Assembly (NCBI RefSeq): GCF_014652235.1 | Contig: NZ_BMYK01000008.1 | Location: 124,001 to 188,000 of the forward strand | DNA from: Pseudorhodoferax aquiterrae | GTDB taxonomy: Bacteria; Pseudomonadota; Gammaproteobacteria; Burkholderiales; Burkholderiaceae_C | Direction of reading: 5' to 3' | DNA length: 64,000 bases | Part shown: one piece after another, positions 1 to 64,000 of the stretch | How the letters are laid out: every line of letters starts with the position of its first letter | How positions within the stretch are numbered: position 1 is the stretch's first letter | Made by a program: the position numbers and the translations under genes | The notes under the pieces: model-generated | What the model saw: only the letters and a program-made list of their open reading frames with translations | Databases searched by the model: none | What the model was told of the DNA's origin: nothing

Positions 1-274
1 CATCGCCGGCGACGTTGGCCTTGAACAGCTCGCCCACGGCCGGGTCGGCACTGATCGCCGAAGCCATGCTGCGAATGACGGCCGCTTCGGTGAGGCCCTT
101 CCAGAGCATGGATTGCTCGATCAGGGCGTTCGCCGCCGTCATGGCCGCCAGGGATTGCCGGTACGCCTTGCCGGCGCCGTACAGCGTGAAGCCGCCGAGC
201 GCCACGACGGCGAGCAACAGCAGCAACAGGGTGGACCAGAGCTTGTGCGCAACGCGCAGGCGGTTGAAGAACAT
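1..274 (-). CDS. Methyl-accepting chemotaxis protein, N-terminal part (cut by window edge)
   Basis: The 91 visible codons start at the ATG on the minus strand and run off the left edge. The peptide opens with a short basic cytoplasmic stretch (MFFNRLRVAHKLW), then a Leu/Val-rich membrane helix at about residues 14-36, then an Ala-rich periplasmic segment. This is the usual opening of a Tar-type chemoreceptor in this group; the ligand-binding, HAMP and signalling domains lie outside the window, so the assignment rests on the N-terminus alone. A sigma70-like promoter is visible about 100 bp upstream. Two complete chemoreceptors occur elsewhere in the window (22.8 and 41.3 kb) with similar N-termini. 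A sensor kinase or diguanylate cyclase with the same kind of N-terminus is the alternative. Confidence 0.6.
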   Translation of the reverse strand, partial: MFFNRLRVAHKLWSTLLLLLLAVVALGGFTLYGAGKAYRQSLAAMTAANALIEQSMLWKGLTEAAVIRSMASAISADPAVGELFKANVAGD

Positions 275-373
275 GGTTAAAGAGGGGTTGGGCTGCCAGA
301 GCTGAGGTCGACAGGGCGCCACCAGAGGTCCGGTGGCAAGGCGCAGGAGCGGTTACTTGTCTGAAAAATGAAC

Positions 374-401
374 GATATCTGATCGAATTACGCGAAGTCA
401 A
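374..401 (-). promoter_or_regulatory. Putative sigma70 promoter for the leftmost chemoreceptor
   Basis: On the minus strand TTGACT (396-401) and GATATC (374-379) are separated by 16 bp. The element lies about 100 bp upstream of the chemoreceptor start. The rest of the 275-498 gap holds only a short hairpin (318-337, GCCACC paired with GGTGGC) inside the presumed leader. Confidence 0.35.
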
Positions 402-498
402 CGAATCAAATTGCATTCCGTCCCGCTAGCGACTCCGCACAAGCAGCGACGGCCACGGGTGGCTAAGCTGCGGGCCAGCCATCGACAGGAGACATTGC

Positions 499-2298
499 AT
501 GACCATTGCCGCCAAGACCGTTCGCATCGGCGGTGCCTCCGGTTTCTGGGGCGACAGCATGGTGGCGGCACCGCAGCTCGTGCGAGGCGGCCGGCTCGAC
601 TACCTGGTGTTCGACTACCTCGCAGAGACCACCATGGCCATCCTGGCCGCGGCGCGCGCCAGGAAGCCGGAGCTGGGCTATGCGACGGACTTCGTCGACA
701 TCGCGATGAAGTCGGTGCTGGCCGAAGTCAAGCGCCAGCGCATCCGCGTGGTCAGCAATGCCGGTGGCATCCACCCGCAGGCCTGCGCGGCGGCGCTGCA
801 GGCGCTGGCCGCGTCGCAAGGCATCGCGCTGCGCATCGCGGTCGTCGAAGGCGACGACGTGAGCGCGCAGATGCCGGCGCTGCGCGCGGCCGGCACGCGC
901 GACATGTTCACGGGCGAGGCCCTGCCCGAGAAGGTGCTGAGCGCCAACGCCTATCTGGGCGCGAAGCCGATCGCCGCGGCGCTCGCAGCCGGTGCCGACG
1001 TGGTCATCACGGGCCGCTGCGTGGACAGCGCCGTGACGTTGGGCGCGCTCATGCACGCGTTCGGCTGGGCCGACGACGACTACGACCGCCTGGCCTCGGG
1101 CAGCCTGGCCGGCCACATCATCGAATGCGGCTGCCAGGCCACGGGCGGCCTGCACACCGACTGGGAGGACGTGCCGGACTGGGCCCACATGGGCTACCCG
1201 GTCGTGGAATGCAGCGCCGACGGCAGCTTCGTCGTGACCAAGCCCGCGGGCACGGGCGGCAGCATGCTGCGCGCCAACGTGGCCGAGCAGCTGCTCTACG
1301 AGATCGGCGACCCGGGCGACTACCAGCTGCCCGATGTGCGCTGCGACTTCCGCTTCGTCGAAATCACCCAGCTGGATGCGGAACGCGTGCAGGTGGGCCC
1401 GGCCCGCGGCCGCGCGCCGACGCCGCACTACAAGGTCTCGGCCACGCAGCTGGACGGCTTTCGCTGCGCCAGCAGCATGGTGTTCATCGGCATCGATGCG
1501 GCGAAGAAGGCGCGCCGCACGGGCGAAGCCATCTTCGAGCGCACGGGCGAGATCCTCAAGGCCCAGGGCCAGCCCCCCTACACCTCGACCTACCTCGAGG
1601 TGCTGGGCGCCGAGACGCTGTACGGCCCGCATGCGCGCACGGCAGCGGCGCGCGAGGTGATGCTGCGCGTGGTCGCCAACCATCCCGACAAGAACGCGCT
1701 GGCCCTGTTCGCGCGCGAGATCGCGCCGGCTGGCACCTCCTGGGCGCCCGGCACGACCAGCCCGGGCGGCGGCCGGCCTGCGGTGTCGCCGCTGGTCAAG
1801 CCCTTCGCCTTCCTGCTGGACAAGGGCGCGGTGCCGGTCGCCCTGTGGCTGGACGGCCAGCGGCAGACCGTAGAGGTGCGAGCCGGCACGGACCAGGATG
1901 CAACCGTGGCTGCGCCGCAGCCGCCGGCCTGGCAAGAGCCCGACGAGCCGTCGGAAGAACTGCGCCTGATCGATCTCGCCTGGGCCCGCAGCGGGGACAA
2001 GGGCGACATCTCCAACATCGGCATCGTGGCGCGCCGGCCCGAATGGCTGCCGCTGCTGTGGGACCGGCTCACGCCGGACGTGGTGGCGGCCTACTTCGCC
2101 CACTTGGTGCACGGCCGCATCGAACGTTTCTACCTGCCTGGCATCGCCGCCATGAACCTGCTGCTGCACGCCGCGCTGGACGGCGGCGGCCCCTCGTCCA
2201 TGCGCATGGACCCGCTGGGCAAGGGCATGGCGCAGATGCTGCTGGACATCCGCATCCCGGTGCCGGCCAGCGTGGCGCGCGCGGCCCGGCGCCACTGA
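499..2298 (+). CDS. AtuA-family (DUF1446) protein with C-terminal AtuA-like domain
   Basis: A 599-residue protein of the acyclic terpene utilisation AtuA family. The large N-terminal domain (about residues 5-460) shows the family's GGASGFWGDS opening, the SNAGGIHP stretch near residue 92 and ITGRCVDSA near residue 172. A linker follows, then the smaller AtuA-like C-terminal domain (about 490-585) with WARSGDKGDISN. Biochemical activity is not established for most of the family; members sit in acyl-CoA and terpenoid catabolic clusters, but no such partner genes are next to this copy. The start is supported by an AGGAG 7 bp upstream. A strong hairpin follows the stop codon. The gene appears to be monocistronic. 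Confidence 0.85.
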   Translation: MTIAAKTVRIGGASGFWGDSMVAAPQLVRGGRLDYLVFDYLAETTMAILAAARARKPELGYATDFVDIAMKSVLAEVKRQRIRVVSNAGGIHPQACAAALQALAASQGIALRIAVVEGDDVSAQMPALRAAGTRDMFTGEALPEKVLSANAYLGAKPIAAALAAGADVVITGRCVDSAVTLGALMHAFGWADDDYDRLASGSLAGHIIECGCQATGGLHTDWEDVPDWAHMGYPVVECSADGSFVVTKPAGTGGSMLRANVAEQLLYEIGDPGDYQLPDVRCDFRFVEITQLDAERVQVGPARGRAPTPHYKVSATQLDGFRCASSMVFIGIDAAKKARRTGEAIFERTGEILKAQGQPPYTSTYLEVLGAETLYGPHARTAAAREVMLRVVANHPDKNALALFAREIAPAGTSWAPGTTSPGGGRPAVSPLVKPFAFLLDKGAVPVALWLDGQRQTVEVRAGTDQDATVAAPQPPAWQEPDEPSEELRLIDLAWARSGDKGDISNIGIVARRPEWLPLLWDRLTPDVVAAYFAHLVHGRIERFYLPGIAAMNLLLHAALDGGGPSSMRMDPLGKGMAQMLLDIRIPVPASVARAARRH

Positions 2299-2310
2299 AG
2301 CCGCCAAAGA

Positions 2311-2345
2311 AAAAAGGCCTTGCGACGAATCGCAAGGCCTTTCGT
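2311..2345. terminator. Bidirectional rho-independent terminator between atuA-like gene and tRNA-Gly array
   Basis: A perfect 12-bp stem (2313-2324 with 2331-2342) encloses a 6-nt loop. It is flanked by a run of A on the left and T on the right, so it can end both the plus-strand atuA-like transcript and the minus-strand tRNA-Gly transcript. Confidence 0.85.
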
Positions 2346-2346
2346 T

Positions 2347-2422
2347 TGGAGCGGGAAAAGAGTCTCGAACTCTCGACCTCAACCTTGGCAAGGTTGCGCT
2401 CTACCAACTGAGCTATTCCCGC
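2347..2422 (-). tRNA. tRNA-Gly (anticodon GCC), copy 3 of 3 in transcription order
   Basis: A 76-nt cloverleaf with GCGGGAA / TTCCCGC acceptor stem, TTGCCAA anticodon loop and encoded CCA. It is identical in sequence to the two neighbouring copies and lies just upstream of the terminator hairpin. Confidence 0.97.
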
Positions 2423-2471
2423 ATCGTCTCTTCACTGCCGCAGAGCGATGCTCTCTCTGCGGCGTTCTCAC

Positions 2472-2547
2472 TGGAGCGGGAAAAGAGTCTCGAACTCTCG
2501 ACCTCAACCTTGGCAAGGTTGCGCTCTACCAACTGAGCTATTCCCGC
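2472..2547 (-). tRNA. tRNA-Gly (anticodon GCC), copy 2 of 3
   Basis: The same 76-nt cloverleaf as its neighbours, with CCA encoded. Its start-to-start distance to both neighbours is exactly 125 bp. Confidence 0.97.
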
Positions 2548-2596
2548 ATCGTCTCTTCGCTGCCGCAGAGCGATGCCCTCTCTACGGCGTTCTAAC

Positions 2597-2672
2597 TGGA
2601 GCGGGAAAAGAGTCTCGAACTCTCGACCTCAACCTTGGCAAGGTTGCGCTCTACCAACTGAGCTATTCCCGC
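2597..2672 (-). tRNA. tRNA-Gly (anticodon GCC), copy 1 of 3
   Basis: The first copy in transcription order, with the same cloverleaf and encoded CCA. A near-consensus sigma70 promoter begins 11 bp upstream. Confidence 0.97.
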
Positions 2673-2682
2673 GAAGCCTCAG

Positions 2683-2712
2683 ATTATAGGCTAAAAATCC
2701 CTCTTCCGGCAA
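2683..2712 (-). promoter_or_regulatory. sigma70 promoter of the tRNA-Gly array
   Basis: On the minus strand TTGCCG (2707-2712) and a perfect TATAAT (2683-2688) are 18 bp apart, just upstream of the first tRNA-Gly and inside the 61-bp gap after lon. Read-through from lon is also possible, since no terminator is seen after lon. Confidence 0.8.
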
Positions 2713-2733
2713 GCTTTCCTGAAATTTTCGATC

Positions 2734-5166
<2,433 letters not shown>

Positions 5167-5191
5167 CGGAATCCTTTGTGTGACCCAGCGA

Positions 5192-5219
5192 ATATGGTCG
5201 CCGACCTCACATTTTCAAC
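5192..5219 (-). promoter_or_regulatory. sigma32-like heat-shock promoter of lon
   Basis: On the minus strand GTTGAAA (5213-5219) matches the -35 CTTGAAA at 6 of 7 positions. After 13 bp comes GACCATAT (5192-5199), 6 of 8 to the -10 CCCCATNT. The spacing is as in Escherichia coli heat-shock promoters, and lon is a classical member of that regulon. Confidence 0.65.
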
Positions 5220-5222
5220 CCG

Positions 5223-5238
5223 TGCCGCGCGCGGCACA
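5223..5238. other. GC palindrome between clpX and lon
   Basis: A perfect 16-bp palindrome, GTGCCGCG followed by CGCGGCAC, lies between the clpX stop and the lon promoter. It lacks a U-tract, so it is at most a weak terminator or a processing or 3'-end stabilising structure for the clpX transcript. Confidence 0.4.
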
Positions 5239-5288
5239 GGAGAGGTTGAACAATGCCGGCACCGCCTGGGCGGACACCGGCCGCACGG

Positions 5289-6554
5289 TCAGGCTTTCTT
5301 GGCCGCTTCGCGGTAGACCAGCAGCGGCGCCTTGTTCTCTTCGATGGTGGACTCGTCCACGACCACCTTGTCGACGTTGGTCTGGTTCGGCAGGTCGAAC
5401 ATCGTGTCGATCAACGACAGCTCGAGGATGGAGCGCAGGCCGCGTGCGCCGGTCTTGCGCGCCAGCGCCTTGCGGGCGATGGCCTTGAGCGCCGCGGGGC
5501 GGATCTCCAGGTCCACGTCTTCCATCGACAGGAGCTTGGCGTACTGCTTGACGAGCGCGTTCTTGGGCTCGGTCAGGATCTGCACCAGCGCGTCTTCGCT
5601 GAGCTCCGCCAGCGTGGCGACGACCGGCATGCGACCGACCAGCTCGGGGATCAGGCCGAACTTGATCAGGTCTTCGGGCTCGACCTCGCGGAACACCTCG
5701 GTCAGTGCCCGCTCCTGCTTGCTCTTGACCGCCGCACCAAAGCCGATGCCGGACGATTCCTGGCGGCTTTCGATGACCTTCTCGAGGCCCGCGAACGCGC
5801 CGCCGCAGATGAACAGGATGTTGGTCGTGTCGATCTGCAGGAAGTCCTGGTTCGGGTGCTTGCGTCCGCCCTGCGGCGGCACGCTGGCCATGGTGCCTTC
5901 GATGAGCTTGAGCAGCGCCTGCTGCACGCCCTCGCCCGACACATCGCGCGTGATCGAGGGGTTGTCGGACTTGCGCGAGATCTTGTCGATCTCGTCGATG
6001 TAGACGATGCCGCGCTGGGCCCGCTCGACGTCGTAGTTGCAGCTCTGCAGCAGCTTGGCGACGATGTTCTCCACATCCTCGCCGACGTAGCCGGCCTCGG
6101 TCAGCGTGGTAGCGTCGGCCATCACGAAGGGCACGTCCAGCATGCGCGCGAGCGTCTGCGCGAGCAGCGTCTTGCCAGAACCCGTGGGGCCGATCAGGAG
6201 GATGTTGCTCTTGGAGAGCTCGACCTCGTCCTTCTTGGCCTTGTCCTTGTAGCGCAGGCGCTTGTAGTGGTTGTAGACCGCCACCGACAGCGTGCGCTTG
6301 GCGACCTCCTGGCCTACCACATAGTTGTCCAGGTTGTTCTTGATCTCCAGCGGCGTCGGCAGGTCGCCCCGGCCCTCGCGCGCCTCGCCGGCGGCGGGCA
6401 CCTCGTCGCGGATGATCTCGTTGCACAGGTCGATGCACTCGTCGCAGATGAACACGGACGGTCCTGCGATGAGTTTCTTCACCTCGTGCTGGCTCTTCCC
6501 GCAAAACGAGCAGTACAGGGTCTTTTCGCTGGAGGAGCCTTTTTTCTCGGCCAT
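5289..6554 (-). CDS. clpX: ATP-dependent Clp protease ATP-binding subunit ClpX
   Basis: A 421-residue AAA+ unfoldase that recognises tagged substrates and feeds them to ClpP. The N-terminal C4 zinc-binding domain is intact (Cys15, Cys18, Cys37, Cys40). The AAA+ module has Walker A GPTGSGKT near residue 122 and Walker B IDEIDK. The IGF-type loop that docks on ClpP (SGIGFGA) is present. It lies 114 bp downstream of clpP, from which it is separated by a terminator-like hairpin, so its expression may depend on read-through or on its own start site. Confidence 0.98.
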
Positions 6555-6598
6555 GGGGCAATGCCTTCTAAAAGACGTTGGGCAATGATAACCAAACG

Positions 6599-6633
6599 AA
6601 AAACGGCGCCTTCCACCAAAAAAGGCGCCGTTC
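6599..6633 (-). terminator. Hairpin with U-tract between clpP and clpX
   Basis: An 11-bp stem (6603-6613 with 6623-6633, AACGGCGCCTT type) with a 9-nt loop is followed on the minus strand by a T-rich run. It is a credible intrinsic terminator or attenuator after clpP, which would make ClpP more abundant than ClpX. Confidence 0.7.
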
Positions 6634-6668
6634 TCCGCGCAATCCGCGCGGCTGTCGCGGGAGCCGGA

Positions 6669-7289
6669 TCAGGGCCGGCGCGAGATCACCTGGTCGACGA
6701 TGCCGTAGTCCTTGGCTTCGTCGGCCGTCATGAAGTAGTCGCGCTCGGTGTCGTGCTTGACCTTGTCCAGCGGCTGGCCGGTGCGCTCGGCCATGATCTT
6801 GTTCATCTGGTCCTTGGTGCGCAGGATGTCGCGCGCATGGATCTCGATGTCCGTGGCCTGGCCGCGGGCGCCGCCCAGCACCTGGTGGATCATGATCTTG
6901 GAGTTGGGCAGCGAGAAGCGCTTGCCCTTGGCACCGGCCGCCAGCAGGAAGGCACCCATGCTGGCCGCGAAGCCCACGCACAGCGTGGACACGTCGGGCT
7001 TGATGAACTGCATGGTGTCGTAGATGGCCATGCCGGCCGTCACGCTGCCACCGGGCGAGTTGATGTAGAACGAGATGTCCTTGTCGGGGTTCTCGCTCTC
7101 CAGGAACAGCAGCTGCGCCACCACCAGGTTGGCAGTCTGGTCGTTGACTTCGCCCACCAGGAAGATCACGCGCTCTTTCAGCAGGCGCGAGTAGATGTCG
7201 TAGGAACGCTCGCCGCGGCCCGACTGCTCGATCACCATCGGAACCATGCCCAGGTTCTGGGTCTCGAGCGAACTGTTGTGGATGGCCAT
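6669..7289 (-). CDS. clpP: ATP-dependent Clp protease proteolytic subunit ClpP
   Basis: A 206-residue serine peptidase that forms the double-heptamer proteolytic chamber used by ClpX and ClpA. The catalytic Ser110 is in GFAASMGA and His135 in MIHQVLGG; the oxyanion-hole glycines (SPGGS) are present. I choose the ATG at 7289 because a CCGGAGA ribosome-binding site stands 4-10 bp ahead and the length then fits the family; an in-frame ATG at 7322 would add 11 residues. It is in an operon with tig upstream (72-bp gap) and clpX downstream. Confidence 0.97.
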
Positions 7290-7326
7290 GTTTTCTCCGG
7301 AAATTGGGTTGGCAAGCATCAAGTGG

Positions 7327-7352
7327 GGGCCTTGCGGTGCAACGCAAGGCCC
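7327..7352 (-). other. Hairpin in the tig-clpP intergenic space
   Basis: A 10-bp perfect stem (7327-7336 with 7343-7352, GGGCCTTGCG type) has a 6-nt loop and no U-tract. It could be an RNase processing site or a stabiliser separating the tig and clpP messages rather than a terminator. Confidence 0.5.
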
Positions 7353-7361
7353 ACCGGGGCA

Positions 7362-8675
7362 TCAGCCCTGCTGCGCCATCAGTTCGTCGAAGCCGATCGC
7401 CTTGTCGGTGACCTTGGCCTGGGCCAGCACGTAGTCGGTCACGTTGTTCTCGATCACGGCGGCTTCCACGTCGGCCAGGCGCTGGCGGTCGCCGTAGTAC
7501 CAGCGCACCACGTCTTCCGGCTTCTCGTAGCTGGCAGCCAGGTCGTCGATGTGGGCCTTGATCTGCTCGGGCTTGGCCATCAGCGCGTTCTTCTTCACCA
7601 GCTCGGCCACCACCAGGCCCAGGCGCACGCGGCGCTCGGCCTGCGGACGCACGATCTCTTCGGGGATCGGCGCCTTGTCGGCGTCCTTGAGGCCGCGCTG
7701 CTTGAGGTCGGCACGCGTGCTCTCGATCATGCGGCCGATCTCGGCCTGCACGCTGGCGTTGGGCAGGTCCAGCTCGGCCTTGGTCAGCAGCGCGTCCATG
7801 ACGGCCTGCTTGTTGCGGGCCAGCAGGCGGAACTTGACTTCACGCTCCAGGTTCTTGCGGATGTCGGCGCGCAGGCCGGCCACCGTGCCGTCGGCGATGC
7901 CCAGGGACTTGGCCAGCGCGTCGTCGACTTCGGGCATGTGGCCGGCTTCGATCTTCTTGACCGTGACCAGGAAATCGGCCTGCTTGCCGGCCACGTCCTT
8001 GCCGTGGTAGTCGGCCGGGAAGGCCAGCGGGAAGGTGCGGCTCTCGCCGGCCTTCATGCCGCGCACGGCGTCTTCGAACTCCTTGAGCATCTGGCCTTCG
8101 CCGACCACGTACTGGAAGTCCTCGGCCTTGCCGCCCTGGAACGGCTCGCCGTCGATCTTGCCTTCGAAGTCGACCGTCACGCGGTCGCCGTCGGCGGCGG
8201 CGGCGTCCTGGGCACGCTGGGCGAAGCTGCGACGCTGCTTGCGCAGGATGTCCAGCGTCTTGTCGATGGCTTCGTCCGTCACTTCGGCGGACAGGCGCTC
8301 GATCTCGGCCGTGGACAGGTCGTTGATGACCACTTCGGGGAAGACTTCGAAGACCGCGTCGAACGCGATTTCACCTTCGGGCGCGCCTTCCTTCTCGCTG
8401 ATGCGCGGCTGGCCGGCCACGCGCAGCTGGGCCTCGTTGGCCGCGGCCGAGAACGCCTCGCCCACCTTGTCGTTCATGACTTCGTAGTGCACCGAGTAGC
8501 CATAGCGTTGGGCGACGACGTTCATCGGCACCTTGCCCGGACGGAAGCCGTCCATCTTCACGGTGCGCGCCAGCTTCTTGAGGCGGTTGTTGACCTCGTT
8601 CTGGATCACATCCACCGGCAGCGACAGGGTGATCTTGCGCTCCAGCTTTTCGAGGTTTTCAACGGTAACGGCCAT
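7362..8675 (-). CDS. tig: Trigger factor (ribosome-associated chaperone and peptidyl-prolyl isomerase)
   Basis: A 437-residue trigger factor, the first chaperone to meet nascent chains at the ribosome exit. The N-terminal ribosome-binding domain carries the signature GFRPGKVP near residue 45. The FKBP-like isomerase domain spans about 160-245 and the C-terminal helical arms fill the rest. The gene opens only 29 bp after the 3' end of a tRNA-Leu gene on the same strand, so it has almost no room for its own promoter and may be co-transcribed with the tRNA. clpP and clpX follow. Confidence 0.97.
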   Translation of the reverse strand: MAVTVENLEKLERKITLSLPVDVIQNEVNNRLKKLARTVKMDGFRPGKVPMNVVAQRYGYSVHYEVMNDKVGEAFSAAANEAQLRVAGQPRISEKEGAPEGEIAFDAVFEVFPEVVINDLSTAEIERLSAEVTDEAIDKTLDILRKQRRSFAQRAQDAAAADGDRVTVDFEGKIDGEPFQGGKAEDFQYVVGEGQMLKEFEDAVRGMKAGESRTFPLAFPADYHGKDVAGKQADFLVTVKKIEAGHMPEVDDALAKSLGIADGTVAGLRADIRKNLEREVKFRLLARNKQAVMDALLTKAELDLPNASVQAEIGRMIESTRADLKQRGLKDADKAPIPEEIVRPQAERRVRLGLVVAELVKKNALMAKPEQIKAHIDDLAASYEKPEDVVRWYYGDRQRLADVEAAVIENNVTDYVLAQAKVTDKAIGFDELMAQQG

Positions 8676-8704
8676 GGTGGTCTCGGGTAAAAGAAATAGG
8701 GGTG

Positions 8705-8791
8705 TGGTGCGCGGGGGGGGACTCGAACCCCCACACCATTGCTGGCGTCAGGACCTAAACCTGGTGCGTCTACCAATTTCGCCACCCGCGC
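8705..8791 (-). tRNA. tRNA-Leu (anticodon UAG)
   Basis: An 87-nt type II tRNA with GCGCGGG acceptor stem, TTTAGGT anticodon loop, a long variable arm and encoded CCA. It stands directly upstream of tig. Confidence 0.97.
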
Positions 8792-8809
8792 AGTCTCGGT
8801 CAACCCGCC

Positions 8810-8838
8810 ATTTTAGCCGGTCGCGCCGAGCCACTTGC
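8810..8838 (-). promoter_or_regulatory. Putative promoter for tRNA-Leu (and perhaps tig-clpP-clpX)
   Basis: A TAAAAT -10 box (8810-8815 on the minus strand) lies 19 bp ahead of the mature tRNA. A -35 is poorly conserved (GCAAGT at the right spacing). Confidence 0.45.
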
Positions 8839-8856
8839 GCGGGCGGCCTGCGCCGC

Positions 8857-11800
8857 TCAGACGCCCAGTGCCGCCGCCCGGGCGCGCTCCTCGTCGGTGG
8901 GCTTCTTCACGCGGAACCAGGCTGCATACATCGCCGGCAGCGACAGCAGTGTGAGCACCGTGGCGACGATCAGGCCGCCCATGATGGCCACGGCCATCGG
9001 GCCCCAGAACACCGAGCGCGAGAGCGGGATCATGGCCAGCACGGCCGCCAGTGCGGTCAGCACGATGGGGCGCAGCCGGCGCACGGCCGATTCCACGATG
9101 GCGTCCCAGGTCGGCACGCCGCGCGCGCGGTCCTGCTCGATCTGGTCGATCAGGATCACCGAGTTGCGCTGGATCATGCCCATCAGCGCGATCACGCCCA
9201 GGAGCGCGACGAAGCCGAACGGCCGGTTCAGCAGCAGCAGCGCGCCGGCCACGCCGGCGATGCCCAGCGGGCCGGTCAGGAACACCAGCATCGCGCGGCT
9301 GAAGCTTTGCAGCTGCAGCATCAGCAGCGTGAAGGTCAGGAACAGCATGATGGGCACGCCCGCGGCGATGGACGAGGAGCCGCGGCTGCTCTCCTCCACC
9401 GCACCGGACACCTGCACCGCATAGCCGCCCGGGCCCTGCTGTTTCCACTGGGCCTCCAGCGCGCGCAACTTGGGCAGCAGCTCCTCGGTCACGGTGGCGC
9501 CTTGCAGGCCTTCCACCACGTCGCTCTGTACGGTGATGGCGTAGTCGCGGTTCTCGCGCCACATCACGCCCGGCTCCCAGCTGAACACCGGCGTGGCGAT
9601 CTGGGTCAGCGGGATCGCCCGGCCCGACGCGGTCGGCACGTAGGCGTTGACGATGTCGGTGATCAGCGCGCGCTCGCTGGCCGGCTGGCGCAGCACGATG
9701 TCGATGAGCTTGTCGTACTCGCGGAACTGGCCCACGGTGGTGCCGGTCAGCGCGATGTTCGCGGTCTGGGCGATGGACTGGCTGGTCACGCCGAGCGCGC
9801 GCGCCTTGGCCTGGTCGATCTCCAGCCGCACGGTCTTGACCGACTCGTTCCAGTTGTCGTTCACGCCGCGCGTGTTCGGGCTCTCGCGCATGGCGGCCTT
9901 GACCTCGTCGGCGCGCTGGCGCAGCAGTTGCGGGTCCGAGCCGACCACGCGGAACTGCACCGGGTACGGCACCGGCGGCCCGTTGGGCAGCAGCTTGACG
10001 CGGCCGCGCACCTCGGGAAACTCCTCGGCCAGCAGCTTGGGCAGGGCCACGCGCAGGCGCTCGCGCACCGGCACGGACTCGGTCAGCACGATGAACTGCG
10101 AGACGTTGGTCTGCGGGAACACCTGGTCCAGCGGCAGATAGAAGCGCGGCACGCCCGAACCCACCCACAGCGTGACCGAACGCACGCCCTGCTCCTGGCG
10201 CAGCCGCTGCTCCACACGCTTGGCGACGGCTTCGTTGGCGGCGAAGGACGAGCCCTCGGGCAGCCACAGATCCACCAGGATCTCGGGCCGGCTTGAATCG
10301 GGGAAGAACTGCTGCTGCACCTTGCCCATGCCCACGATGCCCAGCGCGAACACGCCGACGGTGGCCAGGATGGTCAGCCAGCGGTGCGCCACGCACCAGT
10401 TCACCGACCTGCGGAAGGCGTTGTAGAAGCCCGAGTCGAACATCTCGTGCGGCTGGCCCTGCTCGGCGCCTGCGCCATGGTGGGGCTGGGCCTTGAGCAG
10501 CAGCGTGCCCAGATAGGGCACGAAGTACACCGAGACGAACCAGCTCAGCACCAGCGCGATCACGGTCACCGCGAAGATCGCGAAGGTGTATTCGCCGGTC
10601 ACCGACTTGGCGATGCCGATGGGCAGGAAGCCCACGGCCGTGATCAGCGTGCCCGTCAGCATGGGCATGGCCGTGATCTCGTAGGCGAAGGTCGCGGCAC
10701 GCACCTTGTCGTAGCCCTCCTCCATCTTGCGCACCATCATCTCCACCGCAATGATGGCGTCGTCCACCAGCAGGCCCAGGGCGATGATCAGCGAGCCCAG
10801 CGAGATCTTGTGCAGGCCGATGCCCCAATACCACATGGCCAGGAAGGTCACGGCCAGCACCAGAGGGATCGTGATGCCCACCACCAGGCCCGGCCGGATG
10901 TCGATGTAGTAGCGGCGCAGCAGGCCGTGCTCGCCCGGGCGCCGGTGGAAGCCCAGCGAGATGAAGCTCACGGCCAGCACGATGACCACGGCCTCGATGA
11001 GCACCTTGACGAACTCGTTGACCGAGTTGGACACCGCGCTGGGCTGGTCCTGCACCTGGGCCAGGTGCACGCCGGCCGGCAGGCCCTTCTCGATGTCGGC
11101 GAACGCGGCCTTGAGCGCCTTGCCCAGGCGGATGATGTCGCCGCCCTTGGTCATGGACACACCGAGCGCAATGACTTCGCGCCCGTCGTGCCGCACCTTC
11201 ACGGTGGGCGGATCGACATAGCCGCGCCGGATCTCGGCGATGTCGCCCAGGCGCAGCTGCGCGCCCGAGGGCCCGCGGATCGGCATGTCGCGCAGTTGCT
11301 CGACCGCGCCGAACTGGCCCGTCACGCGCACCTGCACCACGTCCAGCGGCGTCTGGATGGCGCCGGCGCTGGCCACCGCGTTCTGCTGGCGCAGTTGCTC
11401 GAGCACCTGGTTGAAGTCCAGCCCCAGTTGCGCCAGGCGGCGCTGCGAGACCTCGATGAAGACCTTCTCGTCCTGCACGCCGAACAGCTCGACCTTGGCC
11501 ACGTCGGGCACGCGCAGCAGGGTCTGGCGCGCATCGTCGGCGAAGGTCTTGAGTTCGGCGTAGCTGAAGCCGTCCGCCGACAGGGCGTAGATCACGCCAT
11601 AGACATCGCCGAAGTCGTCGTTGAAGAACGGCCCGATCACGCCCTGCGGCAGCTGGTACTGCATGTCGCCGATCTTCTTGCGCACCACGTACCAGAGGTT
11701 GGCCACGTCCTTGGGCGGCGAGTTGTCCTTGAGCTCGAAGATGATCTGCGACTCGCCCGGCTTGGAGTAGCTGCGGATGCGGAAGGCATAGGGCACCTCC

Positions 11801-12054
11801 TGCAGCGTGCGCTCGAGCTTGTCGGTGACCTGCTCGGCCACCTGCTGGGACGTGGCGCCGGGCCAGTAGGTGCGCAGGACCATGGCGCGGAATGTGAACG
11901 GCGGGTCTTCGTCCTGCCCCAGCTGGAAGTAGGTGGCGAAACCCAGCAGCATCAGCACCACCATCAGGTAGCGCGTCAGCGCCGGGTGGTCGAGCGCCCA
12001 GCGCGAGAGGTTGAAGCCAGCCTTGGGCTGGTCCATGGAATTCGGTTCGCTCAT
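8857..12054 (-). CDS. RND efflux transporter, inner-membrane permease
   Basis: A 1065-residue resistance-nodulation-division pump subunit. It shows the family layout: first membrane helix at about 28-48, a large periplasmic loop, helices 2-6 (including VDDAIIAVE in helix 4 with the proton-relay Asp pair), a second periplasmic loop (about 570-870) and helices 7-12. Such proteins form trimers and export hydrophobic compounds using the proton gradient. The start is 7 bp after the stop of the adaptor gene, so the two are translated from one message. No TolC-type outer-membrane channel is encoded here. The 1065-residue length and the MexK/MexF-like order suggest a drug or organic-compound exporter rather than a metal pump, but the substrate cannot be read from sequence. 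Confidence 0.93.
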   Translation of the reverse strand: MSEPNSMDQPKAGFNLSRWALDHPALTRYLMVVLMLLGFATYFQLGQDEDPPFTFRAMVLRTYWPGATSQQVAEQVTDKLERTLQEVPYAFRIRSYSKPGESQIIFELKDNSPPKDVANLWYVVRKKIGDMQYQLPQGVIGPFFNDDFGDVYGVIYALSADGFSYAELKTFADDARQTLLRVPDVAKVELFGVQDEKVFIEVSQRRLAQLGLDFNQVLEQLRQQNAVASAGAIQTPLDVVQVRVTGQFGAVEQLRDMPIRGPSGAQLRLGDIAEIRRGYVDPPTVKVRHDGREVIALGVSMTKGGDIIRLGKALKAAFADIEKGLPAGVHLAQVQDQPSAVSNSVNEFVKVLIEAVVIVLAVSFISLGFHRRPGEHGLLRRYYIDIRPGLVVGITIPLVLAVTFLAMWYWGIGLHKISLGSLIIALGLLVDDAIIAVEMMVRKMEEGYDKVRAATFAYEITAMPMLTGTLITAVGFLPIGIAKSVTGEYTFAIFAVTVIALVLSWFVSVYFVPYLGTLLLKAQPHHGAGAEQGQPHEMFDSGFYNAFRRSVNWCVAHRWLTILATVGVFALGIVGMGKVQQQFFPDSSRPEILVDLWLPEGSSFAANEAVAKRVEQRLRQEQGVRSVTLWVGSGVPRFYLPLDQVFPQTNVSQFIVLTESVPVRERLRVALPKLLAEEFPEVRGRVKLLPNGPPVPYPVQFRVVGSDPQLLRQRADEVKAAMRESPNTRGVNDNWNESVKTVRLEIDQAKARALGVTSQSIAQTANIALTGTTVGQFREYDKLIDIVLRQPASERALITDIVNAYVPTASGRAIPLTQIATPVFSWEPGVMWRENRDYAITVQSDVVEGLQGATVTEELLPKLRALEAQWKQQGPGGYAVQVSGAVEESSRGSSSIAAGVPIMLFLTFTLLMLQLQSFSRAMLVFLTGPLGIAGVAGALLLLNRPFGFVALLGVIALMGMIQRNSVILIDQIEQDRARGVPTWDAIVESAVRRLRPIVLTALAAVLAMIPLSRSVFWGPMAVAIMGGLIVATVLTLLSLPAMYAAWFRVKKPTDEERARAAALGV

Positions 12055-12061
12055 CGTCGGC

Positions 12062-13219
12062 TCAGCGCGGTGAGGAAGCAGCGGTGGCGGGGGCGCCGGC
12101 CTTGTCGCCGCCCACGCGCGGCTGGTAAACGGTGACCTTTTGCCCCGGTGTCAGCACGTGCACGCCAGCCGCCACCACGCGCATGCCGGGCTGCACGCCG
12201 GAGCTGATCACCGCATCGTTGCCGTCCGCCGTGGCGATGGTCACGGGTTGCGCGCGCACCGTCATGCTGGCCTCGTCGAGCACCAGCACCGAGGTCTGGC
12301 CGGTGCCGGCGTCCTGGCGCAAGGCGCTGGTCGGCAGCTTGATCACGGGCACGCCGCCGCTGCTCAAGGCCTTGGGCGCCACCGTGACCGTGGTGCCCAG
12401 CGGCGGCGGCGTCTTGGTGTCCAGCGCCACCTTGACCTGGAAGGTGCGCGTGGCCGCGTCGGCACTGGCCGCCACCTCGCGCACCTTGCCGGCCAGCACC
12501 TCGTCCGAGTTCCACAGCTTCACCTCGACCGGCGAGCCGACCGCCACGGCGGCCACGCGGTCCTCGGGCACCGAGAACACCACGTCGCGCACACCGCTTT
12601 GCGCCAGCCGCACCACCGGCGTGCCGGCGGCCACCACCTGCCCGGGCTCGGCCTCGATGCCGGTCACCACGCCGGCCACGTCGGCCACCAAGCGCGCGTA
12701 GTCGGTCTGGTTGCCCTGGGCGGCCAGCTGGGCCTTGGCCTGGTCGAGCTGGGCCTGCGCCGCCTGGTAGGCCGACTCGCGGCGCTCCAGCTCGGCGCCG
12801 CTGATGAAGTTCTGGGCGCGCAGTTCCCTGTAGCGCTTCTGGTCGGCCAGGGCCAGGTCGCGGTTGGTCTGGGCCGCCGCCACCTGGGCGCGCGCGGCAT
12901 CGGCGGCCAGCCGCAAGTCCTGGGCATCGAGCTCGGCCAGCAGTTGGCCCACACGCACGGTCTGGCCCAGGTCGACGCTGCGGCGCACGATCTTGCCGGC
13001 CACCCGGAAGCCCAGCCGCGACTCGATGCGTGGGCGCACCTCGCCCGCGAACTCCATGCCGAAGGTCGACGCGGCCGGTGCCACGGTCAGCAGCTTGACG
13101 GAGCGCACCGGCTCGGGCTCGGCTGGCGGCTTGCTGCAGCCCGCCAACCCAGCCGCCACGACCAGGACAGCCGCGCACGGCCAGGGAAAACGGCGCACGC
13201 GCCTCGGCTGGTTTGACAT
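12062..13219 (-). CDS. RND efflux periplasmic adaptor subunit (membrane fusion lipoprotein)
   Basis: A 385-residue membrane fusion protein. The signal peptide ends in the lipobox LAGC (Cys28), so it is probably lipid-anchored in the inner membrane. Then come barrel-sandwich halves flanking an alpha-helical hairpin (about 95-185, Ala/Gln-rich heptads) and beta-barrel and membrane-proximal domains. It bridges the pump to an outer-membrane channel. It is the first gene of the pump operon; an imperfect palindrome about 60-75 bp upstream may be its operator. Confidence 0.92.
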   Translation of the reverse strand: MSNQPRRVRRFPWPCAAVLVVAAGLAGCSKPPAEPEPVRSVKLLTVAPAASTFGMEFAGEVRPRIESRLGFRVAGKIVRRSVDLGQTVRVGQLLAELDAQDLRLAADAARAQVAAAQTNRDLALADQKRYRELRAQNFISGAELERRESAYQAAQAQLDQAKAQLAAQGNQTDYARLVADVAGVVTGIEAEPGQVVAAGTPVVRLAQSGVRDVVFSVPEDRVAAVAVGSPVEVKLWNSDEVLAGKVREVAASADAATRTFQVKVALDTKTPPPLGTTVTVAPKALSSGGVPVIKLPTSALRQDAGTGQTSVLVLDEASMTVRAQPVTIATADGNDAVISSGVQPGMRVVAAGVHVLTPGQKVTVYQPRVGGDKAGAPATAASSPR

Positions 13220-13275
13220 TGGGAAGCCCCGATCTAGCGCTCCGGGGCCCGCGCGTCGCCGCTCCCCAGGCCCAC

Positions 13276-13295
13276 TACTGACTGATGGGTTAGTA
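13276..13295. promoter_or_regulatory. Imperfect palindrome, possible repressor operator of the RND operon
   Basis: The 20-bp TACTGACTGATGGGTTAGTA matches its own reverse complement at 14 of 20 positions, with strong TACT/AGTA ends. It lies in the divergent region between the pump operon and hpnC. TetR-type repressors of RND pumps commonly bind such sites, but no tetR-like gene is in the window. Confidence 0.35.
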
Positions 13296-13375
13296 ATCTA
13301 GGAGAATTGTTTGCGCATTGTCAACCAAGCGCGCTTCCAAATTGGCGCGGAAAACACAGCGAAAATCCGGCGCAC

Positions 13376-14224
13376 ATGCGTGCAAGGCCCCAAAGCGCGC
13401 CGGCTGTTGCGCCGAGCGTTACACATTACGAGAACTTCCCCGTCGCGTCCTGGCTTTGTCCACCAGCGCTGCGCCCTGCCGTGGCGGCGATCTACTGGTT
13501 CGCGCGCACCGGAGACGACATCGCCGACGAAGGCGACGAGGACGCGGGCAGCCGCCTGCAACGGCTTGCGCAGTACCGGGCCGATCTGGCCGCGCTCTAT
13601 GCAGGGCAGCCGCTGTCCGGCCGCTGGCCCGGCGTGTTTGCGCCGCTGGACGCCGCCCGGTCCCGGCACCGGCTGCCGTTCGCCCCGCTGGACGACCTGC
13701 TGGACGCATTCATGCAGGACGTGCGCAAGACCGCGGCCGGCGCCGGCTACGCCGACCGCGCCGAGTTGCTGGACTACTGCCGCCGATCCGCTGCGCCGGT
13801 GGGCCGGCTGGTGCTGCACCTGTACGGCATCGAGGACCGCGAGGCCTTGCGCCAGAGCGACGCCATCTGCAACGCGCTGCAGCTCATCAATTTCTGGCAG
13901 GACCTGAGCGTGGACCTGCCGCGCGGCCGCTACTACCTGCCGCAGGACCGCTGCGCCGCGCACGGCACGACGCAGGCCGCACCCGTGCGTGCGCTGGTGG
14001 CCGAGCAGGTGCAATGGGCCCGCGCGCTGATGCTGGAGGGCGCACCGCTGGTGCACCGCGTGCCCGGCCGCATGGGGTGGGAACTGCGGCTCGTGGTGCA
14101 GGGCGGCCTGGCCATCCTGGACAAGATCGCCGCGTTGGACCATGCCAGCTGGCGTGAGCGCCCGAAACTCCACAAAACCGATGGACCCCGGCTGCTCTGG
14201 CGCGCCTGGCGCATGCATGGATGA
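13376..14224 (+). CDS. hpnC: Hydroxysqualene synthase HpnC
   Basis: A 282-residue trans-isoprenyl diphosphate synthase-like protein that converts presqualene diphosphate to hydroxysqualene, the second step of the three-gene bacterial squalene route. Both Asp-rich regions are visible: RTGDDIADE near residue 45 and NFWQDLSVD near residue 175, followed by RGRYYLP. I chose the ATG at 13376; upstream in-frame codons add a low-quality N-terminus. hpnD and hpnE follow on the same strand with short gaps, making a squalene operon. Confidence 0.9.
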   Translation: MRARPQSAPAVAPSVTHYENFPVASWLCPPALRPAVAAIYWFARTGDDIADEGDEDAGSRLQRLAQYRADLAALYAGQPLSGRWPGVFAPLDAARSRHRLPFAPLDDLLDAFMQDVRKTAAGAGYADRAELLDYCRRSAAPVGRLVLHLYGIEDREALRQSDAICNALQLINFWQDLSVDLPRGRYYLPQDRCAAHGTTQAAPVRALVAEQVQWARALMLEGAPLVHRVPGRMGWELRLVVQGGLAILDKIAALDHASWRERPKLHKTDGPRLLWRAWRMHG

Positions 14225-14252
14225 ACAACCAGGCCGTGGACAATCGCCCCCC

Positions 14253-15098
14253 ATGACAACGACACCGGAACAGTACGTCCAGCAGAAGGCAGCGGCCTCG
14301 GGCAGCAGCTTCTACTACGCCTTCCTGTTTCTTCCCAAGCCGCGCCGCGCGGCCATCACCGCCTTCTACGCCTTCTGCCGCGAGGTCGACGACGTGGTCG
14401 ACGAGGTCAGCGACCCCAGCGTCGCACGGACCAAGCTGGCCTGGTGGCAGGCCGAGGTCGCCAAGGCCTATGCTGGCCAGCCCAGCCATCCCGTGATGCA
14501 GGCGCTGATGCCGCTCGCGCCGCAATTCGGCATCGAAGAGCGCCAGCTGCAGGCCGTGATCGAGGGCTGCCAGATGGACCTGGAGCAGACGCGCTACCTC
14601 GATTTCGCCGGCCTGAAGCGCTATTGCCACCTGGTGGCCGGCGTGGTCGGCGAGGTCTCGGCGCGCATCTTCGGCCAGACCCAGGAGGCCACGACGCAGT
14701 ACGCCCACACCCTGGGCCTGGCCTTCCAGCTCACCAACATCATCCGCGACGTGGGCGAGGACGCCATGCGCGGGCGCATCTACCTGCCCATCGACGAGCT
14801 GCAGCGCTTCGACGTCAAGGCGCACGAGCTGCTCAAGCGCCAGCATTCCGAGCGCTTCGTCGCGTTGATGCGCTTTCAAGCCGAGCGCGCCCATGCGCTG
14901 TACGACCAGGCGCTGGCGCTGCTGCCCGCCGCCGACTGGCGCGCGCAGAAACCCGGTCTCATGATGGCCAGCATCTACCGCACGCTGCTGCGCGAGATCG
15001 AACGCGACGACTTCGCCGTGCTCCACCAGCGCATCGCGCTCACGCCGCTGCGCAAGTTCTGGCTGGCGTGGAAGGTCCAGGCACTGGGCAGGTTATGA
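14253..15098 (+). CDS. hpnD: Presqualene diphosphate synthase HpnD
   Basis: A 281-residue squalene/phytoene synthase family enzyme condensing two farnesyl diphosphates to presqualene diphosphate. It carries FCREVDDVVDE near residue 42 and NIIRDVGEDAMRGRIYLP near residue 165, the two metal/diphosphate-binding Asp motifs. The ATG at 14253 gives the usual family length. It is the middle gene of hpnCDE. Confidence 0.93.
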   Translation: MTTTPEQYVQQKAAASGSSFYYAFLFLPKPRRAAITAFYAFCREVDDVVDEVSDPSVARTKLAWWQAEVAKAYAGQPSHPVMQALMPLAPQFGIEERQLQAVIEGCQMDLEQTRYLDFAGLKRYCHLVAGVVGEVSARIFGQTQEATTQYAHTLGLAFQLTNIIRDVGEDAMRGRIYLPIDELQRFDVKAHELLKRQHSERFVALMRFQAERAHALYDQALALLPAADWRAQKPGLMMASIYRTLLREIERDDFAVLHQRIALTPLRKFWLAWKVQALGRL

Positions 15099-15186
15099 GC
15101 CGCGCGGCTTTGCACTCCCTGCGGTCGTGCCACTCCACCCCCCGGGCGGGAGGCACGGCCGGCTTGGGGCGGCCCGGCGCTCGGCC
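15099..15186 (+). repeat. Inter-gene GC repeat (diverged copy) between hpnD and hpnE
   Basis: Fills the whole gap and ends at the hpnE GTG. The 3' half (GGCTTGGGGCGGCCCGGCGCT) has the same CGG/GGC-rich end as the copies before amiC and mutL, and its centre has a C-run/G-run hairpin. Confidence 0.55.
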
Positions 15187-16434
15187 GTGAAGCTCGCCAT
15201 CGTCGGCGCCGGCTGGGCCGGCTTGGCGGCCGCCGTTCACGCCACCGCGTCCGGCCACCAGGTCGCCGTCTTCGAAGCTTCCCGCCAGGCCGGCGGCCGC
15301 GCGCGCAGCGTGGTGCACGCGCATGACGGCCGCACGCTCACGCTGGACAACGGCCAGCACATCCTGATCGGCGCTTACACCGAGACGCTTGCCCTCATGC
15401 GCACCGTCGGCGTGGACCCCGCGCAGGCCCTGCTGCGCCTGCCGCTGGACCTGCGCGGGCCCGACGGCAGCGGCATCGCCCTGCCCGACCGCGCCCCGCC
15501 CTGGGACGCGCTGGCCGGCATCCTGGGCGCGCGTGGTTGGGGCTGGCGCGACAAGGCCGCGCTGCTGGCAGCCACCACGCGCTGGCAGTTGGCGGGCTTT
15601 CGCTGTGCGCCACAGACCACGGTGGCCCAGCTTTGCGCCGCTCTGCCCGCGCGCGTGCAGCAGGCCTTCGTCGAGCCGCTGTGCCTGTCGGCCCTCAACA
15701 CGGCGGCCGACCAGGCCAGCGCCAGCGTGTTCCTGCGTGTGCTGCAGGATTCGCTGCTGGGCGGCCGCGGCGGCTCCAACCTGCTGATCCCGCGCCGGCC
15801 GCTGGGCGCGCTGTTCCCCGAGCCCGCCATGGCATGGCTGCAGGCGCACGGCCAGACCGTGCATCTGGGCGCACGCGTCCACCTGCTGGCGCGCCACGGC
15901 GCCCAGTGGCAGGTCGGCGGCCAAGCCTTCGACCGCGTGCTGCTGGCCTGCCCTTCCTGGGAAGCTGCGCGCCTGGTGCGCATGGCCGGCTGCGCCGCCG
16001 GCGCCTGGTTGGCCCAGGCCGAGGCGCTGCACTTCGAACCCATCACCACCGTCTACGCCACGAGCGCCACGCGCCTGCCGCGGCCCATGGTGGCGCTGGC
16101 GGGCACGCCCGCCCAGTTCGTGTTCGACCGCCGCCACCTGGGCGAGGACGGCCTGCTGGCCTTCGTCGTGAGCGTGAGCCGCGGCACGCGCGAGGCGCTG
16201 CAGCAGCAGGTGATCGACCAGGGCCGCACGCAATTGGGCCTCGCGGACCTGCAGCCCGTCGTGACCATCGTCGAAAAGCGCGCCACCTTCGCCTGCACGC
16301 CAGGCCTGCAACGGCCCGGCCTGCAGATCGCGGCTGGCCTGGCGGCCTGCGGCGAGTACGTGGCCGGCCCCTATCCCGGCACCATCGAAGGCGCGGTGCG
16401 CAGCGCGCGCGAAGCTCTGGCCGGACTCAGCTGA
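15187..16434 (+). CDS. hpnE: Hydroxysqualene dehydroxylase HpnE
   Basis: A 415-residue FAD-dependent amine-oxidase-fold enzyme that reduces hydroxysqualene to squalene. The N-terminal dinucleotide-binding motif IVGAGWAGLAAA starts at residue 4. The GTG at 15187 is placed directly before this motif, as in homologues; the 88 bp between hpnD and this start is a GC-rich inter-gene repeat. No squalene-hopene cyclase is in the window, so the product's fate (hopanoids, sterol-like lipids or carotenoid) must be set elsewhere. The last 8 bp overlap the end of the convergent HAD gene. Confidence 0.9.
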   Translation: MKLAIVGAGWAGLAAAVHATASGHQVAVFEASRQAGGRARSVVHAHDGRTLTLDNGQHILIGAYTETLALMRTVGVDPAQALLRLPLDLRGPDGSGIALPDRAPPWDALAGILGARGWGWRDKAALLAATTRWQLAGFRCAPQTTVAQLCAALPARVQQAFVEPLCLSALNTAADQASASVFLRVLQDSLLGGRGGSNLLIPRRPLGALFPEPAMAWLQAHGQTVHLGARVHLLARHGAQWQVGGQAFDRVLLACPSWEAARLVRMAGCAAGAWLAQAEALHFEPITTVYATSATRLPRPMVALAGTPAQFVFDRRHLGEDGLLAFVVSVSRGTREALQQQVIDQGRTQLGLADLQPVVTIVEKRATFACTPGLQRPGLQIAAGLAACGEYVAGPYPGTIEGAVRSAREALAGLS

Positions 16435-17119
16435 ACAACGCGCAGAGCCCGCGCAGGTCCGTCAGGCTTGCGTGCGGCTGCACGGATTGCGTCCACGGGT
16501 GTTCGCCGCGGTTGATCCAGGCCGTCTGCATGCCCACGGCATGCGCACCCAGCACGTCGAGCAGCGCGTCGTCGCCGACGTGGAGCACCGCCTCGGCCGG
16601 CACGCCCGCCGCCTCGGCGGCGGCCACGAAGATGCGCGCGTCGGGCTTGCCCACGCCGAACGTGGCGGCACTGAACGCAGCGCGGAAATGCGGCATGAGG
16701 CCGATGCGACCCAGGTCGGCATTGCCGTTGGACACTGCCACCAGCGGGAAGCGAGCGGCCAGGAATTCCAGCGCCTCCAGGGCATCTTCGTACAACTCGA
16801 CCTCATGGCGCACGGCGATGAAGACCTCGAACGCCGTGGCCGCCAGCGCCTCGTCGTCGCCGGCCTGCACGAGTGCGCGCCGAATCGATTCGCGCCGCAG
16901 GAAGGCCATGTCGTGCGCCAAGTGTTCATGCTCCTGCAGGACCTGCTCGCGCAGCAGGCGGCGCCGTTCGGCATCACTCCAGAACCGGCCTGTCGCCGGC
17001 GCGTGGCCTTCGAACCAGGCGCCGAGCGCCTTCTCGGCCTTGGCGATGGTGGGCCAGATCGGCCAGAGGGTGTCGTCCAGGTCGAGCGTGATGGCCCGGA
17101 CTTTGTGGGTCTGCAGCAT
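16427..17119 (-). CDS. HAD-superfamily hydrolase
   Basis: A 230-residue HAD phosphatase with motif I LDLDDTLWP near residue 11 (nucleophile and acid/base Asp), the motif II region VAVSNGNAD, and motifs III/IV near GKPDARIF and HVGDDALLD. It has a helical cap inserted after motif I. Its physiological substrate cannot be assigned; small phosphate esters are typical. The ATG at 17119 is used because upstream in-frame sequence overlaps the divergent hemH start and is unlike the family. It is convergent with hpnE and divergent from hemH, with 20 bp between starts. Confidence 0.88.
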   Translation of the reverse strand: MLQTHKVRAITLDLDDTLWPIWPTIAKAEKALGAWFEGHAPATGRFWSDAERRRLLREQVLQEHEHLAHDMAFLRRESIRRALVQAGDDEALAATAFEVFIAVRHEVELYEDALEALEFLAARFPLVAVSNGNADLGRIGLMPHFRAAFSAATFGVGKPDARIFVAAAEAAGVPAEAVLHVGDDALLDVLGAHAVGMQTAWINRGEHPWTQSVQPHASLTDLRGLCALFS

Positions 17120-17139
17120 GGGTGGCCGAGAATAGCGCA

Positions 17140-18192
17140 ATGCCCTCCCGCCCCGCGCCCGCCGCCCTCGATGCCCCTGGCAAGACCGCCGTTCTGTACT
17201 GCAACCTCGGCACCCCCGACGCACCCACCGCCCCCGCGGTGCGGCGCTACCTGGCCGAGTTCCTGTCCGACCCGCGCGTGGTGGAGATTCCCAGGCTGGC
17301 CTGGTGGCCCATCCTGCACGGCATCATCCTGCGCGTGCGGCCGGCCAGGTCGGCCGCGAAATACGCAAGCATCTGGACACCCGAGGGCTCGGCCCTGAAG
17401 GTCTGGACCGAGCAGCAGACCGGGGGCCTGGGCAGCCTGCTGGCCGAACGCGGCCACCGGCTGGAAGTGCACTACGCCATGCGCTACGGCCAGCCCGCCA
17501 TCGCGGCCCAGCTCGACGCGCTGGCCGCCGGGGGCGTCACGCGCCTGCTCGTGCTGCAGGCCTATCCGCAGTATTCGGGCACCACCACGGCCAGCGTGCT
17601 CGACGCCGTCGCCGCCTGGAGCCAGCGGCAGCGCCGCGTGCCCGAGATGCGCTTCGTCGCCGACTACCACGACGACGCGGGCTACATCGGCGCGCTGGCC
17701 GACAGCGTGCAGCGCCACTGGGCGCAGCACGGCCGCGGCGAGCTGCTGCTCATGAGCTTTCACGGCATCCCAGCGCGCAACATCGCGCTGGGCGACCCCT
17801 ACCAGGTGCAATGCCAGGCCACGGCCAGGCTGCTCGCGCAGCGGCTGGGCCTCACGGACCAGCAATACCGCCTGACCTTCCAGTCGCGCTTCGGCCGCGC
17901 CAAATGGCTGGAGCCCTACACCGAACCCACGCTGCGCGCGCTCGCGCAACAAGGCACGCGGCGCATCGACGTGATGTGCCCGGGCTTTCCGGGGGACTGC
18001 CTGGAGACGCTGGAAGAGATCAACATGGAAGGGCGCGCCGCCTTCCTCGAGTCCGGCGGCGAGGCCTTCCACTACATCCCCTGCCTGAACGACAGCCCGG
18101 CCTGGGCCCGCGCCCTGGCCGACCTCGCTGAACGCCACCTGAGCGGCTGGAATACCCGGACCATGCCGGCGGATCAGCCAGCCGTCAGCTAG
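17140..18192 (+). CDS. hemH: Ferrochelatase
   Basis: A 350-residue ferrochelatase, inserting ferrous iron into protoporphyrin IX as the last step of protohaem synthesis. It opens with the family's LYCNLGTPDAP, has the metal-binding His in SFHGIPARN near residue 207 and the late conserved CPGFPGDCLETLEE segment. The ATG at 17140 gives a normal length; a GTG at 17122 would add six residues. It is divergent from the HAD gene. Confidence 0.97.
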   Translation: MPSRPAPAALDAPGKTAVLYCNLGTPDAPTAPAVRRYLAEFLSDPRVVEIPRLAWWPILHGIILRVRPARSAAKYASIWTPEGSALKVWTEQQTGGLGSLLAERGHRLEVHYAMRYGQPAIAAQLDALAAGGVTRLLVLQAYPQYSGTTTASVLDAVAAWSQRQRRVPEMRFVADYHDDAGYIGALADSVQRHWAQHGRGELLLMSFHGIPARNIALGDPYQVQCQATARLLAQRLGLTDQQYRLTFQSRFGRAKWLEPYTEPTLRALAQQGTRRIDVMCPGFPGDCLETLEEINMEGRAAFLESGGEAFHYIPCLNDSPAWARALADLAERHLSGWNTRTMPADQPAVS

Positions 18193-18296
18193 CGCTTCTT
18201 ACGCTCGCCGCACAGCCATGCCCTCTGCGTGGCTGCGTCGGTGCGCGAGTGCGTACCGGCCCGTTCCACTTCGGGGCCGCGTGCTCCCCTGCCTCC

Positions 18297-18743
18297 ATGA
18301 AAACCACCCGAGACATCCACGATCTGGTCGGCGGACTGCTGATGACCGCCGCCGGTCTCTTCTTCGCGCTCTATGGCGAGCGCTACACCTTCGGCACGGC
18401 CGCCCGCATGGGCCCGGGCTACTTTCCCGTCGTGCTGGGCTGGACCCTCGCCGTGCTGGGCCTGCTGGTCGCGCTGCCCGCCTGGTGGCGGCGCGGCACA
18501 GGCATCACGGTGCAGTGGAACAACCTGCTGTGGAGCATCGCCGCGCTGCTGGCCTTCGCCTTCGCGCTGCACCCGCTGGGTCTGGTGCTGTCCTCGTTCC
18601 TCGCGGCGCTGCTCTCGCTCGTGCCTTCGGCGATGGCGCTGCGCACCCGCCTGACAGTGTGCGCCGTGGTGGCATTGCTGACCACGCTCATTTTTCCTGT
18701 GGGTCTACAGATGATCCTCCCCCTGTGGCCCTGGAGTGCATAG
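18297..18743 (+). CDS. tctB: Tripartite tricarboxylate transporter, small membrane subunit TctB
   Basis: A 148-residue protein with four predicted membrane helices (about 10-30, 40-58, 78-105 and 118-140), the TctB size and pattern. TctB works with the large TctA subunit and a periplasmic TctC/Bug receptor in secondary uptake of citrate-like or other carboxylates. The ATG at 18297 is chosen over an upstream in-frame ATG because the latter adds a non-family N-terminus. tctA follows after a 182-bp gap that contains GC-rich repeat-like sequence. Confidence 0.85.
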   Translation: MKTTRDIHDLVGGLLMTAAGLFFALYGERYTFGTAARMGPGYFPVVLGWTLAVLGLLVALPAWWRRGTGITVQWNNLLWSIAALLAFAFALHPLGLVLSSFLAALLSLVPSAMALRTRLTVCAVVALLTTLIFPVGLQMILPLWPWSA

Positions 18744-18925
18744 GACCACCCCGTTTGGCTGGCTCACTTCGTGCAGCCATCCCATCCCCCTCCAGGGGCG
18801 CACCCAGCGGTCCGGCAGAGCCGGTCCCGCGGGTGCACTCGCATGGCCTGCTCCGCGGCCTTCTGAACCGCTGCCCACAAGACGCCCTCGTGCACCGCGA
18901 GTGACACGGCGCGCAATGGACTGAC

Positions 18926-20452
18926 ATGGAACTACTTTCGAACCTCTGGCTCGGCCTGCAAGTCGCCTCCGAGCCCAGCACCCTGCTCTACTGCTTCGGC
19001 GGCGTGCTGCTGGGCACCGTGGTCGGCGTGCTGCCCGGCATCGGCGCGCTGGCCGCCATCTCGCTGCTGCTGCCGCTGACCTACCACATGCCGCCCACGG
19101 CGGCCATCATCATGCTGGCCGGCGTCTACTACGGCGCGCAGTACGGCGGCTCCACGGCCTCCATCCTGCTGAACCTGCCCGGCACACCGTCCTCGGCCGT
19201 GACCTGCCTGGACGGCTACCCCATGGCCAAGAACGGCAAGGCCGGCGTGGCGCTGTTCGTGACCACCATCGCCTCGCTGGCGGGCGCGATGTCGGGCCTG
19301 GTGCTGCTGGTGCTGTTCTCGCCCGCGATTTCCGAGATGGGCCTGAAGTTCGGCCCGGCAGAGTTCTTCTCGATGATGGTGCTGGGCCTGGTCGCGGCCT
19401 CGTCGATGAGCGCGGGCTCGGCCGCCAAGGGCCTGGCCATGGTGGTGTTCGGCCTGCTGCTGGGCATGGTTGGCACCGACGTGAATTCGGGCGTGGCGCG
19501 CTTCTCGTTCGACGTGCCCGAGCTCATGGACGGCATCAACCTCGTGGCGCTGGCCATGGGCCTGTTCGGCGTGGCCGAGGTGGTGCGCTGCATCAACTCG
19601 GCCGACATGAACCGCAAGCCCGAGAAGGTCACGCTCAAGTCCATGGCGCCCAGCGGCGAGGAGTTCCGCGCCACCGTCAAGCCCATGGCGCGCGGCTCGG
19701 CGCTGGGGGCGGCGCTCGGCGCACTGCCGGGCGTGGGCCCGTCGATCGCGGCGTTCATGGCCTACGCCATCGAGAAGAAAGTCGCCAAGGACCCGAGCCG
19801 CTTCGGCCGTGGCGCCGTCGAGGGCATCTCGGCCCCCGAATCGGCGAACAACGCTGCAGCGCAGACAGCCTTCGTGCCCTCGCTGTCGCTGGGCATTCCG
19901 GGCGACGCGGTCATGGCCGTGATGCTGGGCGCGCTGATCATCCACGGCATCCAGCCCGGCCCCATGCTCATCAGCGAGCAGCCGCAGCTGTTCTGGGGCC
20001 TGGTGGTGAGCTTCGCGATCGGCAACATCATGCTGGTGGTGCTGAACCTGCCGACCATCGGCCTGTGGGTTGCGCTGCTGCGCATCCCGTTCGCGTGGAT
20101 GTACCCGGCCATCCTGGTGTTCGTGGCGCTCGGCGTCTACAGCGTCAACAACAACACCTTCGACATCTTCTCGGTCGCCGTGCTGGGCATCATGGGCTAT
20201 GCGCTCATGGTGCTGCGCTTCGAGCCGGCGCCGCTGCTCTTGGGCTACATCCTGGGGCCGATGCTGGAGGAAAACCTGCGCCGCACGCTGCTGCTCTCGC
20301 GTGGCGACCCGATGGTGTTCATCGACCGGCCCATCAGCGCCGGCCTGCTGGCCGTCACCGGCGCCATGCTGCTGTGGGCGGTGTGGTCCACCGTGCGCGC
20401 CACGCTGCGTTCCAGGCGTCAGCTGGAACGCGCGGAGCAGGCTCCGGCATGA
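18926..20452 (+). CDS. tctA: Tripartite tricarboxylate transporter, large permease subunit TctA
   Basis: A 508-residue TctA permease with 11-12 predicted membrane helices. The two family signatures, GVLPGIGALAA near residue 33 and LGALPGVGPSIAAF near residue 260, are present, and the second repeat continues into SAPESANNAAAQ. It is followed by a response regulator/kinase pair 27 bp downstream, the same order as tct operons in which TctDE controls uptake. The TctC-type receptor is not in this operon; a Bug protein is encoded 5 kb away on the other strand. Confidence 0.95.
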   Translation: MELLSNLWLGLQVASEPSTLLYCFGGVLLGTVVGVLPGIGALAAISLLLPLTYHMPPTAAIIMLAGVYYGAQYGGSTASILLNLPGTPSSAVTCLDGYPMAKNGKAGVALFVTTIASLAGAMSGLVLLVLFSPAISEMGLKFGPAEFFSMMVLGLVAASSMSAGSAAKGLAMVVFGLLLGMVGTDVNSGVARFSFDVPELMDGINLVALAMGLFGVAEVVRCINSADMNRKPEKVTLKSMAPSGEEFRATVKPMARGSALGAALGALPGVGPSIAAFMAYAIEKKVAKDPSRFGRGAVEGISAPESANNAAAQTAFVPSLSLGIPGDAVMAVMLGALIIHGIQPGPMLISEQPQLFWGLVVSFAIGNIMLVVLNLPTIGLWVALLRIPFAWMYPAILVFVALGVYSVNNNTFDIFSVAVLGIMGYALMVLRFEPAPLLLGYILGPMLEENLRRTLLLSRGDPMVFIDRPISAGLLAVTGAMLLWAVWSTVRATLRSRRQLERAEQAPA

Positions 20453-20479
20453 ACGCGCCATCTGCTAGCCTCGGCCTCC

Positions 20480-21169
20480 ATGCGAATCCTGCTGGTTGAA
20501 GACGACGCCGTGCTGCGCGAGGTCATGGCGCGCAGCCTGGAGCACGCGGGCCACCGCGTCGACCCGGCCGAGAGCGTGGAGGACGCCGCCCACCTGTGGC
20601 GCGTGCAGCCCTTCGACGCCGTGCTGCTCGACCTGAACCTGCCGCAGCATGCGCGCGCCGGCAGCACCATGGGCTCGGGGCTGGCGGTGCTGCGCGAGGC
20701 GCGCGCGCGGGGCGACCGCACGCCGGTGCTGGTGCTCACGGCGCGCAACCGCACCGAAGAGCGCATCGCCGGCCTGGACGCCGGCGCGGACGACTACCTG
20801 GGCAAGCCCTTCGACCTGGCCGAGGTCGAGGCCCGGCTGCGCGCACTGGTGCGCCGCGCCATCGGCACCGACGACGTGGCCACGCTGGGCCGGCTGCAGC
20901 TGGACCGGCGCGCGCGCCGCTTCAGCGTGGGCGACGCGCCACTGGACCTGCCCGCGCGCGAGTTCGAGGTGCTGTGGGAACTCATGAGCCCGCCCGGCCA
21001 CGCCGTGCACAAGCGCACGCTGTCGGACAAGCTCTCGGGCTTCGACGACGCACTGGGCGACAACGCGCTGGAGGCCTTCATCTCGCGCCTGCGCAAGAAG
21101 CTCGTCGGCAGCGGCGCGGCCATCCGCACGCTGCGCGGCATCGGCTATCTGCTGGAGCCCGAGGCTTGA
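20480..21169 (+). CDS. OmpR-family response regulator (TctD/QseB-like)
   Basis: A 229-residue receiver plus winged-helix regulator. The phospho-acceptor is Asp51 in LLDLNLP, with the acidic pair DD at 8-9 and Lys in GKPFDLAE. A winged-helix DNA-binding domain fills about 135-225. A small insertion (HARAGSTMGSG) follows the phosphorylation loop. It lies in the same operon as tctBA and its partner kinase starts 2 bp after its stop, so it probably controls tctBA in response to a carboxylate. Confidence 0.88.
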   Translation: MRILLVEDDAVLREVMARSLEHAGHRVDPAESVEDAAHLWRVQPFDAVLLDLNLPQHARAGSTMGSGLAVLREARARGDRTPVLVLTARNRTEERIAGLDAGADDYLGKPFDLAEVEARLRALVRRAIGTDDVATLGRLQLDRRARRFSVGDAPLDLPAREFEVLWELMSPPGHAVHKRTLSDKLSGFDDALGDNALEAFISRLRKKLVGSGAAIRTLRGIGYLLEPEA

Positions 21170-21171
21170 GC

Positions 21172-22563
21172 ATGGGCGCCGCGGCTGCGCCCTCGTTGCG
21201 CGTCCGCATGCTGCAGCACGTGATGCTGCCGCTGGTGCTGATCTGGCTGATCGGCACCGTCGCCACGCTGGGCGTGGCCAGTTATTTCACCGAGCAGGCC
21301 TTCGACCGCGCGCTGCTCGACGACGCCTACTCCATCGCCTCGCAGGTCGGCCCCGCGCCCGACGGCCAGGTGGTGCTGCACCTGACCAGCAGCGAGCTCA
21401 CGGCCGCACTGTTCGACCAGGCCGAAGCCGTGTACTTCAGCGTGCTGCGGCCCGACGGCACGCGCCTGGCCGGCGAGCCGCTGCCACCCATGCCGTTGCC
21501 GGCCCAGGCCGAAGGCCATGTCTATGGCAACACCGCCTACAAGGACCAGCCCGTGCGCGCCGTGGTGTTGCGCCACACCGTGGACGGCGCCGACTACCAC
21601 GTCGTGATGGCCCACACCACGCGCATCCGCGGCGCCCTGGTGCAGCGCCTGCTGGTGTTCGGCGCGCTGCCCTTGCTGGTGCTGCTGGGCATGCTCGCCA
21701 TCTGGCTATGGCGCGGCATCCAGCGCGACCTGGCACCGCTGAGCCAGCTGCAGGCCGCGCTTGCGCACCGCCATGCGCAGGATCTCTCGCCCGTGCCGCT
21801 GTCCCCGTCCACGCAGGAGATCGACGAGGTCGGCCAGGCCGTCAACGCCTTGTTCGAGCGCCTGGGCCGCAACGTGCGTGCCCAGCGCGAGTTCGCGGGC
21901 AACGTGGCGCACGAATTGCGCACGCCGCTGGCCGGCATCCGCGCGCTGGCCGACTACGGCCTGGCCCACCCGGGCACCGCGGTCTCGCGCCAGCAGCTGC
22001 AGCAGATCGCCAGCAGCGCCGAGCGCGCCGGCCGGCTCGTCAACCAGCTGCTGGACCTGGCCCTGGCCGACGAGGGCGAGCTCGTGCTCCAGCGCGAACG
22101 CCTGGCGCTGGGCCCGCTCGTGGGCCAGACCATCGTGCGCCACCTGGACAAGGCCGACGCGCGCGGCGTGGACCTGGGCGCGCGCGGCCTGGACGAGGCC
22201 GGCGAGGACGACTTCACGGTCTGGGCCGATGCCGCGCTCGTCGAAGGCATCCTGGACAACCTGGTCGACAACGCGCTGCGCTACGGCGGCCGCACGCTGA
22301 CCATCGCGTTGCACGACACGCCCGCGCGCGATGCCTGCGTGCTGGCCGTCATCGACGACGGTCCCGGCATCCCGGCTTCGGCACGCCAAGCCTTGATGCA
22401 GCGCTGGGCCCAGGGCCGCGACGGCGAGAAGCTGGGCCAGGGCGCGGGGCTGGGCCTGTCCATCGTGGCGCGCTATGCGCAGCTGCTGGGCTCCGAACTG
22501 CGGCTGGACAGCGGCGAGGACGGCCGCGGCCTGCATGCCAGTGTGACCTTGCCGCGCGCCTGA
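21172..22563 (+). CDS. Sensor histidine kinase (TctE-like)
   Basis: A 463-residue inner-membrane kinase with helix 1 (about 14-36), a periplasmic domain of about 120 residues resembling the TctE/2CSK sensor, helix 2 (about 160-183), HAMP, a HisKA domain with His247 in NVAHELRTP, and HATPase with N box DNLVDNALRYG and G boxes DDGPGIP and GAGLGLS. The neighbourhood predicts that it senses the substrate of TctBA and phosphorylates the regulator encoded just upstream. Confidence 0.9.
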   Translation: MGAAAAPSLRVRMLQHVMLPLVLIWLIGTVATLGVASYFTEQAFDRALLDDAYSIASQVGPAPDGQVVLHLTSSELTAALFDQAEAVYFSVLRPDGTRLAGEPLPPMPLPAQAEGHVYGNTAYKDQPVRAVVLRHTVDGADYHVVMAHTTRIRGALVQRLLVFGALPLLVLLGMLAIWLWRGIQRDLAPLSQLQAALAHRHAQDLSPVPLSPSTQEIDEVGQAVNALFERLGRNVRAQREFAGNVAHELRTPLAGIRALADYGLAHPGTAVSRQQLQQIASSAERAGRLVNQLLDLALADEGELVLQRERLALGPLVGQTIVRHLDKADARGVDLGARGLDEAGEDDFTVWADAALVEGILDNLVDNALRYGGRTLTIALHDTPARDACVLAVIDDGPGIPASARQALMQRWAQGRDGEKLGQGAGLGLSIVARYAQLLGSELRLDSGEDGRGLHASVTLPRA

Positions 22564-22775
22564 GCCGGCGGGCAGCGCAGGGCCGCATTGCCCGCATGTA
22601 GGACCCGGCGTGACGGCCGGTTACAAATGGCCGCCGAATGGACTGCCTGCGCGGCTGCCCAGCGGCCGCATGCGCCTACATTCGGCCGCGCACATCGCCA
22701 CGCACCCCAGCCATGCGGGACCGCGTGCCTTCCCCTCAACGACGGAAAGACCCTCTCGACCATGACGGAGACTGC

Positions 22776-24386
22776 ATGAACGCCCTGAAGAACCTCAAAC
22801 TCGGCACGCGCCTGGCCTTCGGCTTCGGCCTGGTGGTGGTGTTGCTGGTGGGCGTCGCCGTCCTCGGGCTGGTGTCCATGGCCCAGGTCCAGGACCGGCT
22901 GGACGACATCGTGTCGGTCAACAACAAGGCGTCCAGCCTGGCCGGCGCCATGCGCGGCGCCGTGAGCCAGGTGGCGCAGCGCAGCCGCGACATCGTGCTG
23001 TACGACGGCGTGCGCAAGCGCGTCGCCATCGAGGGCATCACCCAGGCCCGCCAGCGCTACGAGGCGGCCGAGAAGGAACTGGCCGTGATGTTCGAGCGGC
23101 CGGACACCTCGGAACACGAGAAGGAACTCTTCGCCAAGGTCGCCAAGCTCAAGACCGCGGCCGCGCCGCTCGTCAGCAAGGTGGTCGAACTGGGCCGCAC
23201 GGACATGACCGACGAGGCGGCCCGCTTCCTCGGCACCCAGGTCGATGGGCCGATGCAGGCCTGGTATGAGGCGCTGGGCGAGCTGTCCGACTCCGAGGAG
23301 AAAGCCAACAACGACGCGGCGGAAGAGGCGCAGACGGCCTACGCCCGTGCCCGCACGCTGATGCTGGCGCTGTGCGCCGCGGGCGTGGCGCTGGGCCTCG
23401 TCGCGGCCTGGTGGATCACGCGCAGCATCACGGTGCCGATCTCCGAAGCCGTGCGCATCGCCCGGACCGTCTCGGCTGGCGACCTGACCTCGCGCATCGA
23501 GGTCCGCGGCAAGGACGAAACCGGCCAGCTGCTGGCCGCACTGCGCGACATGAACGACAACCTGATCCGCGTCGTCTCCACCGTGCGCCACAGCAGCGAT
23601 TCGATCGCCACCGGCGCCGGCGAGATCGCGGCGGGCAACCAGGACCTGAGCCAGCGCACCGAGGAGCAGGCCAGCAATTTGCAGCAGACCGCGGCCTCGA
23701 TGGAGCAGATCGGCTCCACCGTGCAGTCCAACGCCGAGACGGCGCGCCAGGCTGCGCAGCTGGCCACCGCGGCCGCGGCGGCGGCCGAGCAAGGCGGCGC
23801 CGTGGTCGGCCAGGTGGTCGGCACCATGGACGCCATCTCGGGCGGCTCGCGCAAGGTCAGCGAGATCATCGGCCTGATCGACGGCATCGCCTTCCAGACC
23901 AACATCCTGGCGCTCAACGCCGCCGTGGAGGCGGCACGTGCGGGCGACCAGGGCCGCGGCTTCGCCGTCGTGGCCACCGAGGTGCGCAGCCTGGCCGGCC
24001 GTTCGGCCCAGGCCGCCAAGGAGATCAAGAGCCTGATCGGCGAGAGCGTGAAGATGGCCGAGGTCGGCACCACCCAGGCCGACGCGGCCGGTGCGGCCAT
24101 GGGTGACATCGTCAAGCAGGTCAAGCGCGTGGCCGACCTGATCGCCGAGATCAGCGCCGCCAGCCACGAGCAGACCACCGGCATCGGCCAGGTCAGCGGT
24201 GCGGTGAACCAGCTCGACCAGGTCACGCAGCAGAACGCCGCGCTGGTCGAGCAGTCCGCCGCGGCGGCCGACAGCCTGAACGCCCAGGTCGGGCGCATGG
24301 TGGATGCGGTCGGCGTGTTCCAGCTTCCCGCCGACGCTGCGGCTGCCGTGCAGCAGCCGGCGCAGCGCGCCCTCGCCGCGACCTGA
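22776..24386 (+). CDS. Methyl-accepting chemotaxis protein
   Basis: A 536-residue Tar/Tsr-type chemoreceptor. An N-terminal helix (about 11-33) is followed by a periplasmic four-helix bundle (about 35-190), a second helix (about 193-213), HAMP, and a signalling domain with the highly conserved hairpin tip ([20 protein letters not shown] region near residue 375). The ATG at 22776 follows a GGAG and gives the usual start. It ends 6 bp from the convergent xerD stop codon. The 212-bp gap upstream (22564-22775) contains no gene that I can support. Confidence 0.95.
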
Positions 24387-24392
24387 GGTCGC

Positions 24393-25319
24393 TCAGCCGC
24401 GCGGGTGGTGCCGCGCGTGCAGCGCGTGCAGCCGCTCGCGCGCCACGTGGGTGTAGATCGTGGTGGTGGAGATGTCGGCGTGGCCCAGCAGCATCTGCAC
24501 CGCGCGCAGGTCGGCGCCGTGGTTCAGCAGGTGCGTGGCGAAGGCATGGCGCAGCGTGTGGGGCGACGGTGCCACCGTGATGCCCGCGGCCAGCGCATGG
24601 CGCTTGACCAGGCCCCAGAACATCACGCGGGACATGGCGCTGCCGGCCTGGGCGCCGCGCGTGGTCACGAAGAGGTCTTCGCTCTGGCGTCCATCCAGCA
24701 GCGCTGGCCGCGCCTCCTCGAGGTAGCGCTCCAGCCACTCCTGCGCCACTTCGCCGAACGGCACCAGCCGCTCCTTGTTGCCCTTGCCGGTCACGCGCAG
24801 CACACCTTCGTTGAGGCCGATCTGAAAGGTCTTGAGGCCCACGAGTTCGCTCACCCGCAGACCGCTCGCGTAGAGCAGCTCGAGCATGGCGCGGTCGCGC
24901 ACGCCCAGCGGCGTCTGCACGTCGGGCGCGGCCAGCAAGGCCTCGACCTGGGCCTCGCTCATGGTCTTGGGCACGCGCAGCGGCTGGCGCGCGGACTGCA
25001 GCTTGAGCGTGGGATCGGTCTGCACCGCACGCTCGCGCAGGGCCCAGCGGAAGTAGCGTTTGAAGACGGTGAGCCGGCGGTTCGCCGTGGTGGCCTTGGT
25101 GCCCGCGTGGCGGGCCGCGAAGTAGGCCTGCAGGTCGCTCTCGCGCGTGGCGTCCAGCGCACTGCCGCGGCCGGCCAGCCATTGCGCATAGAGTGCCAGG
25201 TCGCGCCGGTAGGCGGCCAGCGTGTTGCGCGCGAGGCCCTGCTCCAGCCAGAGCGCATCGACGAAGGCGTCGATGCGGGCCTGGCTCTGGTTCAGCACCG
25301 CCGAGGGCGGCGCGCTCAC
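24393..25319 (-). CDS. xerD: Tyrosine recombinase XerD
   Basis: A 308-residue site-specific recombinase that, with XerC, resolves chromosome dimers at dif under FtsK control. An N-terminal SAM-like core-binding domain (about 8-95) precedes the catalytic domain. The catalytic set is present: Arg in ASGLRVSE, Lys in GKGNKER, His-x-x-Arg in HTLRHAF, the second His in LLGHADIS, and the Tyr nucleophile in TTIYTHV. Its start overlaps the 3' end of the Bug gene on the same strand by 4 bp. XerD rather than XerC is judged from overall sequence; it is not an integrase of a mobile element, since no att-like repeats or phage genes accompany it. Confidence 0.9.
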
Positions 25320-26278
25320 TCCAGCGTCAGCTTGGAGGTTTCCACGACCTTCTTGTAGACGTCGAACTCGGCCTTGATCTGCGCCGCGAACTCCTCGGGC
25401 GAGTTGCCGATGATCAGCGAGCCCGTGTCCTCGATGCGCTTGCGCACGGCCGGGTCTTCCAGCGCCTTGCGCACGCCGGCGTTGATCTTGTCCACCACTT
25501 CCTTGGGCAGGCCCTTGGGACCGACGATGCCGTAGTAGGCCATGCGGTTCACGGGCTCCAGGCCGACTTCCTTGAACGTGGGCACGTCGGGCAGCGCAGC
25601 CACGCGCTGCGGCGCCGCCACGACGATGGGCACCAGCCGCTTGCTCTGCACGAAGGGCAGCGTGGACGGCAGGTTGTCGAAGATCATGGGCACCTGGCCG
25701 GCGACGGTGTCGTTCAGCGCCGGGCCCGCGCCGCGGTAGGGAATGTGCGTGACGAACACGCCCGCCATGTTCTTGTACAGTTCCATCTGCAGGTGGCCGA
25801 TGCCGCCCGTGCCGGAGGAGGAGTACGAGTACTTGCCCGGCGACTTCTTGAGCTCGGCCACATAGGCCTTGTAGTCCTTGGCCGGGAACGAGGGATTCAC
25901 CGCGATGATGTTGGGCGTGGCCGCAATGTTGATGATGGGCGTGAAGTCCGTCAGCGGGTTGTACGGCGTCTTCGGGTTGATGGCCGGGTTGGCCGCCGTG
26001 GTCGACACCGTGGCCACGCCCAGCGAGTAGCCATCGGCCGGCGAACGCGCCGTCTCGGAGGCACCGATGATGCCGCCGCCGCCGCTCTTGTTGTCCACCA
26101 CGACGGGCTGGCCCAGCGCCTTGCCCAGCGGGTCGGCGATGACGCGCGCGATGATGTCCGTGGTGCCGCCCGGCGCGAACGGCACGACCAGCTTGACCGG
26201 CTTGTTCGGATAGGACTGGGCGAAGGCTGAGCTGGCGGCGGCCAGCAGGGCCAGGGTGAAAACGGAACGGCGTTGCAT
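25316..26278 (-). CDS. Bug-family (TctC-like) periplasmic solute-binding receptor
   Basis: A 320-residue tripartite tricarboxylate transporter receptor. It has an N-terminal Sec signal ([21 protein letters not shown], cut after SAFA) and then the family's [16 protein letters not shown] and [13 protein letters not shown] stretches that build the ligand loops. Bug receptors bind carboxylates or amides and deliver them to TctAB permeases or work as sensors. It is transcribed away from tctBA and may pair with that permease in trans. The ATG at 26278 begins the signal peptide. Confidence 0.93.
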
Positions 26279-26316
26279 CGGGGAAGTTCTCCGCTGAGGG
26301 TGGATCGGTGGCAGGT

Positions 26317-26348
26317 GGCCGGCTCGTGGCCGGCCCCGAAAAATTATA
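26317..26348 (-). promoter_or_regulatory. Putative promoter and leader hairpin of the Bug gene
   Basis: A perfect TATAAT on the minus strand (26343-26348) lies about 65 bp ahead of the Bug start. The -35 is not recognisable. A 7-bp GC stem (26317-26323 with 26329-26335) follows at the expected start of transcription and would form a 5'-leader hairpin. Confidence 0.45.
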
Positions 26349-26439
26349 GGAGTCGCCCTGCGCCCGCCGCCCCCGGGCATGCCCTTGCGTGGCGCTGGTA
26401 TTCTCGGGTGCCGACCCGCGCCGCTGTGCGACCCGACCC

Positions 26440-27357
26440 GTGAACTACGCACAACTGCTGCTGCCCGATTTCTCGCTGATCCTGATCGGCTTCCTGTTGT
26501 GCCGCTACACGCCCATGAACCGCGAGGTCTGGGTCCAGGTCGAGAAGCTCGTCTACTACGTGCTGTTCCCGGTGCTGCTGTTCCAGTCGGTGCTGCGCTC
26601 GCGCATCGACTTCGTCGCCACCTCGGACCTGATCCTGGGCGGGCTGGCACTGGCCGCTTGCGGCATCGCGCTGTCCTACAGCCTGCCCTACTGGCCCGGC
26701 CTGGCGCGGTACGTGGAGCGGCGCGAGCACGCAGGTGCCGCGCAGATCGCGTTCCGCTTCAACTCCTTCATCGCGCTGCCGCTGGCCGAGCGGCTGGCCG
26801 GCGCGCCGGGCGCGCTGGCCATGGCCGTGCTGATCGCGGTCTGCGTGCCGATTTTCAACATCGCGGCCGTGTGGCCCATGGCGCGCGGCGCCAGCGCGAA
26901 CTTCGGGCGCGAGCTGCTGCGCAATCCGCTGATCGTGGCCACGGGCACCGGCCTGGCGGCCAACCTGGCGGGCCTGCGCATTCCGGAGTGGATCGAACCC
27001 ACGGCCACGCGCATCGGCGCGTCCTCGGTGGCCATGGGCCTGATGGCCGCCGGAGCCGGCATGCAGTTCGGGCCGCTCGCGCGGGCCAAGGCCCTGGGGC
27101 TGGGCCTGCTGGCCATCCGCCACCTGCTGCTGCCCGTCGTGGGCCTGGGCCTGGTGCTGCTGCTCAAGTTGCCGCCCGTGCAGGCCACGGTGCTGCTGAT
27201 CTTCTCGGCTCTGCCCACGGCCTCGAGCTGCTATGTGCTGGCCGCGCGCATGGGCTACAACGGGCCCTACGTGGCCGGGCTCGTCACGCTGTCCACGCTG
27301 GCCGGCATGATGAGCCTGCCCTATGCACTGGGCATCCTGCGGCCGCTGGCGCCTTGA
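26440..27357 (+). CDS. AEC-family (auxin efflux carrier-like) transporter
   Basis: A 305-residue membrane protein with about ten hydrophobic segments arranged as two five-helix repeats. It has the N-terminal [17 protein letters not shown] opening and the conserved C-terminal [13 protein letters not shown] region typical of bacterial AEC (malonate/auxin efflux carrier family) members. The GTG at 26440 is preferred because it starts just ahead of the first helix. Substrates in this family are small organic acids; none can be chosen here. It is divergent from the Bug gene and convergent with the acyl-CoA ligase (3 bp between stop codons). Confidence 0.85.
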
Positions 27358-27360
27358 GCG

Positions 27361-29016
<1,656 letters not shown>

Positions 29017-29018
29017 GG

Positions 29019-30209
29019 TCAGGCGGTCTCGGAGAACAGCTCGCGGCCGATCAGCATGCGGCGGATCTCGCTCGTGCCCGCGCCGATCTCGTAGAGCTTG
29101 GCGTCGCGCCACAGCCGCTCGACCGGGAAATCCTTGGTGTAGCCCACGCCGCCCAGCGCCTGGATCGCCTCGCCGGCCATCCAGGTGGCCTTCTCGGCCG
29201 AGTAGAGGATGGCGCCGGCCGCATCCTTGCGGAAGCTGCGCGCATGGTCCTGCCGGTCGCAGGCCTTGCCCACGGCATAGACGTAAGCGCGCGTGGCCTG
29301 CCAGGTGCTGTACATGTCGGCGATCTTGCCCTGCATCAGCTGGAATTCGCCGATGCTCTGGCCGAACTGCTTGCGCTCGTGCACGTAGGGGATCACGGCG
29401 TCCATGCAGGCGGCCATGATGCCCAGCGGGCCGCCCGACAGCACGGCGCGCTCGTAGTCCAGCCCGCTCATGAGCACCTTGGCGCCCATGCCCTCGCCGC
29501 CCAGCACGTTCTCCTCGGGCACCTCGCAGTTGTCGAAGAACAGCGGGAAGGTGTTGGAACCGCGCATGCCCAGCTTGTCGAGCTTGGTGCCGGCCGAGAA
29601 GCCCTTGAAGCCCTTCTCGACGATGAAGGCCGTCATGCCGCGCGCGCCCATCTCGGGCTCGGTCTTGGCGTAGATCACCAGCGTGTCGGCATCGCCGCCG
29701 TTGGTGATCCACATCTTGCCGCCGTTGAGCACGTAGTAGCCGTCCTTCTTCTCGGCCTTGAGCTTCATGCTGACCACGTCGGAGCCGGCGCCCGGCTCGC
29801 TCATGGCCAGCGCGCCCACGTGCTCGCCGCTGACGAGCTTGGGCAAATACTTGGCCTTCTGCGCGGCGCTGCCGTTGCGGTGGATCTGGTTCACGCACAG
29901 GTTGGAGTGCGCGCCGTAGGACAGGCCCACCGACGCCGAGGCGCGCGAGACCTCCTCCATGGCCACGATGTGGGCCAGATAGCCCAGCTCGGTGCCGCCG
30001 TACTCCTCCTTGACCGTCATGCCGTGCAGGCCCAGGCTGCCGAGCTTGGCCCACAAGTCCTTGGGGAACTGGTTGTCGCGGTCGATGGCCGCCGCGCGTG
30101 GCGCGATCTCGGCGGCGCAGAAATCGGCGATCGCGTCGCGCAGGGAATCGATGGTCTCGCCCAGGTCGAAGTCGAGGCCGGGCAACTGAGAAGTGGGGGA
30201 AGCGGGCAT
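29019..30209 (-). CDS. ivd: Isovaleryl-CoA dehydrogenase
   Basis: A 396-residue acyl-CoA dehydrogenase that oxidises isovaleryl-CoA to 3-methylcrotonyl-CoA in leucine breakdown. The catalytic Glu is in [12 protein letters not shown], the position special to isovaleryl-CoA dehydrogenases, rather than at the C-terminal site of medium-chain enzymes, which here reads [11 protein letters not shown]. The FAD-binding middle domain with [10 protein letters not shown] is intact. It is the first gene of the operon with the acyl-CoA ligase. The usual methylcrotonyl-CoA carboxylase genes are not adjacent. An AraC-type regulator is encoded divergently 112 bp away. Confidence 0.9.
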
Positions 30210-30321
30210 GGGGGCAGTCTCCTGAAGGGGTTGCGGTCGCAGCGCGACAGCTTACGCCGGCCTGCCGGGCATTTGACGCCACAATGGTTGCAGATTGCGC
30301 CACGCTCCGCTTGCCGCCGCC

Positions 30322-31356
30322 ATGCCCTCCCCCCTCGCCTCGCCGCCCGCCCGCGCCGCCACACCGATGGCCTTCGTCCAAGCCATCGTGCAGGCCTATG
30401 CACGCTACGGCCGGGATCCCTCCGCGGCCCTGCGCGCGGCACAGATCGCGCCGCGCGAGCTGCAGCAAGGCGGCGCGCGCGTGACCGCCGCGCAGTTCGA
30501 GGCGCTCAACGCCCACGCCATGCAGGAACTGGACGACGAAGCCCTGGGCTGGTTCGGCCGGCGCCTGCCCTGGGGCAGTTACGGCATGCTGTGCCGTGCC
30601 TCGCTGACCTCGCCCAACCTCGGCGTGGCGCTGGCGCGCTGGTGCCGCCACCACCGGCTGCTGGTCGACGACGTGCTGCTGCACCTCGAGGTCGAGGGCG
30701 GCAGCGCGCGGCTGTGGATCGAGGAGCGGCGCGCGCTCGGGGCGCTGCGCGAGTTCTGCCTGGTGTCCTGTCTGCGCTTCGTGCACGGCTATGCGAGCTG
30801 GGCCATCGACTCGCGCGTCTCGCTGCAGGAGGCCAGCTTCCCCTTCCCCGCGCCCGACCATGCCGATGCCTACCCGCTGATGTTCGGCGGCGCGATCCGC
30901 TTCGGCGCGCGCGAGGCCGGGTACCGTTTCGACGCGGCCTATCTCGGCCTGCCGCTGGTGCGCGACGAGCGCGCGCTGCGCACCATGCTGCGGCGCGCCT
31001 TGCCGCTGACGGTGCTGCAGTACCGGCGCGACCGGCTGCTGGGCCAGCGCGTGCGCGAGCTGCTGCGCACGCGCAGCGACGCCGGCACGGCCGATGCGCT
31101 GGCCGGCCTGCTGCATGTGTCCACCCGCACGCTGCACCGCCAGCTGCAGGCCGAGGGCCTGTCGCTGCAGGGCCTCAAGGACCAGGTGCGCCACGAGCAG
31201 GCCGTGGAGCAGTTGCGCCGCACCCAGCGCTCGGTCAAGCAGATCGCGCTGTCCGTGGGCTTTCGTAACGAGAAGAGCTTCGCGCGCGCGTTCCGGCAAT
31301 GGACCGGCATGGCGCCGGGCGCGTTCCGGCAGGCACAGGCGCCCGCTCAGCCTTGA
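30322..31356 (+). CDS. AraC-family transcriptional regulator
   Basis: A 344-residue regulator with an N-terminal arabinose-binding-like (OruR/LiuR-type) ligand domain (about 15-215) and a C-terminal double helix-turn-helix (about 235-335), the second helix pair reading [22 protein letters not shown]. It is divergent from ivd and the acyl-CoA ligase, which makes it the likely controller of that operon. The ATG at 30322 is chosen; a TTG at 30295 is possible. Its stop codon overlaps the convergent queG stop by 10 bp. Confidence 0.85.
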
Positions 31357-32441
31357 GCCAAAGCCCAGGCGACGTGTTCGCGCACGAGTGCGCTGGCGTG
31401 TTCTGCGCGCGTGTGCAACGCGGCGCGCAGCGGTGCCCGTTCCTCGGCCGGTACCTGCCGCAGCGCATTGCCCAGCGCCACCGCGATGTTGCGCAACCAG
31501 CGCGCGTGGCCGATGCGGCGGATCGCGCTGCCTTCGGTGCGGCGCAGGAACTCGTCCTCGCTCCAGCCGAACAGCGCGGCCAGCGTGCTGCCGGCCAGGC
31601 CCTCGCGTGCATCGAAGTCAGGCAGCGGCGAGCGCTGCGCGAACTTGTTCCAGGGGCAGGCCAGCTGGCAGTCGTCGCAACCGTAGATGCGGTTGGCCAG
31701 CAAGTGGCGCAGCGGCAGCGGAATCGGCCCTGGGTGTTCGATGGTCAGGTAGGAGATGCAGCGCCGCGCGTCCACGCGCTGCGGCCCGACGATGGCGCCC
31801 GTGGGGCAGATGGCGATGCAGGCCTGGCACTGGCCGCAGTGGGCGCTGACCGGCGCGCTCTGCGGCAGCGCGATGTCCAGGTAGATCTCGCCCAGGAAGA
31901 ACATGGAGCCGCCCTCGCGGTTCAGCACCAGCGTGTGCTTGCCGCGCCAGCCCTGGCCGCTGCGCGCGGCGAGTTCGGCCTCGAGCACGGGCGCTGAATC
32001 GGCGAACACGCGAAAGCCCAGCGGGCCCACTGCCTCGGCGATGCGCTCGGCCAGCTTCTGCAGCCGCGCGCGCAGCACCTTGTGGTAGTCGCGGCCCCGC
32101 GCATAGACCGAGACGATGGCCTCGCCGGGCCGCGCCAGCCGCGCGAGCTCGGCGGCCTGCCAGTCGTCCGGCGTGTCCTGCGGCAGGTAATCCATGCGCG
32201 CGGTCAGCACGCTGAGCGTGCCCTCCACGAGCTCGGCCGGGCGCGCCCGCTTCATGCCGTGGCGGGCCATGTAGTCCATCTCACCGTGGAAACCGGCCGC
32301 GAGCCAGGCCGCAAAACCCGGTTCGGCCGACGACAAATCCACAGGGGCGATGCCGATTTGGGAGAATCCGAGCGCGCTGGCCCATTCCCTGATACGGGAC
32401 ACCAGCCGGAGAGCATCGATCTGAACCACAGCAGCCGTCAC
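31347..32441 (-). CDS. queG: Epoxyqueuosine reductase QueG
   Basis: A 364-residue cobalamin- and iron-sulfur-dependent reductase making the last step of queuosine in tRNA. The catalytic Asp lies in GRDYHKVLR, and two 4Fe-4S clusters are bound by [15 protein letters not shown] and [15 protein letters not shown]-like C-terminal extension follows. No ATG is in a suitable place; GTG 32441 gives the usual N-terminus. The gene is divergent from tsaE with very little space, and queG-tsaE adjacency is common in betaproteobacteria. Confidence 0.92.
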
Positions 32442-32510
32442 CCGCCGATTGTAGAAACCGCACCCTCCCCAGCGGCTGGTGCGCAGACGTCCCCCCTCCC
32501 CGTCTCCCTG

Positions 32511-32975
32511 GTGTTGCACTGGCCCGACGAAGCCGCGACGGCCGCCTTCGCCGCGCGCCTGGCCGCGCAACCGGACACGCGGGAGGCCTTCGTCACGCTG
32601 CATGGCGACCTGGGCGCAGGCAAGACCACGCTGGTGCGCCATCTGCTGCGCGCGCTGGGCGTGCAAGGCCGCATCAAGAGCCCGACCTATGCCGTGGTGG
32701 AGCCACATGTGGTGGACGACCGCCAGCCCCCGCTGGCGATCTGGCACTTCGATTTCTACCGCTTCGACGATCCGCGCGAATGGGAAGACGCGGGCTTTCG
32801 CGACATCTTTGCCAGCCCCGGCCTCAAGCTGGCCGAATGGCCCGAGAAGGCCGGCGCGCTGCTGCCGCCAGCGGACCTCGCCATCACGATCACCGCACGG
32901 GCCGACGAGGGCCGCGACGTGCACGTCACGGCCCGCACGCCGCGCGGCCGCGGGCTCCTGGAGAACCTCAAATGA
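32511..32975 (+). CDS. tsaE: tRNA threonylcarbamoyladenosine biosynthesis ATPase TsaE
   Basis: A 154-residue P-loop ATPase required with TsaB and TsaD for the t6A37 modification. It carries Walker A GDLGAGKTTLVRH, the conserved SPTYAVVE, HFDFYRF and EWPEKA. The start is uncertain: GTG 32511 is the first regular start codon ahead of conserved sequence, but homologues often carry a short low-complexity extension, and about 20 further in-frame codons upstream (towards 32448) look protein-like. amiC follows after an inter-gene repeat, as in other bacteria where tsaE and amidase genes are paired. Confidence 0.9.
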   Translation: MLHWPDEAATAAFAARLAAQPDTREAFVTLHGDLGAGKTTLVRHLLRALGVQGRIKSPTYAVVEPHVVDDRQPPLAIWHFDFYRFDDPREWEDAGFRDIFASPGLKLAEWPEKAGALLPPADLAITITARADEGRDVHVTARTPRGRGLLENLK

Positions 32976-33054
32976 CCCCCACGCTCATCGCTGCGCGTAT
33001 CGCTGCCCCCCGAGGGGGCGCATCGGCGCCTTCGGGCCGCCGGGCGGCGCCGAC
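32976..33054 (+). repeat. Inter-gene GC repeat, copy before amiC
   Basis: 79 bp that fill the space between the tsaE stop and the amiC ATG. It contains a central C-run/G-run hairpin and a CGCCTTCGGG-type 3' part. It is about 82 % identical by eye to the equally long element before mutL. Confidence 0.8.
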
Positions 33055-34494
33055 ATGAAACGCCGCCGCCTGCTCGGCCACGGCGCGCTGGTGCTGCTGC
33101 TGGGCGTGACCCATGCTGCGCGCGGCGCTGGCATCGTCGCCGTGCGCGTCTGGCCCGCGCCCGACTACTCGCGCGTGACCATCGAGTCCGACGTGCCTTT
33201 GACCACCAAGCAGATCTTCGTGGCCGACCCGCCGCGCCTGGCGGTGGACATCGAAGGCATCGACCTGGATGCCGCGCTGCGCGAACTCGTGGGCCGCGTG
33301 CGGCCCGACGATCCCAACATCGAACGCATCCGCGTCGGCCAGAACCAGCCCGGCGTGGTGCGCCTCGTGATCGACTTGAAGCGCGCCGCCGTGCCGCAGG
33401 TGTTCACCTTGAAGCCCGTGGCGGCCTACCAGAACCGCCTGGTGCTGGACCTGTACCCGGCCGAGAAGGAAGACCCGCTGCAGGCGCTGATCGACGAGCG
33501 GCTGCGCGACGTGCAGGCGGGCAAGGCGCCCGCGGCCGACCCGCTGGACGACCTGATCGCGCGCCACACCGGCCCGGGGACCAGCGGCACGCCCGCTGCC
33601 GGCCCGGAGCTGCGCGAGTCGCCGCCGCCGGGGCAAGTCAAGCCCCTGCCCGGCCCGGACAGCACGGCACGCCCCCCCTCGCCCGAACTGCCGCACGGCA
33701 CGCTGGCCGCCGCGCCCGAGAAGGCGCCACCGCGGCCGGCCAAGCCGACGCCTGCGCCGCCCAGCCGCACCGACCGCCTCATCATCGTCGCGCTGGACCC
33801 CGGCCATGGCGGCGAGGACCCCGGCGCGATCGGCCCCAAGGGCACGCGCGAGAAGGACATCGTGCTGCGCGTGGCGCACAAGCTGCGCGAGCGCATCAAC
33901 GCGGCCAGCGTCAACGGCAACCCGATGCGCGCCTTCCTCACGCGCGACGCCGACTTCTTCGTGCCGCTGCAGACGCGCGTGCAGAAGGCGCGCAATGTGC
34001 AGGCCGACCTGTTCATCAGCATCCATGCCGACGCCTTCACGACGCCGGCCGCGCGCGGCGCCAGCGTGTTCGCGCTGAGCCAGCGCGGCGCCACCAGCAC
34101 GGCCGCGCGCTGGCTGGCCGACAAGGAGAACCAGGCCGACCTGATCGGCGGCGTCAACGTGCAGGCCAAGGACCAGCATGTGCAGCGCATGCTGCTGGAC
34201 ATGAGCACCACGGCCCAGATCAACGACAGCCTGAAGCTGGGCAGCGCCGTGCTCGGCGAGATCGGCGGCATGGCCCGGCTGCACAAGCCGCGCGTGGAGC
34301 AGGCCGGCTTCGCGGTGCTCAAGGCACCGGACATCCCGAGCGTGCTCGTGGAGACGGCCTTCATCAGCAACCCCGAGGAAGAGGCCAAGCTGCGCAGCGA
34401 GGCCTACCAGGACGAGCTGGCGGACGCGATCATGCGCGGCATCCGCGGCTACTTCGCCAAGAACCCGCCGCTGGCGCGCAGCCGCACCGTCTGA
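33055..34494 (+). CDS. amiC: N-acetylmuramoyl-L-alanine amidase AmiC
   Basis: A 479-residue periplasmic amidase that splits septal peptidoglycan during daughter-cell separation. A twin-arginine-like signal (MKRRRLLGHG plus hydrophobic core) is followed by an AMIN targeting domain (about 30-125), a long Pro-rich linker (about 165-235) and an Amidase_3 catalytic domain (about 240-475). The zinc ligands are in ALDPGHGGEDPG, Glu in TREKDIV, His in ISIHADAF, and the general base in VETAFISN. The ATG sits directly at the end of a 79-bp inter-gene repeat. Confidence 0.93.
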   Translation: MKRRRLLGHGALVLLLGVTHAARGAGIVAVRVWPAPDYSRVTIESDVPLTTKQIFVADPPRLAVDIEGIDLDAALRELVGRVRPDDPNIERIRVGQNQPGVVRLVIDLKRAAVPQVFTLKPVAAYQNRLVLDLYPAEKEDPLQALIDERLRDVQAGKAPAADPLDDLIARHTGPGTSGTPAAGPELRESPPPGQVKPLPGPDSTARPPSPELPHGTLAAAPEKAPPRPAKPTPAPPSRTDRLIIVALDPGHGGEDPGAIGPKGTREKDIVLRVAHKLRERINAASVNGNPMRAFLTRDADFFVPLQTRVQKARNVQADLFISIHADAFTTPAARGASVFALSQRGATSTAARWLADKENQADLIGGVNVQAKDQHVQRMLLDMSTTAQINDSLKLGSAVLGEIGGMARLHKPRVEQAGFAVLKAPDIPSVLVETAFISNPEEEAKLRSEAYQDELADAIMRGIRGYFAKNPPLARSRTV

Positions 34495-34616
34495 TCTGGC
34501 GCGGCCCCACACGCCGCGCCGGCCCTGGCCTACAGGCGCGGGCCGGTGCCGTTCCTACAGTGGTCCTACAGGCCCATGAAGCCTGGCATCGCAACAGCAA
34601 GAGACGAGGTATCCCC

Positions 34617-34838
34617 ATGATCAAGACCATCCTGGCAGTCACCGCGGCATCGGTCATCGGCCTGACGGGCTGCGCCTCCAACCCCACCAGTGCGCAGGTC
34701 GGCACCGGCGTCGGCGCCGTGGCCGGCGGCGTCGTCGGCAATGCCGTGTTCGGCAGCACGCTGGGCACCGTGGGCGGCGCCGCAGCCGGCGCGCTGGTCG
34801 GCAACGAGGTCGGCAAGCGGCGCGACCAGGGCCGCTGA
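34617..34838 (+). CDS. Small glycine-zipper lipoprotein (OsmB/SlyB-like)
   Basis: A 73-residue protein with signal peptide and lipobox LTGC (Cys at about residue 19), then a glycine-zipper two-helix segment rich in GxxxG repeats (VGTGVGAVAGGVVGNAV type) and a short basic tail. Proteins of this kind are envelope-stress-related outer-membrane lipoproteins of unknown mechanism. GACGAGG upstream acts as ribosome-binding site. A hairpin follows the gene. The 118 bp before it hold no gene that I can support. Confidence 0.8.
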   Translation: MIKTILAVTAASVIGLTGCASNPTSAQVGTGVGAVAGGVVGNAVFGSTLGTVGGAAAGALVGNEVGKRRDQGR

Positions 34839-34856
34839 GGCGCGGTCGCCTGATCG

Positions 34857-34878
34857 GAAGGGCCCTGCGGGGCCCTTC
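34857..34878 (+). terminator. Hairpin after the glycine-zipper lipoprotein gene
   Basis: A 9-bp perfect stem (34857-34865 with 34870-34878, GAAGGGCCC type) has a 4-nt loop. It is followed only by a short CGTTT, so it is a weak terminator; it may also serve the convergent gene. Confidence 0.55.
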
Positions 34879-34884
34879 GCCGTT

Positions 34885-35142
34885 TCAGGACCCTTCCGGC
34901 AACTTGGCCGACTGGCACTGGATCGCGCCGCTCGCCATATGGCAGGCGATGGCCCGCCCGGTCGCAGGGTCGTGGAACCAGGCGGTGCTGCCGTTGCCGC
35001 TCGACGACACGCCGACGGGCTGGTAGCTGGGATTGGCGCGGATCTGCGATTGCGCGCTGGGCGCCAGCAGCACACCCAGCGCAATGGCACAAGCGCCCGC
35101 TACGGCGATGGCGGGAAGGCGGGAACCGGAGAACAGGGACAT
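34885..35142 (-). CDS. Small exported protein of unknown function
   Basis: An 85-residue protein with a Sec-type signal (hydrophobic core at about 10-28, cut near SAQS) and a mature part of about 53 residues. That part contains two Cys (IACHMASGAIQCQ), spaced to form a disulfide in the periplasm. I do not recognise the family. GGAG lies 6 bp upstream of the ATG. It lies between a lipoprotein gene and dedA and could be co-transcribed with dedA, whose stop-to-start gap is short. Confidence 0.6.
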   Translation of the reverse strand: MSLFSGSRLPAIAVAGACAIALGVLLAPSAQSQIRANPSYQPVGVSSSGNGSTAWFHDPATGRAIACHMASGAIQCQSAKLPEGS

Positions 35143-35210
35143 GCGAAGCTCCTGAGGAAGAAACCCGCATCATGGCCCAGTGCGAAAGCGCCGGGCGTGA
35201 CAAGCCGTGT

Positions 35211-35879
35211 TCAGGACGTGGCCGCGCCGGCGGCGTCGCGCTCGGCCTGGCGCTTGGCCTTCCAGGCGCCGTAGATGGCGATCAAACCGGGGATGAAGAT
35301 CATCGCCCAGATGATCTTGTCCAGGTTGGCCTTGACCCAGGGCAGGCCGCCCAGGAAATAGCCCGCCGTGCAGATGCCCAGCACCCAGATCAGCGCGCCG
35401 GCCACGTTGTAGGCGGTGAACTTGGTGCGGCCCATCTCGGCCACGCCGGCCACGAAGGGGGCGAAGGTGCGGATGAACGGCATGAAGCGCGCCAGGATGA
35501 TGGTCACGCCGCCATAGCGCTCGTAGAAGGCATGGGCCTGGTCGAAGGCCTTCTTGTTGAAAAAGCGCGAGTCTTCCCACTGGAACACCTTGGGCCCGAA
35601 ATAGCGGCCGATGCTGTAGTTGCACTGGTCACCCAGGACCGCGGCCACCACCAGCACCGCCATCGCCAGCGGCAGGCTCATGAGGCCCAGGCCGCACAGT
35701 GCCCCCACCACGAACAGCAGTGAGTCGCCCGGCAGGAAGGGCATCACCACGACGCCGGTCTCCACGAACACGATCAGGAACAGCAGCGCATAGACCCAGG
35801 TGCCGTAGTTGCGCACGAAGGTCTCCAGGTGCACGTCCACGTGCAAGATGAAGTCGATCAGAAAGCTCGCCAGTTCCAT
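35211..35879 (-). CDS. DedA-family membrane protein
   Basis: A 222-residue VTT/SNARE-associated domain protein. The conserved FLPGDSLLFVVGAL (membrane-embedded acidic region near residue 46), the G-DQCNYSIGRYFG block and the RFMPFIRTFAPFVAG block (essential Arg) are all present, with four to five membrane helices. DedA proteins support undecaprenyl-phosphate or phospholipid translocation and membrane potential homeostasis. It is divergent from the zinc-ribbon gene to the right. Confidence 0.9.
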   Translation of the reverse strand: MELASFLIDFILHVDVHLETFVRNYGTWVYALLFLIVFVETGVVVMPFLPGDSLLFVVGALCGLGLMSLPLAMAVLVVAAVLGDQCNYSIGRYFGPKVFQWEDSRFFNKKAFDQAHAFYERYGGVTIILARFMPFIRTFAPFVAGVAEMGRTKFTAYNVAGALIWVLGICTAGYFLGGLPWVKANLDKIIWAMIFIPGLIAIYGAWKAKRQAERDAAGAATS

Positions 35880-36034
35880 GCGGCGGCATTATGGCGGCCC
35901 GTCCCCACCGGGCCCGTGACAGGCCCGCGCGGCCAGGGAATTGCCCGCGCAGCGCATTTGCTAGCATCGGCCCGCCCTGGCGCCAGCCGGCCGCAGCCGG
36001 CGCACCACGGCCCCGTCCACCCCGCTGTTTTCCT

Positions 36035-36973
36035 TTGTCCAAGACCTGCCCCGCATGCGGCACCGGGAACCGGCCCATCGCCAGGTTCTGCAGGAAGTGC
36101 GCTACCCCTCTGGATCCGGCCACGCCGGCGGCCGGCGCCGCCGCACGTGCGCCGACGGCGCCGGCCGCAACGGCCACGCCAGCCCTGGCCTGCCTGGCCT
36201 GCGGCAAACCCAACCGGGCCGGCGCGCGCTTTTGCCGCCGTTGCGGCAAGTCCTTGGCCAGGCCCGCCGAGCCCGCCCTCGCACCCCGGCTGGTCCAACC
36301 CGACCGGCAGCCCGGTATGCCGCAGGGCGTGCCGGCCGCGGCGGCGGCCCGGACCGCGCCTGCACCGGCGGCAGCGCGCCACCGCCCGGTCCTGCCGTTG
36401 CTGCTGCTCGTGCTGGTGCTCGTGGCCGCGGTGCTGTGGTGGCAGCGCGGGGCAGCGCCGCCGCCGGTCACCGCTCCCCCGGCGCCGGCCGCCGCCCCCG
36501 TCGAGGAGTTCCTGACCGATCCGCCGCCCCCGGCTTCCGACAAGCCGCCCGCTCCGGTGGAGGCACCGAGCGTAGCGCCACCGGCGCCACCCGCGTCCGA
36601 GCCGGCGCAGGCCCCTGCCCCGCAACGCCCCCAGCCGGCGCCCGCGGCCGTCAAGCCGCCCGAGCCGGCGGCCAGCGCCGCCTCCGCGGCTGCCGCGCCG
36701 CCCGCCGAGCTCGCCACCGTCTACACTGCGCCCCCCGCGCCCCGGCCACCACCGCCGCCATCGCCCCCGCCGCGCCAGGCCGCCGCCCCGCCCGCGGCGC
36801 CGAGCCCGGAATCGGTCTGTGCCGACAGCAGCAACGGGCTCGCGCGTTCGCTGTGCATCGGCATGCAATGCTTCAAGTCGGAGTTCCGCCGGCACCTGAC
36901 CTGCGTCCGCCTGGAAAATGAGGCCCGCGAGCAGCGCCGGCGCGAGATCGAACAGGGTCTGGTCGGCAACTAG
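36035..36973 (+). CDS. Double zinc-ribbon single-pass membrane protein, uncharacterised
   Basis: A 312-residue protein starting at TTG 36035; upstream in-frame codons are possible but unlike protein. It has two N-terminal zinc ribbons, CPACGTGN...FCRKC (Cys5/8/19/22) and CLACGKPN...FCRRC (Cys53/56/67/70), and a membrane helix at about 119-136. A Pro/Ala-rich stretch of about 120 residues that probably crosses the periplasm follows. The C-terminal domain (about 262-312) contains four Cys (CADSS...LCIGMQC...LTC) and a charged helical end. The topology is thus cytoplasmic zinc ribbons plus a periplasmic cysteine module. The next gene, 38 bp downstream, is another zinc-ribbon membrane protein. 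Function unknown. Confidence 0.75.
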   Translation: MSKTCPACGTGNRPIARFCRKCATPLDPATPAAGAAARAPTAPAATATPALACLACGKPNRAGARFCRRCGKSLARPAEPALAPRLVQPDRQPGMPQGVPAAAAARTAPAPAAARHRPVLPLLLLVLVLVAAVLWWQRGAAPPPVTAPPAPAAAPVEEFLTDPPPPASDKPPAPVEAPSVAPPAPPASEPAQAPAPQRPQPAPAAVKPPEPAASAASAAAAPPAELATVYTAPPAPRPPPPPSPPPRQAAAPPAAPSPESVCADSSNGLARSLCIGMQCFKSEFRRHLTCVRLENEAREQRRREIEQGLVGN

Positions 36974-37011
36974 CCGGCCGCGCCGCAGCCAACCTCAGGA
37001 GTACCCCGCCC

Positions 37012-38097
37012 GTGCTTTCCCAACAGATCAAGGACAGCAGCAGCCTCGTCGACAGCATCGACGCCATGCGCAACTGGCGCGCCCTTGTGCTGCTGCTGGT
37101 CACGCTGGTCGCGGGCGCCATGGTCATGGGCCTCGGCACGCTGCTGGCCAGCGTCAGCTACTTCTTCGTCGCGCTGTTCGCGGTGGCGGCCTATGCCGTG
37201 CTGTTCTACGGCGTCAATGCCGCCGGCGTGATGCTGATGGACGAGGCGCACGGCGTGCGTTCGCGCTCCATCGTCGAGGCCGTCTCGCATTCGCTGACGC
37301 ACTCGCACCGCCTGCTGCTGGTCTACCTGTGGATCGCGGGCCTGTACCTGGCCGGCGTGCTGGCGCTGATGGTGGTGGTGTTCCTGTGCAAGCTGCCGCT
37401 GCTCGGGCCGCTGCTGTACGCCTTCGTGTTCCCGGTGGCGGTGGTGTTGACGGGCGTGGCGCTGTTCGCGCTGCCCATGGTGGTGTTCCCGCTGTCGGCG
37501 CCCTCGGTGTGGAACGGCGCCACGGCCATGGAGTGCGTGAGCCAGCTGATCGCCATCGCGCGGCGCCGGCTCGGCATGGTGCTGCTGCTGATGCTGGTGG
37601 TGTCCTTCATCGCGGTGCTGATCGGCCTGTTGATCGGCACCATCCTGTTCGGCGGCGTGGCCATCACGGCCGGCATCTCCGCCCCCATCCTGGGCAACAT
37701 GGACATGGGCAGCTTCGGCATGGGAAGCGGTGGCGCGCATGCCGCGGCGGCCGGCTTCGGCAGCGGCGTGCTGTTCGCAGCCGCCTGCACGCTGCCGGGC
37801 CTGGTGTACCTGCGCGGTGTGAGCAGCGTCTACCTGCGCGCGCTGGACGGCCTGGACCTGGCGGCCGAGCAGGCCCATGTGGACGCCCACCTGGCCTACG
37901 CCGTCGACAAGGCCCGCGGCATGCAGGAGCAGGCCCAGGCCCGCGCCCAGCGCGTGGCCGAGCGCGCGCGCGCCGCAGCCGCCAATGCCGCGCAGCCGAC
38001 CGAGCCGCCCAAGCCACCCGCCACCTGTCCGGCCTGCGGCACCAACGTGCGCGCGACCGACACCCAATGCGCCGCTTGCGGCCAAGCGCTGCAATGA
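37012..38097 (+). CDS. Polytopic membrane protein with C-terminal zinc ribbon, uncharacterised
   Basis: A 361-residue protein beginning with GTG 37012. It has about six to seven hydrophobic segments (about 22-65, 102-128, 132-160, 188-228 and 240-268), an Ala/Arg-rich amphipathic helix (about 290-325) and a terminal zinc ribbon CPACGTNVRATDTQCAACG (Cys339/342/353/356). Its ribbon resembles those of the preceding gene, so the two probably form one operon and perhaps one complex. The next gene, mutL, is separated by a 79-bp inter-gene repeat. No function is assigned. Confidence 0.75.
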   Translation: MLSQQIKDSSSLVDSIDAMRNWRALVLLLVTLVAGAMVMGLGTLLASVSYFFVALFAVAAYAVLFYGVNAAGVMLMDEAHGVRSRSIVEAVSHSLTHSHRLLLVYLWIAGLYLAGVLALMVVVFLCKLPLLGPLLYAFVFPVAVVLTGVALFALPMVVFPLSAPSVWNGATAMECVSQLIAIARRRLGMVLLLMLVVSFIAVLIGLLIGTILFGGVAITAGISAPILGNMDMGSFGMGSGGAHAAAAGFGSGVLFAAACTLPGLVYLRGVSSVYLRALDGLDLAAEQAHVDAHLAYAVDKARGMQEQAQARAQRVAERARAAAANAAQPTEPPKPPATCPACGTNVRATDTQCAACGQALQ

Positions 38098-38100
38098 AAG

Positions 38101-38179
38101 CCCCCACGCGCATCACTTCGTGTCTCGCTGCCTCCCAAGGGAGCGCTTCAGCGCCTTCGGGCGGCCGGGCGGCCCTGAA
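38101..38179 (+). repeat. Inter-gene GC repeat, copy before mutL
   Basis: 79 bp between the zinc-ribbon membrane protein and the mutL ATG. The central stem changes relative to the amiC copy are compensatory (CTCCC with GGGAG instead of C-run with G-run). Confidence 0.8.
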
Positions 38180-40096
38180 ATGACCGAACGCCGCCAGATC
38201 CGCGAGCTGCCCGACGAGCTGATCAGCCAGATCGCCGCCGGCGAGGTGGTCGAGCGTCCGGCCTCGGTGGTGCGCGAACTCGTCGACAACGCCCTCGACG
38301 CCGGCGCGCGCCAGATCGTGCTGCGCCTGCTGGCCGGTGGTGTGCGCCTGATCGCCGTGGAGGATGACGGCATCGGCATCCCCGTGGCCGACCTGCCGCT
38401 GGCGCTCAAGCGCCATGCCACCAGCAAGATCGGCAACCTGCAGGAGCTCGAGAGCGTGGCCACCATGGGCTTTCGCGGCGAGGCGCTGGCGGCCATCAAC
38501 TCGGTGTCCGACATGGCGATCGCCTCGCGCACGGCCGAGCAGCCGCACGCCATGCTGCTGGACGGGCGCACCGGCGAGATGAAGCCCATCGCGCGCGCCG
38601 TCGGCACCACGGTGGAGGTCAAGGAGCTGTTCTTCAGCACGCCGGCGCGGCGCAAGTTCCTCAAGACCGATGCGACCGAGCTGGCCCACTGCATCGAGGC
38701 CGTGCGCCGCCACGCGCTGGCGCGGCCCGACGTGGGCTTCGCGATCTGGCACGAAGGCAAGCTGGTCGAGCAGTGGCGCGCCGCGACCGACGGCGACGAT
38801 GGCGGCATGGACCAGCGCCTGGCCGACGTGCTGGGCGAGGAGTTCTGCGAGCGCTCGGTGCGGGTGGACTGGTGCAGCAGCGCGCAAAGCGAGGGCGGCG
38901 GGCCGCTGATCCGCGTGCGCGGCCGCGCCGGCATCCCGGACGCGGCGCGCGCGCGCGGCGACCACCAGTTCGCCTACGTCAACGGCCGCTTCGTGCGCGA
39001 CAAGGTGCTCGCGCACGGCGCGCGCAGCGCCTACGAGGACGTGCTGCACGGCCAGCGCCAGCCGGTCTACGCGCTCTACGTGGACATGGACCCTACGCGC
39101 GTGGACGTGAACGTGCACCCGACCAAGATCGAGGTGCGCTTTCGCGACAGCCGCGAGGTGCACCAGGCCGTGCGCCGCGCCGTCGACCAGGCGCTGGCCG
39201 CACCGCGCGCCGCGCTGGCCCAGCCGGCGCCGCAAGCGCCATTGCCCGGCGTGGCGGCACCCGCGCCGGTGCCGATGCCGGCCTGGCGCCAGCCCGCCAT
39301 GGCCTTCGCCGAGCCCGTGGCAGCGCCCGCGGCGGGCTTCACGCCCTGGAGCCCGGCTCCGGTGCCGGCCGTCGCCGAACCCATGCCGCGCTGGCAGGAG
39401 GCGGCCGACAGCGCGGTCGCCACGCTGCCCGAGCCGCCACCCGCTGCGCTGGCCCGGGCAGAAGCCCCCGTCCCGCAGCCGCGCGCCACGCCCGCACCGG
39501 ACGAGGCGCCGGCCTGGCCGCTCGGCCGCGCCCTGGCCCAGCTGCAAGGCATCTACATCCTGGCCGAGAACCAGCAGGGTCTGGTGGTGGTGGACATGCA
39601 TGCCGCGCACGAGCGCATCGTGTACGAGCGGCTCAAGGCGCAGGCCGACGATGCGGCCATGGCCAGCCAGCCGCTGCTGATCCCGGCCACCTTCGCGGCC
39701 ACGCCGACCGAACTGGCGGCTGCCGAGGCCCATGCCGACACGCTGGCCCAGCTGGGCCTGGACGTGGCGCCGTTCTCGGCGCGCACGCTGGCGGTGCGCG
39801 CCGTGCCCGCCAGCCTGGCCCAGGGCGATGCCGTGGCGCTGGCGCGCAGCGTGCTGGCGGAACTGGCCCAGCACGAGGCCAGCGGCGTGGTCGAGCGGGC
39901 CCGCAACGAACTGCTCGCCACCATGGCCTGCCATGGCGCGGTGCGCGCCAACCGCCGGCTCACGCTGGAGGAAATGAACGGCCTGCTGCGCCAGATGGAG
40001 GCCACCGAGCGCTCCGACCAGTGCAACCACGGCCGGCCGACCTGGCGCCAGATCAGCGTGCGCGAACTCGACCAGCTGTTCCTGCGCGGGCGCTGA
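38180..40096 (+). CDS. mutL: DNA mismatch repair protein MutL
   Basis: A 638-residue GHKL ATPase that couples MutS mismatch recognition to strand removal. The N-terminal ATPase motifs are ERPASVVRELVDNALDAGA, DDGIGIP, KRHATSKI and GFRGEAL. A Pro/Ala-rich linker (about 335-450) leads to the C-terminal dimerisation domain. That domain carries DMHAAHERIVYE, fitting the DxHA-x2-E-x4-E metal site of endonuclease-type MutL, plus ACHGAVRAN and CNHGRPT. This implies nicking activity and a MutH-independent repair pathway. The ATG is placed at the end of the inter-gene repeat. Confidence 0.96.
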   Translation: MTERRQIRELPDELISQIAAGEVVERPASVVRELVDNALDAGARQIVLRLLAGGVRLIAVEDDGIGIPVADLPLALKRHATSKIGNLQELESVATMGFRGEALAAINSVSDMAIASRTAEQPHAMLLDGRTGEMKPIARAVGTTVEVKELFFSTPARRKFLKTDATELAHCIEAVRRHALARPDVGFAIWHEGKLVEQWRAATDGDDGGMDQRLADVLGEEFCERSVRVDWCSSAQSEGGGPLIRVRGRAGIPDAARARGDHQFAYVNGRFVRDKVLAHGARSAYEDVLHGQRQPVYALYVDMDPTRVDVNVHPTKIEVRFRDSREVHQAVRRAVDQALAAPRAALAQPAPQAPLPGVAAPAPVPMPAWRQPAMAFAEPVAAPAAGFTPWSPAPVPAVAEPMPRWQEAADSAVATLPEPPPAALARAEAPVPQPRATPAPDEAPAWPLGRALAQLQGIYILAENQQGLVVVDMHAAHERIVYERLKAQADDAAMASQPLLIPATFAATPTELAAAEAHADTLAQLGLDVAPFSARTLAVRAVPASLAQGDAVALARSVLAELAQHEASGVVERARNELLATMACHGAVRANRRLTLEEMNGLLRQMEATERSDQCNHGRPTWRQISVRELDQLFLRGR

Positions 40097-40177
40097 ACGG
40101 TCGCCCGGCCTGGCCCTGATCGTGCTTGCGCTGCGTAGGATTGAACTTACGCCGCACTTCCGAAGTCTGTGCCTGCC

Positions 40178-41068
40178 ATGCGCCGCTTATCCTTGATCGC
40201 CCTGCTGTGCTCGACCCTGTCCCTGGGTGCGGTCACGGGTTGCAGCCTGCTCGACGAACGCCAGCGCGACTGGATCTTCCAGCCCGGCGACCGCGCCTGG
40301 GGCGGCAGCGCCGCCAGTGCCGAGGGCATGGAGGAGGTCTGGATCGGCTTCGACTCCAAGGTCTCCAGGGAGCCCGTGCGGCTGCACGGCCTGTGGCTGG
40401 AGAACGAAGCCGCGCTGCACACCGACCCCGCGCAGGCGCCCATCCTGCTGTACCTGCACGGCGCGCGCTGGAACGTGCAGGGCTCTGCGCCGCGCATGCG
40501 CGCCATGCAGCAGCTGGGCTTCTCGGTGCTGGCGATCGACTACCGCGGCTTCGGCAAGAGCACCACCGAGCTGCCCTCCGAGGACCGCGCCTTCGAGGAC
40601 GCCCGCGCCGCCTGGGACTGGCTGGCCGCGCGCTACCCCGACCGGCCGCGCTACATCTTCGGCCACTCGCTGGGCGGCGCCATCGCGATCGACCTGGCCT
40701 CCAAGGTCAAGGACGAGCGCGGCGTGCTCGTCGAAGGCACCTTCACTTCCATCCCCGAGGTGGCGGCCAGCATGAAGTGGGGCTGGCTGCCGATCGGCTG
40801 GCTCATCACGCAACGCATGGAGTCCATCCGCAAGGTGCCCCACATCGGGGCCCCGCTGCTGGTGGTGCACGGCTCGGACGACAGCCTGATCAAGCCGGAC
40901 CTGGGCCGGCGCCTGTACGAGGCCGCGCAGGAGCCCAAGGCCTTCGTCGTGGTGGACGGGGGCACGCACCACAACACCATCGTGCGCGGCCAGGCGCAAT
41001 ACCGCGCGGCCCTGCACCAGTTGTTCGGCTGGCCCGCGAGCAGTGCGCTGGCACAGGCCGGCGAGTAG
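40178..41068 (+). CDS. Alpha/beta-hydrolase lipoprotein
   Basis: A 296-residue alpha/beta-hydrolase with signal peptide and lipobox VTGC (Cys at about residue 25), so it is envelope-located. The nucleophile elbow is GHSLGGAI; earlier come LYLHGARWNVQGS (oxyanion hole) and DYRGFGKS; late Asp in HGSDDSLI and His in GGTHHNT complete the triad. It resembles the YqiA/BEM46-like group of membrane-associated hydrolases; the substrate is unknown. The ATG at 40178 is preferred to the in-frame GTG nine bases upstream because it starts the signal peptide. Confidence 0.85.
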   Translation: MRRLSLIALLCSTLSLGAVTGCSLLDERQRDWIFQPGDRAWGGSAASAEGMEEVWIGFDSKVSREPVRLHGLWLENEAALHTDPAQAPILLYLHGARWNVQGSAPRMRAMQQLGFSVLAIDYRGFGKSTTELPSEDRAFEDARAAWDWLAARYPDRPRYIFGHSLGGAIAIDLASKVKDERGVLVEGTFTSIPEVAASMKWGWLPIGWLITQRMESIRKVPHIGAPLLVVHGSDDSLIKPDLGRRLYEAAQEPKAFVVVDGGTHHNTIVRGQAQYRAALHQLFGWPASSALAQAGE

Positions 41069-41253
41069 AGGGCTTTTCCCGAGTGTTGTTCTTTCGCTCA
41101 GCTTTCGTACAGCTGGGGCAAGCGAGTACCCCCGGTTAGCGGGCGAATGCCCATAATCGGCGCACCGTAGGCTCTCGGGAGGCTTGTTGTGCACCAAGAA
41201 GAAGTACGTGTCCGGACCTGGGGCGAGCAGTCCATCGCAGCCGGAGGTGCCGC

Positions 41254-42999
41254 ATGAACGCGCTGCGCCAGCTGCGCATCGGCGCCCGCCTGACATTGGC
41301 CTTCAGCATCCTGCTGCTGATCATCGCCGTCAGCGCCGCCGTCGGCTATTGGCGGTTGCAGGAAACCGCCGCCGACGCCCAGCGCCTGGGCACGTACGAC
41401 AGCGAGAAGCTGCGCCTGGCCGAGCGCTGGCGGCAGAACATCGAGATGAACTGGGTCCGCACCCAGTCCACGCTGCTCGAGTCCGACGTGGGCCGCATCC
41501 CGGCCTGGACGGCGCAGATGGACCGCACCTCCAAGCGCATCTCCGAGGTCAGCGAGCGCATCGGCCAGCTCGCCGTGACGCCCGAGGAAAAGGCCCTGAT
41601 CGCCGAGATCAACAAGCGGCGCGAGGCCTACCGCGGACCACGTGCCGACCTGATCAAGCGACGCCAGGCCGGCGAGGATGTGGCGTCCCTGCTCAACAGC
41701 CAGCTGCGCCCCCTGGCCGACCAGTACGACGCCGCGCTGCAGCGCTTCGAGGAAGGCCAGCAGGCGATCTACGACGCATCGCTGCGTCAGACCGCCGAGC
41801 AGGCCGCGCTGGGCCAGTCCATCCTGCTCGGCTTCGCCATCGTGGCGCTGGGGCTGGTGGCCCTGTTCGCCTGGCTGCTCACGCGCAGCATCACGGGCCC
41901 GCTCGCGCAGGCAGGCAGCACGGCGCGCCGCGTGGCGGCCGGCGACCTGACCGAAGACATCCAGGTGCACGGCCGCGACGAGGCCACCACCCTGCTGGCC
42001 GCGCTCAAGGAGATGCAGCAGCAGCTGGCCAGCGTGGTCTCCGAGGTGCGGCGCAACGCCGAAGGCGTGTCCACGGCCAGCAGCGAGATCGCGGCGGGCA
42101 ACAACGACCTGTCCGGCCGCACCGAGCAGCAGGCCTCGGCGCTGGAGGAGACGGCCGCCTCCATGGAAGAGCTGAGCTCCACCGTGCGCCAGAACGCCGA
42201 CAACGCGCGCCAGGCCAACGCGCTGGCGGCCAATGCCTCGTCGGTCGCGAGCAAGGGCGGCGAGGTGGTTTCGCGCGTGGTCGAGACCATGAAGGGGATC
42301 CACGAAAGCTCGGACCGCATCGCCGACATCATCGGCGTGATCGACTCGATTGCCTTCCAGACCAACATCCTGGCACTGAACGCGGCCGTGGAAGCGGCGC
42401 GCGCCGGCGAGCAGGGCCGCGGCTTCGCGGTGGTGGCCAGCGAGGTGCGCAGCCTGGCCGGCCGCTCGGCCGAGGCGGCGCGCGAGATCAAGACGCTGAT
42501 CGGCGCCAGCGTGGAGCGCGTGCAGCAAGGCACCACGCTGGTGGACCAGGCCGGCAGCACCATGGAAGAGGTCGTCGCCGCGATCCGCCGCGTCACCGAC
42601 ATCGTGGGCGAGATCAGCGCGGCCAGCAACGAGCAGAGCTCGGGCGTCGCGCAGATCGGCCAGGCCATCACCGAGATGGACCAGACCACGCAGAAGAACG
42701 CGGCCCTGGTCGAGCAGTCCGCCGCGGCGGCCGACAGCCTGCGCCACCAGGCCGCGCAGCTGGTGCAGGCCATGGCGGTGTTCCGGCTGCGCGACGGTGC
42801 CGTGCCGGCACCCGTCCGTGCCCCGGCCCCGGCGGCGCCCCCGCGCCCCGCCGCTGCGCCGGCGCCGCGCGTGGCCGCGAAGCCCGCCGCCGCACCGACG
42901 GCGGCGAAGCCCAGGCCGGTCGCCGCCGCAGCGCCCCGGGCACTGCCTGCCGCCAAGGCCCCGGCCAAGAGCGAAGAGGGTGAGTGGGAAAGCTTCTGA
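41254..42999 (+). CDS. Methyl-accepting chemotaxis protein
   Basis: A 581-residue chemoreceptor with an N-terminal helix (about 10-31), a periplasmic helical bundle (about 33-188), a second helix (about 190-211), HAMP, and a methylation and signalling domain whose hairpin tip ([20 protein letters not shown] region) is near residue 370. The C-terminus has an Ala/Pro-rich linker of about 60 residues and ends in GEWESF, a pentapeptide-type tether like the NWETF motif that recruits CheR/CheB. The start follows a GGAGGTG. The preceding 185 bp hold no gene that I can support. Confidence 0.95.
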
Positions 43000-43023
43000 G
43001 CGGTTGAAGGCGCGCGCGGGGGA

Positions 43024-43095
43024 CGTGTGCGGCGTGTGCGGCGTGTGCGGCGTGTGCGGCGTGTGCGGCGTGTGCGGCGTGTGCGGCGTGTGCGG
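43024..43095. repeat. 9-bp minisatellite, eight perfect copies
   Basis: Eight consecutive perfect copies of CGTGTGCGG occupy 72 bp between the chemoreceptor and miaA. Open frames through it read Val-Cys-Gly or Pro-His-Thr repeats but look like chance frames. The rest of the 43000-43250 gap shows no gene or clear promoter. Confidence 0.95.
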
Positions 43096-43250
43096 GTATG
43101 GGCAGGGTGCGGCGTGGCTTTGCCACAATCGCGGGCCTGGCATGCCACGGCGTGCCGCCCGCCCCGCCCTGGACACCATGCGCCCTGCCCTGACCCACCT
43201 GCCCTGCCTGCCGCCCGCCACCGCGGCGCGGCGCTGAGGCCGCCAGCCCC

Positions 43251-44192
43251 GTGGACATCGACTGGATCGGCCTGGCCGGCCCCACGGCCTCCGGCAAGAC
43301 CGCGGCCGCGCTGGCCATCGCGGCACGCCGGCCGGTGGAAATCGTCAGCGTGGACTCGGCCCTGGTCTACCGCGGCATGGACATCGGCACGGCCAAGCCC
43401 ACGCCCGCCGAGCGCGCGGCCGCGCCACACCACCTGATCGACATCCTCGACCCGTCCGAGGCCTACAGCGCAGCGCGCTTCGTGGCCGACGCCACACGCC
43501 TGGTCGGCGAGATCCGCGCGCGCGGCGCCCTGCCCCTGCTGGTCGGCGGCACCATGCTGTACTTCAAGGCCCTCATCGACGGGCTGGACGCGATGCCGAC
43601 GGCCGACCCCGCGCTGCGCGCCGCGCTCGAGGCCGAGGCCGCCGCGCGCGGCTGGCCCGCCATGCATGCCGAGCTGGCGCGGCACGACCCGGTCACCGCG
43701 GCCCGGCTGGCGCCCCACGATGCCCAGCGCATCCAGCGTGCGCTGGAGGTCTGGCGCCTGACCGGCCGGCCGCTGTCCTCCTTCCACGGCGCGCGCGCAC
43801 TGAAGGCCGCGCCGCGCCACCGCCTCGTCACGCTCGAGCCCACGGAGCGCGGCTGGCTGCACGCGCGCATCGCAGAGCGCTTCGACGCCATGCTGGCCGG
43901 CGGCCTGGTCGACGAGGTGCGCGCCCTGCGCGCGCGCGGCGACCTGCACGCCGACCTGCCGTCCATGCGCTGCGTGGGCTACCGCCAGGCCTGGCAGGCG
44001 CTGGATGCGCTGCCCGACCGCGACGCCCCCTTGCCGGCGGCCGCGCTGGCCGCACTGCGCGAACAGGGCATCGCCGCCACGCGCCAGCTGGCCAAGCGCC
44101 AGATCACCTGGCTGCGCTCCATGCCGGCGCGCGAGGCCGTGCCCTGCGACGCGCCCGACGCCCTGGCCCAGGTGCTGGAGCGCATCGCATGA
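43251..44192 (+). CDS. miaA: tRNA dimethylallyltransferase MiaA
   Basis: A 313-residue prenyltransferase adding the dimethylallyl group to A37 of tRNAs reading UNN codons. It has the P-loop GPTASGKT at residue 10, [16 protein letters not shown] (DSxxxY motif) and the [12 protein letters not shown] block. GTG 43251 is the first start ahead of conserved sequence. The stop overlaps the ATG of the ABC ATPase gene (ATGA), indicating translational coupling. Confidence 0.96.
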
Positions 44193-44263
44193 GCACCGCC
44201 GGGCCGCCCCAAGGTGCGCAGCACCGCAGCGCGCAGCGCGAAGGGACGCCGGTGCCGCCGGCC
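44189..44263 (-). repeat. Inter-gene GC repeat, inverted copy at the start of the ABC ATPase
   Basis: Read on the minus strand it ends CTTGGGGCGGCCCGGCGGTG, matching the 3' end of the hpnE copy. Because it is inverted, its end provides the ATG of the ABC ATPase gene and codes for the first 21 or so residues. Confidence 0.6.
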
Positions 44264-44917
44264 CTGGCCGTGGATGGTCTGGCCAAGCGCTATGGCGAGA
44301 CCAGCGTGTTCGCCGATGTCACGCTGCGCGTGGCACCGGGCGAGTTCGTCGCCATCGTCGGCGAATCGGGCGTGGGCAAGTCCACCTTGCTCAACTGCAT
44401 GGCCGGACTGGACCATTGGGACGCCGGCCGCGTGCTGCTGGCAGGCCGAGACCTGTCGGCCCTGGACGACGACGCGCGTGCGCGGCTGCGCCGGCAGGCG
44501 CTGGGCTTCGTGTTCCAGGCCTTCCACGTGCTGCCGCATCTGGACGTGGCGCAGAACGTGGCGCTGCCGCTGATGCTGCTGGGCCGGCACGACACGGACG
44601 CTGCGGTCCATGCCATGCTGGAGGCGGTCGGCCTGCAGGGCCTGGCCGCACGGCTGCCGCAGCAGCTCAGCGGCGGCCAGCTGCAGCGCGTGGCGATCGC
44701 GCGCGCGCTGGTGCACCGTCCGGGCCTGCTGCTGGCCGACGAGCCGACCGGCAACCTCGACCCCGGCACCGCGGCGCGCGTGATGGACCTGCTGATCGCC
44801 CAGGTCCGCGCGCACGGCGCCGCGCTCGTGCTCGTGACCCACTCCGAGGCGGCCGCTGCGCGCGCCGACCGCGTGCTGCACCTGACGGCGCAGGGCATCG
44901 CCGATGCGCCGCGCTGA
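44189..44917 (+). CDS. ABC transporter ATP-binding protein (YbbA/LolD-like)
   Basis: A 242-residue ATPase of the MacB/LolD group, with Walker [13 protein letters not shown]-loop FVFQAFH, signature LSGGQLQRV and Walker [13 protein letters not shown]. It pairs with the FtsX-like permease that overlaps its 3' end by 14 bp. Residues 1-21 ([21 protein letters not shown]) are encoded by an inverted copy of the dispersed inter-gene repeat. An in-frame GTG at 44252 with AAGGGA upstream may be the real start, giving 221 residues. Confidence 0.9.
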
Positions 44918-47468
44918 AGCCCCCGCCGGCGTGCTGCGTGCGCTGCTGGCCAGCTTCTCGTGGCGCGAACTGCGCCAGCACCCCTGGCGCAACGCCGCCG
45001 CCGTCGTCGCCGTGATGCTGGGCGTGGCGCTGGCCTTCTCGGTGCACCTGATCAACGCCTCGGCGCTGGACGAGTTCGCCAGCGCCGTGCGCAGCGTCAA
45101 CGGCCAGCCCGACCTGGAACTGCGCGCCACGCAGGGCGGCTTCGACGAGAACCTCTACGCGCGCGTGGCCGCCCATCCGCAGGTGCGCCATGCGAGCCCG
45201 GTGCTCGAGCTGCAGACCCTGGCCGGCTCGGACCGCAGCAGCCAGCGCGTGCCGCTGCGCGTGCTGGGCCTGGACGCACTGCGCGTGGCGGCCTTCGCGC
45301 CGCAGCTGCTGCCCGCGCCCACGCCCGGCCTGGCCGGTGCGCGCGAGGCCTGGTTCGCGCCGGCCACCGTGTTCCTGAACCCGGCCGCGCAGCAGGCCCT
45401 GGGCATGGACGGTCTGCAGCTGCAGCTGGGCCTGGCACTGCATCCGGTGCGGGTGGCCGGCACCGTCGCGGCCGGCGGCCCGGCGCTGGCGGTGATGGAC
45501 ATCGGCGCGGCGCAGGACCTGTTCGAGCGCCTGGGCGAGATCTCGCGCATCGACGTGCAGCTGGTGCCCGGCGCCGTGCGCGCGCAGGTGCTGGCCGAGC
45601 TGGCGCTGCCCTCCGCGGTGCGCGCCCAGACACCCGGGCAGGACGCGCAGCGCGTCAGCAACCTCTCGCGCGCCTACCGCGTCAACCTCACGGTGCTGGC
45701 GCTGGTCGCGCTCTTCACGGGCGCCTTCCTGGTGTTCTCGGTGCTGTCGCTGTCGGTCGCACGGCGCACGCGGCAGTTCGCGCTACTCGGCGTGCTGGGC
45801 CTCACGGGCCGTGAGCGGCAGTACCTGGTGCTGGCCGAATCGGCCGTGCTCGGACTGGCCGGCAGCCTGGCCGGGCTGGCGCTGGGCACGGCGCTGGCAG
45901 CGGCGGCCCTGCGGCTGCTCGGGGGCGACCTCGGCGGTGGCTACTTCAACCAGGCGGCGCCGCCGCTGCAGTGGAGCCCGGTGGCGGCCACCGTCTACGG
46001 GCTGCTGGGCATCGCCGCCACGCTGGCCGGCGGCTGGTGGCCGGCCCGCGCCGCGCAAGACCTGCCGCCGGCCCAGGCGCTCAAGGGCCTGGGCCTGGCC
46101 CCCGCCGGCCTTCGCCGCCAGCTGTGGAGCCTGCTGCTGCTCGCGCTGGGCGGCCTGCTCGCGCTGGCCCCGCCCGTGGGCGGCATCGCGCTCGGCGCCT
46201 ATGTCTCGGTGGGCCTGCTGCTGGTCGGCGGCATCACGGCGCTGCCGCTGCTGATCCAGGCCTTGTACGACCGGCTGCAAGCGCGCGTGGCGCACCGGCT
46301 GCTGCCACTGCTGGCCGTGGAGCGCGCGCGGCGCGTGCGCGAGAGCGCGGCCGTGGCCGTCAGCGGCGTGGTCGCGGCGCTGAGCCTGGCCGTGGCCTTG
46401 ACGGTGATGGTGGCGAGCTTTCGCGAGTCCATGATCGGCTGGCTGGACCAGGTGCTGCCGGCCGACCTGTACCTGCGGCCGGCTGCGGCGCCCGGCGATG
46501 CGCTGTTCTTCAGCCCCGAGACCGTGGAAGCGGTGGCCGCCAGCGAAGGCGTGGCCCGCGTGGCCACCACGCGCCAGCGCGCCGTGCAGCTGAGCCCGGA
46601 GCGGCCCGCCGTGCAGTTGCTGGCCCGCAGCCTCGCCGACCCGGCCAGCAGCCTGCCGCTGGTGGGCGCGGCGCTGCCGGTGCCGCCCGGCATGCTGGGC
46701 GTCTACGTCAGCGAGCCCATGGTCGACCTGTACGGCGCCGTGCCGGGCAGCCGGCTGGACGCGCTGGCCGCTGCGGCCTTTCCTCAGGCCGACACGCCGC
46801 CACTGTTCGTGGCCGGCGTCTGGCGCGACTACGTGCGCCAGTTCGGCGCGGTGGTGTTGCCGCAGCAGGCCTACCAGCAGCTCTCGGGCGACCGGCGCAT
46901 CAACGACATCGCGCTGTGGCTGGCCCCCGGCACCGATGCGGCGGCACTGCAGCAGCGCCTGCGCGCCCTGGTCGAGGCACAGGCGAGCGGCGCCGGCGCG
47001 CTGCTGGAGTTCACCTCGGTCGGCGCGCTGCGCGCCAGCTCGCTGCGCATCTTCGACCGCAGCTTCGCCGTGACCTACTGGCTGCAGGCCGTGGCCATCG
47101 GCATCGGCCTGTTCGGCGTGGCCGCCAGCTTCAGCGCCCAGGTGCTGGCGCGGCGCAAGGAGTTCGGCCTGCTCGCGCACCTAGGCCTCACGCGCCGGCA
47201 GATCCTCGCCGTGGTGGCCGGCGAAGGCGCGGCCTGGACCCTGGTCGGTGCCGTCGCCGGCCTGGCCCTGGGCCTGGCCGTGGCGGTGGTGCTGGTGCAC
47301 GTGGTCAATCCGCAGAGCTTCCACTGGACCATGGACCTGCACGCGCCCTGGGGCCGGCTGCTGGCGCTGTGCGGGGCCGTCGTCGCCGCGGGCACGCTGA
47401 CGGCCTGGCTCGCCGGCCGCGCGGCGGCCGGTCGTGACGCGGTCATGGCCGTCAAGGAGGACTGGTGA
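44904..47468 (+). CDS. FtsX-like ABC transporter permease (YbbP-like)
   Basis: An 854-residue permease with a cytoplasmic N-terminal stretch, a first helix (about 30-50), a large periplasmic domain, and ten predicted helices in two FtsX cores (about 255-420 and 730-850), the duplicated-core arrangement of YbbP. With the preceding ATPase it would form an exporter or a mechanotransmitting complex for envelope lipids or lipoproteins. A retropepsin-like gene overlaps its last codon (GTGA), so the module ATPase, permease, protease is translationally coupled. Confidence 0.9.
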   Translation: MRRAEAPAGVLRALLASFSWRELRQHPWRNAAAVVAVMLGVALAFSVHLINASALDEFASAVRSVNGQPDLELRATQGGFDENLYARVAAHPQVRHASPVLELQTLAGSDRSSQRVPLRVLGLDALRVAAFAPQLLPAPTPGLAGAREAWFAPATVFLNPAAQQALGMDGLQLQLGLALHPVRVAGTVAAGGPALAVMDIGAAQDLFERLGEISRIDVQLVPGAVRAQVLAELALPSAVRAQTPGQDAQRVSNLSRAYRVNLTVLALVALFTGAFLVFSVLSLSVARRTRQFALLGVLGLTGRERQYLVLAESAVLGLAGSLAGLALGTALAAAALRLLGGDLGGGYFNQAAPPLQWSPVAATVYGLLGIAATLAGGWWPARAAQDLPPAQALKGLGLAPAGLRRQLWSLLLLALGGLLALAPPVGGIALGAYVSVGLLLVGGITALPLLIQALYDRLQARVAHRLLPLLAVERARRVRESAAVAVSGVVAALSLAVALTVMVASFRESMIGWLDQVLPADLYLRPAAAPGDALFFSPETVEAVAASEGVARVATTRQRAVQLSPERPAVQLLARSLADPASSLPLVGAALPVPPGMLGVYVSEPMVDLYGAVPGSRLDALAAAAFPQADTPPLFVAGVWRDYVRQFGAVVLPQQAYQQLSGDRRINDIALWLAPGTDAAALQQRLRALVEAQASGAGALLEFTSVGALRASSLRIFDRSFAVTYWLQAVAIGIGLFGVAASFSAQVLARRKEFGLLAHLGLTRRQILAVVAGEGAAWTLVGAVAGLALGLAVAVVLVHVVNPQSFHWTMDLHAPWGRLLALCGAVVAAGTLTAWLAGRAAAGRDAVMAVKEDW

Positions 47469-47971
47469 ACACGCAGCGCGGCATGGTGCTGCGCGGCGCG
47501 CTCGCCATGGTGGCCTTCTGGCTCGCCGTGATGGCGCTGCTGTACTGGGCCATGGACCGCTGGCAGCAGCCGCGCGCGGCGCGCGTGACGGCCACGGGCG
47601 AACTGCTGATCCCGCGCCATGCCGACGGGCATTTCCGCATCCCCGGCACCATCAACGGCGAGCCCGTGCTGTTCCTCGTCGACACCGGCGCCAGCGTGGT
47701 CGGCGTCAGCGAAGCCCTGGCCCGCCGCGCCGGCCTGCAAGGCGGCGAGCCCGCCAGCTTCCACACCGCCAACGGCGTGCGCGAGGGCCGCATGGTGCGG
47801 GCCGGCCGCATCGAGTTGCAAGGCGGCGCCAGCGTGCGCGACCTGCGCGTGGGTGTGGGCCTGGCGCTGGGTGACGACGACGCCCAGGCCCTGCTGGGCC
47901 AGAACTTCCTGCAGCACTTCGAGGTCCGCATGGACCGCGACAGCATGCGGCTACGCCCACGGGACCCGTGA
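47465..47971 (+). CDS. Membrane-anchored retropepsin-like aspartic protease (clan AA)
   Basis: A 168-residue protein with an N-terminal signal anchor (about 8-30) and a periplasmic half-pepsin domain. The active-site motif is FLVDTGASVVGVS (catalytic Asp near residue 75), followed by the ALLGQNFLQHF segment conserved in the TIGR02281 family. One Asp per chain means it must dimerise to be active. GTG 47465 overlaps the permease stop by 4 bp, tying it to the ABC exporter. Confidence 0.85.
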   Translation: MNTQRGMVLRGALAMVAFWLAVMALLYWAMDRWQQPRAARVTATGELLIPRHADGHFRIPGTINGEPVLFLVDTGASVVGVSEALARRAGLQGGEPASFHTANGVREGRMVRAGRIELQGGASVRDLRVGVGLALGDDDAQALLGQNFLQHFEVRMDRDSMRLRPRDP

Positions 47972-48045
47972 GGCTGCGATCGGAAAGGGGGAGCACCGCG
48001 GTGCGAGAGACGCGCCCTGCAATGGGTGCAGGGGCTGAAGAATCC

Positions 48046-48120
48046 TGGAGGAGCTACGGGGAATCGAACCCCGCTTCTCAGAATGAAAATCTGATGTCCT
48101 AACCGATAGACGATAGCTCC
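48046..48120 (-). tRNA. tRNA-Glu (anticodon UUC)
   Basis: A 75-nt cloverleaf with GGAGCTA / TAGCTCC acceptor stem, TTTTCAT anticodon loop and encoded CCA. Confidence 0.95.
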
Positions 48121-48131
48121 GGGAAGCGCGC

Positions 48132-48161
48132 ATCATACCCCAGAAAGTGGGTCCATTCGCC
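48132..48161 (-). promoter_or_regulatory. Putative promoter of tRNA-Glu
   Basis: TATGAT on the minus strand (48132-48137) lies 11 bp upstream of the mature tRNA. The -35 (GGCGAA at 48156-48161) is weak. Confidence 0.45.
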
Positions 48162-48273
48162 GCACGCCATCCACAAAGCTCCAGCAAGCGCAGCAGCGGC
48201 GACGCGCCCTCCTACATCGCCGTCATGCTTTTGCCACGTGCGTGGCTTAGGGTGGACCGGTAGACTCGCGGGG

Positions 48274-48990
48274 ATGTCCAAGGACCTTCCGGCTGCCCTG
48301 CCGTCCCGAGGCGTACGGGGCGACCCTGCGCCAGGCCTGGACCGGATGCGCGCCGTGCTGCTGCTGGCCGGCGCGGCCAGCATTCCGGTCGGCTTGCTGC
48401 TCCCTGCGCATTGGGGTTGGGAGAACAGCTGGATCGAGAACCTTCAAGTGCTCATCCTGCTCCTGGGATTCTCTTGCGCTGCCATGTTGCTGCGCCGGTC
48501 CCCCGGTCGCCGGGACCGCCTGCTCTGGCTGGGCATCGCGCCGGTCTGGCTGCTGGTCGCCGCCCGCGAACTCAGCTGGGGCGCCGTGTTCGCCGAGCCG
48601 CTGGCCTTCACGGCCGAGGGACCGCAGTTCTCGTCGAACACGCTCTGGTTCAAGCCTTACGTCTATGGGCTGGCCGGGGCCGCGCTCGGCACATGCGCCG
48701 GCTTGCTGGCCGCCGCCCGGCTCGACCGCGTGATCGGGCAGATGCTCCGCCATGGCGCGTTCCCCTGGGCCGAGGCGCTCGTGGTCCTGCTGGCGGCCAT
48801 GGGATCGTCGCTGGCCGAAGGCCACCTGGGCTGGGACGCCAATGCGCTCGGAGACCAGGCCCAGGTGCTGGAAGAGCTGCTCGAGCTGGTGGGCTACATG
48901 GCGCTGGTGCTGGCGCAGGCCAGGGTGGCCTGGTCCCTGCGGAGCACGGCGCAAGAAGACGTCCGAAGCGGACGCGGCACGCGGAAATGA
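48274..48990 (+). CDS. Polytopic membrane protein, uncharacterised
   Basis: A 238-residue protein with about six hydrophobic segments (about 27-45, 55-74, 88-103, 127-150, 168-186 and 205-222). Charged pairs sit at helix ends (ENSWIENLQ, AARELSWGAVF, LAEGHLGWDANAL). I do not recognise the family. The start is the ATG at 48274; an upstream in-frame GTG-type start would add 12 residues. It is isolated between tRNA-Glu and the stress region. Confidence 0.6.
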   Translation: MSKDLPAALPSRGVRGDPAPGLDRMRAVLLLAGAASIPVGLLLPAHWGWENSWIENLQVLILLLGFSCAAMLLRRSPGRRDRLLWLGIAPVWLLVAARELSWGAVFAEPLAFTAEGPQFSSNTLWFKPYVYGLAGAALGTCAGLLAAARLDRVIGQMLRHGAFPWAEALVVLLAAMGSSLAEGHLGWDANALGDQAQVLEELLELVGYMALVLAQARVAWSLRSTAQEDVRSGRGTRK

Positions 48991-49280
48991 AAAAGCCGGG
49001 CGGTCTCACATCCGAGATGCAACACCAAGCCTTTGCTGATCCATTCATGGATCGTCGCGTCGCGCTGCTCGGCCATGCCTTGCACAAGTTCGCGCATGGC
49101 CCGGATGGGCTGCGCCAGTCGAGTGTGGCCCGCGGCCGCTTGTTCAGCAGGTCAGCGATGGCGTCCAGTCCTTCTGGCTGTAGACCGACAGGTCCGTGTC
49201 CTTGGGCGCTCGCCTGCGATCACCCCGTCGCAGTGCCATCGCCCCCCGGCCAGGCCAGCCGTGTTCCCTATGGAGGCCGC
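48991..49280. other. 290-bp stretch without a supportable gene
   Basis: Both strands contain open frames of 60-100 codons, but none has a good ribosome-binding site or recognisable motifs. It forms the 3' flank of the OTCase-like gene and could contain decayed coding sequence, which I cannot identify. Confidence 0.4.
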
Positions 49281-49787
49281 CTACGACATGCTCTGCATCA
49301 CCAGCGCTTGCAGGATGCGGTGCCGCTTGTGTTGCAGTGGGTCGGCTCCCGCCAGATGCTGAGCCAGCGCATCTGCATGGGCGGCCGCGCCGATGTAGCC
49401 GGCTCGAACGGCAACGGTGGCGGATCGCGCCAAACGGTCGACCACTGCGTCGGGCAGGCCATCGCACACGACCGCATCGTACAGGCGGCTGAGCAGCCTG
49501 GCGGTGTCCTCGACCGTCTGCGGCGCGCTGTTCAGGTGCAGATCGGACACCAGCACTGCCACGTTGGCTCCCAGGCCAGAGGCAGCGTTTCGGAAGTCTT
49601 CCAGTCCAGCAACATGCCTGCTGGCACAGAGCAGCACGAGATTGCGATGTTTGAACGGCGCCGGCCGGGAACCTGACATCGGCGCATGCCCCAAGCGCCG
49701 GGCACATTCGAGCACTGTGTCGAGAGCCGGCCACGCAGGATCCAGGCGCGGGAGGTGCGCAGCAAGCGGTTTGGAGGCGTTGAGCAT
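49281..49787 (-). CDS. Truncated ornithine carbamoyltransferase-like protein lacking the carbamoyl-phosphate site
   Basis: A 168-residue protein resembling only the N-terminal (carbamoyl-phosphate) domain of ornithine carbamoyltransferase. The pattern VEDTARLLSRLYDAVV (residues 92-107), then LPDAVVDRLARSATVAVRAG and AHADALAQHL, follows OTCase order (xDTARVLxRxxDAI, VLEELAxxAxVPV, HPCQxLADLL). The STRTR motif is replaced by SRHVAGL (56-62), the Arg after the DAI stretch is missing, and HPCQ is reduced to a lone His137. Catalysis is therefore unlikely. It is divergent from the Crp/Fnr gene, with an FNR-type site and a TCTAGT -10 box placed for its own promoter. Homology is inferred from memory of the family. 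Confidence 0.6.
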   Translation of the reverse strand: MLNASKPLAAHLPRLDPAWPALDTVLECARRLGHAPMSGSRPAPFKHRNLVLLCASRHVAGLEDFRNAASGLGANVAVLVSDLHLNSAPQTVEDTARLLSRLYDAVVCDGLPDAVVDRLARSATVAVRAGYIGAAAHADALAQHLAGADPLQHKRHRILQALVMQSMS

Positions 49788-49819
49788 GTGGCGGTCATGG
49801 CTGGTGCCGGATGCCCAAG

Positions 49820-49859
49820 ACTAGAGGCATCGGGCGGGCGGTCCGTTGTTCTCCGTCAA
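49820..49859 (-). promoter_or_regulatory. FNR-type box 1 with -10 box (OTCase-like gene)
   Basis: TTGTTCTCCGTCAA (49846-49859) fits TTG-N8-CAA. On the minus strand TCTAGT (49820-49825) lies 27.5 bp from its centre, as in class II FNR promoters, and leads to the OTCase-like gene. The same site is 147 bp ahead of the crp/fnr start and could also mediate autoregulation. Confidence 0.6.
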
Positions 49860-50006
49860 ACACTGCAGCATGGGCCGCCGGCCGAACGCCTGATACACGC
49901 GGTTCACGCAGTGTTACGGAGCAGTTCCAAGCGTTGGCACGGCCGTGCAGTGCGATGCCTAGCATTGGTGCTCGAGCCATCCTTAGTCGACTGCCAGGAG
50001 CACCCC

Positions 50007-50774
50007 ATGTTCAACGCCATCGAAGAGGTTCGCGACCGCACCCACTGGTTGAGCGATGTCGATCCGCTCCGACATCCGGGGGCGCCAGATGCGCGCATCG
50101 CGTTCAGTCAACGGATCGTGCAGACCCTCGACCTGGTGCAATCCTCCGCGGCATTGCAGCGTCGCCTGGTGCACGCGGGCGACACCATCTACCAGGCCGG
50201 GCAAGCCTTCGAGAATCTGCACATCCTGAGCACAGGGTGCGCCAAGATCGTGAGCCTGAGCGCCGACGGCCGCGAACAGGTCGTCGGCTTCAAGTTCAAA
50301 GGCGACTGGATGGGTTTCGACGGCATCGCGGACGCTTGCCATCGCTGCGATGCCATCGCCATGGACACCGGAGAGGTCTGGACCATCGGCTACGACGCTT
50401 TGCTGGCCGGCTGCGCCAAAGCGCCCGCACTGCTCAAGCTGCTCCATGCGGCCATGAGCCATGAGATCGCGCACGACCGCGACTCATTGATGTCGGTCTG
50501 CACCTTGCCTGCCGAAGCCCGCGTCGCGGATTTTCTGCTGCAATGGGTAGAGTCCATGGCCAAGCGGGGCCTGCGCACCGATGCGATCACGCTCAAGATG
50601 ACGCGCGCAGAGATCGGGAACTACCTGGGCATGGCACTGGAAACCGTCAGCCGCACGCTGTCCCGCCTTGCGCGCGAGAACATCATCGACTTCGTGGAAA
50701 AGGGACGACGCGACCTGCGCATCGCCGACCCCCAGGCGCTGCAGGGCTTCGTCCGGCGTTACGGGGTCGTTTGA
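50007..50774 (+). CDS. Crp/Fnr-family transcriptional regulator
   Basis: A 255-residue regulator with an N-terminal cyclic-nucleotide-binding fold (about 45-165), a long dimerisation helix, and a winged helix-turn-helix with recognition helix ETVSRTLSRLARENI. The Glu-x-x-Ser-Arg pattern is the one that reads TTGA(T/C) half-sites in FNR. The N-terminus has no cysteine cluster, so it cannot bind an FNR-type oxygen-sensing 4Fe-4S cluster in the usual place; a CHRC pair occurs near residue 112. It is thus closer to FixK/DNR-type members. AGGAG precedes the ATG. It is convergent with the hybrid kinase gene (5-bp gap). Confidence 0.9.
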   Translation: MFNAIEEVRDRTHWLSDVDPLRHPGAPDARIAFSQRIVQTLDLVQSSAALQRRLVHAGDTIYQAGQAFENLHILSTGCAKIVSLSADGREQVVGFKFKGDWMGFDGIADACHRCDAIAMDTGEVWTIGYDALLAGCAKAPALLKLLHAAMSHEIAHDRDSLMSVCTLPAEARVADFLLQWVESMAKRGLRTDAITLKMTRAEIGNYLGMALETVSRTLSRLARENIIDFVEKGRRDLRIADPQALQGFVRRYGVV

Positions 50775-50779
50775 CCGCC

Positions 50780-52873
50780 TCAGGCCGATCGCTGGGCTTG
50801 CGCCGCCAGCACGCGCGCGATGGCCTGCGCCAGCTGTTGCCGCGAGAACGGCTTGGCAAGGACCTCCCAGCTGGAAGATCCGTGTCCCTCTGCATGGACC
50901 AGCTCGGCCGAGAAGCCGGACATCAGGAGCACGGGCAGATCGGCCAACTGCCGCGCATGCCGTGCCAGGTCGGTGCCGCGCATTCCCTGACCGAGCGCGA
51001 TGTCGGTCAACAGCAGGTCGAAACGTCCATCTCCTTGCAGCTCTGCCAGGGCTTCCTCAGCGCTGAACACCTGGGTAACGACGCAGCCCATCGTTGTCAG
51101 GAAGCTCCGCACCACCTGCCGGACCTCAGGATCGTCCTCCACCATCAAGACCTTCAGCGCCGAAGGCAGGCGCGTCGCGTCCGCTTCGGCCTCGCCAGCA
51201 CAGGGAAGCGCGCGCCCTCCCCGTGGCAGGTACAGCGCGAGGGTCGTTCCCACCTGCGGGACGCTGTCGATGGCGACGGCACCACGTGACTGCTTGACGA
51301 AGCCATAGACCGTGCTCAGCCCCAGGCCAGTTCCACGGCCCTTGTCCTTGGTGGTGAAGAACGGCTCGAATGCGTGTTCGCGCACGTGTTCGCTCATGCC
51401 GCATCCGGTGTCGGAAACGCTGATCAGCACGAAGCTCTCCGCGGTGGCGGTCGGGTCGTCGAGCCCGAGGCGAACGGAGGCCGGCAGTGTCTGGCAGGGT
51501 TCGGCGCTGAAGGTCAGCGTCCCGCCCTCCGGCATGGCGTCCCGAGCGTTGATCGCGATGTTCAGCAAGGCCGATTCGAGCTGGCCAGGGTCAGCGAGCA
51601 CCTGCGGGCAGTCGGCGGATTGCTGCAACGCGATGCGGACGCGCTGGTCCAAGGTACGTCGCAGCATGTCCACGAGCGACTGCATCAAGGCCCCGAGATC
51701 GACCGCCGTCGGCTGCAACACCTGTCGGCGCGAGAACGCCAGGAGCTTGCCCGTCAGTTCCGCGGCACGGCGGCTCGCGCGCGCGGCGGCGGCCAGCAAC
51801 TCCGGAGCCACCCCATCCGATCGCAACGCGGGCAGCTCGTCCAGCACCTGGAGATTGCCCTGGATCACGGTCAGAAGGTTGTTGAAGTCGTGCGCGATGC
51901 CCCCGGTCAACTGACCCACGCTCTCCAGACGCTGCGCGTGGTTCAGCGCTTCCTCGGATTGCGCGCGTTGCAAACTGGTCGACAGCAGGCTGGACAAGGA
52001 TTCAAGAAAGCGCTTCTCCTCGTCGCCGAAGCGCTTGGGTGTCCGCGAGCGCACGGCCAGTGTGCCGATGACGCGGCCGCGGTCGTACAGCGGCACGGCC
52101 AGGGCACTGACCAAGCCCGCCGCAAGGTAAGCCGGGGGAACACGAAAGCGGCGTTCGCTGCGGTAATCCTCCACTGTGATGGCCTCGCCTTGGAGCAGCA
52201 GGAATCCCGCCGCCTTGTCCGGGTGCGCCCCAAGGCGCGCGCCGACCTCCTCGCCGGGCAGCAGGCCGACGCCACCTGCCACGCGGAACTCCTGGCGGTC
52301 GGGGTCCAGCAGCACGACCATTGCCAAGGGCACCTGCAGGGCTTGTGCGGCGATGGCCGGTGCGATCTCCATGAGCACATCCGCCTCCCGCGCGTCCACC
52401 GCCTGGCGCCCGAAGTTGGCGAGGTGCTCGCTGTAGCGGGCACGTTGCAGGGCCTGTTGCACGCGTGGGTATGCGCCGATGCCGCGGATCGCAGCCACCA
52501 CCAGAGGCAGGCCATCCCCCTGCAATGGGCTCAGCGCGATCTCCACCATGACCTCGCTGCCGTCCTTGTGCTTGGCGACCAGGTCCATCTGCGTGCCCAT
52601 GGGCCGTGCGCGCGGCGCCCGCTCGTAGCCCTGCCGATAGGCCGCATGGCGTGGACGGATGCCGTCCGGCACCAGTGCATCGACGTTCAGCGCAACGAGC
52701 TCCTCGCAGCGATAACCCAGCAGCGCCGCCGCCGCCGGATTGGCCATGGCGATCCGGCCCGTGTGTTCGACCACGAGCAAGGCATCCGGGTATGCGGCGA
52801 AGAGCGAGCGAAAGACCGTGCGTTCGTCGATGCCTGCCGCAAGCGCCAGGGCTGGAGGCGGTGCGGATGGCAT
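50780..52873 (-). CDS. Hybrid sensor histidine kinase (PAS-GAF-HisKA-HATPase-REC)
   Basis: A 697-residue cytoplasmic hybrid kinase without membrane helices. A PAS domain (about 20-135) is followed by GAF (about 160-310), HisKA with the phospho-His in GGIAHDFNNLL near residue 327, HATPase with N box LLNIAINARDAMPEGG and G box GRGTGLGLSTV, and a C-terminal receiver with Asp in LLTDIAL near residue 623. It lies 19 bp downstream of an OmpR-type regulator gene on the same strand, forming a two-component pair. A soluble PAS-GAF input suggests an intracellular redox, gas or small-ligand signal; no haem or flavin ligand residue can be named. Confidence 0.9.
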   Translation of the reverse strand: MPSAPPPALALAAGIDERTVFRSLFAAYPDALLVVEHTGRIAMANPAAAALLGYRCEELVALNVDALVPDGIRPRHAAYRQGYERAPRARPMGTQMDLVAKHKDGSEVMVEIALSPLQGDGLPLVVAAIRGIGAYPRVQQALQRARYSEHLANFGRQAVDAREADVLMEIAPAIAAQALQVPLAMVVLLDPDRQEFRVAGGVGLLPGEEVGARLGAHPDKAAGFLLLQGEAITVEDYRSERRFRVPPAYLAAGLVSALAVPLYDRGRVIGTLAVRSRTPKRFGDEEKRFLESLSSLLSTSLQRAQSEEALNHAQRLESVGQLTGGIAHDFNNLLTVIQGNLQVLDELPALRSDGVAPELLAAAARASRRAAELTGKLLAFSRRQVLQPTAVDLGALMQSLVDMLRRTLDQRVRIALQQSADCPQVLADPGQLESALLNIAINARDAMPEGGTLTFSAEPCQTLPASVRLGLDDPTATAESFVLISVSDTGCGMSEHVREHAFEPFFTTKDKGRGTGLGLSTVYGFVKQSRGAVAIDSVPQVGTTLALYLPRGGRALPCAGEAEADATRLPSALKVLMVEDDPEVRQVVRSFLTTMGCVVTQVFSAEEALAELQGDGRFDLLLTDIALGQGMRGTDLARHARQLADLPVLLMSGFSAELVHAEGHGSSSWEVLAKPFSRQQLAQAIARVLAAQAQRSA

Positions 52874-52892
52874 GGCTTTGCAGGCAATGCCA

Positions 52893-53642
52893 TCAGCAGC
52901 GGCTGACGGCCGGAACGAAGACGTAGCCCACACCGCGGACCGACTTGATGATCTGCGGGAACTCGGGATCCGCTTCCATCTTCTTGCGCAGGCGCCCCAC
53001 CTGCACGTCCACGGTGCGGTCAAATGGTCCGGCCTCGCGGCCGCGGGTCTGGACCAGCAAGACGTCGCGGGACAGGACCCGTCCCGGCCGCCGCGCGAAC
53101 ACGCAGAGCAGTTCGAACTCGCCGGTCGTCAGCGGAACCTCGTGGCCTCGCGGATGCGTCAGCGTGCGGCTGGCGGTGTTCAGTTGCCAGCCCTCGAAGG
53201 CCAGCGTCTCGGCCGCGGCAACGCCGACGCGCGCTGCCGGCTGCGAAGCGGGGCTGCGCCGCTCTGGCGCCTGCTGCACCCGCCGCAGCACGGCCTTGAC
53301 CCGCGCGACCAGTTCGCGCAGATCGAACGGCTTGGTCACGTAATCGTCCGCACCGACCTCCAGGCCCACCACCTTGTCCACAGGGTCGCAGCGGCCCGTG
53401 ACGATGACCAGGCCGCAGCGCCAGTGCTCGCGCAACTGCCGGGCGATGGAGAACCCGTCTTCGCCCGGGAGCCCGAGATCCAGCAGGACGACGTCGGGCG
53501 CGTCCTGCGCCATCAAGGCCATGAGCGAAGCCCCGTCATGGACCTGGGACACGCGGAAACCATGGCCTGCCAGGTACCGGGCCAGCAGGGCCGTGATGTC
53601 GACTTCATCGTCGACGACAACAAGATGGACTGCGGTGCTCAC
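52893..53642 (-). CDS. OmpR-family response regulator
   Basis: A 249-residue receiver (Asp55 in LLDLGLPGEDG, acidic pair at 11-12, Lys in TKPFDLRE) plus winged-helix DNA-binding domain (about 145-245). A linker of about 25 residues (QQAPERRSP...) is longer than usual. GTG 53642 begins just before the first beta strand; longer in-frame extensions are not protein-like. It is the first gene of the operon with the hybrid kinase. Confidence 0.9.
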   Translation of the reverse strand: MSTAVHLVVVDDEVDITALLARYLAGHGFRVSQVHDGASLMALMAQDAPDVVLLDLGLPGEDGFSIARQLREHWRCGLVIVTGRCDPVDKVVGLEVGADDYVTKPFDLRELVARVKAVLRRVQQAPERRSPASQPAARVGVAAAETLAFEGWQLNTASRTLTHPRGHEVPLTTGEFELLCVFARRPGRVLSRDVLLVQTRGREAGPFDRTVDVQVGRLRKKMEADPEFPQIIKSVRGVGYVFVPAVSRC

Positions 53643-53823
53643 GTCTGTGGAAGGACGGTCGGGTGCGTCCAGTTTAGTCAGCAAGGCTGTTTTGGGCGAG
53701 CGTCCGGGACGAACGGCGCACGCCCGGCGCGTCCACGCTTGGCGCAGTGCAAGCCTCCGATGGCCTGGGGCTTGGGCCTGCCGACGCCAAAGCGCACGCA
53801 GGACGAGGGGCGCTTGCCAATCC

Positions 53824-53864
53824 CTGATCGGCGTCAAACGCATGCGCGCGCATCCACGTAAGGT
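53824..53864 (+). promoter_or_regulatory. FNR-type box 2 with -10 box (coiled-coil protein operon)
   Basis: CTGATCGGCGTCAA (53824-53837) is followed by TAAGGT (53859-53864), 28.5 bp from the box centre. The next start codon is at 53889. The rest of the 53643-53888 gap shows no gene. Confidence 0.65.
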
Positions 53865-53888
53865 AGGCGCTTTCAGCGGAGACCGACC

Positions 53889-54491
53889 ATGGCCATTTCC
53901 AGACCATTGCTTTTTCTGTACGCCGCCTTGATCGCAACGGCCGCGTGCGCAGCCTCCACTACCCCCGCGACTCCACCGGCCTCTGCCTCCCGGAACAAGG
54001 AGGCGAACACGGAAGGAATGGGCCGCGCCGCAGAGGCCGCGCAGTCGGCAGCAGTGCGCGCTCATGCGGCTGCGGAGCGCAGCAAGGAGGTGGTGGGGGA
54101 TCTGAGCAAACGAACCGCACTGGCGATCGTGCATCTTGCAGCGAAGGCCGACGCGGCGGCGCGGGCCGCTGCCAGCCAGTGGCGCGAGCAGGTGAAGCTT
54201 GCACGCAGCGAAGCGCGCGAAGAGATCGAGCGGGTGGACGAGCAGCTGCGGCAGGCCGCGCAGGCCAGCGCGCAGGCGCTGGACCGCGCGAAAGAAGCTG
54301 CACGAGCCAGCGTGCACAAAGGGGAGCAAGAAGCAGAGCGCGCCGCCGCTGCCGCCCGCGAAGCACTTGCACGCGCCGAGGCAACCGCAAATGACGCCGC
54401 CCGAGCGGCTGCCGACGCCGCCCGCAAGGCGCTCAAGCGACCGGGCCGCAAGCATGACACCACCGAAGACCAGCCCGGCGACCCGGCTTGA
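53889..54491 (+). CDS. Exported Ala-rich coiled-coil protein, uncharacterised
   Basis: A 200-residue protein with a signal peptide (about 1-21, ending ATAACAAS, possibly a lipobox with Cys20). A Thr/Pro-rich spacer follows, then a continuous amphipathic helix (about 45-185) rich in Ala, Glu, Arg and Lys with heptad character and no Gly or Pro. The tail is basic and then acidic. The composition recalls late-embryogenesis-abundant, apolipoprotein-like or phasin-like helices, but I do not recognise a family. GGAG precedes the start and an FNR-type promoter stands 51 bp upstream. It is probably the first gene of an operon with the GGDEF-EAL protein. Confidence 0.7.
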   Translation: MAISRPLLFLYAALIATAACAASTTPATPPASASRNKEANTEGMGRAAEAAQSAAVRAHAAAERSKEVVGDLSKRTALAIVHLAAKADAAARAAASQWREQVKLARSEAREEIERVDEQLRQAAQASAQALDRAKEAARASVHKGEQEAERAAAAAREALARAEATANDAARAAADAARKALKRPGRKHDTTEDQPGDPA

Positions 54492-54542
54492 GCGACCCGG
54501 GGGCGAAGGCCCAGCGCACGCCCATCCTCTACCAAGGAACGC

Positions 54543-54761
54543 ATGACCGTCACCGCCGCACCAGCAGCTGAACCGCAAGCGTCGGCGCTGCCAGACCTGG
54601 GCAATCCCCTTGCGCATGGCAGCTGCATGGTCGGCGGCCGGCCGGCCGCACTGTCCGATCTGCGGGTTCCCATCGCTGCCGTCGGCACGCTCACGCACCG
54701 CAGCTCCCCCTGGCGATCGGTCTGCAAGCTGCACCGGCCTGGGAGCGACGTGGCGACATGA
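54543..54761 (+). CDS. Possible small protein between the coiled-coil and GGDEF-EAL genes
   Basis: A 72-codon frame starts at ATG 54543 with AAGGAA 3-8 bp upstream, and its stop codon overlaps the next gene's ATG (ATGA), so it may be translationally coupled. The peptide has no hydrophobic segment, no motif and a rather random composition, so it may simply be a spacer. Confidence 0.3.
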   Translation: MTVTAAPAAEPQASALPDLGNPLAHGSCMVGGRPAALSDLRVPIAAVGTLTHRSSPWRSVCKLHRPGSDVAT

Positions 54762-56446
54762 CCCCGTACCACGAACAACCCGAGGTGCTGGCCCAGGCGA
54801 TCATCGCGTCGGCGCCGGACGGGATCTTGCTTGTCGACGACAGCAACCACATCCTGCTGGCCAATTCAGCAATGGAGAAGATCTGCGGCTACACGCGCAC
54901 CGAGCTCGTGGGGCAGCCGGTGGAAATCTTCCTGCCGCCCCAGGCCCGGGAGCGCCACCGGACCAACGTCCAGCGTTATGCAGCCAACCCACAGCAGCGC
55001 CCCATGGGCATGGTGGAGAATCTGTCATTGCAGCACAAGAGTGGCCGCATGGTCCCGGTCGACATCGCCCTCGGGCAGGTGGTCCGCGACGGCGGTCAGG
55101 CCACCGTCGTCTTCGTGCGCGACATCACCGGCATCAAGGAACTGCAACGCCAGATGCAGTTCCACGCCACACGTGACACGCTGACGGGCCTCGCCAACCG
55201 CTGGATGTTCAACCAACACCTGGCGCAGGCGTTCCGGCAGATGGGGCGGCAGCCCGGCAAGCTGGCCTTGCTGCTGCTGGACCTGGACGACTTCAAATCC
55301 GCCAACGACCGCCACGGCCATGCCGTGGGCGACCTGGTCCTCGTGGAGGCCGCCCGGCGCATTGCCGCGTCCGTGCGCACCGGGGATGTCATTGCCCGGC
55401 TGGGCGGTGACGAGTTCGTCGTGCTGCTGCGAGAGATCGGAACCTCGGACGCGGTGGTCGTGGCCGAGAAGATCGTGGAAGCACTTGCGCAACCATGCAT
55501 GGTGGAAGGCCACGGCATCACGCTGGGTGGCAGCATCGGCATCGCGTACTGTCCGGACGATGCCCAGGACGCAGACACCTTGATGCGGTATGCCGACATG
55601 GCCATGTACCGCGCCAAGTCGCTGGGCCGCGGGCAATGCGCCGTCTACTCCGCAAGCATGGCACAGCAGATCGCCCATCGCGCTCGGGTGCGCGACCGGC
55701 TCAAGCTCGCGCTGGACGCTGGAGAGCTGCAGCTGTGCTACCAGCCGCAGATCCGTCTGCCTGGGCAGACAGTGACGGGCGTCGAGGCCTTGCTCCGGTG
55801 GACCGACGCGGAGCTGGGCGAGCAACACCCGGCAGACTTCATCCCGATCGCCGAGAGCGCCGACCTGATCGTGCCGATCGGCGAATGGGTCATCGAGATG
55901 GCCTGCCGACAAGCCGTCGCATGGCGCGATGCGGGCATGCCGCTACGGGTCGGCGTCAACCTGTCGGCCAGGCAGTTCCGCAACGAAGCCCTGGCCGACC
56001 AGATCCGGACGACCTTGGAACGCCATGGGCTGGATCCTGCGTTGATCGAGCTGGAGATCACGGAGTCGGAGGCCATGGCAGACCCCAAGCGAACCGGGCA
56101 ACTGCTCAAGCGGCTGCGAGGACTGGGTGTGGCCATCGCGCTGGACGACTTTGGCACAGGACATTCGTCGCTGGCCTACCTGCGCGAGCTGCCCGTCACC
56201 CGGTTGAAGATCGACAAGGCGTTCATCCGTCCGATCGGCGAGCCTGGGAGCGAGACGGTGCTGGTGAAGGCGATCCTGGCATTGGCCTCCACCCTGGGCC
56301 TGGAAGTGGTTGCGGAAGGCGTGGAGACCCGCGCCCAACTGGACTTCCTGCGTGACAACGGCTGCAACGCCTACCAAGGTTGGCTGTTCGCCAAGGCCGT
56401 GCCGGCGGAGCGCGTGACGGCGCTGGTGCAGGCCATGCAGCGCTGA
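54758..56446 (+). CDS. PAS-GGDEF-EAL cyclic-di-GMP signalling protein
   Basis: A 562-residue cytoplasmic protein with PAS (about 10-125), GGDEF (about 140-295) and EAL (about 310-555) domains. The diguanylate cyclase motif is an intact GGDEF (in RLGGDEFVVLL). The phosphodiesterase side has EALLRW, NLSARQF, ITESEAM, DDFGTGHSSL, KIDKAFI and EGVETRAQ, all needed for metal binding and hydrolysis. It could therefore make and destroy c-di-GMP, with PAS setting the balance. No membrane helix is present. It sits between two FNR-boxed genes and probably belongs to the operon that starts at 53889. Confidence 0.93.
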   Translation: MTPYHEQPEVLAQAIIASAPDGILLVDDSNHILLANSAMEKICGYTRTELVGQPVEIFLPPQARERHRTNVQRYAANPQQRPMGMVENLSLQHKSGRMVPVDIALGQVVRDGGQATVVFVRDITGIKELQRQMQFHATRDTLTGLANRWMFNQHLAQAFRQMGRQPGKLALLLLDLDDFKSANDRHGHAVGDLVLVEAARRIAASVRTGDVIARLGGDEFVVLLREIGTSDAVVVAEKIVEALAQPCMVEGHGITLGGSIGIAYCPDDAQDADTLMRYADMAMYRAKSLGRGQCAVYSASMAQQIAHRARVRDRLKLALDAGELQLCYQPQIRLPGQTVTGVEALLRWTDAELGEQHPADFIPIAESADLIVPIGEWVIEMACRQAVAWRDAGMPLRVGVNLSARQFRNEALADQIRTTLERHGLDPALIELEITESEAMADPKRTGQLLKRLRGLGVAIALDDFGTGHSSLAYLRELPVTRLKIDKAFIRPIGEPGSETVLVKAILALASTLGLEVVAEGVETRAQLDFLRDNGCNAYQGWLFAKAVPAERVTALVQAMQR

Positions 56447-56449
56447 AAC

Positions 56450-56488
56450 TTGCGCAACGTCAAACGGCGCTGCGACGGGCTCTCTAGA
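56450..56488 (+). promoter_or_regulatory. FNR-type box 3 with -10 box (phasin-like and Usp genes)
   Basis: TTGCGCAACGTCAA (56450-56463) is followed by TCTAGA (56483-56488), 26.5 bp from the box centre. The next start is the phasin-like ATG at 56517. Confidence 0.65.
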
Positions 56489-56516
56489 GTTGCCTCCATG
56501 TCAAGGAGAGATCGCC

Positions 56517-57053
56517 ATGGCCCGCAGTATTCCCGCCCCTTCCAATGCTCACATCGCCTCCCATCCGCCAGAAGTCGCCCGCGACGCTGCCGCAGCCGCC
56601 GTGGATGCGGAGGTGCAAACGCACCACCGCTTGCTGCTGTGCCTGGAGCAATCGCGGCGTGCACAGCTCCAGATGGTGCACGACTGCATGCGCGACATGC
56701 TGGGCACAGCCCGAACCCTGTCGACCAGTACCGACCAGGGCCAGTGGTTGCAAGCGTCGACGGCATTGGCCTGGGGCCTGTGCGCGCGCGGCCTGTCGGC
56801 CCAGGCCACGATGTCGGCCGCCTGGTCCGAGTTCCAGCGTTCGGTTCTCGACCAGGCGCGCACCAGCGGAGAGGTCGCCCAGGCCGGCAACTGGCCCTTG
56901 GCGTCAGCGCAGCCGGCCACGCCGGGCAAGCCCAGCGCTGAAGGTGCCGATCCGCAATGGCTGACGCAAGCGATGCGAAACTGCGAGAAGCTGGCGACGG
57001 CCTGGACGTCCGCATGGATGCCCGGCAGCCTGCAGACCGAGACACCCCGCTGA
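56517..57053 (+). CDS. Phasin-like protein
   Basis: A 178-residue soluble protein, largely amphipathic helix, with no signal peptide. A first helical part (about 25-110; AVDAEVQTHHRLLLCLEQSRRAQLQM, then several Ser/Gln/Ala heptads) is followed by a Pro-rich linker and a short C-terminal helix (WLTQAMRNCEKLATAW). Length and pattern suit phasin-family proteins, which coat polyhydroxyalkanoate granules or bind DNA, but the match is by character and not by a clear motif. AAGGAGAG precedes the start. A universal stress protein gene follows after 67 bp. Confidence 0.5.
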   Translation: MARSIPAPSNAHIASHPPEVARDAAAAAVDAEVQTHHRLLLCLEQSRRAQLQMVHDCMRDMLGTARTLSTSTDQGQWLQASTALAWGLCARGLSAQATMSAAWSEFQRSVLDQARTSGEVAQAGNWPLASAQPATPGKPSAEGADPQWLTQAMRNCEKLATAWTSAWMPGSLQTETPR

Positions 57054-57120
57054 AACAGTCGGCGCTGGCCTGCGCGACAGCGGCCGGCGCCACCGTCGCA
57101 TCTTTGGTGGAGGGCATCCC

Positions 57121-57939
57121 ATGACCGTCATCCAGTCGATCCTGCTGCATCTGGACAGTTCCGCCCTGTGCGCGGAGAGAGCGCGCATAGCGCACCGCCT
57201 TGCGCAGCAGTTCTCCGCACAGGTGAGCGCCGTCTACAGCGTGACGCCCTCGGTGCTGCGCTATCCGATGGGCCTGGACGGGCCTGCCGGTGCGCTGGGC
57301 TTGGAGGAGTACGACGCGCAGTGCCGCCGTGACGCCGGTCGTCTGCTCAGGGATGTCGACGCGAACGTGGAGCGCATGCGGTGGGAAGACGTCCCCGGGG
57401 ACGCCATCGCCGAGTTCGAGCGGCGCGCCTTCTATGCCGACTTGGTGGTGCTTGGCCAGCGCGCGAACGATTCTGCGCTGGCGGCGCAGACCCCTGCGGA
57501 CTTCGTGCCCCGGCTGGTCGTGCACAGTGGGCGGCCGTGCCTGGTCGTCCCCTGCGTGGGCTCCTTTCCCGTGGTGGGCCGCACGGTCGTCATTGCCTGG
57601 AAGCAGACGCGCGAAGCCGCGCAGGCGGTCACAGCGTCCCTGCCCTGGCTGCGCACGGCGCAGGCGGTGCACGCCCTCGGCTACGGCGAAGGCGCGGCGG
57701 ATCCGCTCACACGGCTGCAGGCCTACCTGCAAGGCCACCACGTGAACATCACGATCCACCCGGACCCGGGACGAGACGTCGATGTGGGAGAGGACTTGCT
57801 GTCCCGGTCGGCAGACCTCGCCGCAGACCTGATGGTCATGGGTTGCTACGGCCGCTCCAGGGCACGCGAATGGGTGCTGGGCGGCGTCAGCCGCTCGGTC
57901 CTGCGCGGGATGACCATCCCCGTGCTGATGGCCCATTGA
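57121..57939 (+). CDS. Universal stress protein, tandem-domain type
   Basis: A 272-residue protein of two Usp folds. The C-terminal half keeps the ATP-loop pattern G-x2-G-x9-G-S/T (VMGCYGRSRAREWVLGGVSRSV). The N-terminal half has the fold, but its loop is degenerate (LGQRANDSALAAQ), so only one half should bind nucleotide. It is closely similar in layout and C-terminus to the 305-residue protein at 61785. Such proteins support survival in low oxygen or stationary phase. It lies downstream of the phasin-like gene under the same FNR-type promoter. Confidence 0.88.
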   Translation: MTVIQSILLHLDSSALCAERARIAHRLAQQFSAQVSAVYSVTPSVLRYPMGLDGPAGALGLEEYDAQCRRDAGRLLRDVDANVERMRWEDVPGDAIAEFERRAFYADLVVLGQRANDSALAAQTPADFVPRLVVHSGRPCLVVPCVGSFPVVGRTVVIAWKQTREAAQAVTASLPWLRTAQAVHALGYGEGAADPLTRLQAYLQGHHVNITIHPDPGRDVDVGEDLLSRSADLAADLMVMGCYGRSRAREWVLGGVSRSVLRGMTIPVLMAH

Positions 57940-58023
57940 CCGCAGGCGTGGTGGCCGGGGCCATGCAGCCCCCGGGCAGCTGCGGTCTGCGCGGGCCTCC
58001 GGATGGCCGACATCCCGTGCGGC

Positions 58024-58482
58024 TCAGCTGTCCTGGTCAGGCGCCCGGCCCCGGACGGTCAGAACGGGCACCTTGGAGAAGCGGATGATCTGTTCCGCGC
58101 CGCTTCCCAGCAGGACGCGGCCCAGGCCGCGCCGGCCGTGGCTGCCCACGACGACCAGGTCGGCCTTCCACTGGCTCGCCTCTTCCGCAACGGACTGCCC
58201 CAGCCGCTGACCCTCCCGGTCGATCAGGTGGGAGCTGGCGTCGATGCCGGCGGCGCGGCAGATCTCCAGGCCCTCGGTGAGCACACGGTCCGCATCCCTC
58301 CTGGCCTGGTCCAGCAGCGCAGGGCCGTACTCGTACCCGCTGAGGTACACCAACGCGTCCAGGCAGTGCAGCAGCCGCAGTTGGGCGCCTGTACCGTGCG
58401 CCAGCTCGAGTGCCGTCGCCAGGGCCGCCTTGGACGTTGCACTGCCGTCCAGCGGAACCAGGATCTTCGTGAACGTGGACAT
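58024..58482 (-). CDS. Universal stress protein UspA-type, single domain
   Basis: A 152-residue Usp with an intact ATP-binding loop (VVGSHGRRGLGRVLLGSGAEQI) and the N-terminal ILVPLDGS strand with Asp. It probably forms a homodimer. It is the second gene after hsp20 on the same strand (18-bp gap), so both are expected to be expressed together. Confidence 0.93.
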   Translation of the reverse strand: MSTFTKILVPLDGSATSKAALATALELAHGTGAQLRLLHCLDALVYLSGYEYGPALLDQARRDADRVLTEGLEICRAAGIDASSHLIDREGQRLGQSVAEEASQWKADLVVVGSHGRRGLGRVLLGSGAEQIIRFSKVPVLTVRGRAPDQDS

Positions 58483-58500
58483 GGTGGTGAGCCCGCGTCT

Positions 58501-58935
58501 TCAGGAGATCTGCAGCACCGAGCCCTTGGCCTGGGCTCGCTTGGGCAAGGTCAGCGTCAATACACCGTCCTTGAACACCGCGGCGGAGTTCTTGTCGTCC
58601 ACCTCGCAGGCCAGCGTGAACCCGCGGGCCATGCTGCCGTAGTAGCGTTCGCGCGTCAGCACACGCTCGCCGTCCTTGGTTTCCTTCTCGTCCTTGACCT
58701 CGGCGCTGATGGCGACGTAGTTGCCCTCGATCTGCACGCGCAGGTCTTCCTTCTTCGCACCGGGCACCTCGGCCTTGACCGTGTAGCGCTCGTCCGTCTC
58801 GCTCACGTCGATCTTGATGTCTGCGCCGTCGCGCAGGGCGGGCAGGTCCGTCCGACGCATGACGCGCCGGAACAGGTCCGAGAACGGGTCGGCCATCAGG
58901 TCTTCCAGACGGTCGAATCTTGTCAATGCACTCAT
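58501..58935 (-). CDS. Hsp20/alpha-crystallin small heat-shock protein
   Basis: A 144-residue small chaperone that holds unfolding proteins in large oligomers. The alpha-crystallin domain spans about 38-135 (IKIDVSETDERYTVKAEVPG, then the LRVQIEGNYVAISAE and GVLTLTLPK strands). The C-terminal I-x-I tail is replaced by LQIS at the end. AAGGAG lies 7 bp before the ATG. The promoter is probably the FNR-type element about 200 bp upstream, leaving a leader of some 170 nt. Confidence 0.93.
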   Translation of the reverse strand: MSALTRFDRLEDLMADPFSDLFRRVMRRTDLPALRDGADIKIDVSETDERYTVKAEVPGAKKEDLRVQIEGNYVAISAEVKDEKETKDGERVLTRERYYGSMARGFTLACEVDDKNSAAVFKDGVLTLTLPKRAQAKGSVLQIS

Positions 58936-59462
58936 GGTTAGCTCCTTGGGTTGAATGAACTGGTTTCAGAACTCCGCTGGAAATCCACTGTAGAGACCTC
59001 GCGCGCAGGCGGCTTGCGCGGCATCAAGCTCGTCGCGTCCCGCACGCGCCGCAGCTTGCGGTGGACGTCAACGGCGCGCGGTGGAGTAAGCCCAGCAGCG
59101 GTGCGAGCCATGCTACGCAGGCCACCACGTCGACGCTCTGACGGGCGTCAAACCAAGACGCAGGCCAGCCAGACGACGCCAGGGTGCAGCGCAGTCTGGC
59201 GACGCAGTCTCCGCCAGACTGCGCATCTGCGCGGCGCTGGCACCGCGGTCCGAAGCATCGGCGCAGAGGGAAGCGCCGCGTCCGACACGAAACCTTGACG
59301 CCCCGCACAGCGTGCGCACCGGTGCCGGAAACGGCGTCGGCGCTGCGCTGGTTTGTTCTGGCGCAAGTCCCGAACGCCGGCTGTGCCTAGACTTTTTGGC
59401 GCGGGAGTTGACGTGCCGCGCCGCGGCAGTCCTGCACAGCAACACAGCGCAAAGTAAACACC
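58936..59462. other. 527-bp intergenic region between hsp20 and the BON remnant
   Basis: I see no protein-coding gene. Contents: the hsp20 leader, an FNR-type site at 59138-59151 and a pair of inverted-repeat-like GC stretches around 59150-59260. No convincing promoter for the plus-strand gene at 59463 was found. Open frames on the minus strand (about 90-125 codons) have Arg/Cys-rich random composition. Confidence 0.5.
59110..59151 (-). promoter_or_regulatory. FNR-type box 4 with -10 box (hsp20-usp operon)
   Basis: CTGACGGGCGTCAA (59138-59151). On the minus strand it is TTGACGCCCGTCAG, followed by TAGCAT (59110-59115), 29.5 bp from the box centre. It points towards hsp20 with a long leader. 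Use for the plus-strand gene at 59463 cannot be excluded. Confidence 0.55.
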
Positions 59463-59663
59463 ATGAAGACCGACGTGCAACTGAAGGACGACATCCTGGC
59501 CGAGCTCAAGTGGGCCCCTGATGTCCACGCAACCGATGTGGGCGTGATCGTCAAGTCACCCTGCGCGGCAACGTGCACTCGTGGGCACGTGGTCAATGCA
59601 TTGACGGTCGACCAGGTCGGCCTGAGAGGCTTCGCACGGCGCGCCCGGTCACCATCCCGCTGA
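59463..59663 (+). pseudogene. BON-domain (OsmY-like) gene remnant
   Basis: The first 31 codons match the start of a BON protein (MKTDVQLKDDILAELKW, then VGVIVK). At 59556 the expected sequence jumps to another frame: TLRGNVHSWA, the core BON strand, begins at 59558 in the third frame, as if about 10 bp were lost. At 59589 VVNALTV, the end of a BON domain, returns in the original frame, with about 17 residues missing between. The surviving open frame of 66 codons is thus a decayed or recombined copy. It ends 10 bp before the PaaK-like gene. Intact BON proteins bind membranes or lipids and accompany Hsp20 and Usp genes in stress clusters. Confidence 0.6.
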
Positions 59664-59673
59664 GCACGATCCG

Positions 59674-61056
59674 ATGTTGCCTGCGTTCGATCCTGTCCAG
59701 AGTTGCGCGGTCGCGTTTGACGTGATCGCGGCGGGATACGCGAACGCCCCGTCCCTGGACAGGCGCCGGGAGATGCGGCTCGCGATGCTGCTGGCAGCGG
59801 CCGTCGAGCGCTCGCCGTTGTACCGTCGGGCGTGCGGCGGCACCCGGAATGTTCCGGCGCTGCAGGATTTTCCCGTGGCGACCAAGGCCGACCTCATGGC
59901 GCGCTTCGACGAATGGGTCACCGACCGCCGCCTGGATCTCGAGTCGGTGCGTCGTTTCGTGGCCGACCCCGCGCGCATTGCCGAGCCGCTGCGCGGCCGC
60001 TACACGGTGTGGGAGAGTTCAGGGAGCAGCGGACAGCCCGGTCTCTTCGTCCAGGATGCCAAGGCCATGGCGGTGTACGACGCACTGGAGGCGTTCAGGC
60101 GCCCCCCGCAACTGGCGTGGCCCCAGCTGCTCGATCCGATGCTGCTGCTCCAGCGGCTGGCATTCGTCGGCGCGACAAACGGACACTTTGCAAGCTTCGT
60201 GTCGCTGGAACGCATGCGGCGTCTGAACCCCCTGGCGGCAATGCGTTGTCGCAGTGTGTCGTTTCTGCAGCCGGTCCGCCGCATCGTCGCGCAGGTCGAT
60301 GCCTGGTCTCCAGCGGTGCTGGCCACCTATCCCAGCGCGGCGGTCATGCTCGCCGAGGAGAAGACCGCAGGGCGGTTGCAGTGCAAACCGCAAGAAATCT
60401 GGACGGGCGGCGAGAATCTGACGCCGGCCATGCGCGCGTTCATCGCCACGGCGTTCGGCTGCCGTGTACTGGACAGCTACGGTGCTTCGGAGTTCCTGGC
60501 GCTGGCATGCGAATGCAGCCATGGCCGCTTGCACCTCAACAGCGACTGGGCGATCCTGGAATCGGTGGACCGGGAAGGCCGCGCGGTGGCGCCCGGAACG
60601 GCAGGCCACCGAACGCTGCTGACCAATCTGGCCAACCACGTGCAACCCATCATCCGTTATGACCTCGGCGACCGCACGGTGCTGCACGCGGCGCCGTGTG
60701 CGTGCGGCTCCGCACTGCCCGCCATCGAGGTCTGCGGCCGTGAGGACGACGTGCTCCATCTCGGGAACGCCGAAGGGTCGCCCGTCAGCGTGCTCCCGCT
60801 GGCGCTGTGCACGGTGCTGGAGGAACAAGCCGGACTGTTCGATTTCCAGATCCATCAGGTGCACCGGTGCGAACTGGAACTGCGCGGCGGACCCGGAACG
60901 AGCGAAGCGGCGCACACCCTGGCGCGCGCCAAGCGTGCGCTCGAAGACTATCTTCGTGGCAGCGGCGCCCACGGCGTGCGCATCCGCTGCATGCATGGCG
61001 TGCCCCTGCGCAAAGGCCGCAGCGGAAAGGTGCAGCGCGTGGTGGGCATGTCTTGA
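59674..61056 (+). CDS. PaaK-like adenylate-forming enzyme, substrate unknown
   Basis: A 460-residue member of the phenylacetate-CoA ligase group of adenylating enzymes. It has the P-loop variant WESSGSSGQPGLFVQD near residue 110 (SSGSSGQP in place of SSGTTGxP), ENLTPAMRAFIATAFGC, YGASEFL as the adenine motif, IRYDLGDR, and a C-terminal lid with GRSGKVQRV carrying the likely catalytic Lys. It has a CACGSALP cysteine pair (Cys-x-Cys) near residue 347, common in PaaK-type proteins that bind zinc. No phenylacetate pathway gene is nearby, and it stands alone among stress genes. A CoA- or carrier-linked activation of an aryl or fatty acid is the general expectation. Confidence 0.8.
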   Translation: MLPAFDPVQSCAVAFDVIAAGYANAPSLDRRREMRLAMLLAAAVERSPLYRRACGGTRNVPALQDFPVATKADLMARFDEWVTDRRLDLESVRRFVADPARIAEPLRGRYTVWESSGSSGQPGLFVQDAKAMAVYDALEAFRRPPQLAWPQLLDPMLLLQRLAFVGATNGHFASFVSLERMRRLNPLAAMRCRSVSFLQPVRRIVAQVDAWSPAVLATYPSAAVMLAEEKTAGRLQCKPQEIWTGGENLTPAMRAFIATAFGCRVLDSYGASEFLALACECSHGRLHLNSDWAILESVDREGRAVAPGTAGHRTLLTNLANHVQPIIRYDLGDRTVLHAAPCACGSALPAIEVCGREDDVLHLGNAEGSPVSVLPLALCTVLEEQAGLFDFQIHQVHRCELELRGGPGTSEAAHTLARAKRALEDYLRGSGAHGVRIRCMHGVPLRKGRSGKVQRVVGMS

Positions 61057-61137
61057 GGCCCGGCGTCAGCCAAGGCCATGATCAGCCCACCAGGCCGGCG
61101 GGACTGCGCCGCGCGATCCGGCGCGCGTCACACGGCC

Positions 61138-61662
61138 TCAGGCAGCCTGCGGCGAGAGTTCCGCCGGCCGCTGCGGACCGGGTTCACCCTGGCCCACGAT
61201 GGCTTCGGCGATGCCGCTCAACCGGCCTGCACACGAGCCGTCCTGGACCTCCGCCGTCGTGAAGGCCGCGCTGAGCAGCGGTGCGCGGCCGAACATGTGC
61301 TCGATCTCGGCATCGGCGCGCGCCGCACCGCGGCGCCCCATCACCGAGAGCAGCGCATAGTGACGCGTGCGCGATGCCATGCGCGCCACGAAGCTCCGCA
61401 TGGGGCTGGCCGCTCGCCCCGCCCAGATCGGAAAGACGAGCACGACCGCACCGAAGTCGTCGACTGCCGGCCCGTCGTAACGGATCTGCGGATGGCGGTG
61501 CAACGCGGAATCGAGCAGGCAGCGCACCAGTCCGCGCCAACCGGCGCGGCCCGACGCTTCGCTGATTTCCCCCATGGGCCAACCGCGCTCCGCGCAGAGG
61601 CGCTGGGCCAGGAGCCGGCTGCTGCCGGTATTTGAATAGACCACGACCAGCACGCTGCGCAT
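61138..61662 (-). CDS. Flavodoxin-like protein
   Basis: A 174-residue protein with the flavodoxin phosphate-binding loop VVYSNTGSSRLLAQ at residues 6-19 and the second conserved strand AVVLVFPIWAGRAASPMRSFV, which positions the FMN ring. It resembles NAD(P)H-dependent flavodoxins/WrbA-type or protoporphyrinogen oxidase HemG-type proteins; the exact role is open. GGAG precedes the ATG at 61662, and an FNR-type promoter lies 30-70 bp ahead, shared divergently with the tandem Usp gene. Confidence 0.8.
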   Translation of the reverse strand: MRSVLVVVYSNTGSSRLLAQRLCAERGWPMGEISEASGRAGWRGLVRCLLDSALHRHPQIRYDGPAVDDFGAVVLVFPIWAGRAASPMRSFVARMASRTRHYALLSVMGRRGAARADAEIEHMFGRAPLLSAAFTTAEVQDGSCAGRLSGIAEAIVGQGEPGPQRPAELSPQAA

Positions 61663-61692
61663 CGCTTTGCTCCTGTACCAATGGTCCGAGCA

Positions 61693-61733
61693 ACTGTAGG
61701 CTGCACGGCGCGCACTGGTTTGCGCTGCGTCAA
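61693..61733. promoter_or_regulatory. FNR-type box 5 in the flavodoxin/Usp divergent promoter
   Basis: TTGCGCTGCGTCAA (61720-61733). On the minus strand TACAGT (61693-61698) is 28.5 bp from its centre and leads to the flavodoxin gene. In the plus direction the Usp ATG is 52 bp away, but its -10 is weak. Confidence 0.65.
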
Positions 61734-61784
61734 ATGCGGTACCGACAAGCCTGCCACCATCGGACGGCATCGAAGGAGAGCACC

Positions 61785-62702
61785 ATGCCCACACTCGCCC
61801 CCGCCATCGACGCCAACGCGCGCGAAGCCCTTGCGCCGACCGATGGCGCTGCTCCCACGGCCACGCTGGGCTCCTGCAAGGCGCAGAAGAGGCTGCGCCG
61901 CATCCTCGTGCACATCGACGATGCGTCGAGCGCCGTGCTTCGCCTCGTCAGCGCCCGGACCTTGGCGGGAGTGTTCGACGCAGGGCTGCTGGCCTGCTAC
62001 TGCACGACGCCCAGTGCGAAGTGGCACGCGCTGGAGGTCGGCCTCACCCTGCGCGGGATCGACCGCTGCGACGAAGAAGACTACGCCAGAGGCCGGGCGG
62101 CCTATGACGCCTTCGCCCAGACCTGCGAGCGGCTTTCGGATGTGGACTGGCTCGACCTGTGCGGGGAACCTGAACAGGCGTTCGAACGCGAAGCGCTGTA
62201 CGCAGACTACCTCGTGCTGCAACGACCTGACCGGTTGAACCATGTGGCTGGCGTCTCCGCGTCGTTCGTTGACCATGTGCTGGTCCGGTCCGGGAGGCCG
62301 GCCGTCGTGCTGCCACCGCGTGGCGTGCTCCGTCAGATGCCCCGCACGGTGGCGATCGCCTGGACCGAGTCGCCGGCGGCAGCCCGCGCGCTGGCCAGTG
62401 CCATGCCGCTGCTTCGTGAAGCAAGGAACGTACACATCATCGGATGCGGTGAAGGGGCTTATTCCTCGGTCGCCGGCCTTGCCGCGCGGCTCGAAGCGCG
62501 GGGATCGGTGCCGCGCTCCCACATCCTGGAGGATGCCGGGTCGGATCTGGGAATTCCCCTGCTCAACTGCGCGGCCAGGCTGGGTGCCGATCTGCTGGTC
62601 ATGGGGTGCTTCGGGCACAGCCAGACCAGGGAGCGTGTCCTGGGCGGTGCCTCGCGCACTGCGCTGGACCGCGCTCCGATGCCCTTGCTGGTGGCCCACT
62701 GA
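61785..62702 (+). CDS. Universal stress protein, tandem-domain type
   Basis: A 305-residue two-domain Usp with an extra N-terminal tail of about 40 Ala-rich residues. The C-terminal ATP loop is VMGCFGHSQTRERVLGGASRTA; the N-terminal domain lacks a regular loop (LQRPDRLNHVAGVS). The pattern closely matches the 272-residue Usp at 57121, including the final PMPLLVAH, so the two are paralogues. AAGGAGAG precedes ATG 61785. The 160 bp after it (62703-62862) hold no gene that I can support. Confidence 0.88.
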   Translation: MPTLAPAIDANAREALAPTDGAAPTATLGSCKAQKRLRRILVHIDDASSAVLRLVSARTLAGVFDAGLLACYCTTPSAKWHALEVGLTLRGIDRCDEEDYARGRAAYDAFAQTCERLSDVDWLDLCGEPEQAFEREALYADYLVLQRPDRLNHVAGVSASFVDHVLVRSGRPAVVLPPRGVLRQMPRTVAIAWTESPAAARALASAMPLLREARNVHIIGCGEGAYSSVAGLAARLEARGSVPRSHILEDAGSDLGIPLLNCAARLGADLLVMGCFGHSQTRERVLGGASRTALDRAPMPLLVAH

Positions 62703-62862
62703 GCCCCGCCCAGGGTTCGCCAGCCCTCACGACGCAAGCGCTCGCCAGCCCCGTGACGCCCGGCAGCGGACTGGATGCGCGCAGCCTTGCCGTGCTCGAC
62801 CGTTTCGGTGCGCTCGGGCGCCTCGATCGACCGGAGCAATTCGCACGGATGGCGCCGGCCCG

Positions 62863-64000
62863 TCAGCGGATCACCCGCTTGGTGGCTCGGCCCCGGTGCC
62901 GCCACAGACGCCAGATGGCCCAGCCGGTGGGCAGGAGGATCCAGGCGGACCAGGGCCAGGGAACCGTGGCCAGCTCGAACACCGCCGCCACGGCTGGGAC
63001 GGATGTCAGTGCACTCCAGACCAGACAGACGGCCACCAGCAGCACGTCGAAGGCGGTGTTGGCTGCCGCCCGGTGCGCGCCCTGTCGCCGAAACCACACC
63101 AGCAGTGCCAAGTTGCCGACGACGATGGAACCCAGGCTGGCGGTGCGCAGAGCGGCTTCGGTCGCGCCGCTGTGGTGGCCGAGCCATTGCACCAGCCCCG
63201 CGCCCACGAGCACCAACGCGCCCAGGCCCACCGCCTGGCCCACGGCCGCCAGGGAGAACAGCGCTTCCCGGCGCGGGCGGGGTGGGACCTCCATGCTGTC
63301 GCGCGCTGGCGGCTCGGATTCGAATACCAGCGAGCAGGCAGGGTCGATGAGCAACTCCAGCAACACGACTTGCAGCGGAAGCAGCAATGCCGGGCCGCCG
63401 AACACCACGGGAACCAGCGCCACACCCACGATCGGCACGTGCACGGCGAACAGGTAGCCCAATGCCCGGCGCAGGTTGGCAAAGATGCGCCGGCCTGCAC
63501 GGACTGCCTCGACCAGGGAGGCGAAGTTGTCGTCCAGCAGCACCAGCGACGATGCCTCGCGGGCCACATCGGTCCCGCGCTGCCCCATCGCCACACCGAT
63601 GTCCGCAGCCCTGAGCGCCGGCGCATCGTTGACGCCGTCGCCGGTCATGGCCACGACCTCTCCGCGCGCCTGCAGCGCGCGCACGATCCTGAGCTTCTGG
63701 TCGGGGTCGACACGCGCAAAGACACTGACGTCTCCGACACAGCGCCGCAGCGCCGCCGCGTCCATCCGGGCCAGCTCCCGTCCCGTCACGGCCTTCACCT
63801 CGCCGCACTCGGCAAGGCCCGCCTGCCGCGCGATGGCGGCCGCGGTCAGCGGCGAATCCCCGGTGATCATCACCACCCGGACACCGGCTCGCCGGCATTG
63901 CGCGATGGCAGCCGGAACCTCGTCGCGCAATGGGTCCGCGAATCCGAGCAGCCCCAAGGCGCTGAGCTGCACGTCGGCGGGGAGTGCGGCCTCGTGGCCA
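62863..64000 (-). CDS. P-type cation-transporting ATPase, C-terminal part (cut by window edge)
   Basis: The visible 379 codons cover the end of the phosphorylation/nucleotide-binding region and the C-terminal membrane domain of a P2/P3-type ATPase. Seen are DPLRDEVPAAI, MITGDSPLTA, the hinge MTGDGVNDAPALRAADIGVAMG, and about six membrane helices. The DKTG phosphorylation site and metal-binding N-terminal helices lie beyond the right edge. The membrane domain (LLELLIDPACSLVFESEP) resembles PacL/PMA-like calcium, magnesium or proton pumps rather than CPx heavy-metal pumps. ATPases of this type commonly sit in FNR-controlled stress clusters with Usp genes. Its promoter is outside the window. Confidence 0.9.
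   Translation of the reverse strand, partial: GHEAALPADVQLSALGLLGFADPLRDEVPAAIAQCRRAGVRVVMITGDSPLTAAAIARQAGLAECGEVKAVTGRELARMDAAALRRCVGDVSVFARVDPDQKLRIVRALQARGEVVAMTGDGVNDAPALRAADIGVAMGQRGTDVAREASSLVLLDDNFASLVEAVRAGRRIFANLRRALGYLFAVHVPIVGVALVPVVFGGPALLLPLQVVLLELLIDPACSLVFESEPPARDSMEVPPRPRREALFSLAAVGQAVGLGALVLVGAGLVQWLGHHSGATEAALRTASLGSIVVGNLALLVWFRRQGAHRAAANTAFDVLLVAVCLVWSALTSVPAVAAVFELATVPWPWSAWILLPTGWAIWRLWRHRGRATKRVIR

Follow-up and report, generated by a model that had tools for sequence, protein, structure and literature searches.

The 64-kb stretch of Pseudorhodoferax aquiterrae DNA analysed here, called the window below, raises the question of which protein controls a group of stress genes beside a Crp/Fnr-type regulator and what signal that protein follows. 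The initial annotation had proposed a local regulon of FNR/FixK-type boxes next to the regulator gene at 50007, with the regulator controlling the whole region in response to low oxygen or nitric oxide. Strong support for the local regulon comes from relatives, in which the boxes and their spacing to -10 hexamers are conserved. The regulator's own response to oxygen or nitric oxide is unsupported, because it has no Fe-S cysteines and its own promoter carries a separate conserved element. The boxes and the genes attributed to them are as follows.

49281 to 49787, minus strand: ornithine carbamoyltransferase (OTCase)-like pseudoenzyme, carbamoyl-phosphate domain only, STRTR loop missing; predicted target of the box at 49846
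49818 to 49823, minus strand: -10-like TAGTCT, 29.5 bp from the centre of the box at 49846
49846 to 49859: box TTGTTCTCCGTCAA, assigned to the OTCase-like gene; rank 1 in the window by matrix score
53824 to 53837: box CTGATCGGCGTCAA, -10 TAAGGT 28.5 bp off, toward 53889
53889 to 54491, plus strand: protein taken for an exported coiled coil; no Pfam match reaches its cut-off
56450 to 56463: box TTGCGCAACGTCAA, -10 TAGAGT 28.5 bp off, toward 56517
56517 to 57053, plus strand: small protein, earlier predicted to be a phasin
57121 to 57939, plus strand: universal stress protein (Usp) with two Usp stretches
58024 to 58482, minus strand: universal stress protein
58501 to 58935, minus strand: Hsp20/alpha-crystallin
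59014 to 59027: box TTGCGCGGCATCAA, rank 4 by matrix score, -10 TACAGT 28.5 bp off, toward hsp20
59138 to 59151: box CTGACGGGCGTCAA, second and farther hsp20 box, -10 TAGCAT 29.5 bp off, toward hsp20
61138 to 61662, minus strand: flavodoxin-like protein (weak; FMN_red E 0.019, below cut-off)
61720 to 61733: box TTGCGCTGCGTCAA, -10 TACAGT 28.5 bp off, toward the flavodoxin-like gene
61785 to 62702, plus strand: universal stress protein
62863 to 64000, minus strand: P-type ATPase, continuing past the window
67650, beyond the window: seventh box TTGCGTTGCGTCAA, with a -10 at 28.5 bp

The five boxes originally reported (49846, 53824, 56450, 59138, and 61720) are all present as 14-mers on the plus strand, and all lie between called genes. 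Their shared pattern, YTG-N6-GTCAA, occurs 11 times on the two strands of the window against 2.06 expected from shuffles. When all window positions are scored with a matrix of 32 boxes from relatives, the window itself left out, the five take ranks 1, 2, 3, 5, and 7, and rank 4 is the hsp20 box at 59014 that had been overlooked. The pattern fits all five boxes but is not specific by itself, with 512 matches in the 7.1-Mb genome against 344 for the reversed pattern. Its CTG form, which accounts for two of the five, is hardly biased toward intergenic DNA in 40 loci of relatives (7 intergenic, 37 coding), whereas the TTG form is (76 against 8), and YTG-N6-GTCAA was therefore dropped as a genome-wide definition of the regulon. 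For TTGAYN4RTCAA the same loci have 76 strand matches in intergenic and 2 in coding DNA, and matrix scores of at least 18 bits give 42 and 1, the loci here being those that had supplied the training boxes. A box stands upstream of the regulator in 33 of the 40 loci and in 73 of 80 named loci, a set whose genomes overlap with those of the 40. Across relatives the boxes are kept together with their spacing to the -10.

That spacing had been described as the geometry of class II activation, and the description holds: TANNNT starts 28.5 or 29.5 bp from the centre of every reported box, and within the same range for the 59014 box and for the 67650 box outside the window. Only 1.1% of the 7475 intergenic positions in the window have such a hexamer in either direction. 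In relatives, the distance peaks at 28.5 (28 of 102) and 29.5 bp (13 of 102). Class II FNR-type promoters have their box centred roughly 29 bp from the -10, and from sequence we regard the boxes as almost certainly genuine sites of this class.

The assignment of the 49846 box to the OTCase-like gene is borne out by TAGTCT, which lies on that gene's side at a spacing common to relatives. In 68 boxed loci, TANNNT toward this gene is found at 28.5 bp in 50 and at 29.5 bp in 13, together 63; toward the regulator, 28.5 to 29.5 bp falls outside the eight top offsets. Class II autoregulation of the regulator from this box was considered and rejected, since the -10 peak faces the OTCase-like gene. The 59138 box, assigned to hsp20-usp, does have a -10 toward hsp20, but the box at 59014 is nearer; 209.5 bp separate the centre of the 59138 box from the start of hsp20, which lies downstream of it. 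The 61720 box, claimed for a flavodoxin/Usp pair, has a good -10 toward the flavodoxin-like gene but only CACCAT toward the Usp gene. The phasin label at 56517 is unconfirmed (Phasin_2 E 0.29, 11.8 bits against a cut-off of 24.9, and not the best match). The P-type ATPase, in a run that extends past the window, lies behind genes that resemble MBL and Usp genes, and behind the 67650 box.

The OTCase-like protein shares the fold of the carbamoyl-phosphate domain of ornithine carbamoyltransferase but has only 168 residues and no STRTR loop. It scores 29.1 bits against Pfam OTCace_N (cut-off 29.9), and its AlphaFold model (pLDDT 89) has OTCase as the top Foldseek match (E 7.4e-07). The loop is missing in this protein and 38 aligned relatives, and in 61 of 64 OTCase-like calls of named loci. 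That all such proteins lack it is refuted by the calls in L197, L201, and L203, which are longer, full-length, and keep STRTR or STRER.

Many Burkholderiales have a cassette in which an OTCase-like pseudoenzyme is joined by three signalling proteins: the FNR-like regulator, a PAS-GAF hybrid kinase, and an OmpR-type response regulator. In the window these signalling genes, their associated elements, and a further PAS-GGDEF-EAL gene are arranged as follows.

49891 to 49925, plus strand: R-element, direct repeats of about 10.5 bp upstream of the regulator
49960 to 49965, plus strand: -10 TAGCAT of the regulator gene, from consensus and sequence
50007 to 50774, plus strand: Crp/Fnr-type regulator without Fe-S cysteines, with an E-x-x-S-R recognition helix
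50780 to 52873, minus strand: PAS-GAF-HisKA-HATPase-REC hybrid histidine kinase, predicted heme-PAS oxygen sensor
52893 to 53642, minus strand: OmpR-type response regulator (shorter reading 52893 to 53630)
54758 to 56446, plus strand: PAS-GGDEF-EAL protein whose PAS matches the heme PAS of FixL and DosP

Among 398 genomes, orthologues of regulator and response regulator occur together in 74, the regulator alone in 14, the response regulator alone in 1, and neither in 309; the regulator is present in 39 of the 141 genera sampled in the family. The titles and abstract openings of the literature searched name no cassette or relay of this kind, outside rhizobia, for Burkholderiales.

Both structural statements first made about the regulator proved correct. 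Its recognition helix reads ETVSR, the Glu-x-x-Ser-Arg of the FNR/FixK group, and the N-terminal Fe-S cysteine motif is found in none of 41 cassette regulators as against 26 of 30 canonical ones, the fourth (central) cysteine position being Trp in the window protein. It would thus lack an Fe-S cluster and sense no oxygen by that means. The cassette regulators form one group (support 100/100), and the window member falls below the cut-offs of both NCBIfam Fnr (129.1 bits, cut-off 228) and the FixK equivalog NF050806 (69.4 bits, cut-off 300).

The kinase is a better candidate for the sensor. Its PAS domain matches heme PAS sensor 1v9y (7.5e-14), DosP (6.3e-13), and FixL (3.8e-12), the heme histidine is kept in 65 of 66 kinase PAS domains, and a receiver domain is present, so that on its sequence it is a hybrid kinase with a predicted heme-PAS. 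The kinase probably senses oxygen by heme. A point against this is a difference on the distal heme side, where the alignment puts Thr and Met opposite DosP Met and Arg.

A link from the kinase to the regulator is offered by the R-element, which is conserved in relatives and had been overlooked. Its K-box-like core, TTCACG-N4-GTTACG at 49903 to 49918, is centred at -61.5 from the inferred start, and the core pattern occurs once in the 7.1-Mb genome. The element scores 27.3 bits, the next best in the 64 kb scoring 4.8. Scores above 14 bits are found 115 times near cassette regulators and twice elsewhere in 159 loci, although 56 training copies of the matrix were drawn from these loci and the sets overlap. 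Within the 40 loci, negative scores are confined to L093 and L094, the only two from genomes without the response regulator. In new upstream regions, 7 of 9 with a response regulator reach 15 bits compared with 3 of 12 without (p 0.03; 3 of 11 and p 0.07 before one overlooked genome was added). The exceptions are two genomes with the response regulator that score low (4.5, 8.6) and three without that score high (18.5, 26.2, 28.2). This comparison is confounded by divergence, which is mostly greater in the regulators that have no partner. The element suggests control of the regulator by the neighbouring two-component pair, and it is likely that the response regulator acts there.

These observations are best accommodated by a relay, which we lean toward as somewhat probable, working like the rhizobial hFixL-FxkR-FixK: heme-PAS kinase, response regulator, FNR-like regulator, class II boxes. 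At low oxygen the kinase would pass phosphate to the response regulator, which would bind the repeats at 49891 to 49925 and turn on the regulator, as the conserved element and gene co-occurrence suggest. The regulator would then bind TTGAY-N4-RTCAA or TTGCG-N4-RTCAA boxes at about -41.5 and activate the OTCase-like gene, the exported coiled coil, the 56517-usp pair, hsp20-usp, the flavodoxin-like gene, and the usp-MBL-ATPase run. The basis of this predicted relay is the boxes, their -10 spacing and conservation, the R-element, the cassette, the cysteine loss, and the heme-PAS match.

In the passages describing the rhizobial hFixL-FxkR-FixKf relay, FxkR has a direct-repeat site, GTTACA-N4-GTTACA, at -62 of fixK (PMC7888657, PMC4999443). 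Both systems have a hybrid kinase, and in both the response regulator is encoded next to a Crp/Fnr protein that has no Fe-S cysteines; the two upstream elements share a layout but differ in the left half, and downstream boxes are FNR-type in both (TTGAT-N4-ATCAA in rhizobia). The kinase here has a GAF domain, unlike hFixL in those accounts, and the setting is stress genes and an OTCase-like pseudoenzyme rather than nitrogen fixation. FxkR is 51% identical to the response regulator, its best match in genome G000, though best in only 5 of 11 cassette genomes. Orthology of the regulator with FixKf was rejected: the Rhizobium FixKf-type protein examined (L221) is closer to canonical Fnr, averaging 60 bits with 41 cassette regulators and 77 with 30 canonical Fnr.

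Which protein reads the boxes is a separate matter. It is possible, though doubtful, that their main reader is the canonical Fe-S Fnr that this genome also encodes (C14:27291), a direct oxygen sensor, with the local regulator minor or modulating. This Fnr has all four cysteines and the same E-x-x-S-R helix, and a perfect TTGAYN4RTCAA site about 60 bp upstream of its gene is of the same type as the local boxes, so the box sequence does not name its reader. Perfect sites number 21 genome-wide against 6 for the control, 17 of them intergenic, but none of the 21 lies in this region. The local boxes are instead imperfect in one half, a feature that also counts against the relay, and clustered, with 4 of 29 genome-wide TTGN5CGTCAA sites within 18 kb. 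One-sided effector boxes pair a TTGAY half with TTGCG or another half; on inspection, without a count, no fixed orientation of the odd half was seen. TTGCG halves occur in 21 of 57 effector boxes of cassette loci as against 5 of 45 OTCase/regulator boxes (p 0.003). In 19 genomes with the cassette, TTGCGN4GTCAA is more frequent than its control (236 to 163), whereas in 13 others it is not (99 to 125); the genome-by-genome p is only 0.07. It is plausible that the local regulator rather than canonical Fnr reads the boxes, and there is a good chance that it is a main reader.

A less probable variant is that Burkholderiales arrived at a FixK-like relay independently: the Fe-S cluster of a local Fnr was lost, the protein was placed under an OmpR-type regulator that a heme-PAS hybrid kinase supplies, and it now controls a stress regulon of the dormancy type. 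The one-sided effector boxes would perhaps be read by heterodimers with canonical Fe-S Fnr; if so, the stress genes would open only on agreement of both oxygen sensors. It is improbable that the regulator is itself a sensor of another kind, such as one using a redox thiol of the hinge (S-x-C-T-L-P) or, like DNR, heme/NO, the kinase pair serving something else. Among 14 aligned members at least 90% retain Cys165 and Cys114, the hinge cysteine is absent from five canonical-type Fnr rows, and FixK2 is described as subject to oxidation control (PMC9104804); however, at the position of Cys114 most of the aligned canonical Fnr have a cysteine too, and this reading explains neither the R-element nor why the regulator and the response regulator occur together. 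Chance matches in a GC-rich genome, for which the loose original motif might speak, are hardly credible, given that the sites in relatives are conserved, biased toward intergenic DNA, and regularly spaced to a -10.

The relay favoured above also bears on related loci, as far as the passages cited describe them. The lxa locus of Burkholderia cenocepacia shares the cluster of Usp and alpha-crystallin genes, the tie to low oxygen being that of lxa (PMC6127331, PMC3759415). In Herbaspirillum, usp promoters with hybrid half-sites are under two Fnr paralogues, Fnr1 and Fnr3 (PMC5934665), described with the Fe-S cysteines that the local regulator lacks. A Paraburkholderia plasmid island of similar content encodes an Fe-S Fnr alongside different two-component genes. 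Usp-rich low-oxygen loci of Burkholderiales are tied to anoxic survival, in passages that leave their switch open (PMC3759415). The proposed relay would give such loci a concrete, conserved wiring with sites predicted at base resolution, and it suggests that FixK-type relays are apparently not confined to alphaproteobacteria and nitrogen fixation.

The region is organised around a four-gene cassette and a regulatory element:

49281..49787, OTCase-like gene
49891..49925, R-element: direct repeats with a K-box-like core, upstream of the regulator
50007..50774, Crp/Fnr-type regulator
50780..52873, PAS-GAF hybrid kinase
52893..53642, OmpR-type response regulator

The five FNR/FixK-type 14-mers, or boxes, of the initial annotation are present at 49846, 53824, 56450, 59138 and 61720. 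Under a matrix trained on 32 boxes upstream of the regulator's relatives, with the window excluded, they take ranks 1, 2, 3, 5 and 7 when every position of the window is scored; rank 4 is a further site at 59014, and rank 6 lies in coding DNA. The pattern first proposed, YTG-N6-GTCAA, is indeed enriched in the window (11 vs 2.06 expected) but is loose genome-wide (512 vs 344 for the backwards pattern, 7.11 Mb). The genome has 29 copies of TTG-N5-CGTCAA and 54 of its reversed control, and 4 of the 29 fall inside one 18-kb stretch of contig C8 (C8:173846-191663). The box matrix also finds a weak site at 59353, within a long run lacking called genes (59152-59673) between box 59138 and an AMP-ligase-like gene.

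The regulator is matched at E 1e-45 or better in 89 of 399 sampled family genomes, the window's own included, and in 39 of 141 genera. Relatives were compared in forty loci of up to 20 kb and in the top 80 among 249 named stretches, which came from genera such as Variovorax, Rhizobacter, Piscinibacter, Pelomonas, Roseateles and Polaromonas; these two samples overlap in genomes and are not independent. The shared layout is an OTCase-like gene, a divergent regulator, a convergent hybrid kinase and then the response regulator. Across the forty loci, TTG-N6-GTCAA is found at 76 intergenic vs 8 coding positions, CTG-N6-GTCAA at 7 vs 37, and TTGAYN4RTCAA at 76 vs 2 coding strand hits. The conservation proposed as a check holds, as boxes lie at most 500 bp upstream of regulator orthologues in 33/40 loci (looser pattern) and 73/80 (matrix), a matrix threshold that 196 of the 1004 remaining genes in these 80 loci also reach. 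A box lies within 300 bp of 129/744 called genes, the most constant target being the OTCase-like gene (26/28), alongside Crp/Fnr (33/44), UspB-like (10/19), response regulator (11/39) and unlabelled genes (39/539); Pfam identifies HemN (5), hemerythrin (4), BON (2) and others among these 39. In Variovorax paradoxus VAI-C (locus L219; CP063167.1, a 2.48 Mb replicon), the cassette adjoins ccoNOQP, hemN and phbB, as well as alcohol dehydrogenase, phosphoketolase and usp genes.

The box promoters look like class II promoters because the spacing of TANNNT peaks: of 102 box-gene pairs, 28 have it beginning 28.5 bp from the centre of the box and 13 at 29.5 bp, and every other offset from 10.5 to 51.5 occurs 0 to 2 times. 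Toward the OTCase-like gene, with near-copies removed, the counts are 50/68 and 13/68. The -10 geometry claimed initially is borne out, with TANNNT at 28.5/29.5 bp for all six window sites and for 67650 outside it. The -10 of box 61720 points to the flavodoxin-like gene, and box 67650 precedes a run of Usp-like, MBL-like (both labelled by resemblance) and ATPase genes, the last of which reaches into the window. In several relatives (e.g., L068:2207, L092:12678 and L067:492), P-type ATPase and Usp genes are preceded by boxes whose centre is 40.5 bp from the start codon as called, a distance at which the mRNAs would be leaderless.

Several observations hint at a dedicated reader of the boxes, separate from the canonical Fe-S Fnr that this genome also encodes. 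Perfect TTGAYN4RTCAA occurs at 21 genomic sites, 17 of them between called genes and none in the cassette region, and in the local boxes one half is good and the other altered. A TTGCG half occurs in 21/57 boxes at effector genes vs 5/45 at OTCase-like or regulator genes (p 0.003). TTGCGN4GTCAA outnumbers its control in 19 cassette genomes (236 vs 163) and not in 13 others (99 vs 125), with p 0.0004 for pooled counts and p 0.07 when genomes are compared one by one; the window's own genome has 8 vs 13. For Herbaspirillum, it has been suggested that Fnr1-Fnr3 heterodimers might bind usp promoters with hybrid half-sites (PMC5934665).

The initial annotation missed a second conserved element, upstream of the regulator. 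Toward this gene the -10 peak lies about 97-137 bp from the box (such a hexamer in 56/68 loci, consensus TAGCAT), preceded by strongly conserved G(A/T)YAC-N6-TTCAC-N5-GTTAC. A 35-bp matrix from 56 loci, the window copy kept out of training, scores that copy at 27.3 bits and the next best window position at 4.8; TTYACNNANYGTTAC has a single genomic match, which is this copy. Across 159 loci, matches above 14 bits number 115 near cassette regulators, training copies counted, and 2 elsewhere. OmpR-family sites have a comparable layout. Relative to the inferred transcription start, the centre of the core lies at -61.5, much like the rhizobial K-box GTTACA-N4-GTTACA, placed at -62 of fixK (PMC7888657). 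The two other matches (L141:14301, L180:8517) are located upstream, by 94 and 111 bp, of small ORFs (72-77 residues) that resemble each other (YELRF..AFAFPCD..GHVDIDALSE) and that the response regulator may also target.

The response regulator, called at 280 bits or more, is the candidate actor here. In 398 genomes both proteins occur in 74, the regulator alone in 14, the response regulator alone in 1 and neither in 309. R-element scores reach 17 or more in 37 of forty loci; L090 scores 8.6, and L093 and L094, the genomes of this sample without a response regulator, fall below zero. In five of the forty it is missing nearby but present elsewhere in the genome. Among 20 unseen upstream regions, the element reaches 15 bits in 7/9 with vs 3/11 without a response regulator (p 0.07). 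Adding one more genome without it (score 5.1) gives 3/12 (p 0.03), a weak point because this score resembles the 4.5 and 8.6 of two relatives in which the protein is present. Unseen regions and forty loci together give 44/47 vs 3/14, an association confounded by regulator divergence. The three high scorers without a response regulator (G121, G138, G360) are fragmented assemblies, G360 being 61% complete.

The OTCase-like protein is modelled (pLDDT 89) with the fold of the carbamoyl-phosphate domain of OTCases. The STRTR loop is absent from it and from 38 aligned relatives. These relatives were chosen among the 64 calls made in named loci, and the motif is lacking in 61 of the 64. The other three, all in Rhizobacter (L197, L201, L203), are full-length at 311-332 residues and retain STRTR or STRER, so the OTCase-like neighbour of the cassette is not always a pseudoenzyme.

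The closest match of the kinase PAS domain is the PAS of a multi-sensor kinase (10jx, 8.1e-16); it also matches the heme PAS sensor protein 1v9y, E. coli DosP (7.5e-14), DosP entries (6.3e-13) and FixL (3.8e-12). Its His76 (conserved in 65/66) aligns with the heme-ligating histidine, and Met92 is conserved in 64/66. A GGDEF-EAL protein (54758-56446) also carries a PAS domain matching FixL (1e-13) and DosP (1.5e-11), and oxygen may also feed c-di-GMP signalling through this heme-PAS-like domain. As described initially, the regulator lacks Fe-S cysteines. Together, 41 cassette regulators form a single group (support 100/100) separate from canonical Fnr, in a tree whose bootstrap had not settled and in which the group's neighbours are weakly placed.

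From these sequence comparisons we infer a chain running from kinase to response regulator to regulator to boxes, in which the locus would act like rhizobial hFixL-FxkR-FixKf, although the regulator is no FixKf orthologue, and it scores under the NCBIfam cut-offs for Fnr and for FixK. A query with FxkR has the cassette response regulator as its top match in 5 of 11 cassette genomes. Positions 49800-63900 are possibly an acquired island because their G+C is lower (68.1% vs 70.3% for 1-49000) and a regulator orthologue is absent from the five congeners searched (none at 1e-45; best match canonical Fnr, 38-41%). A Paraburkholderia plasmid island has similar gene content but an Fe-S Fnr in place of the cassette-type regulator, and for this reason islands of this sort may carry local Fnr-type regulators of varying kind.
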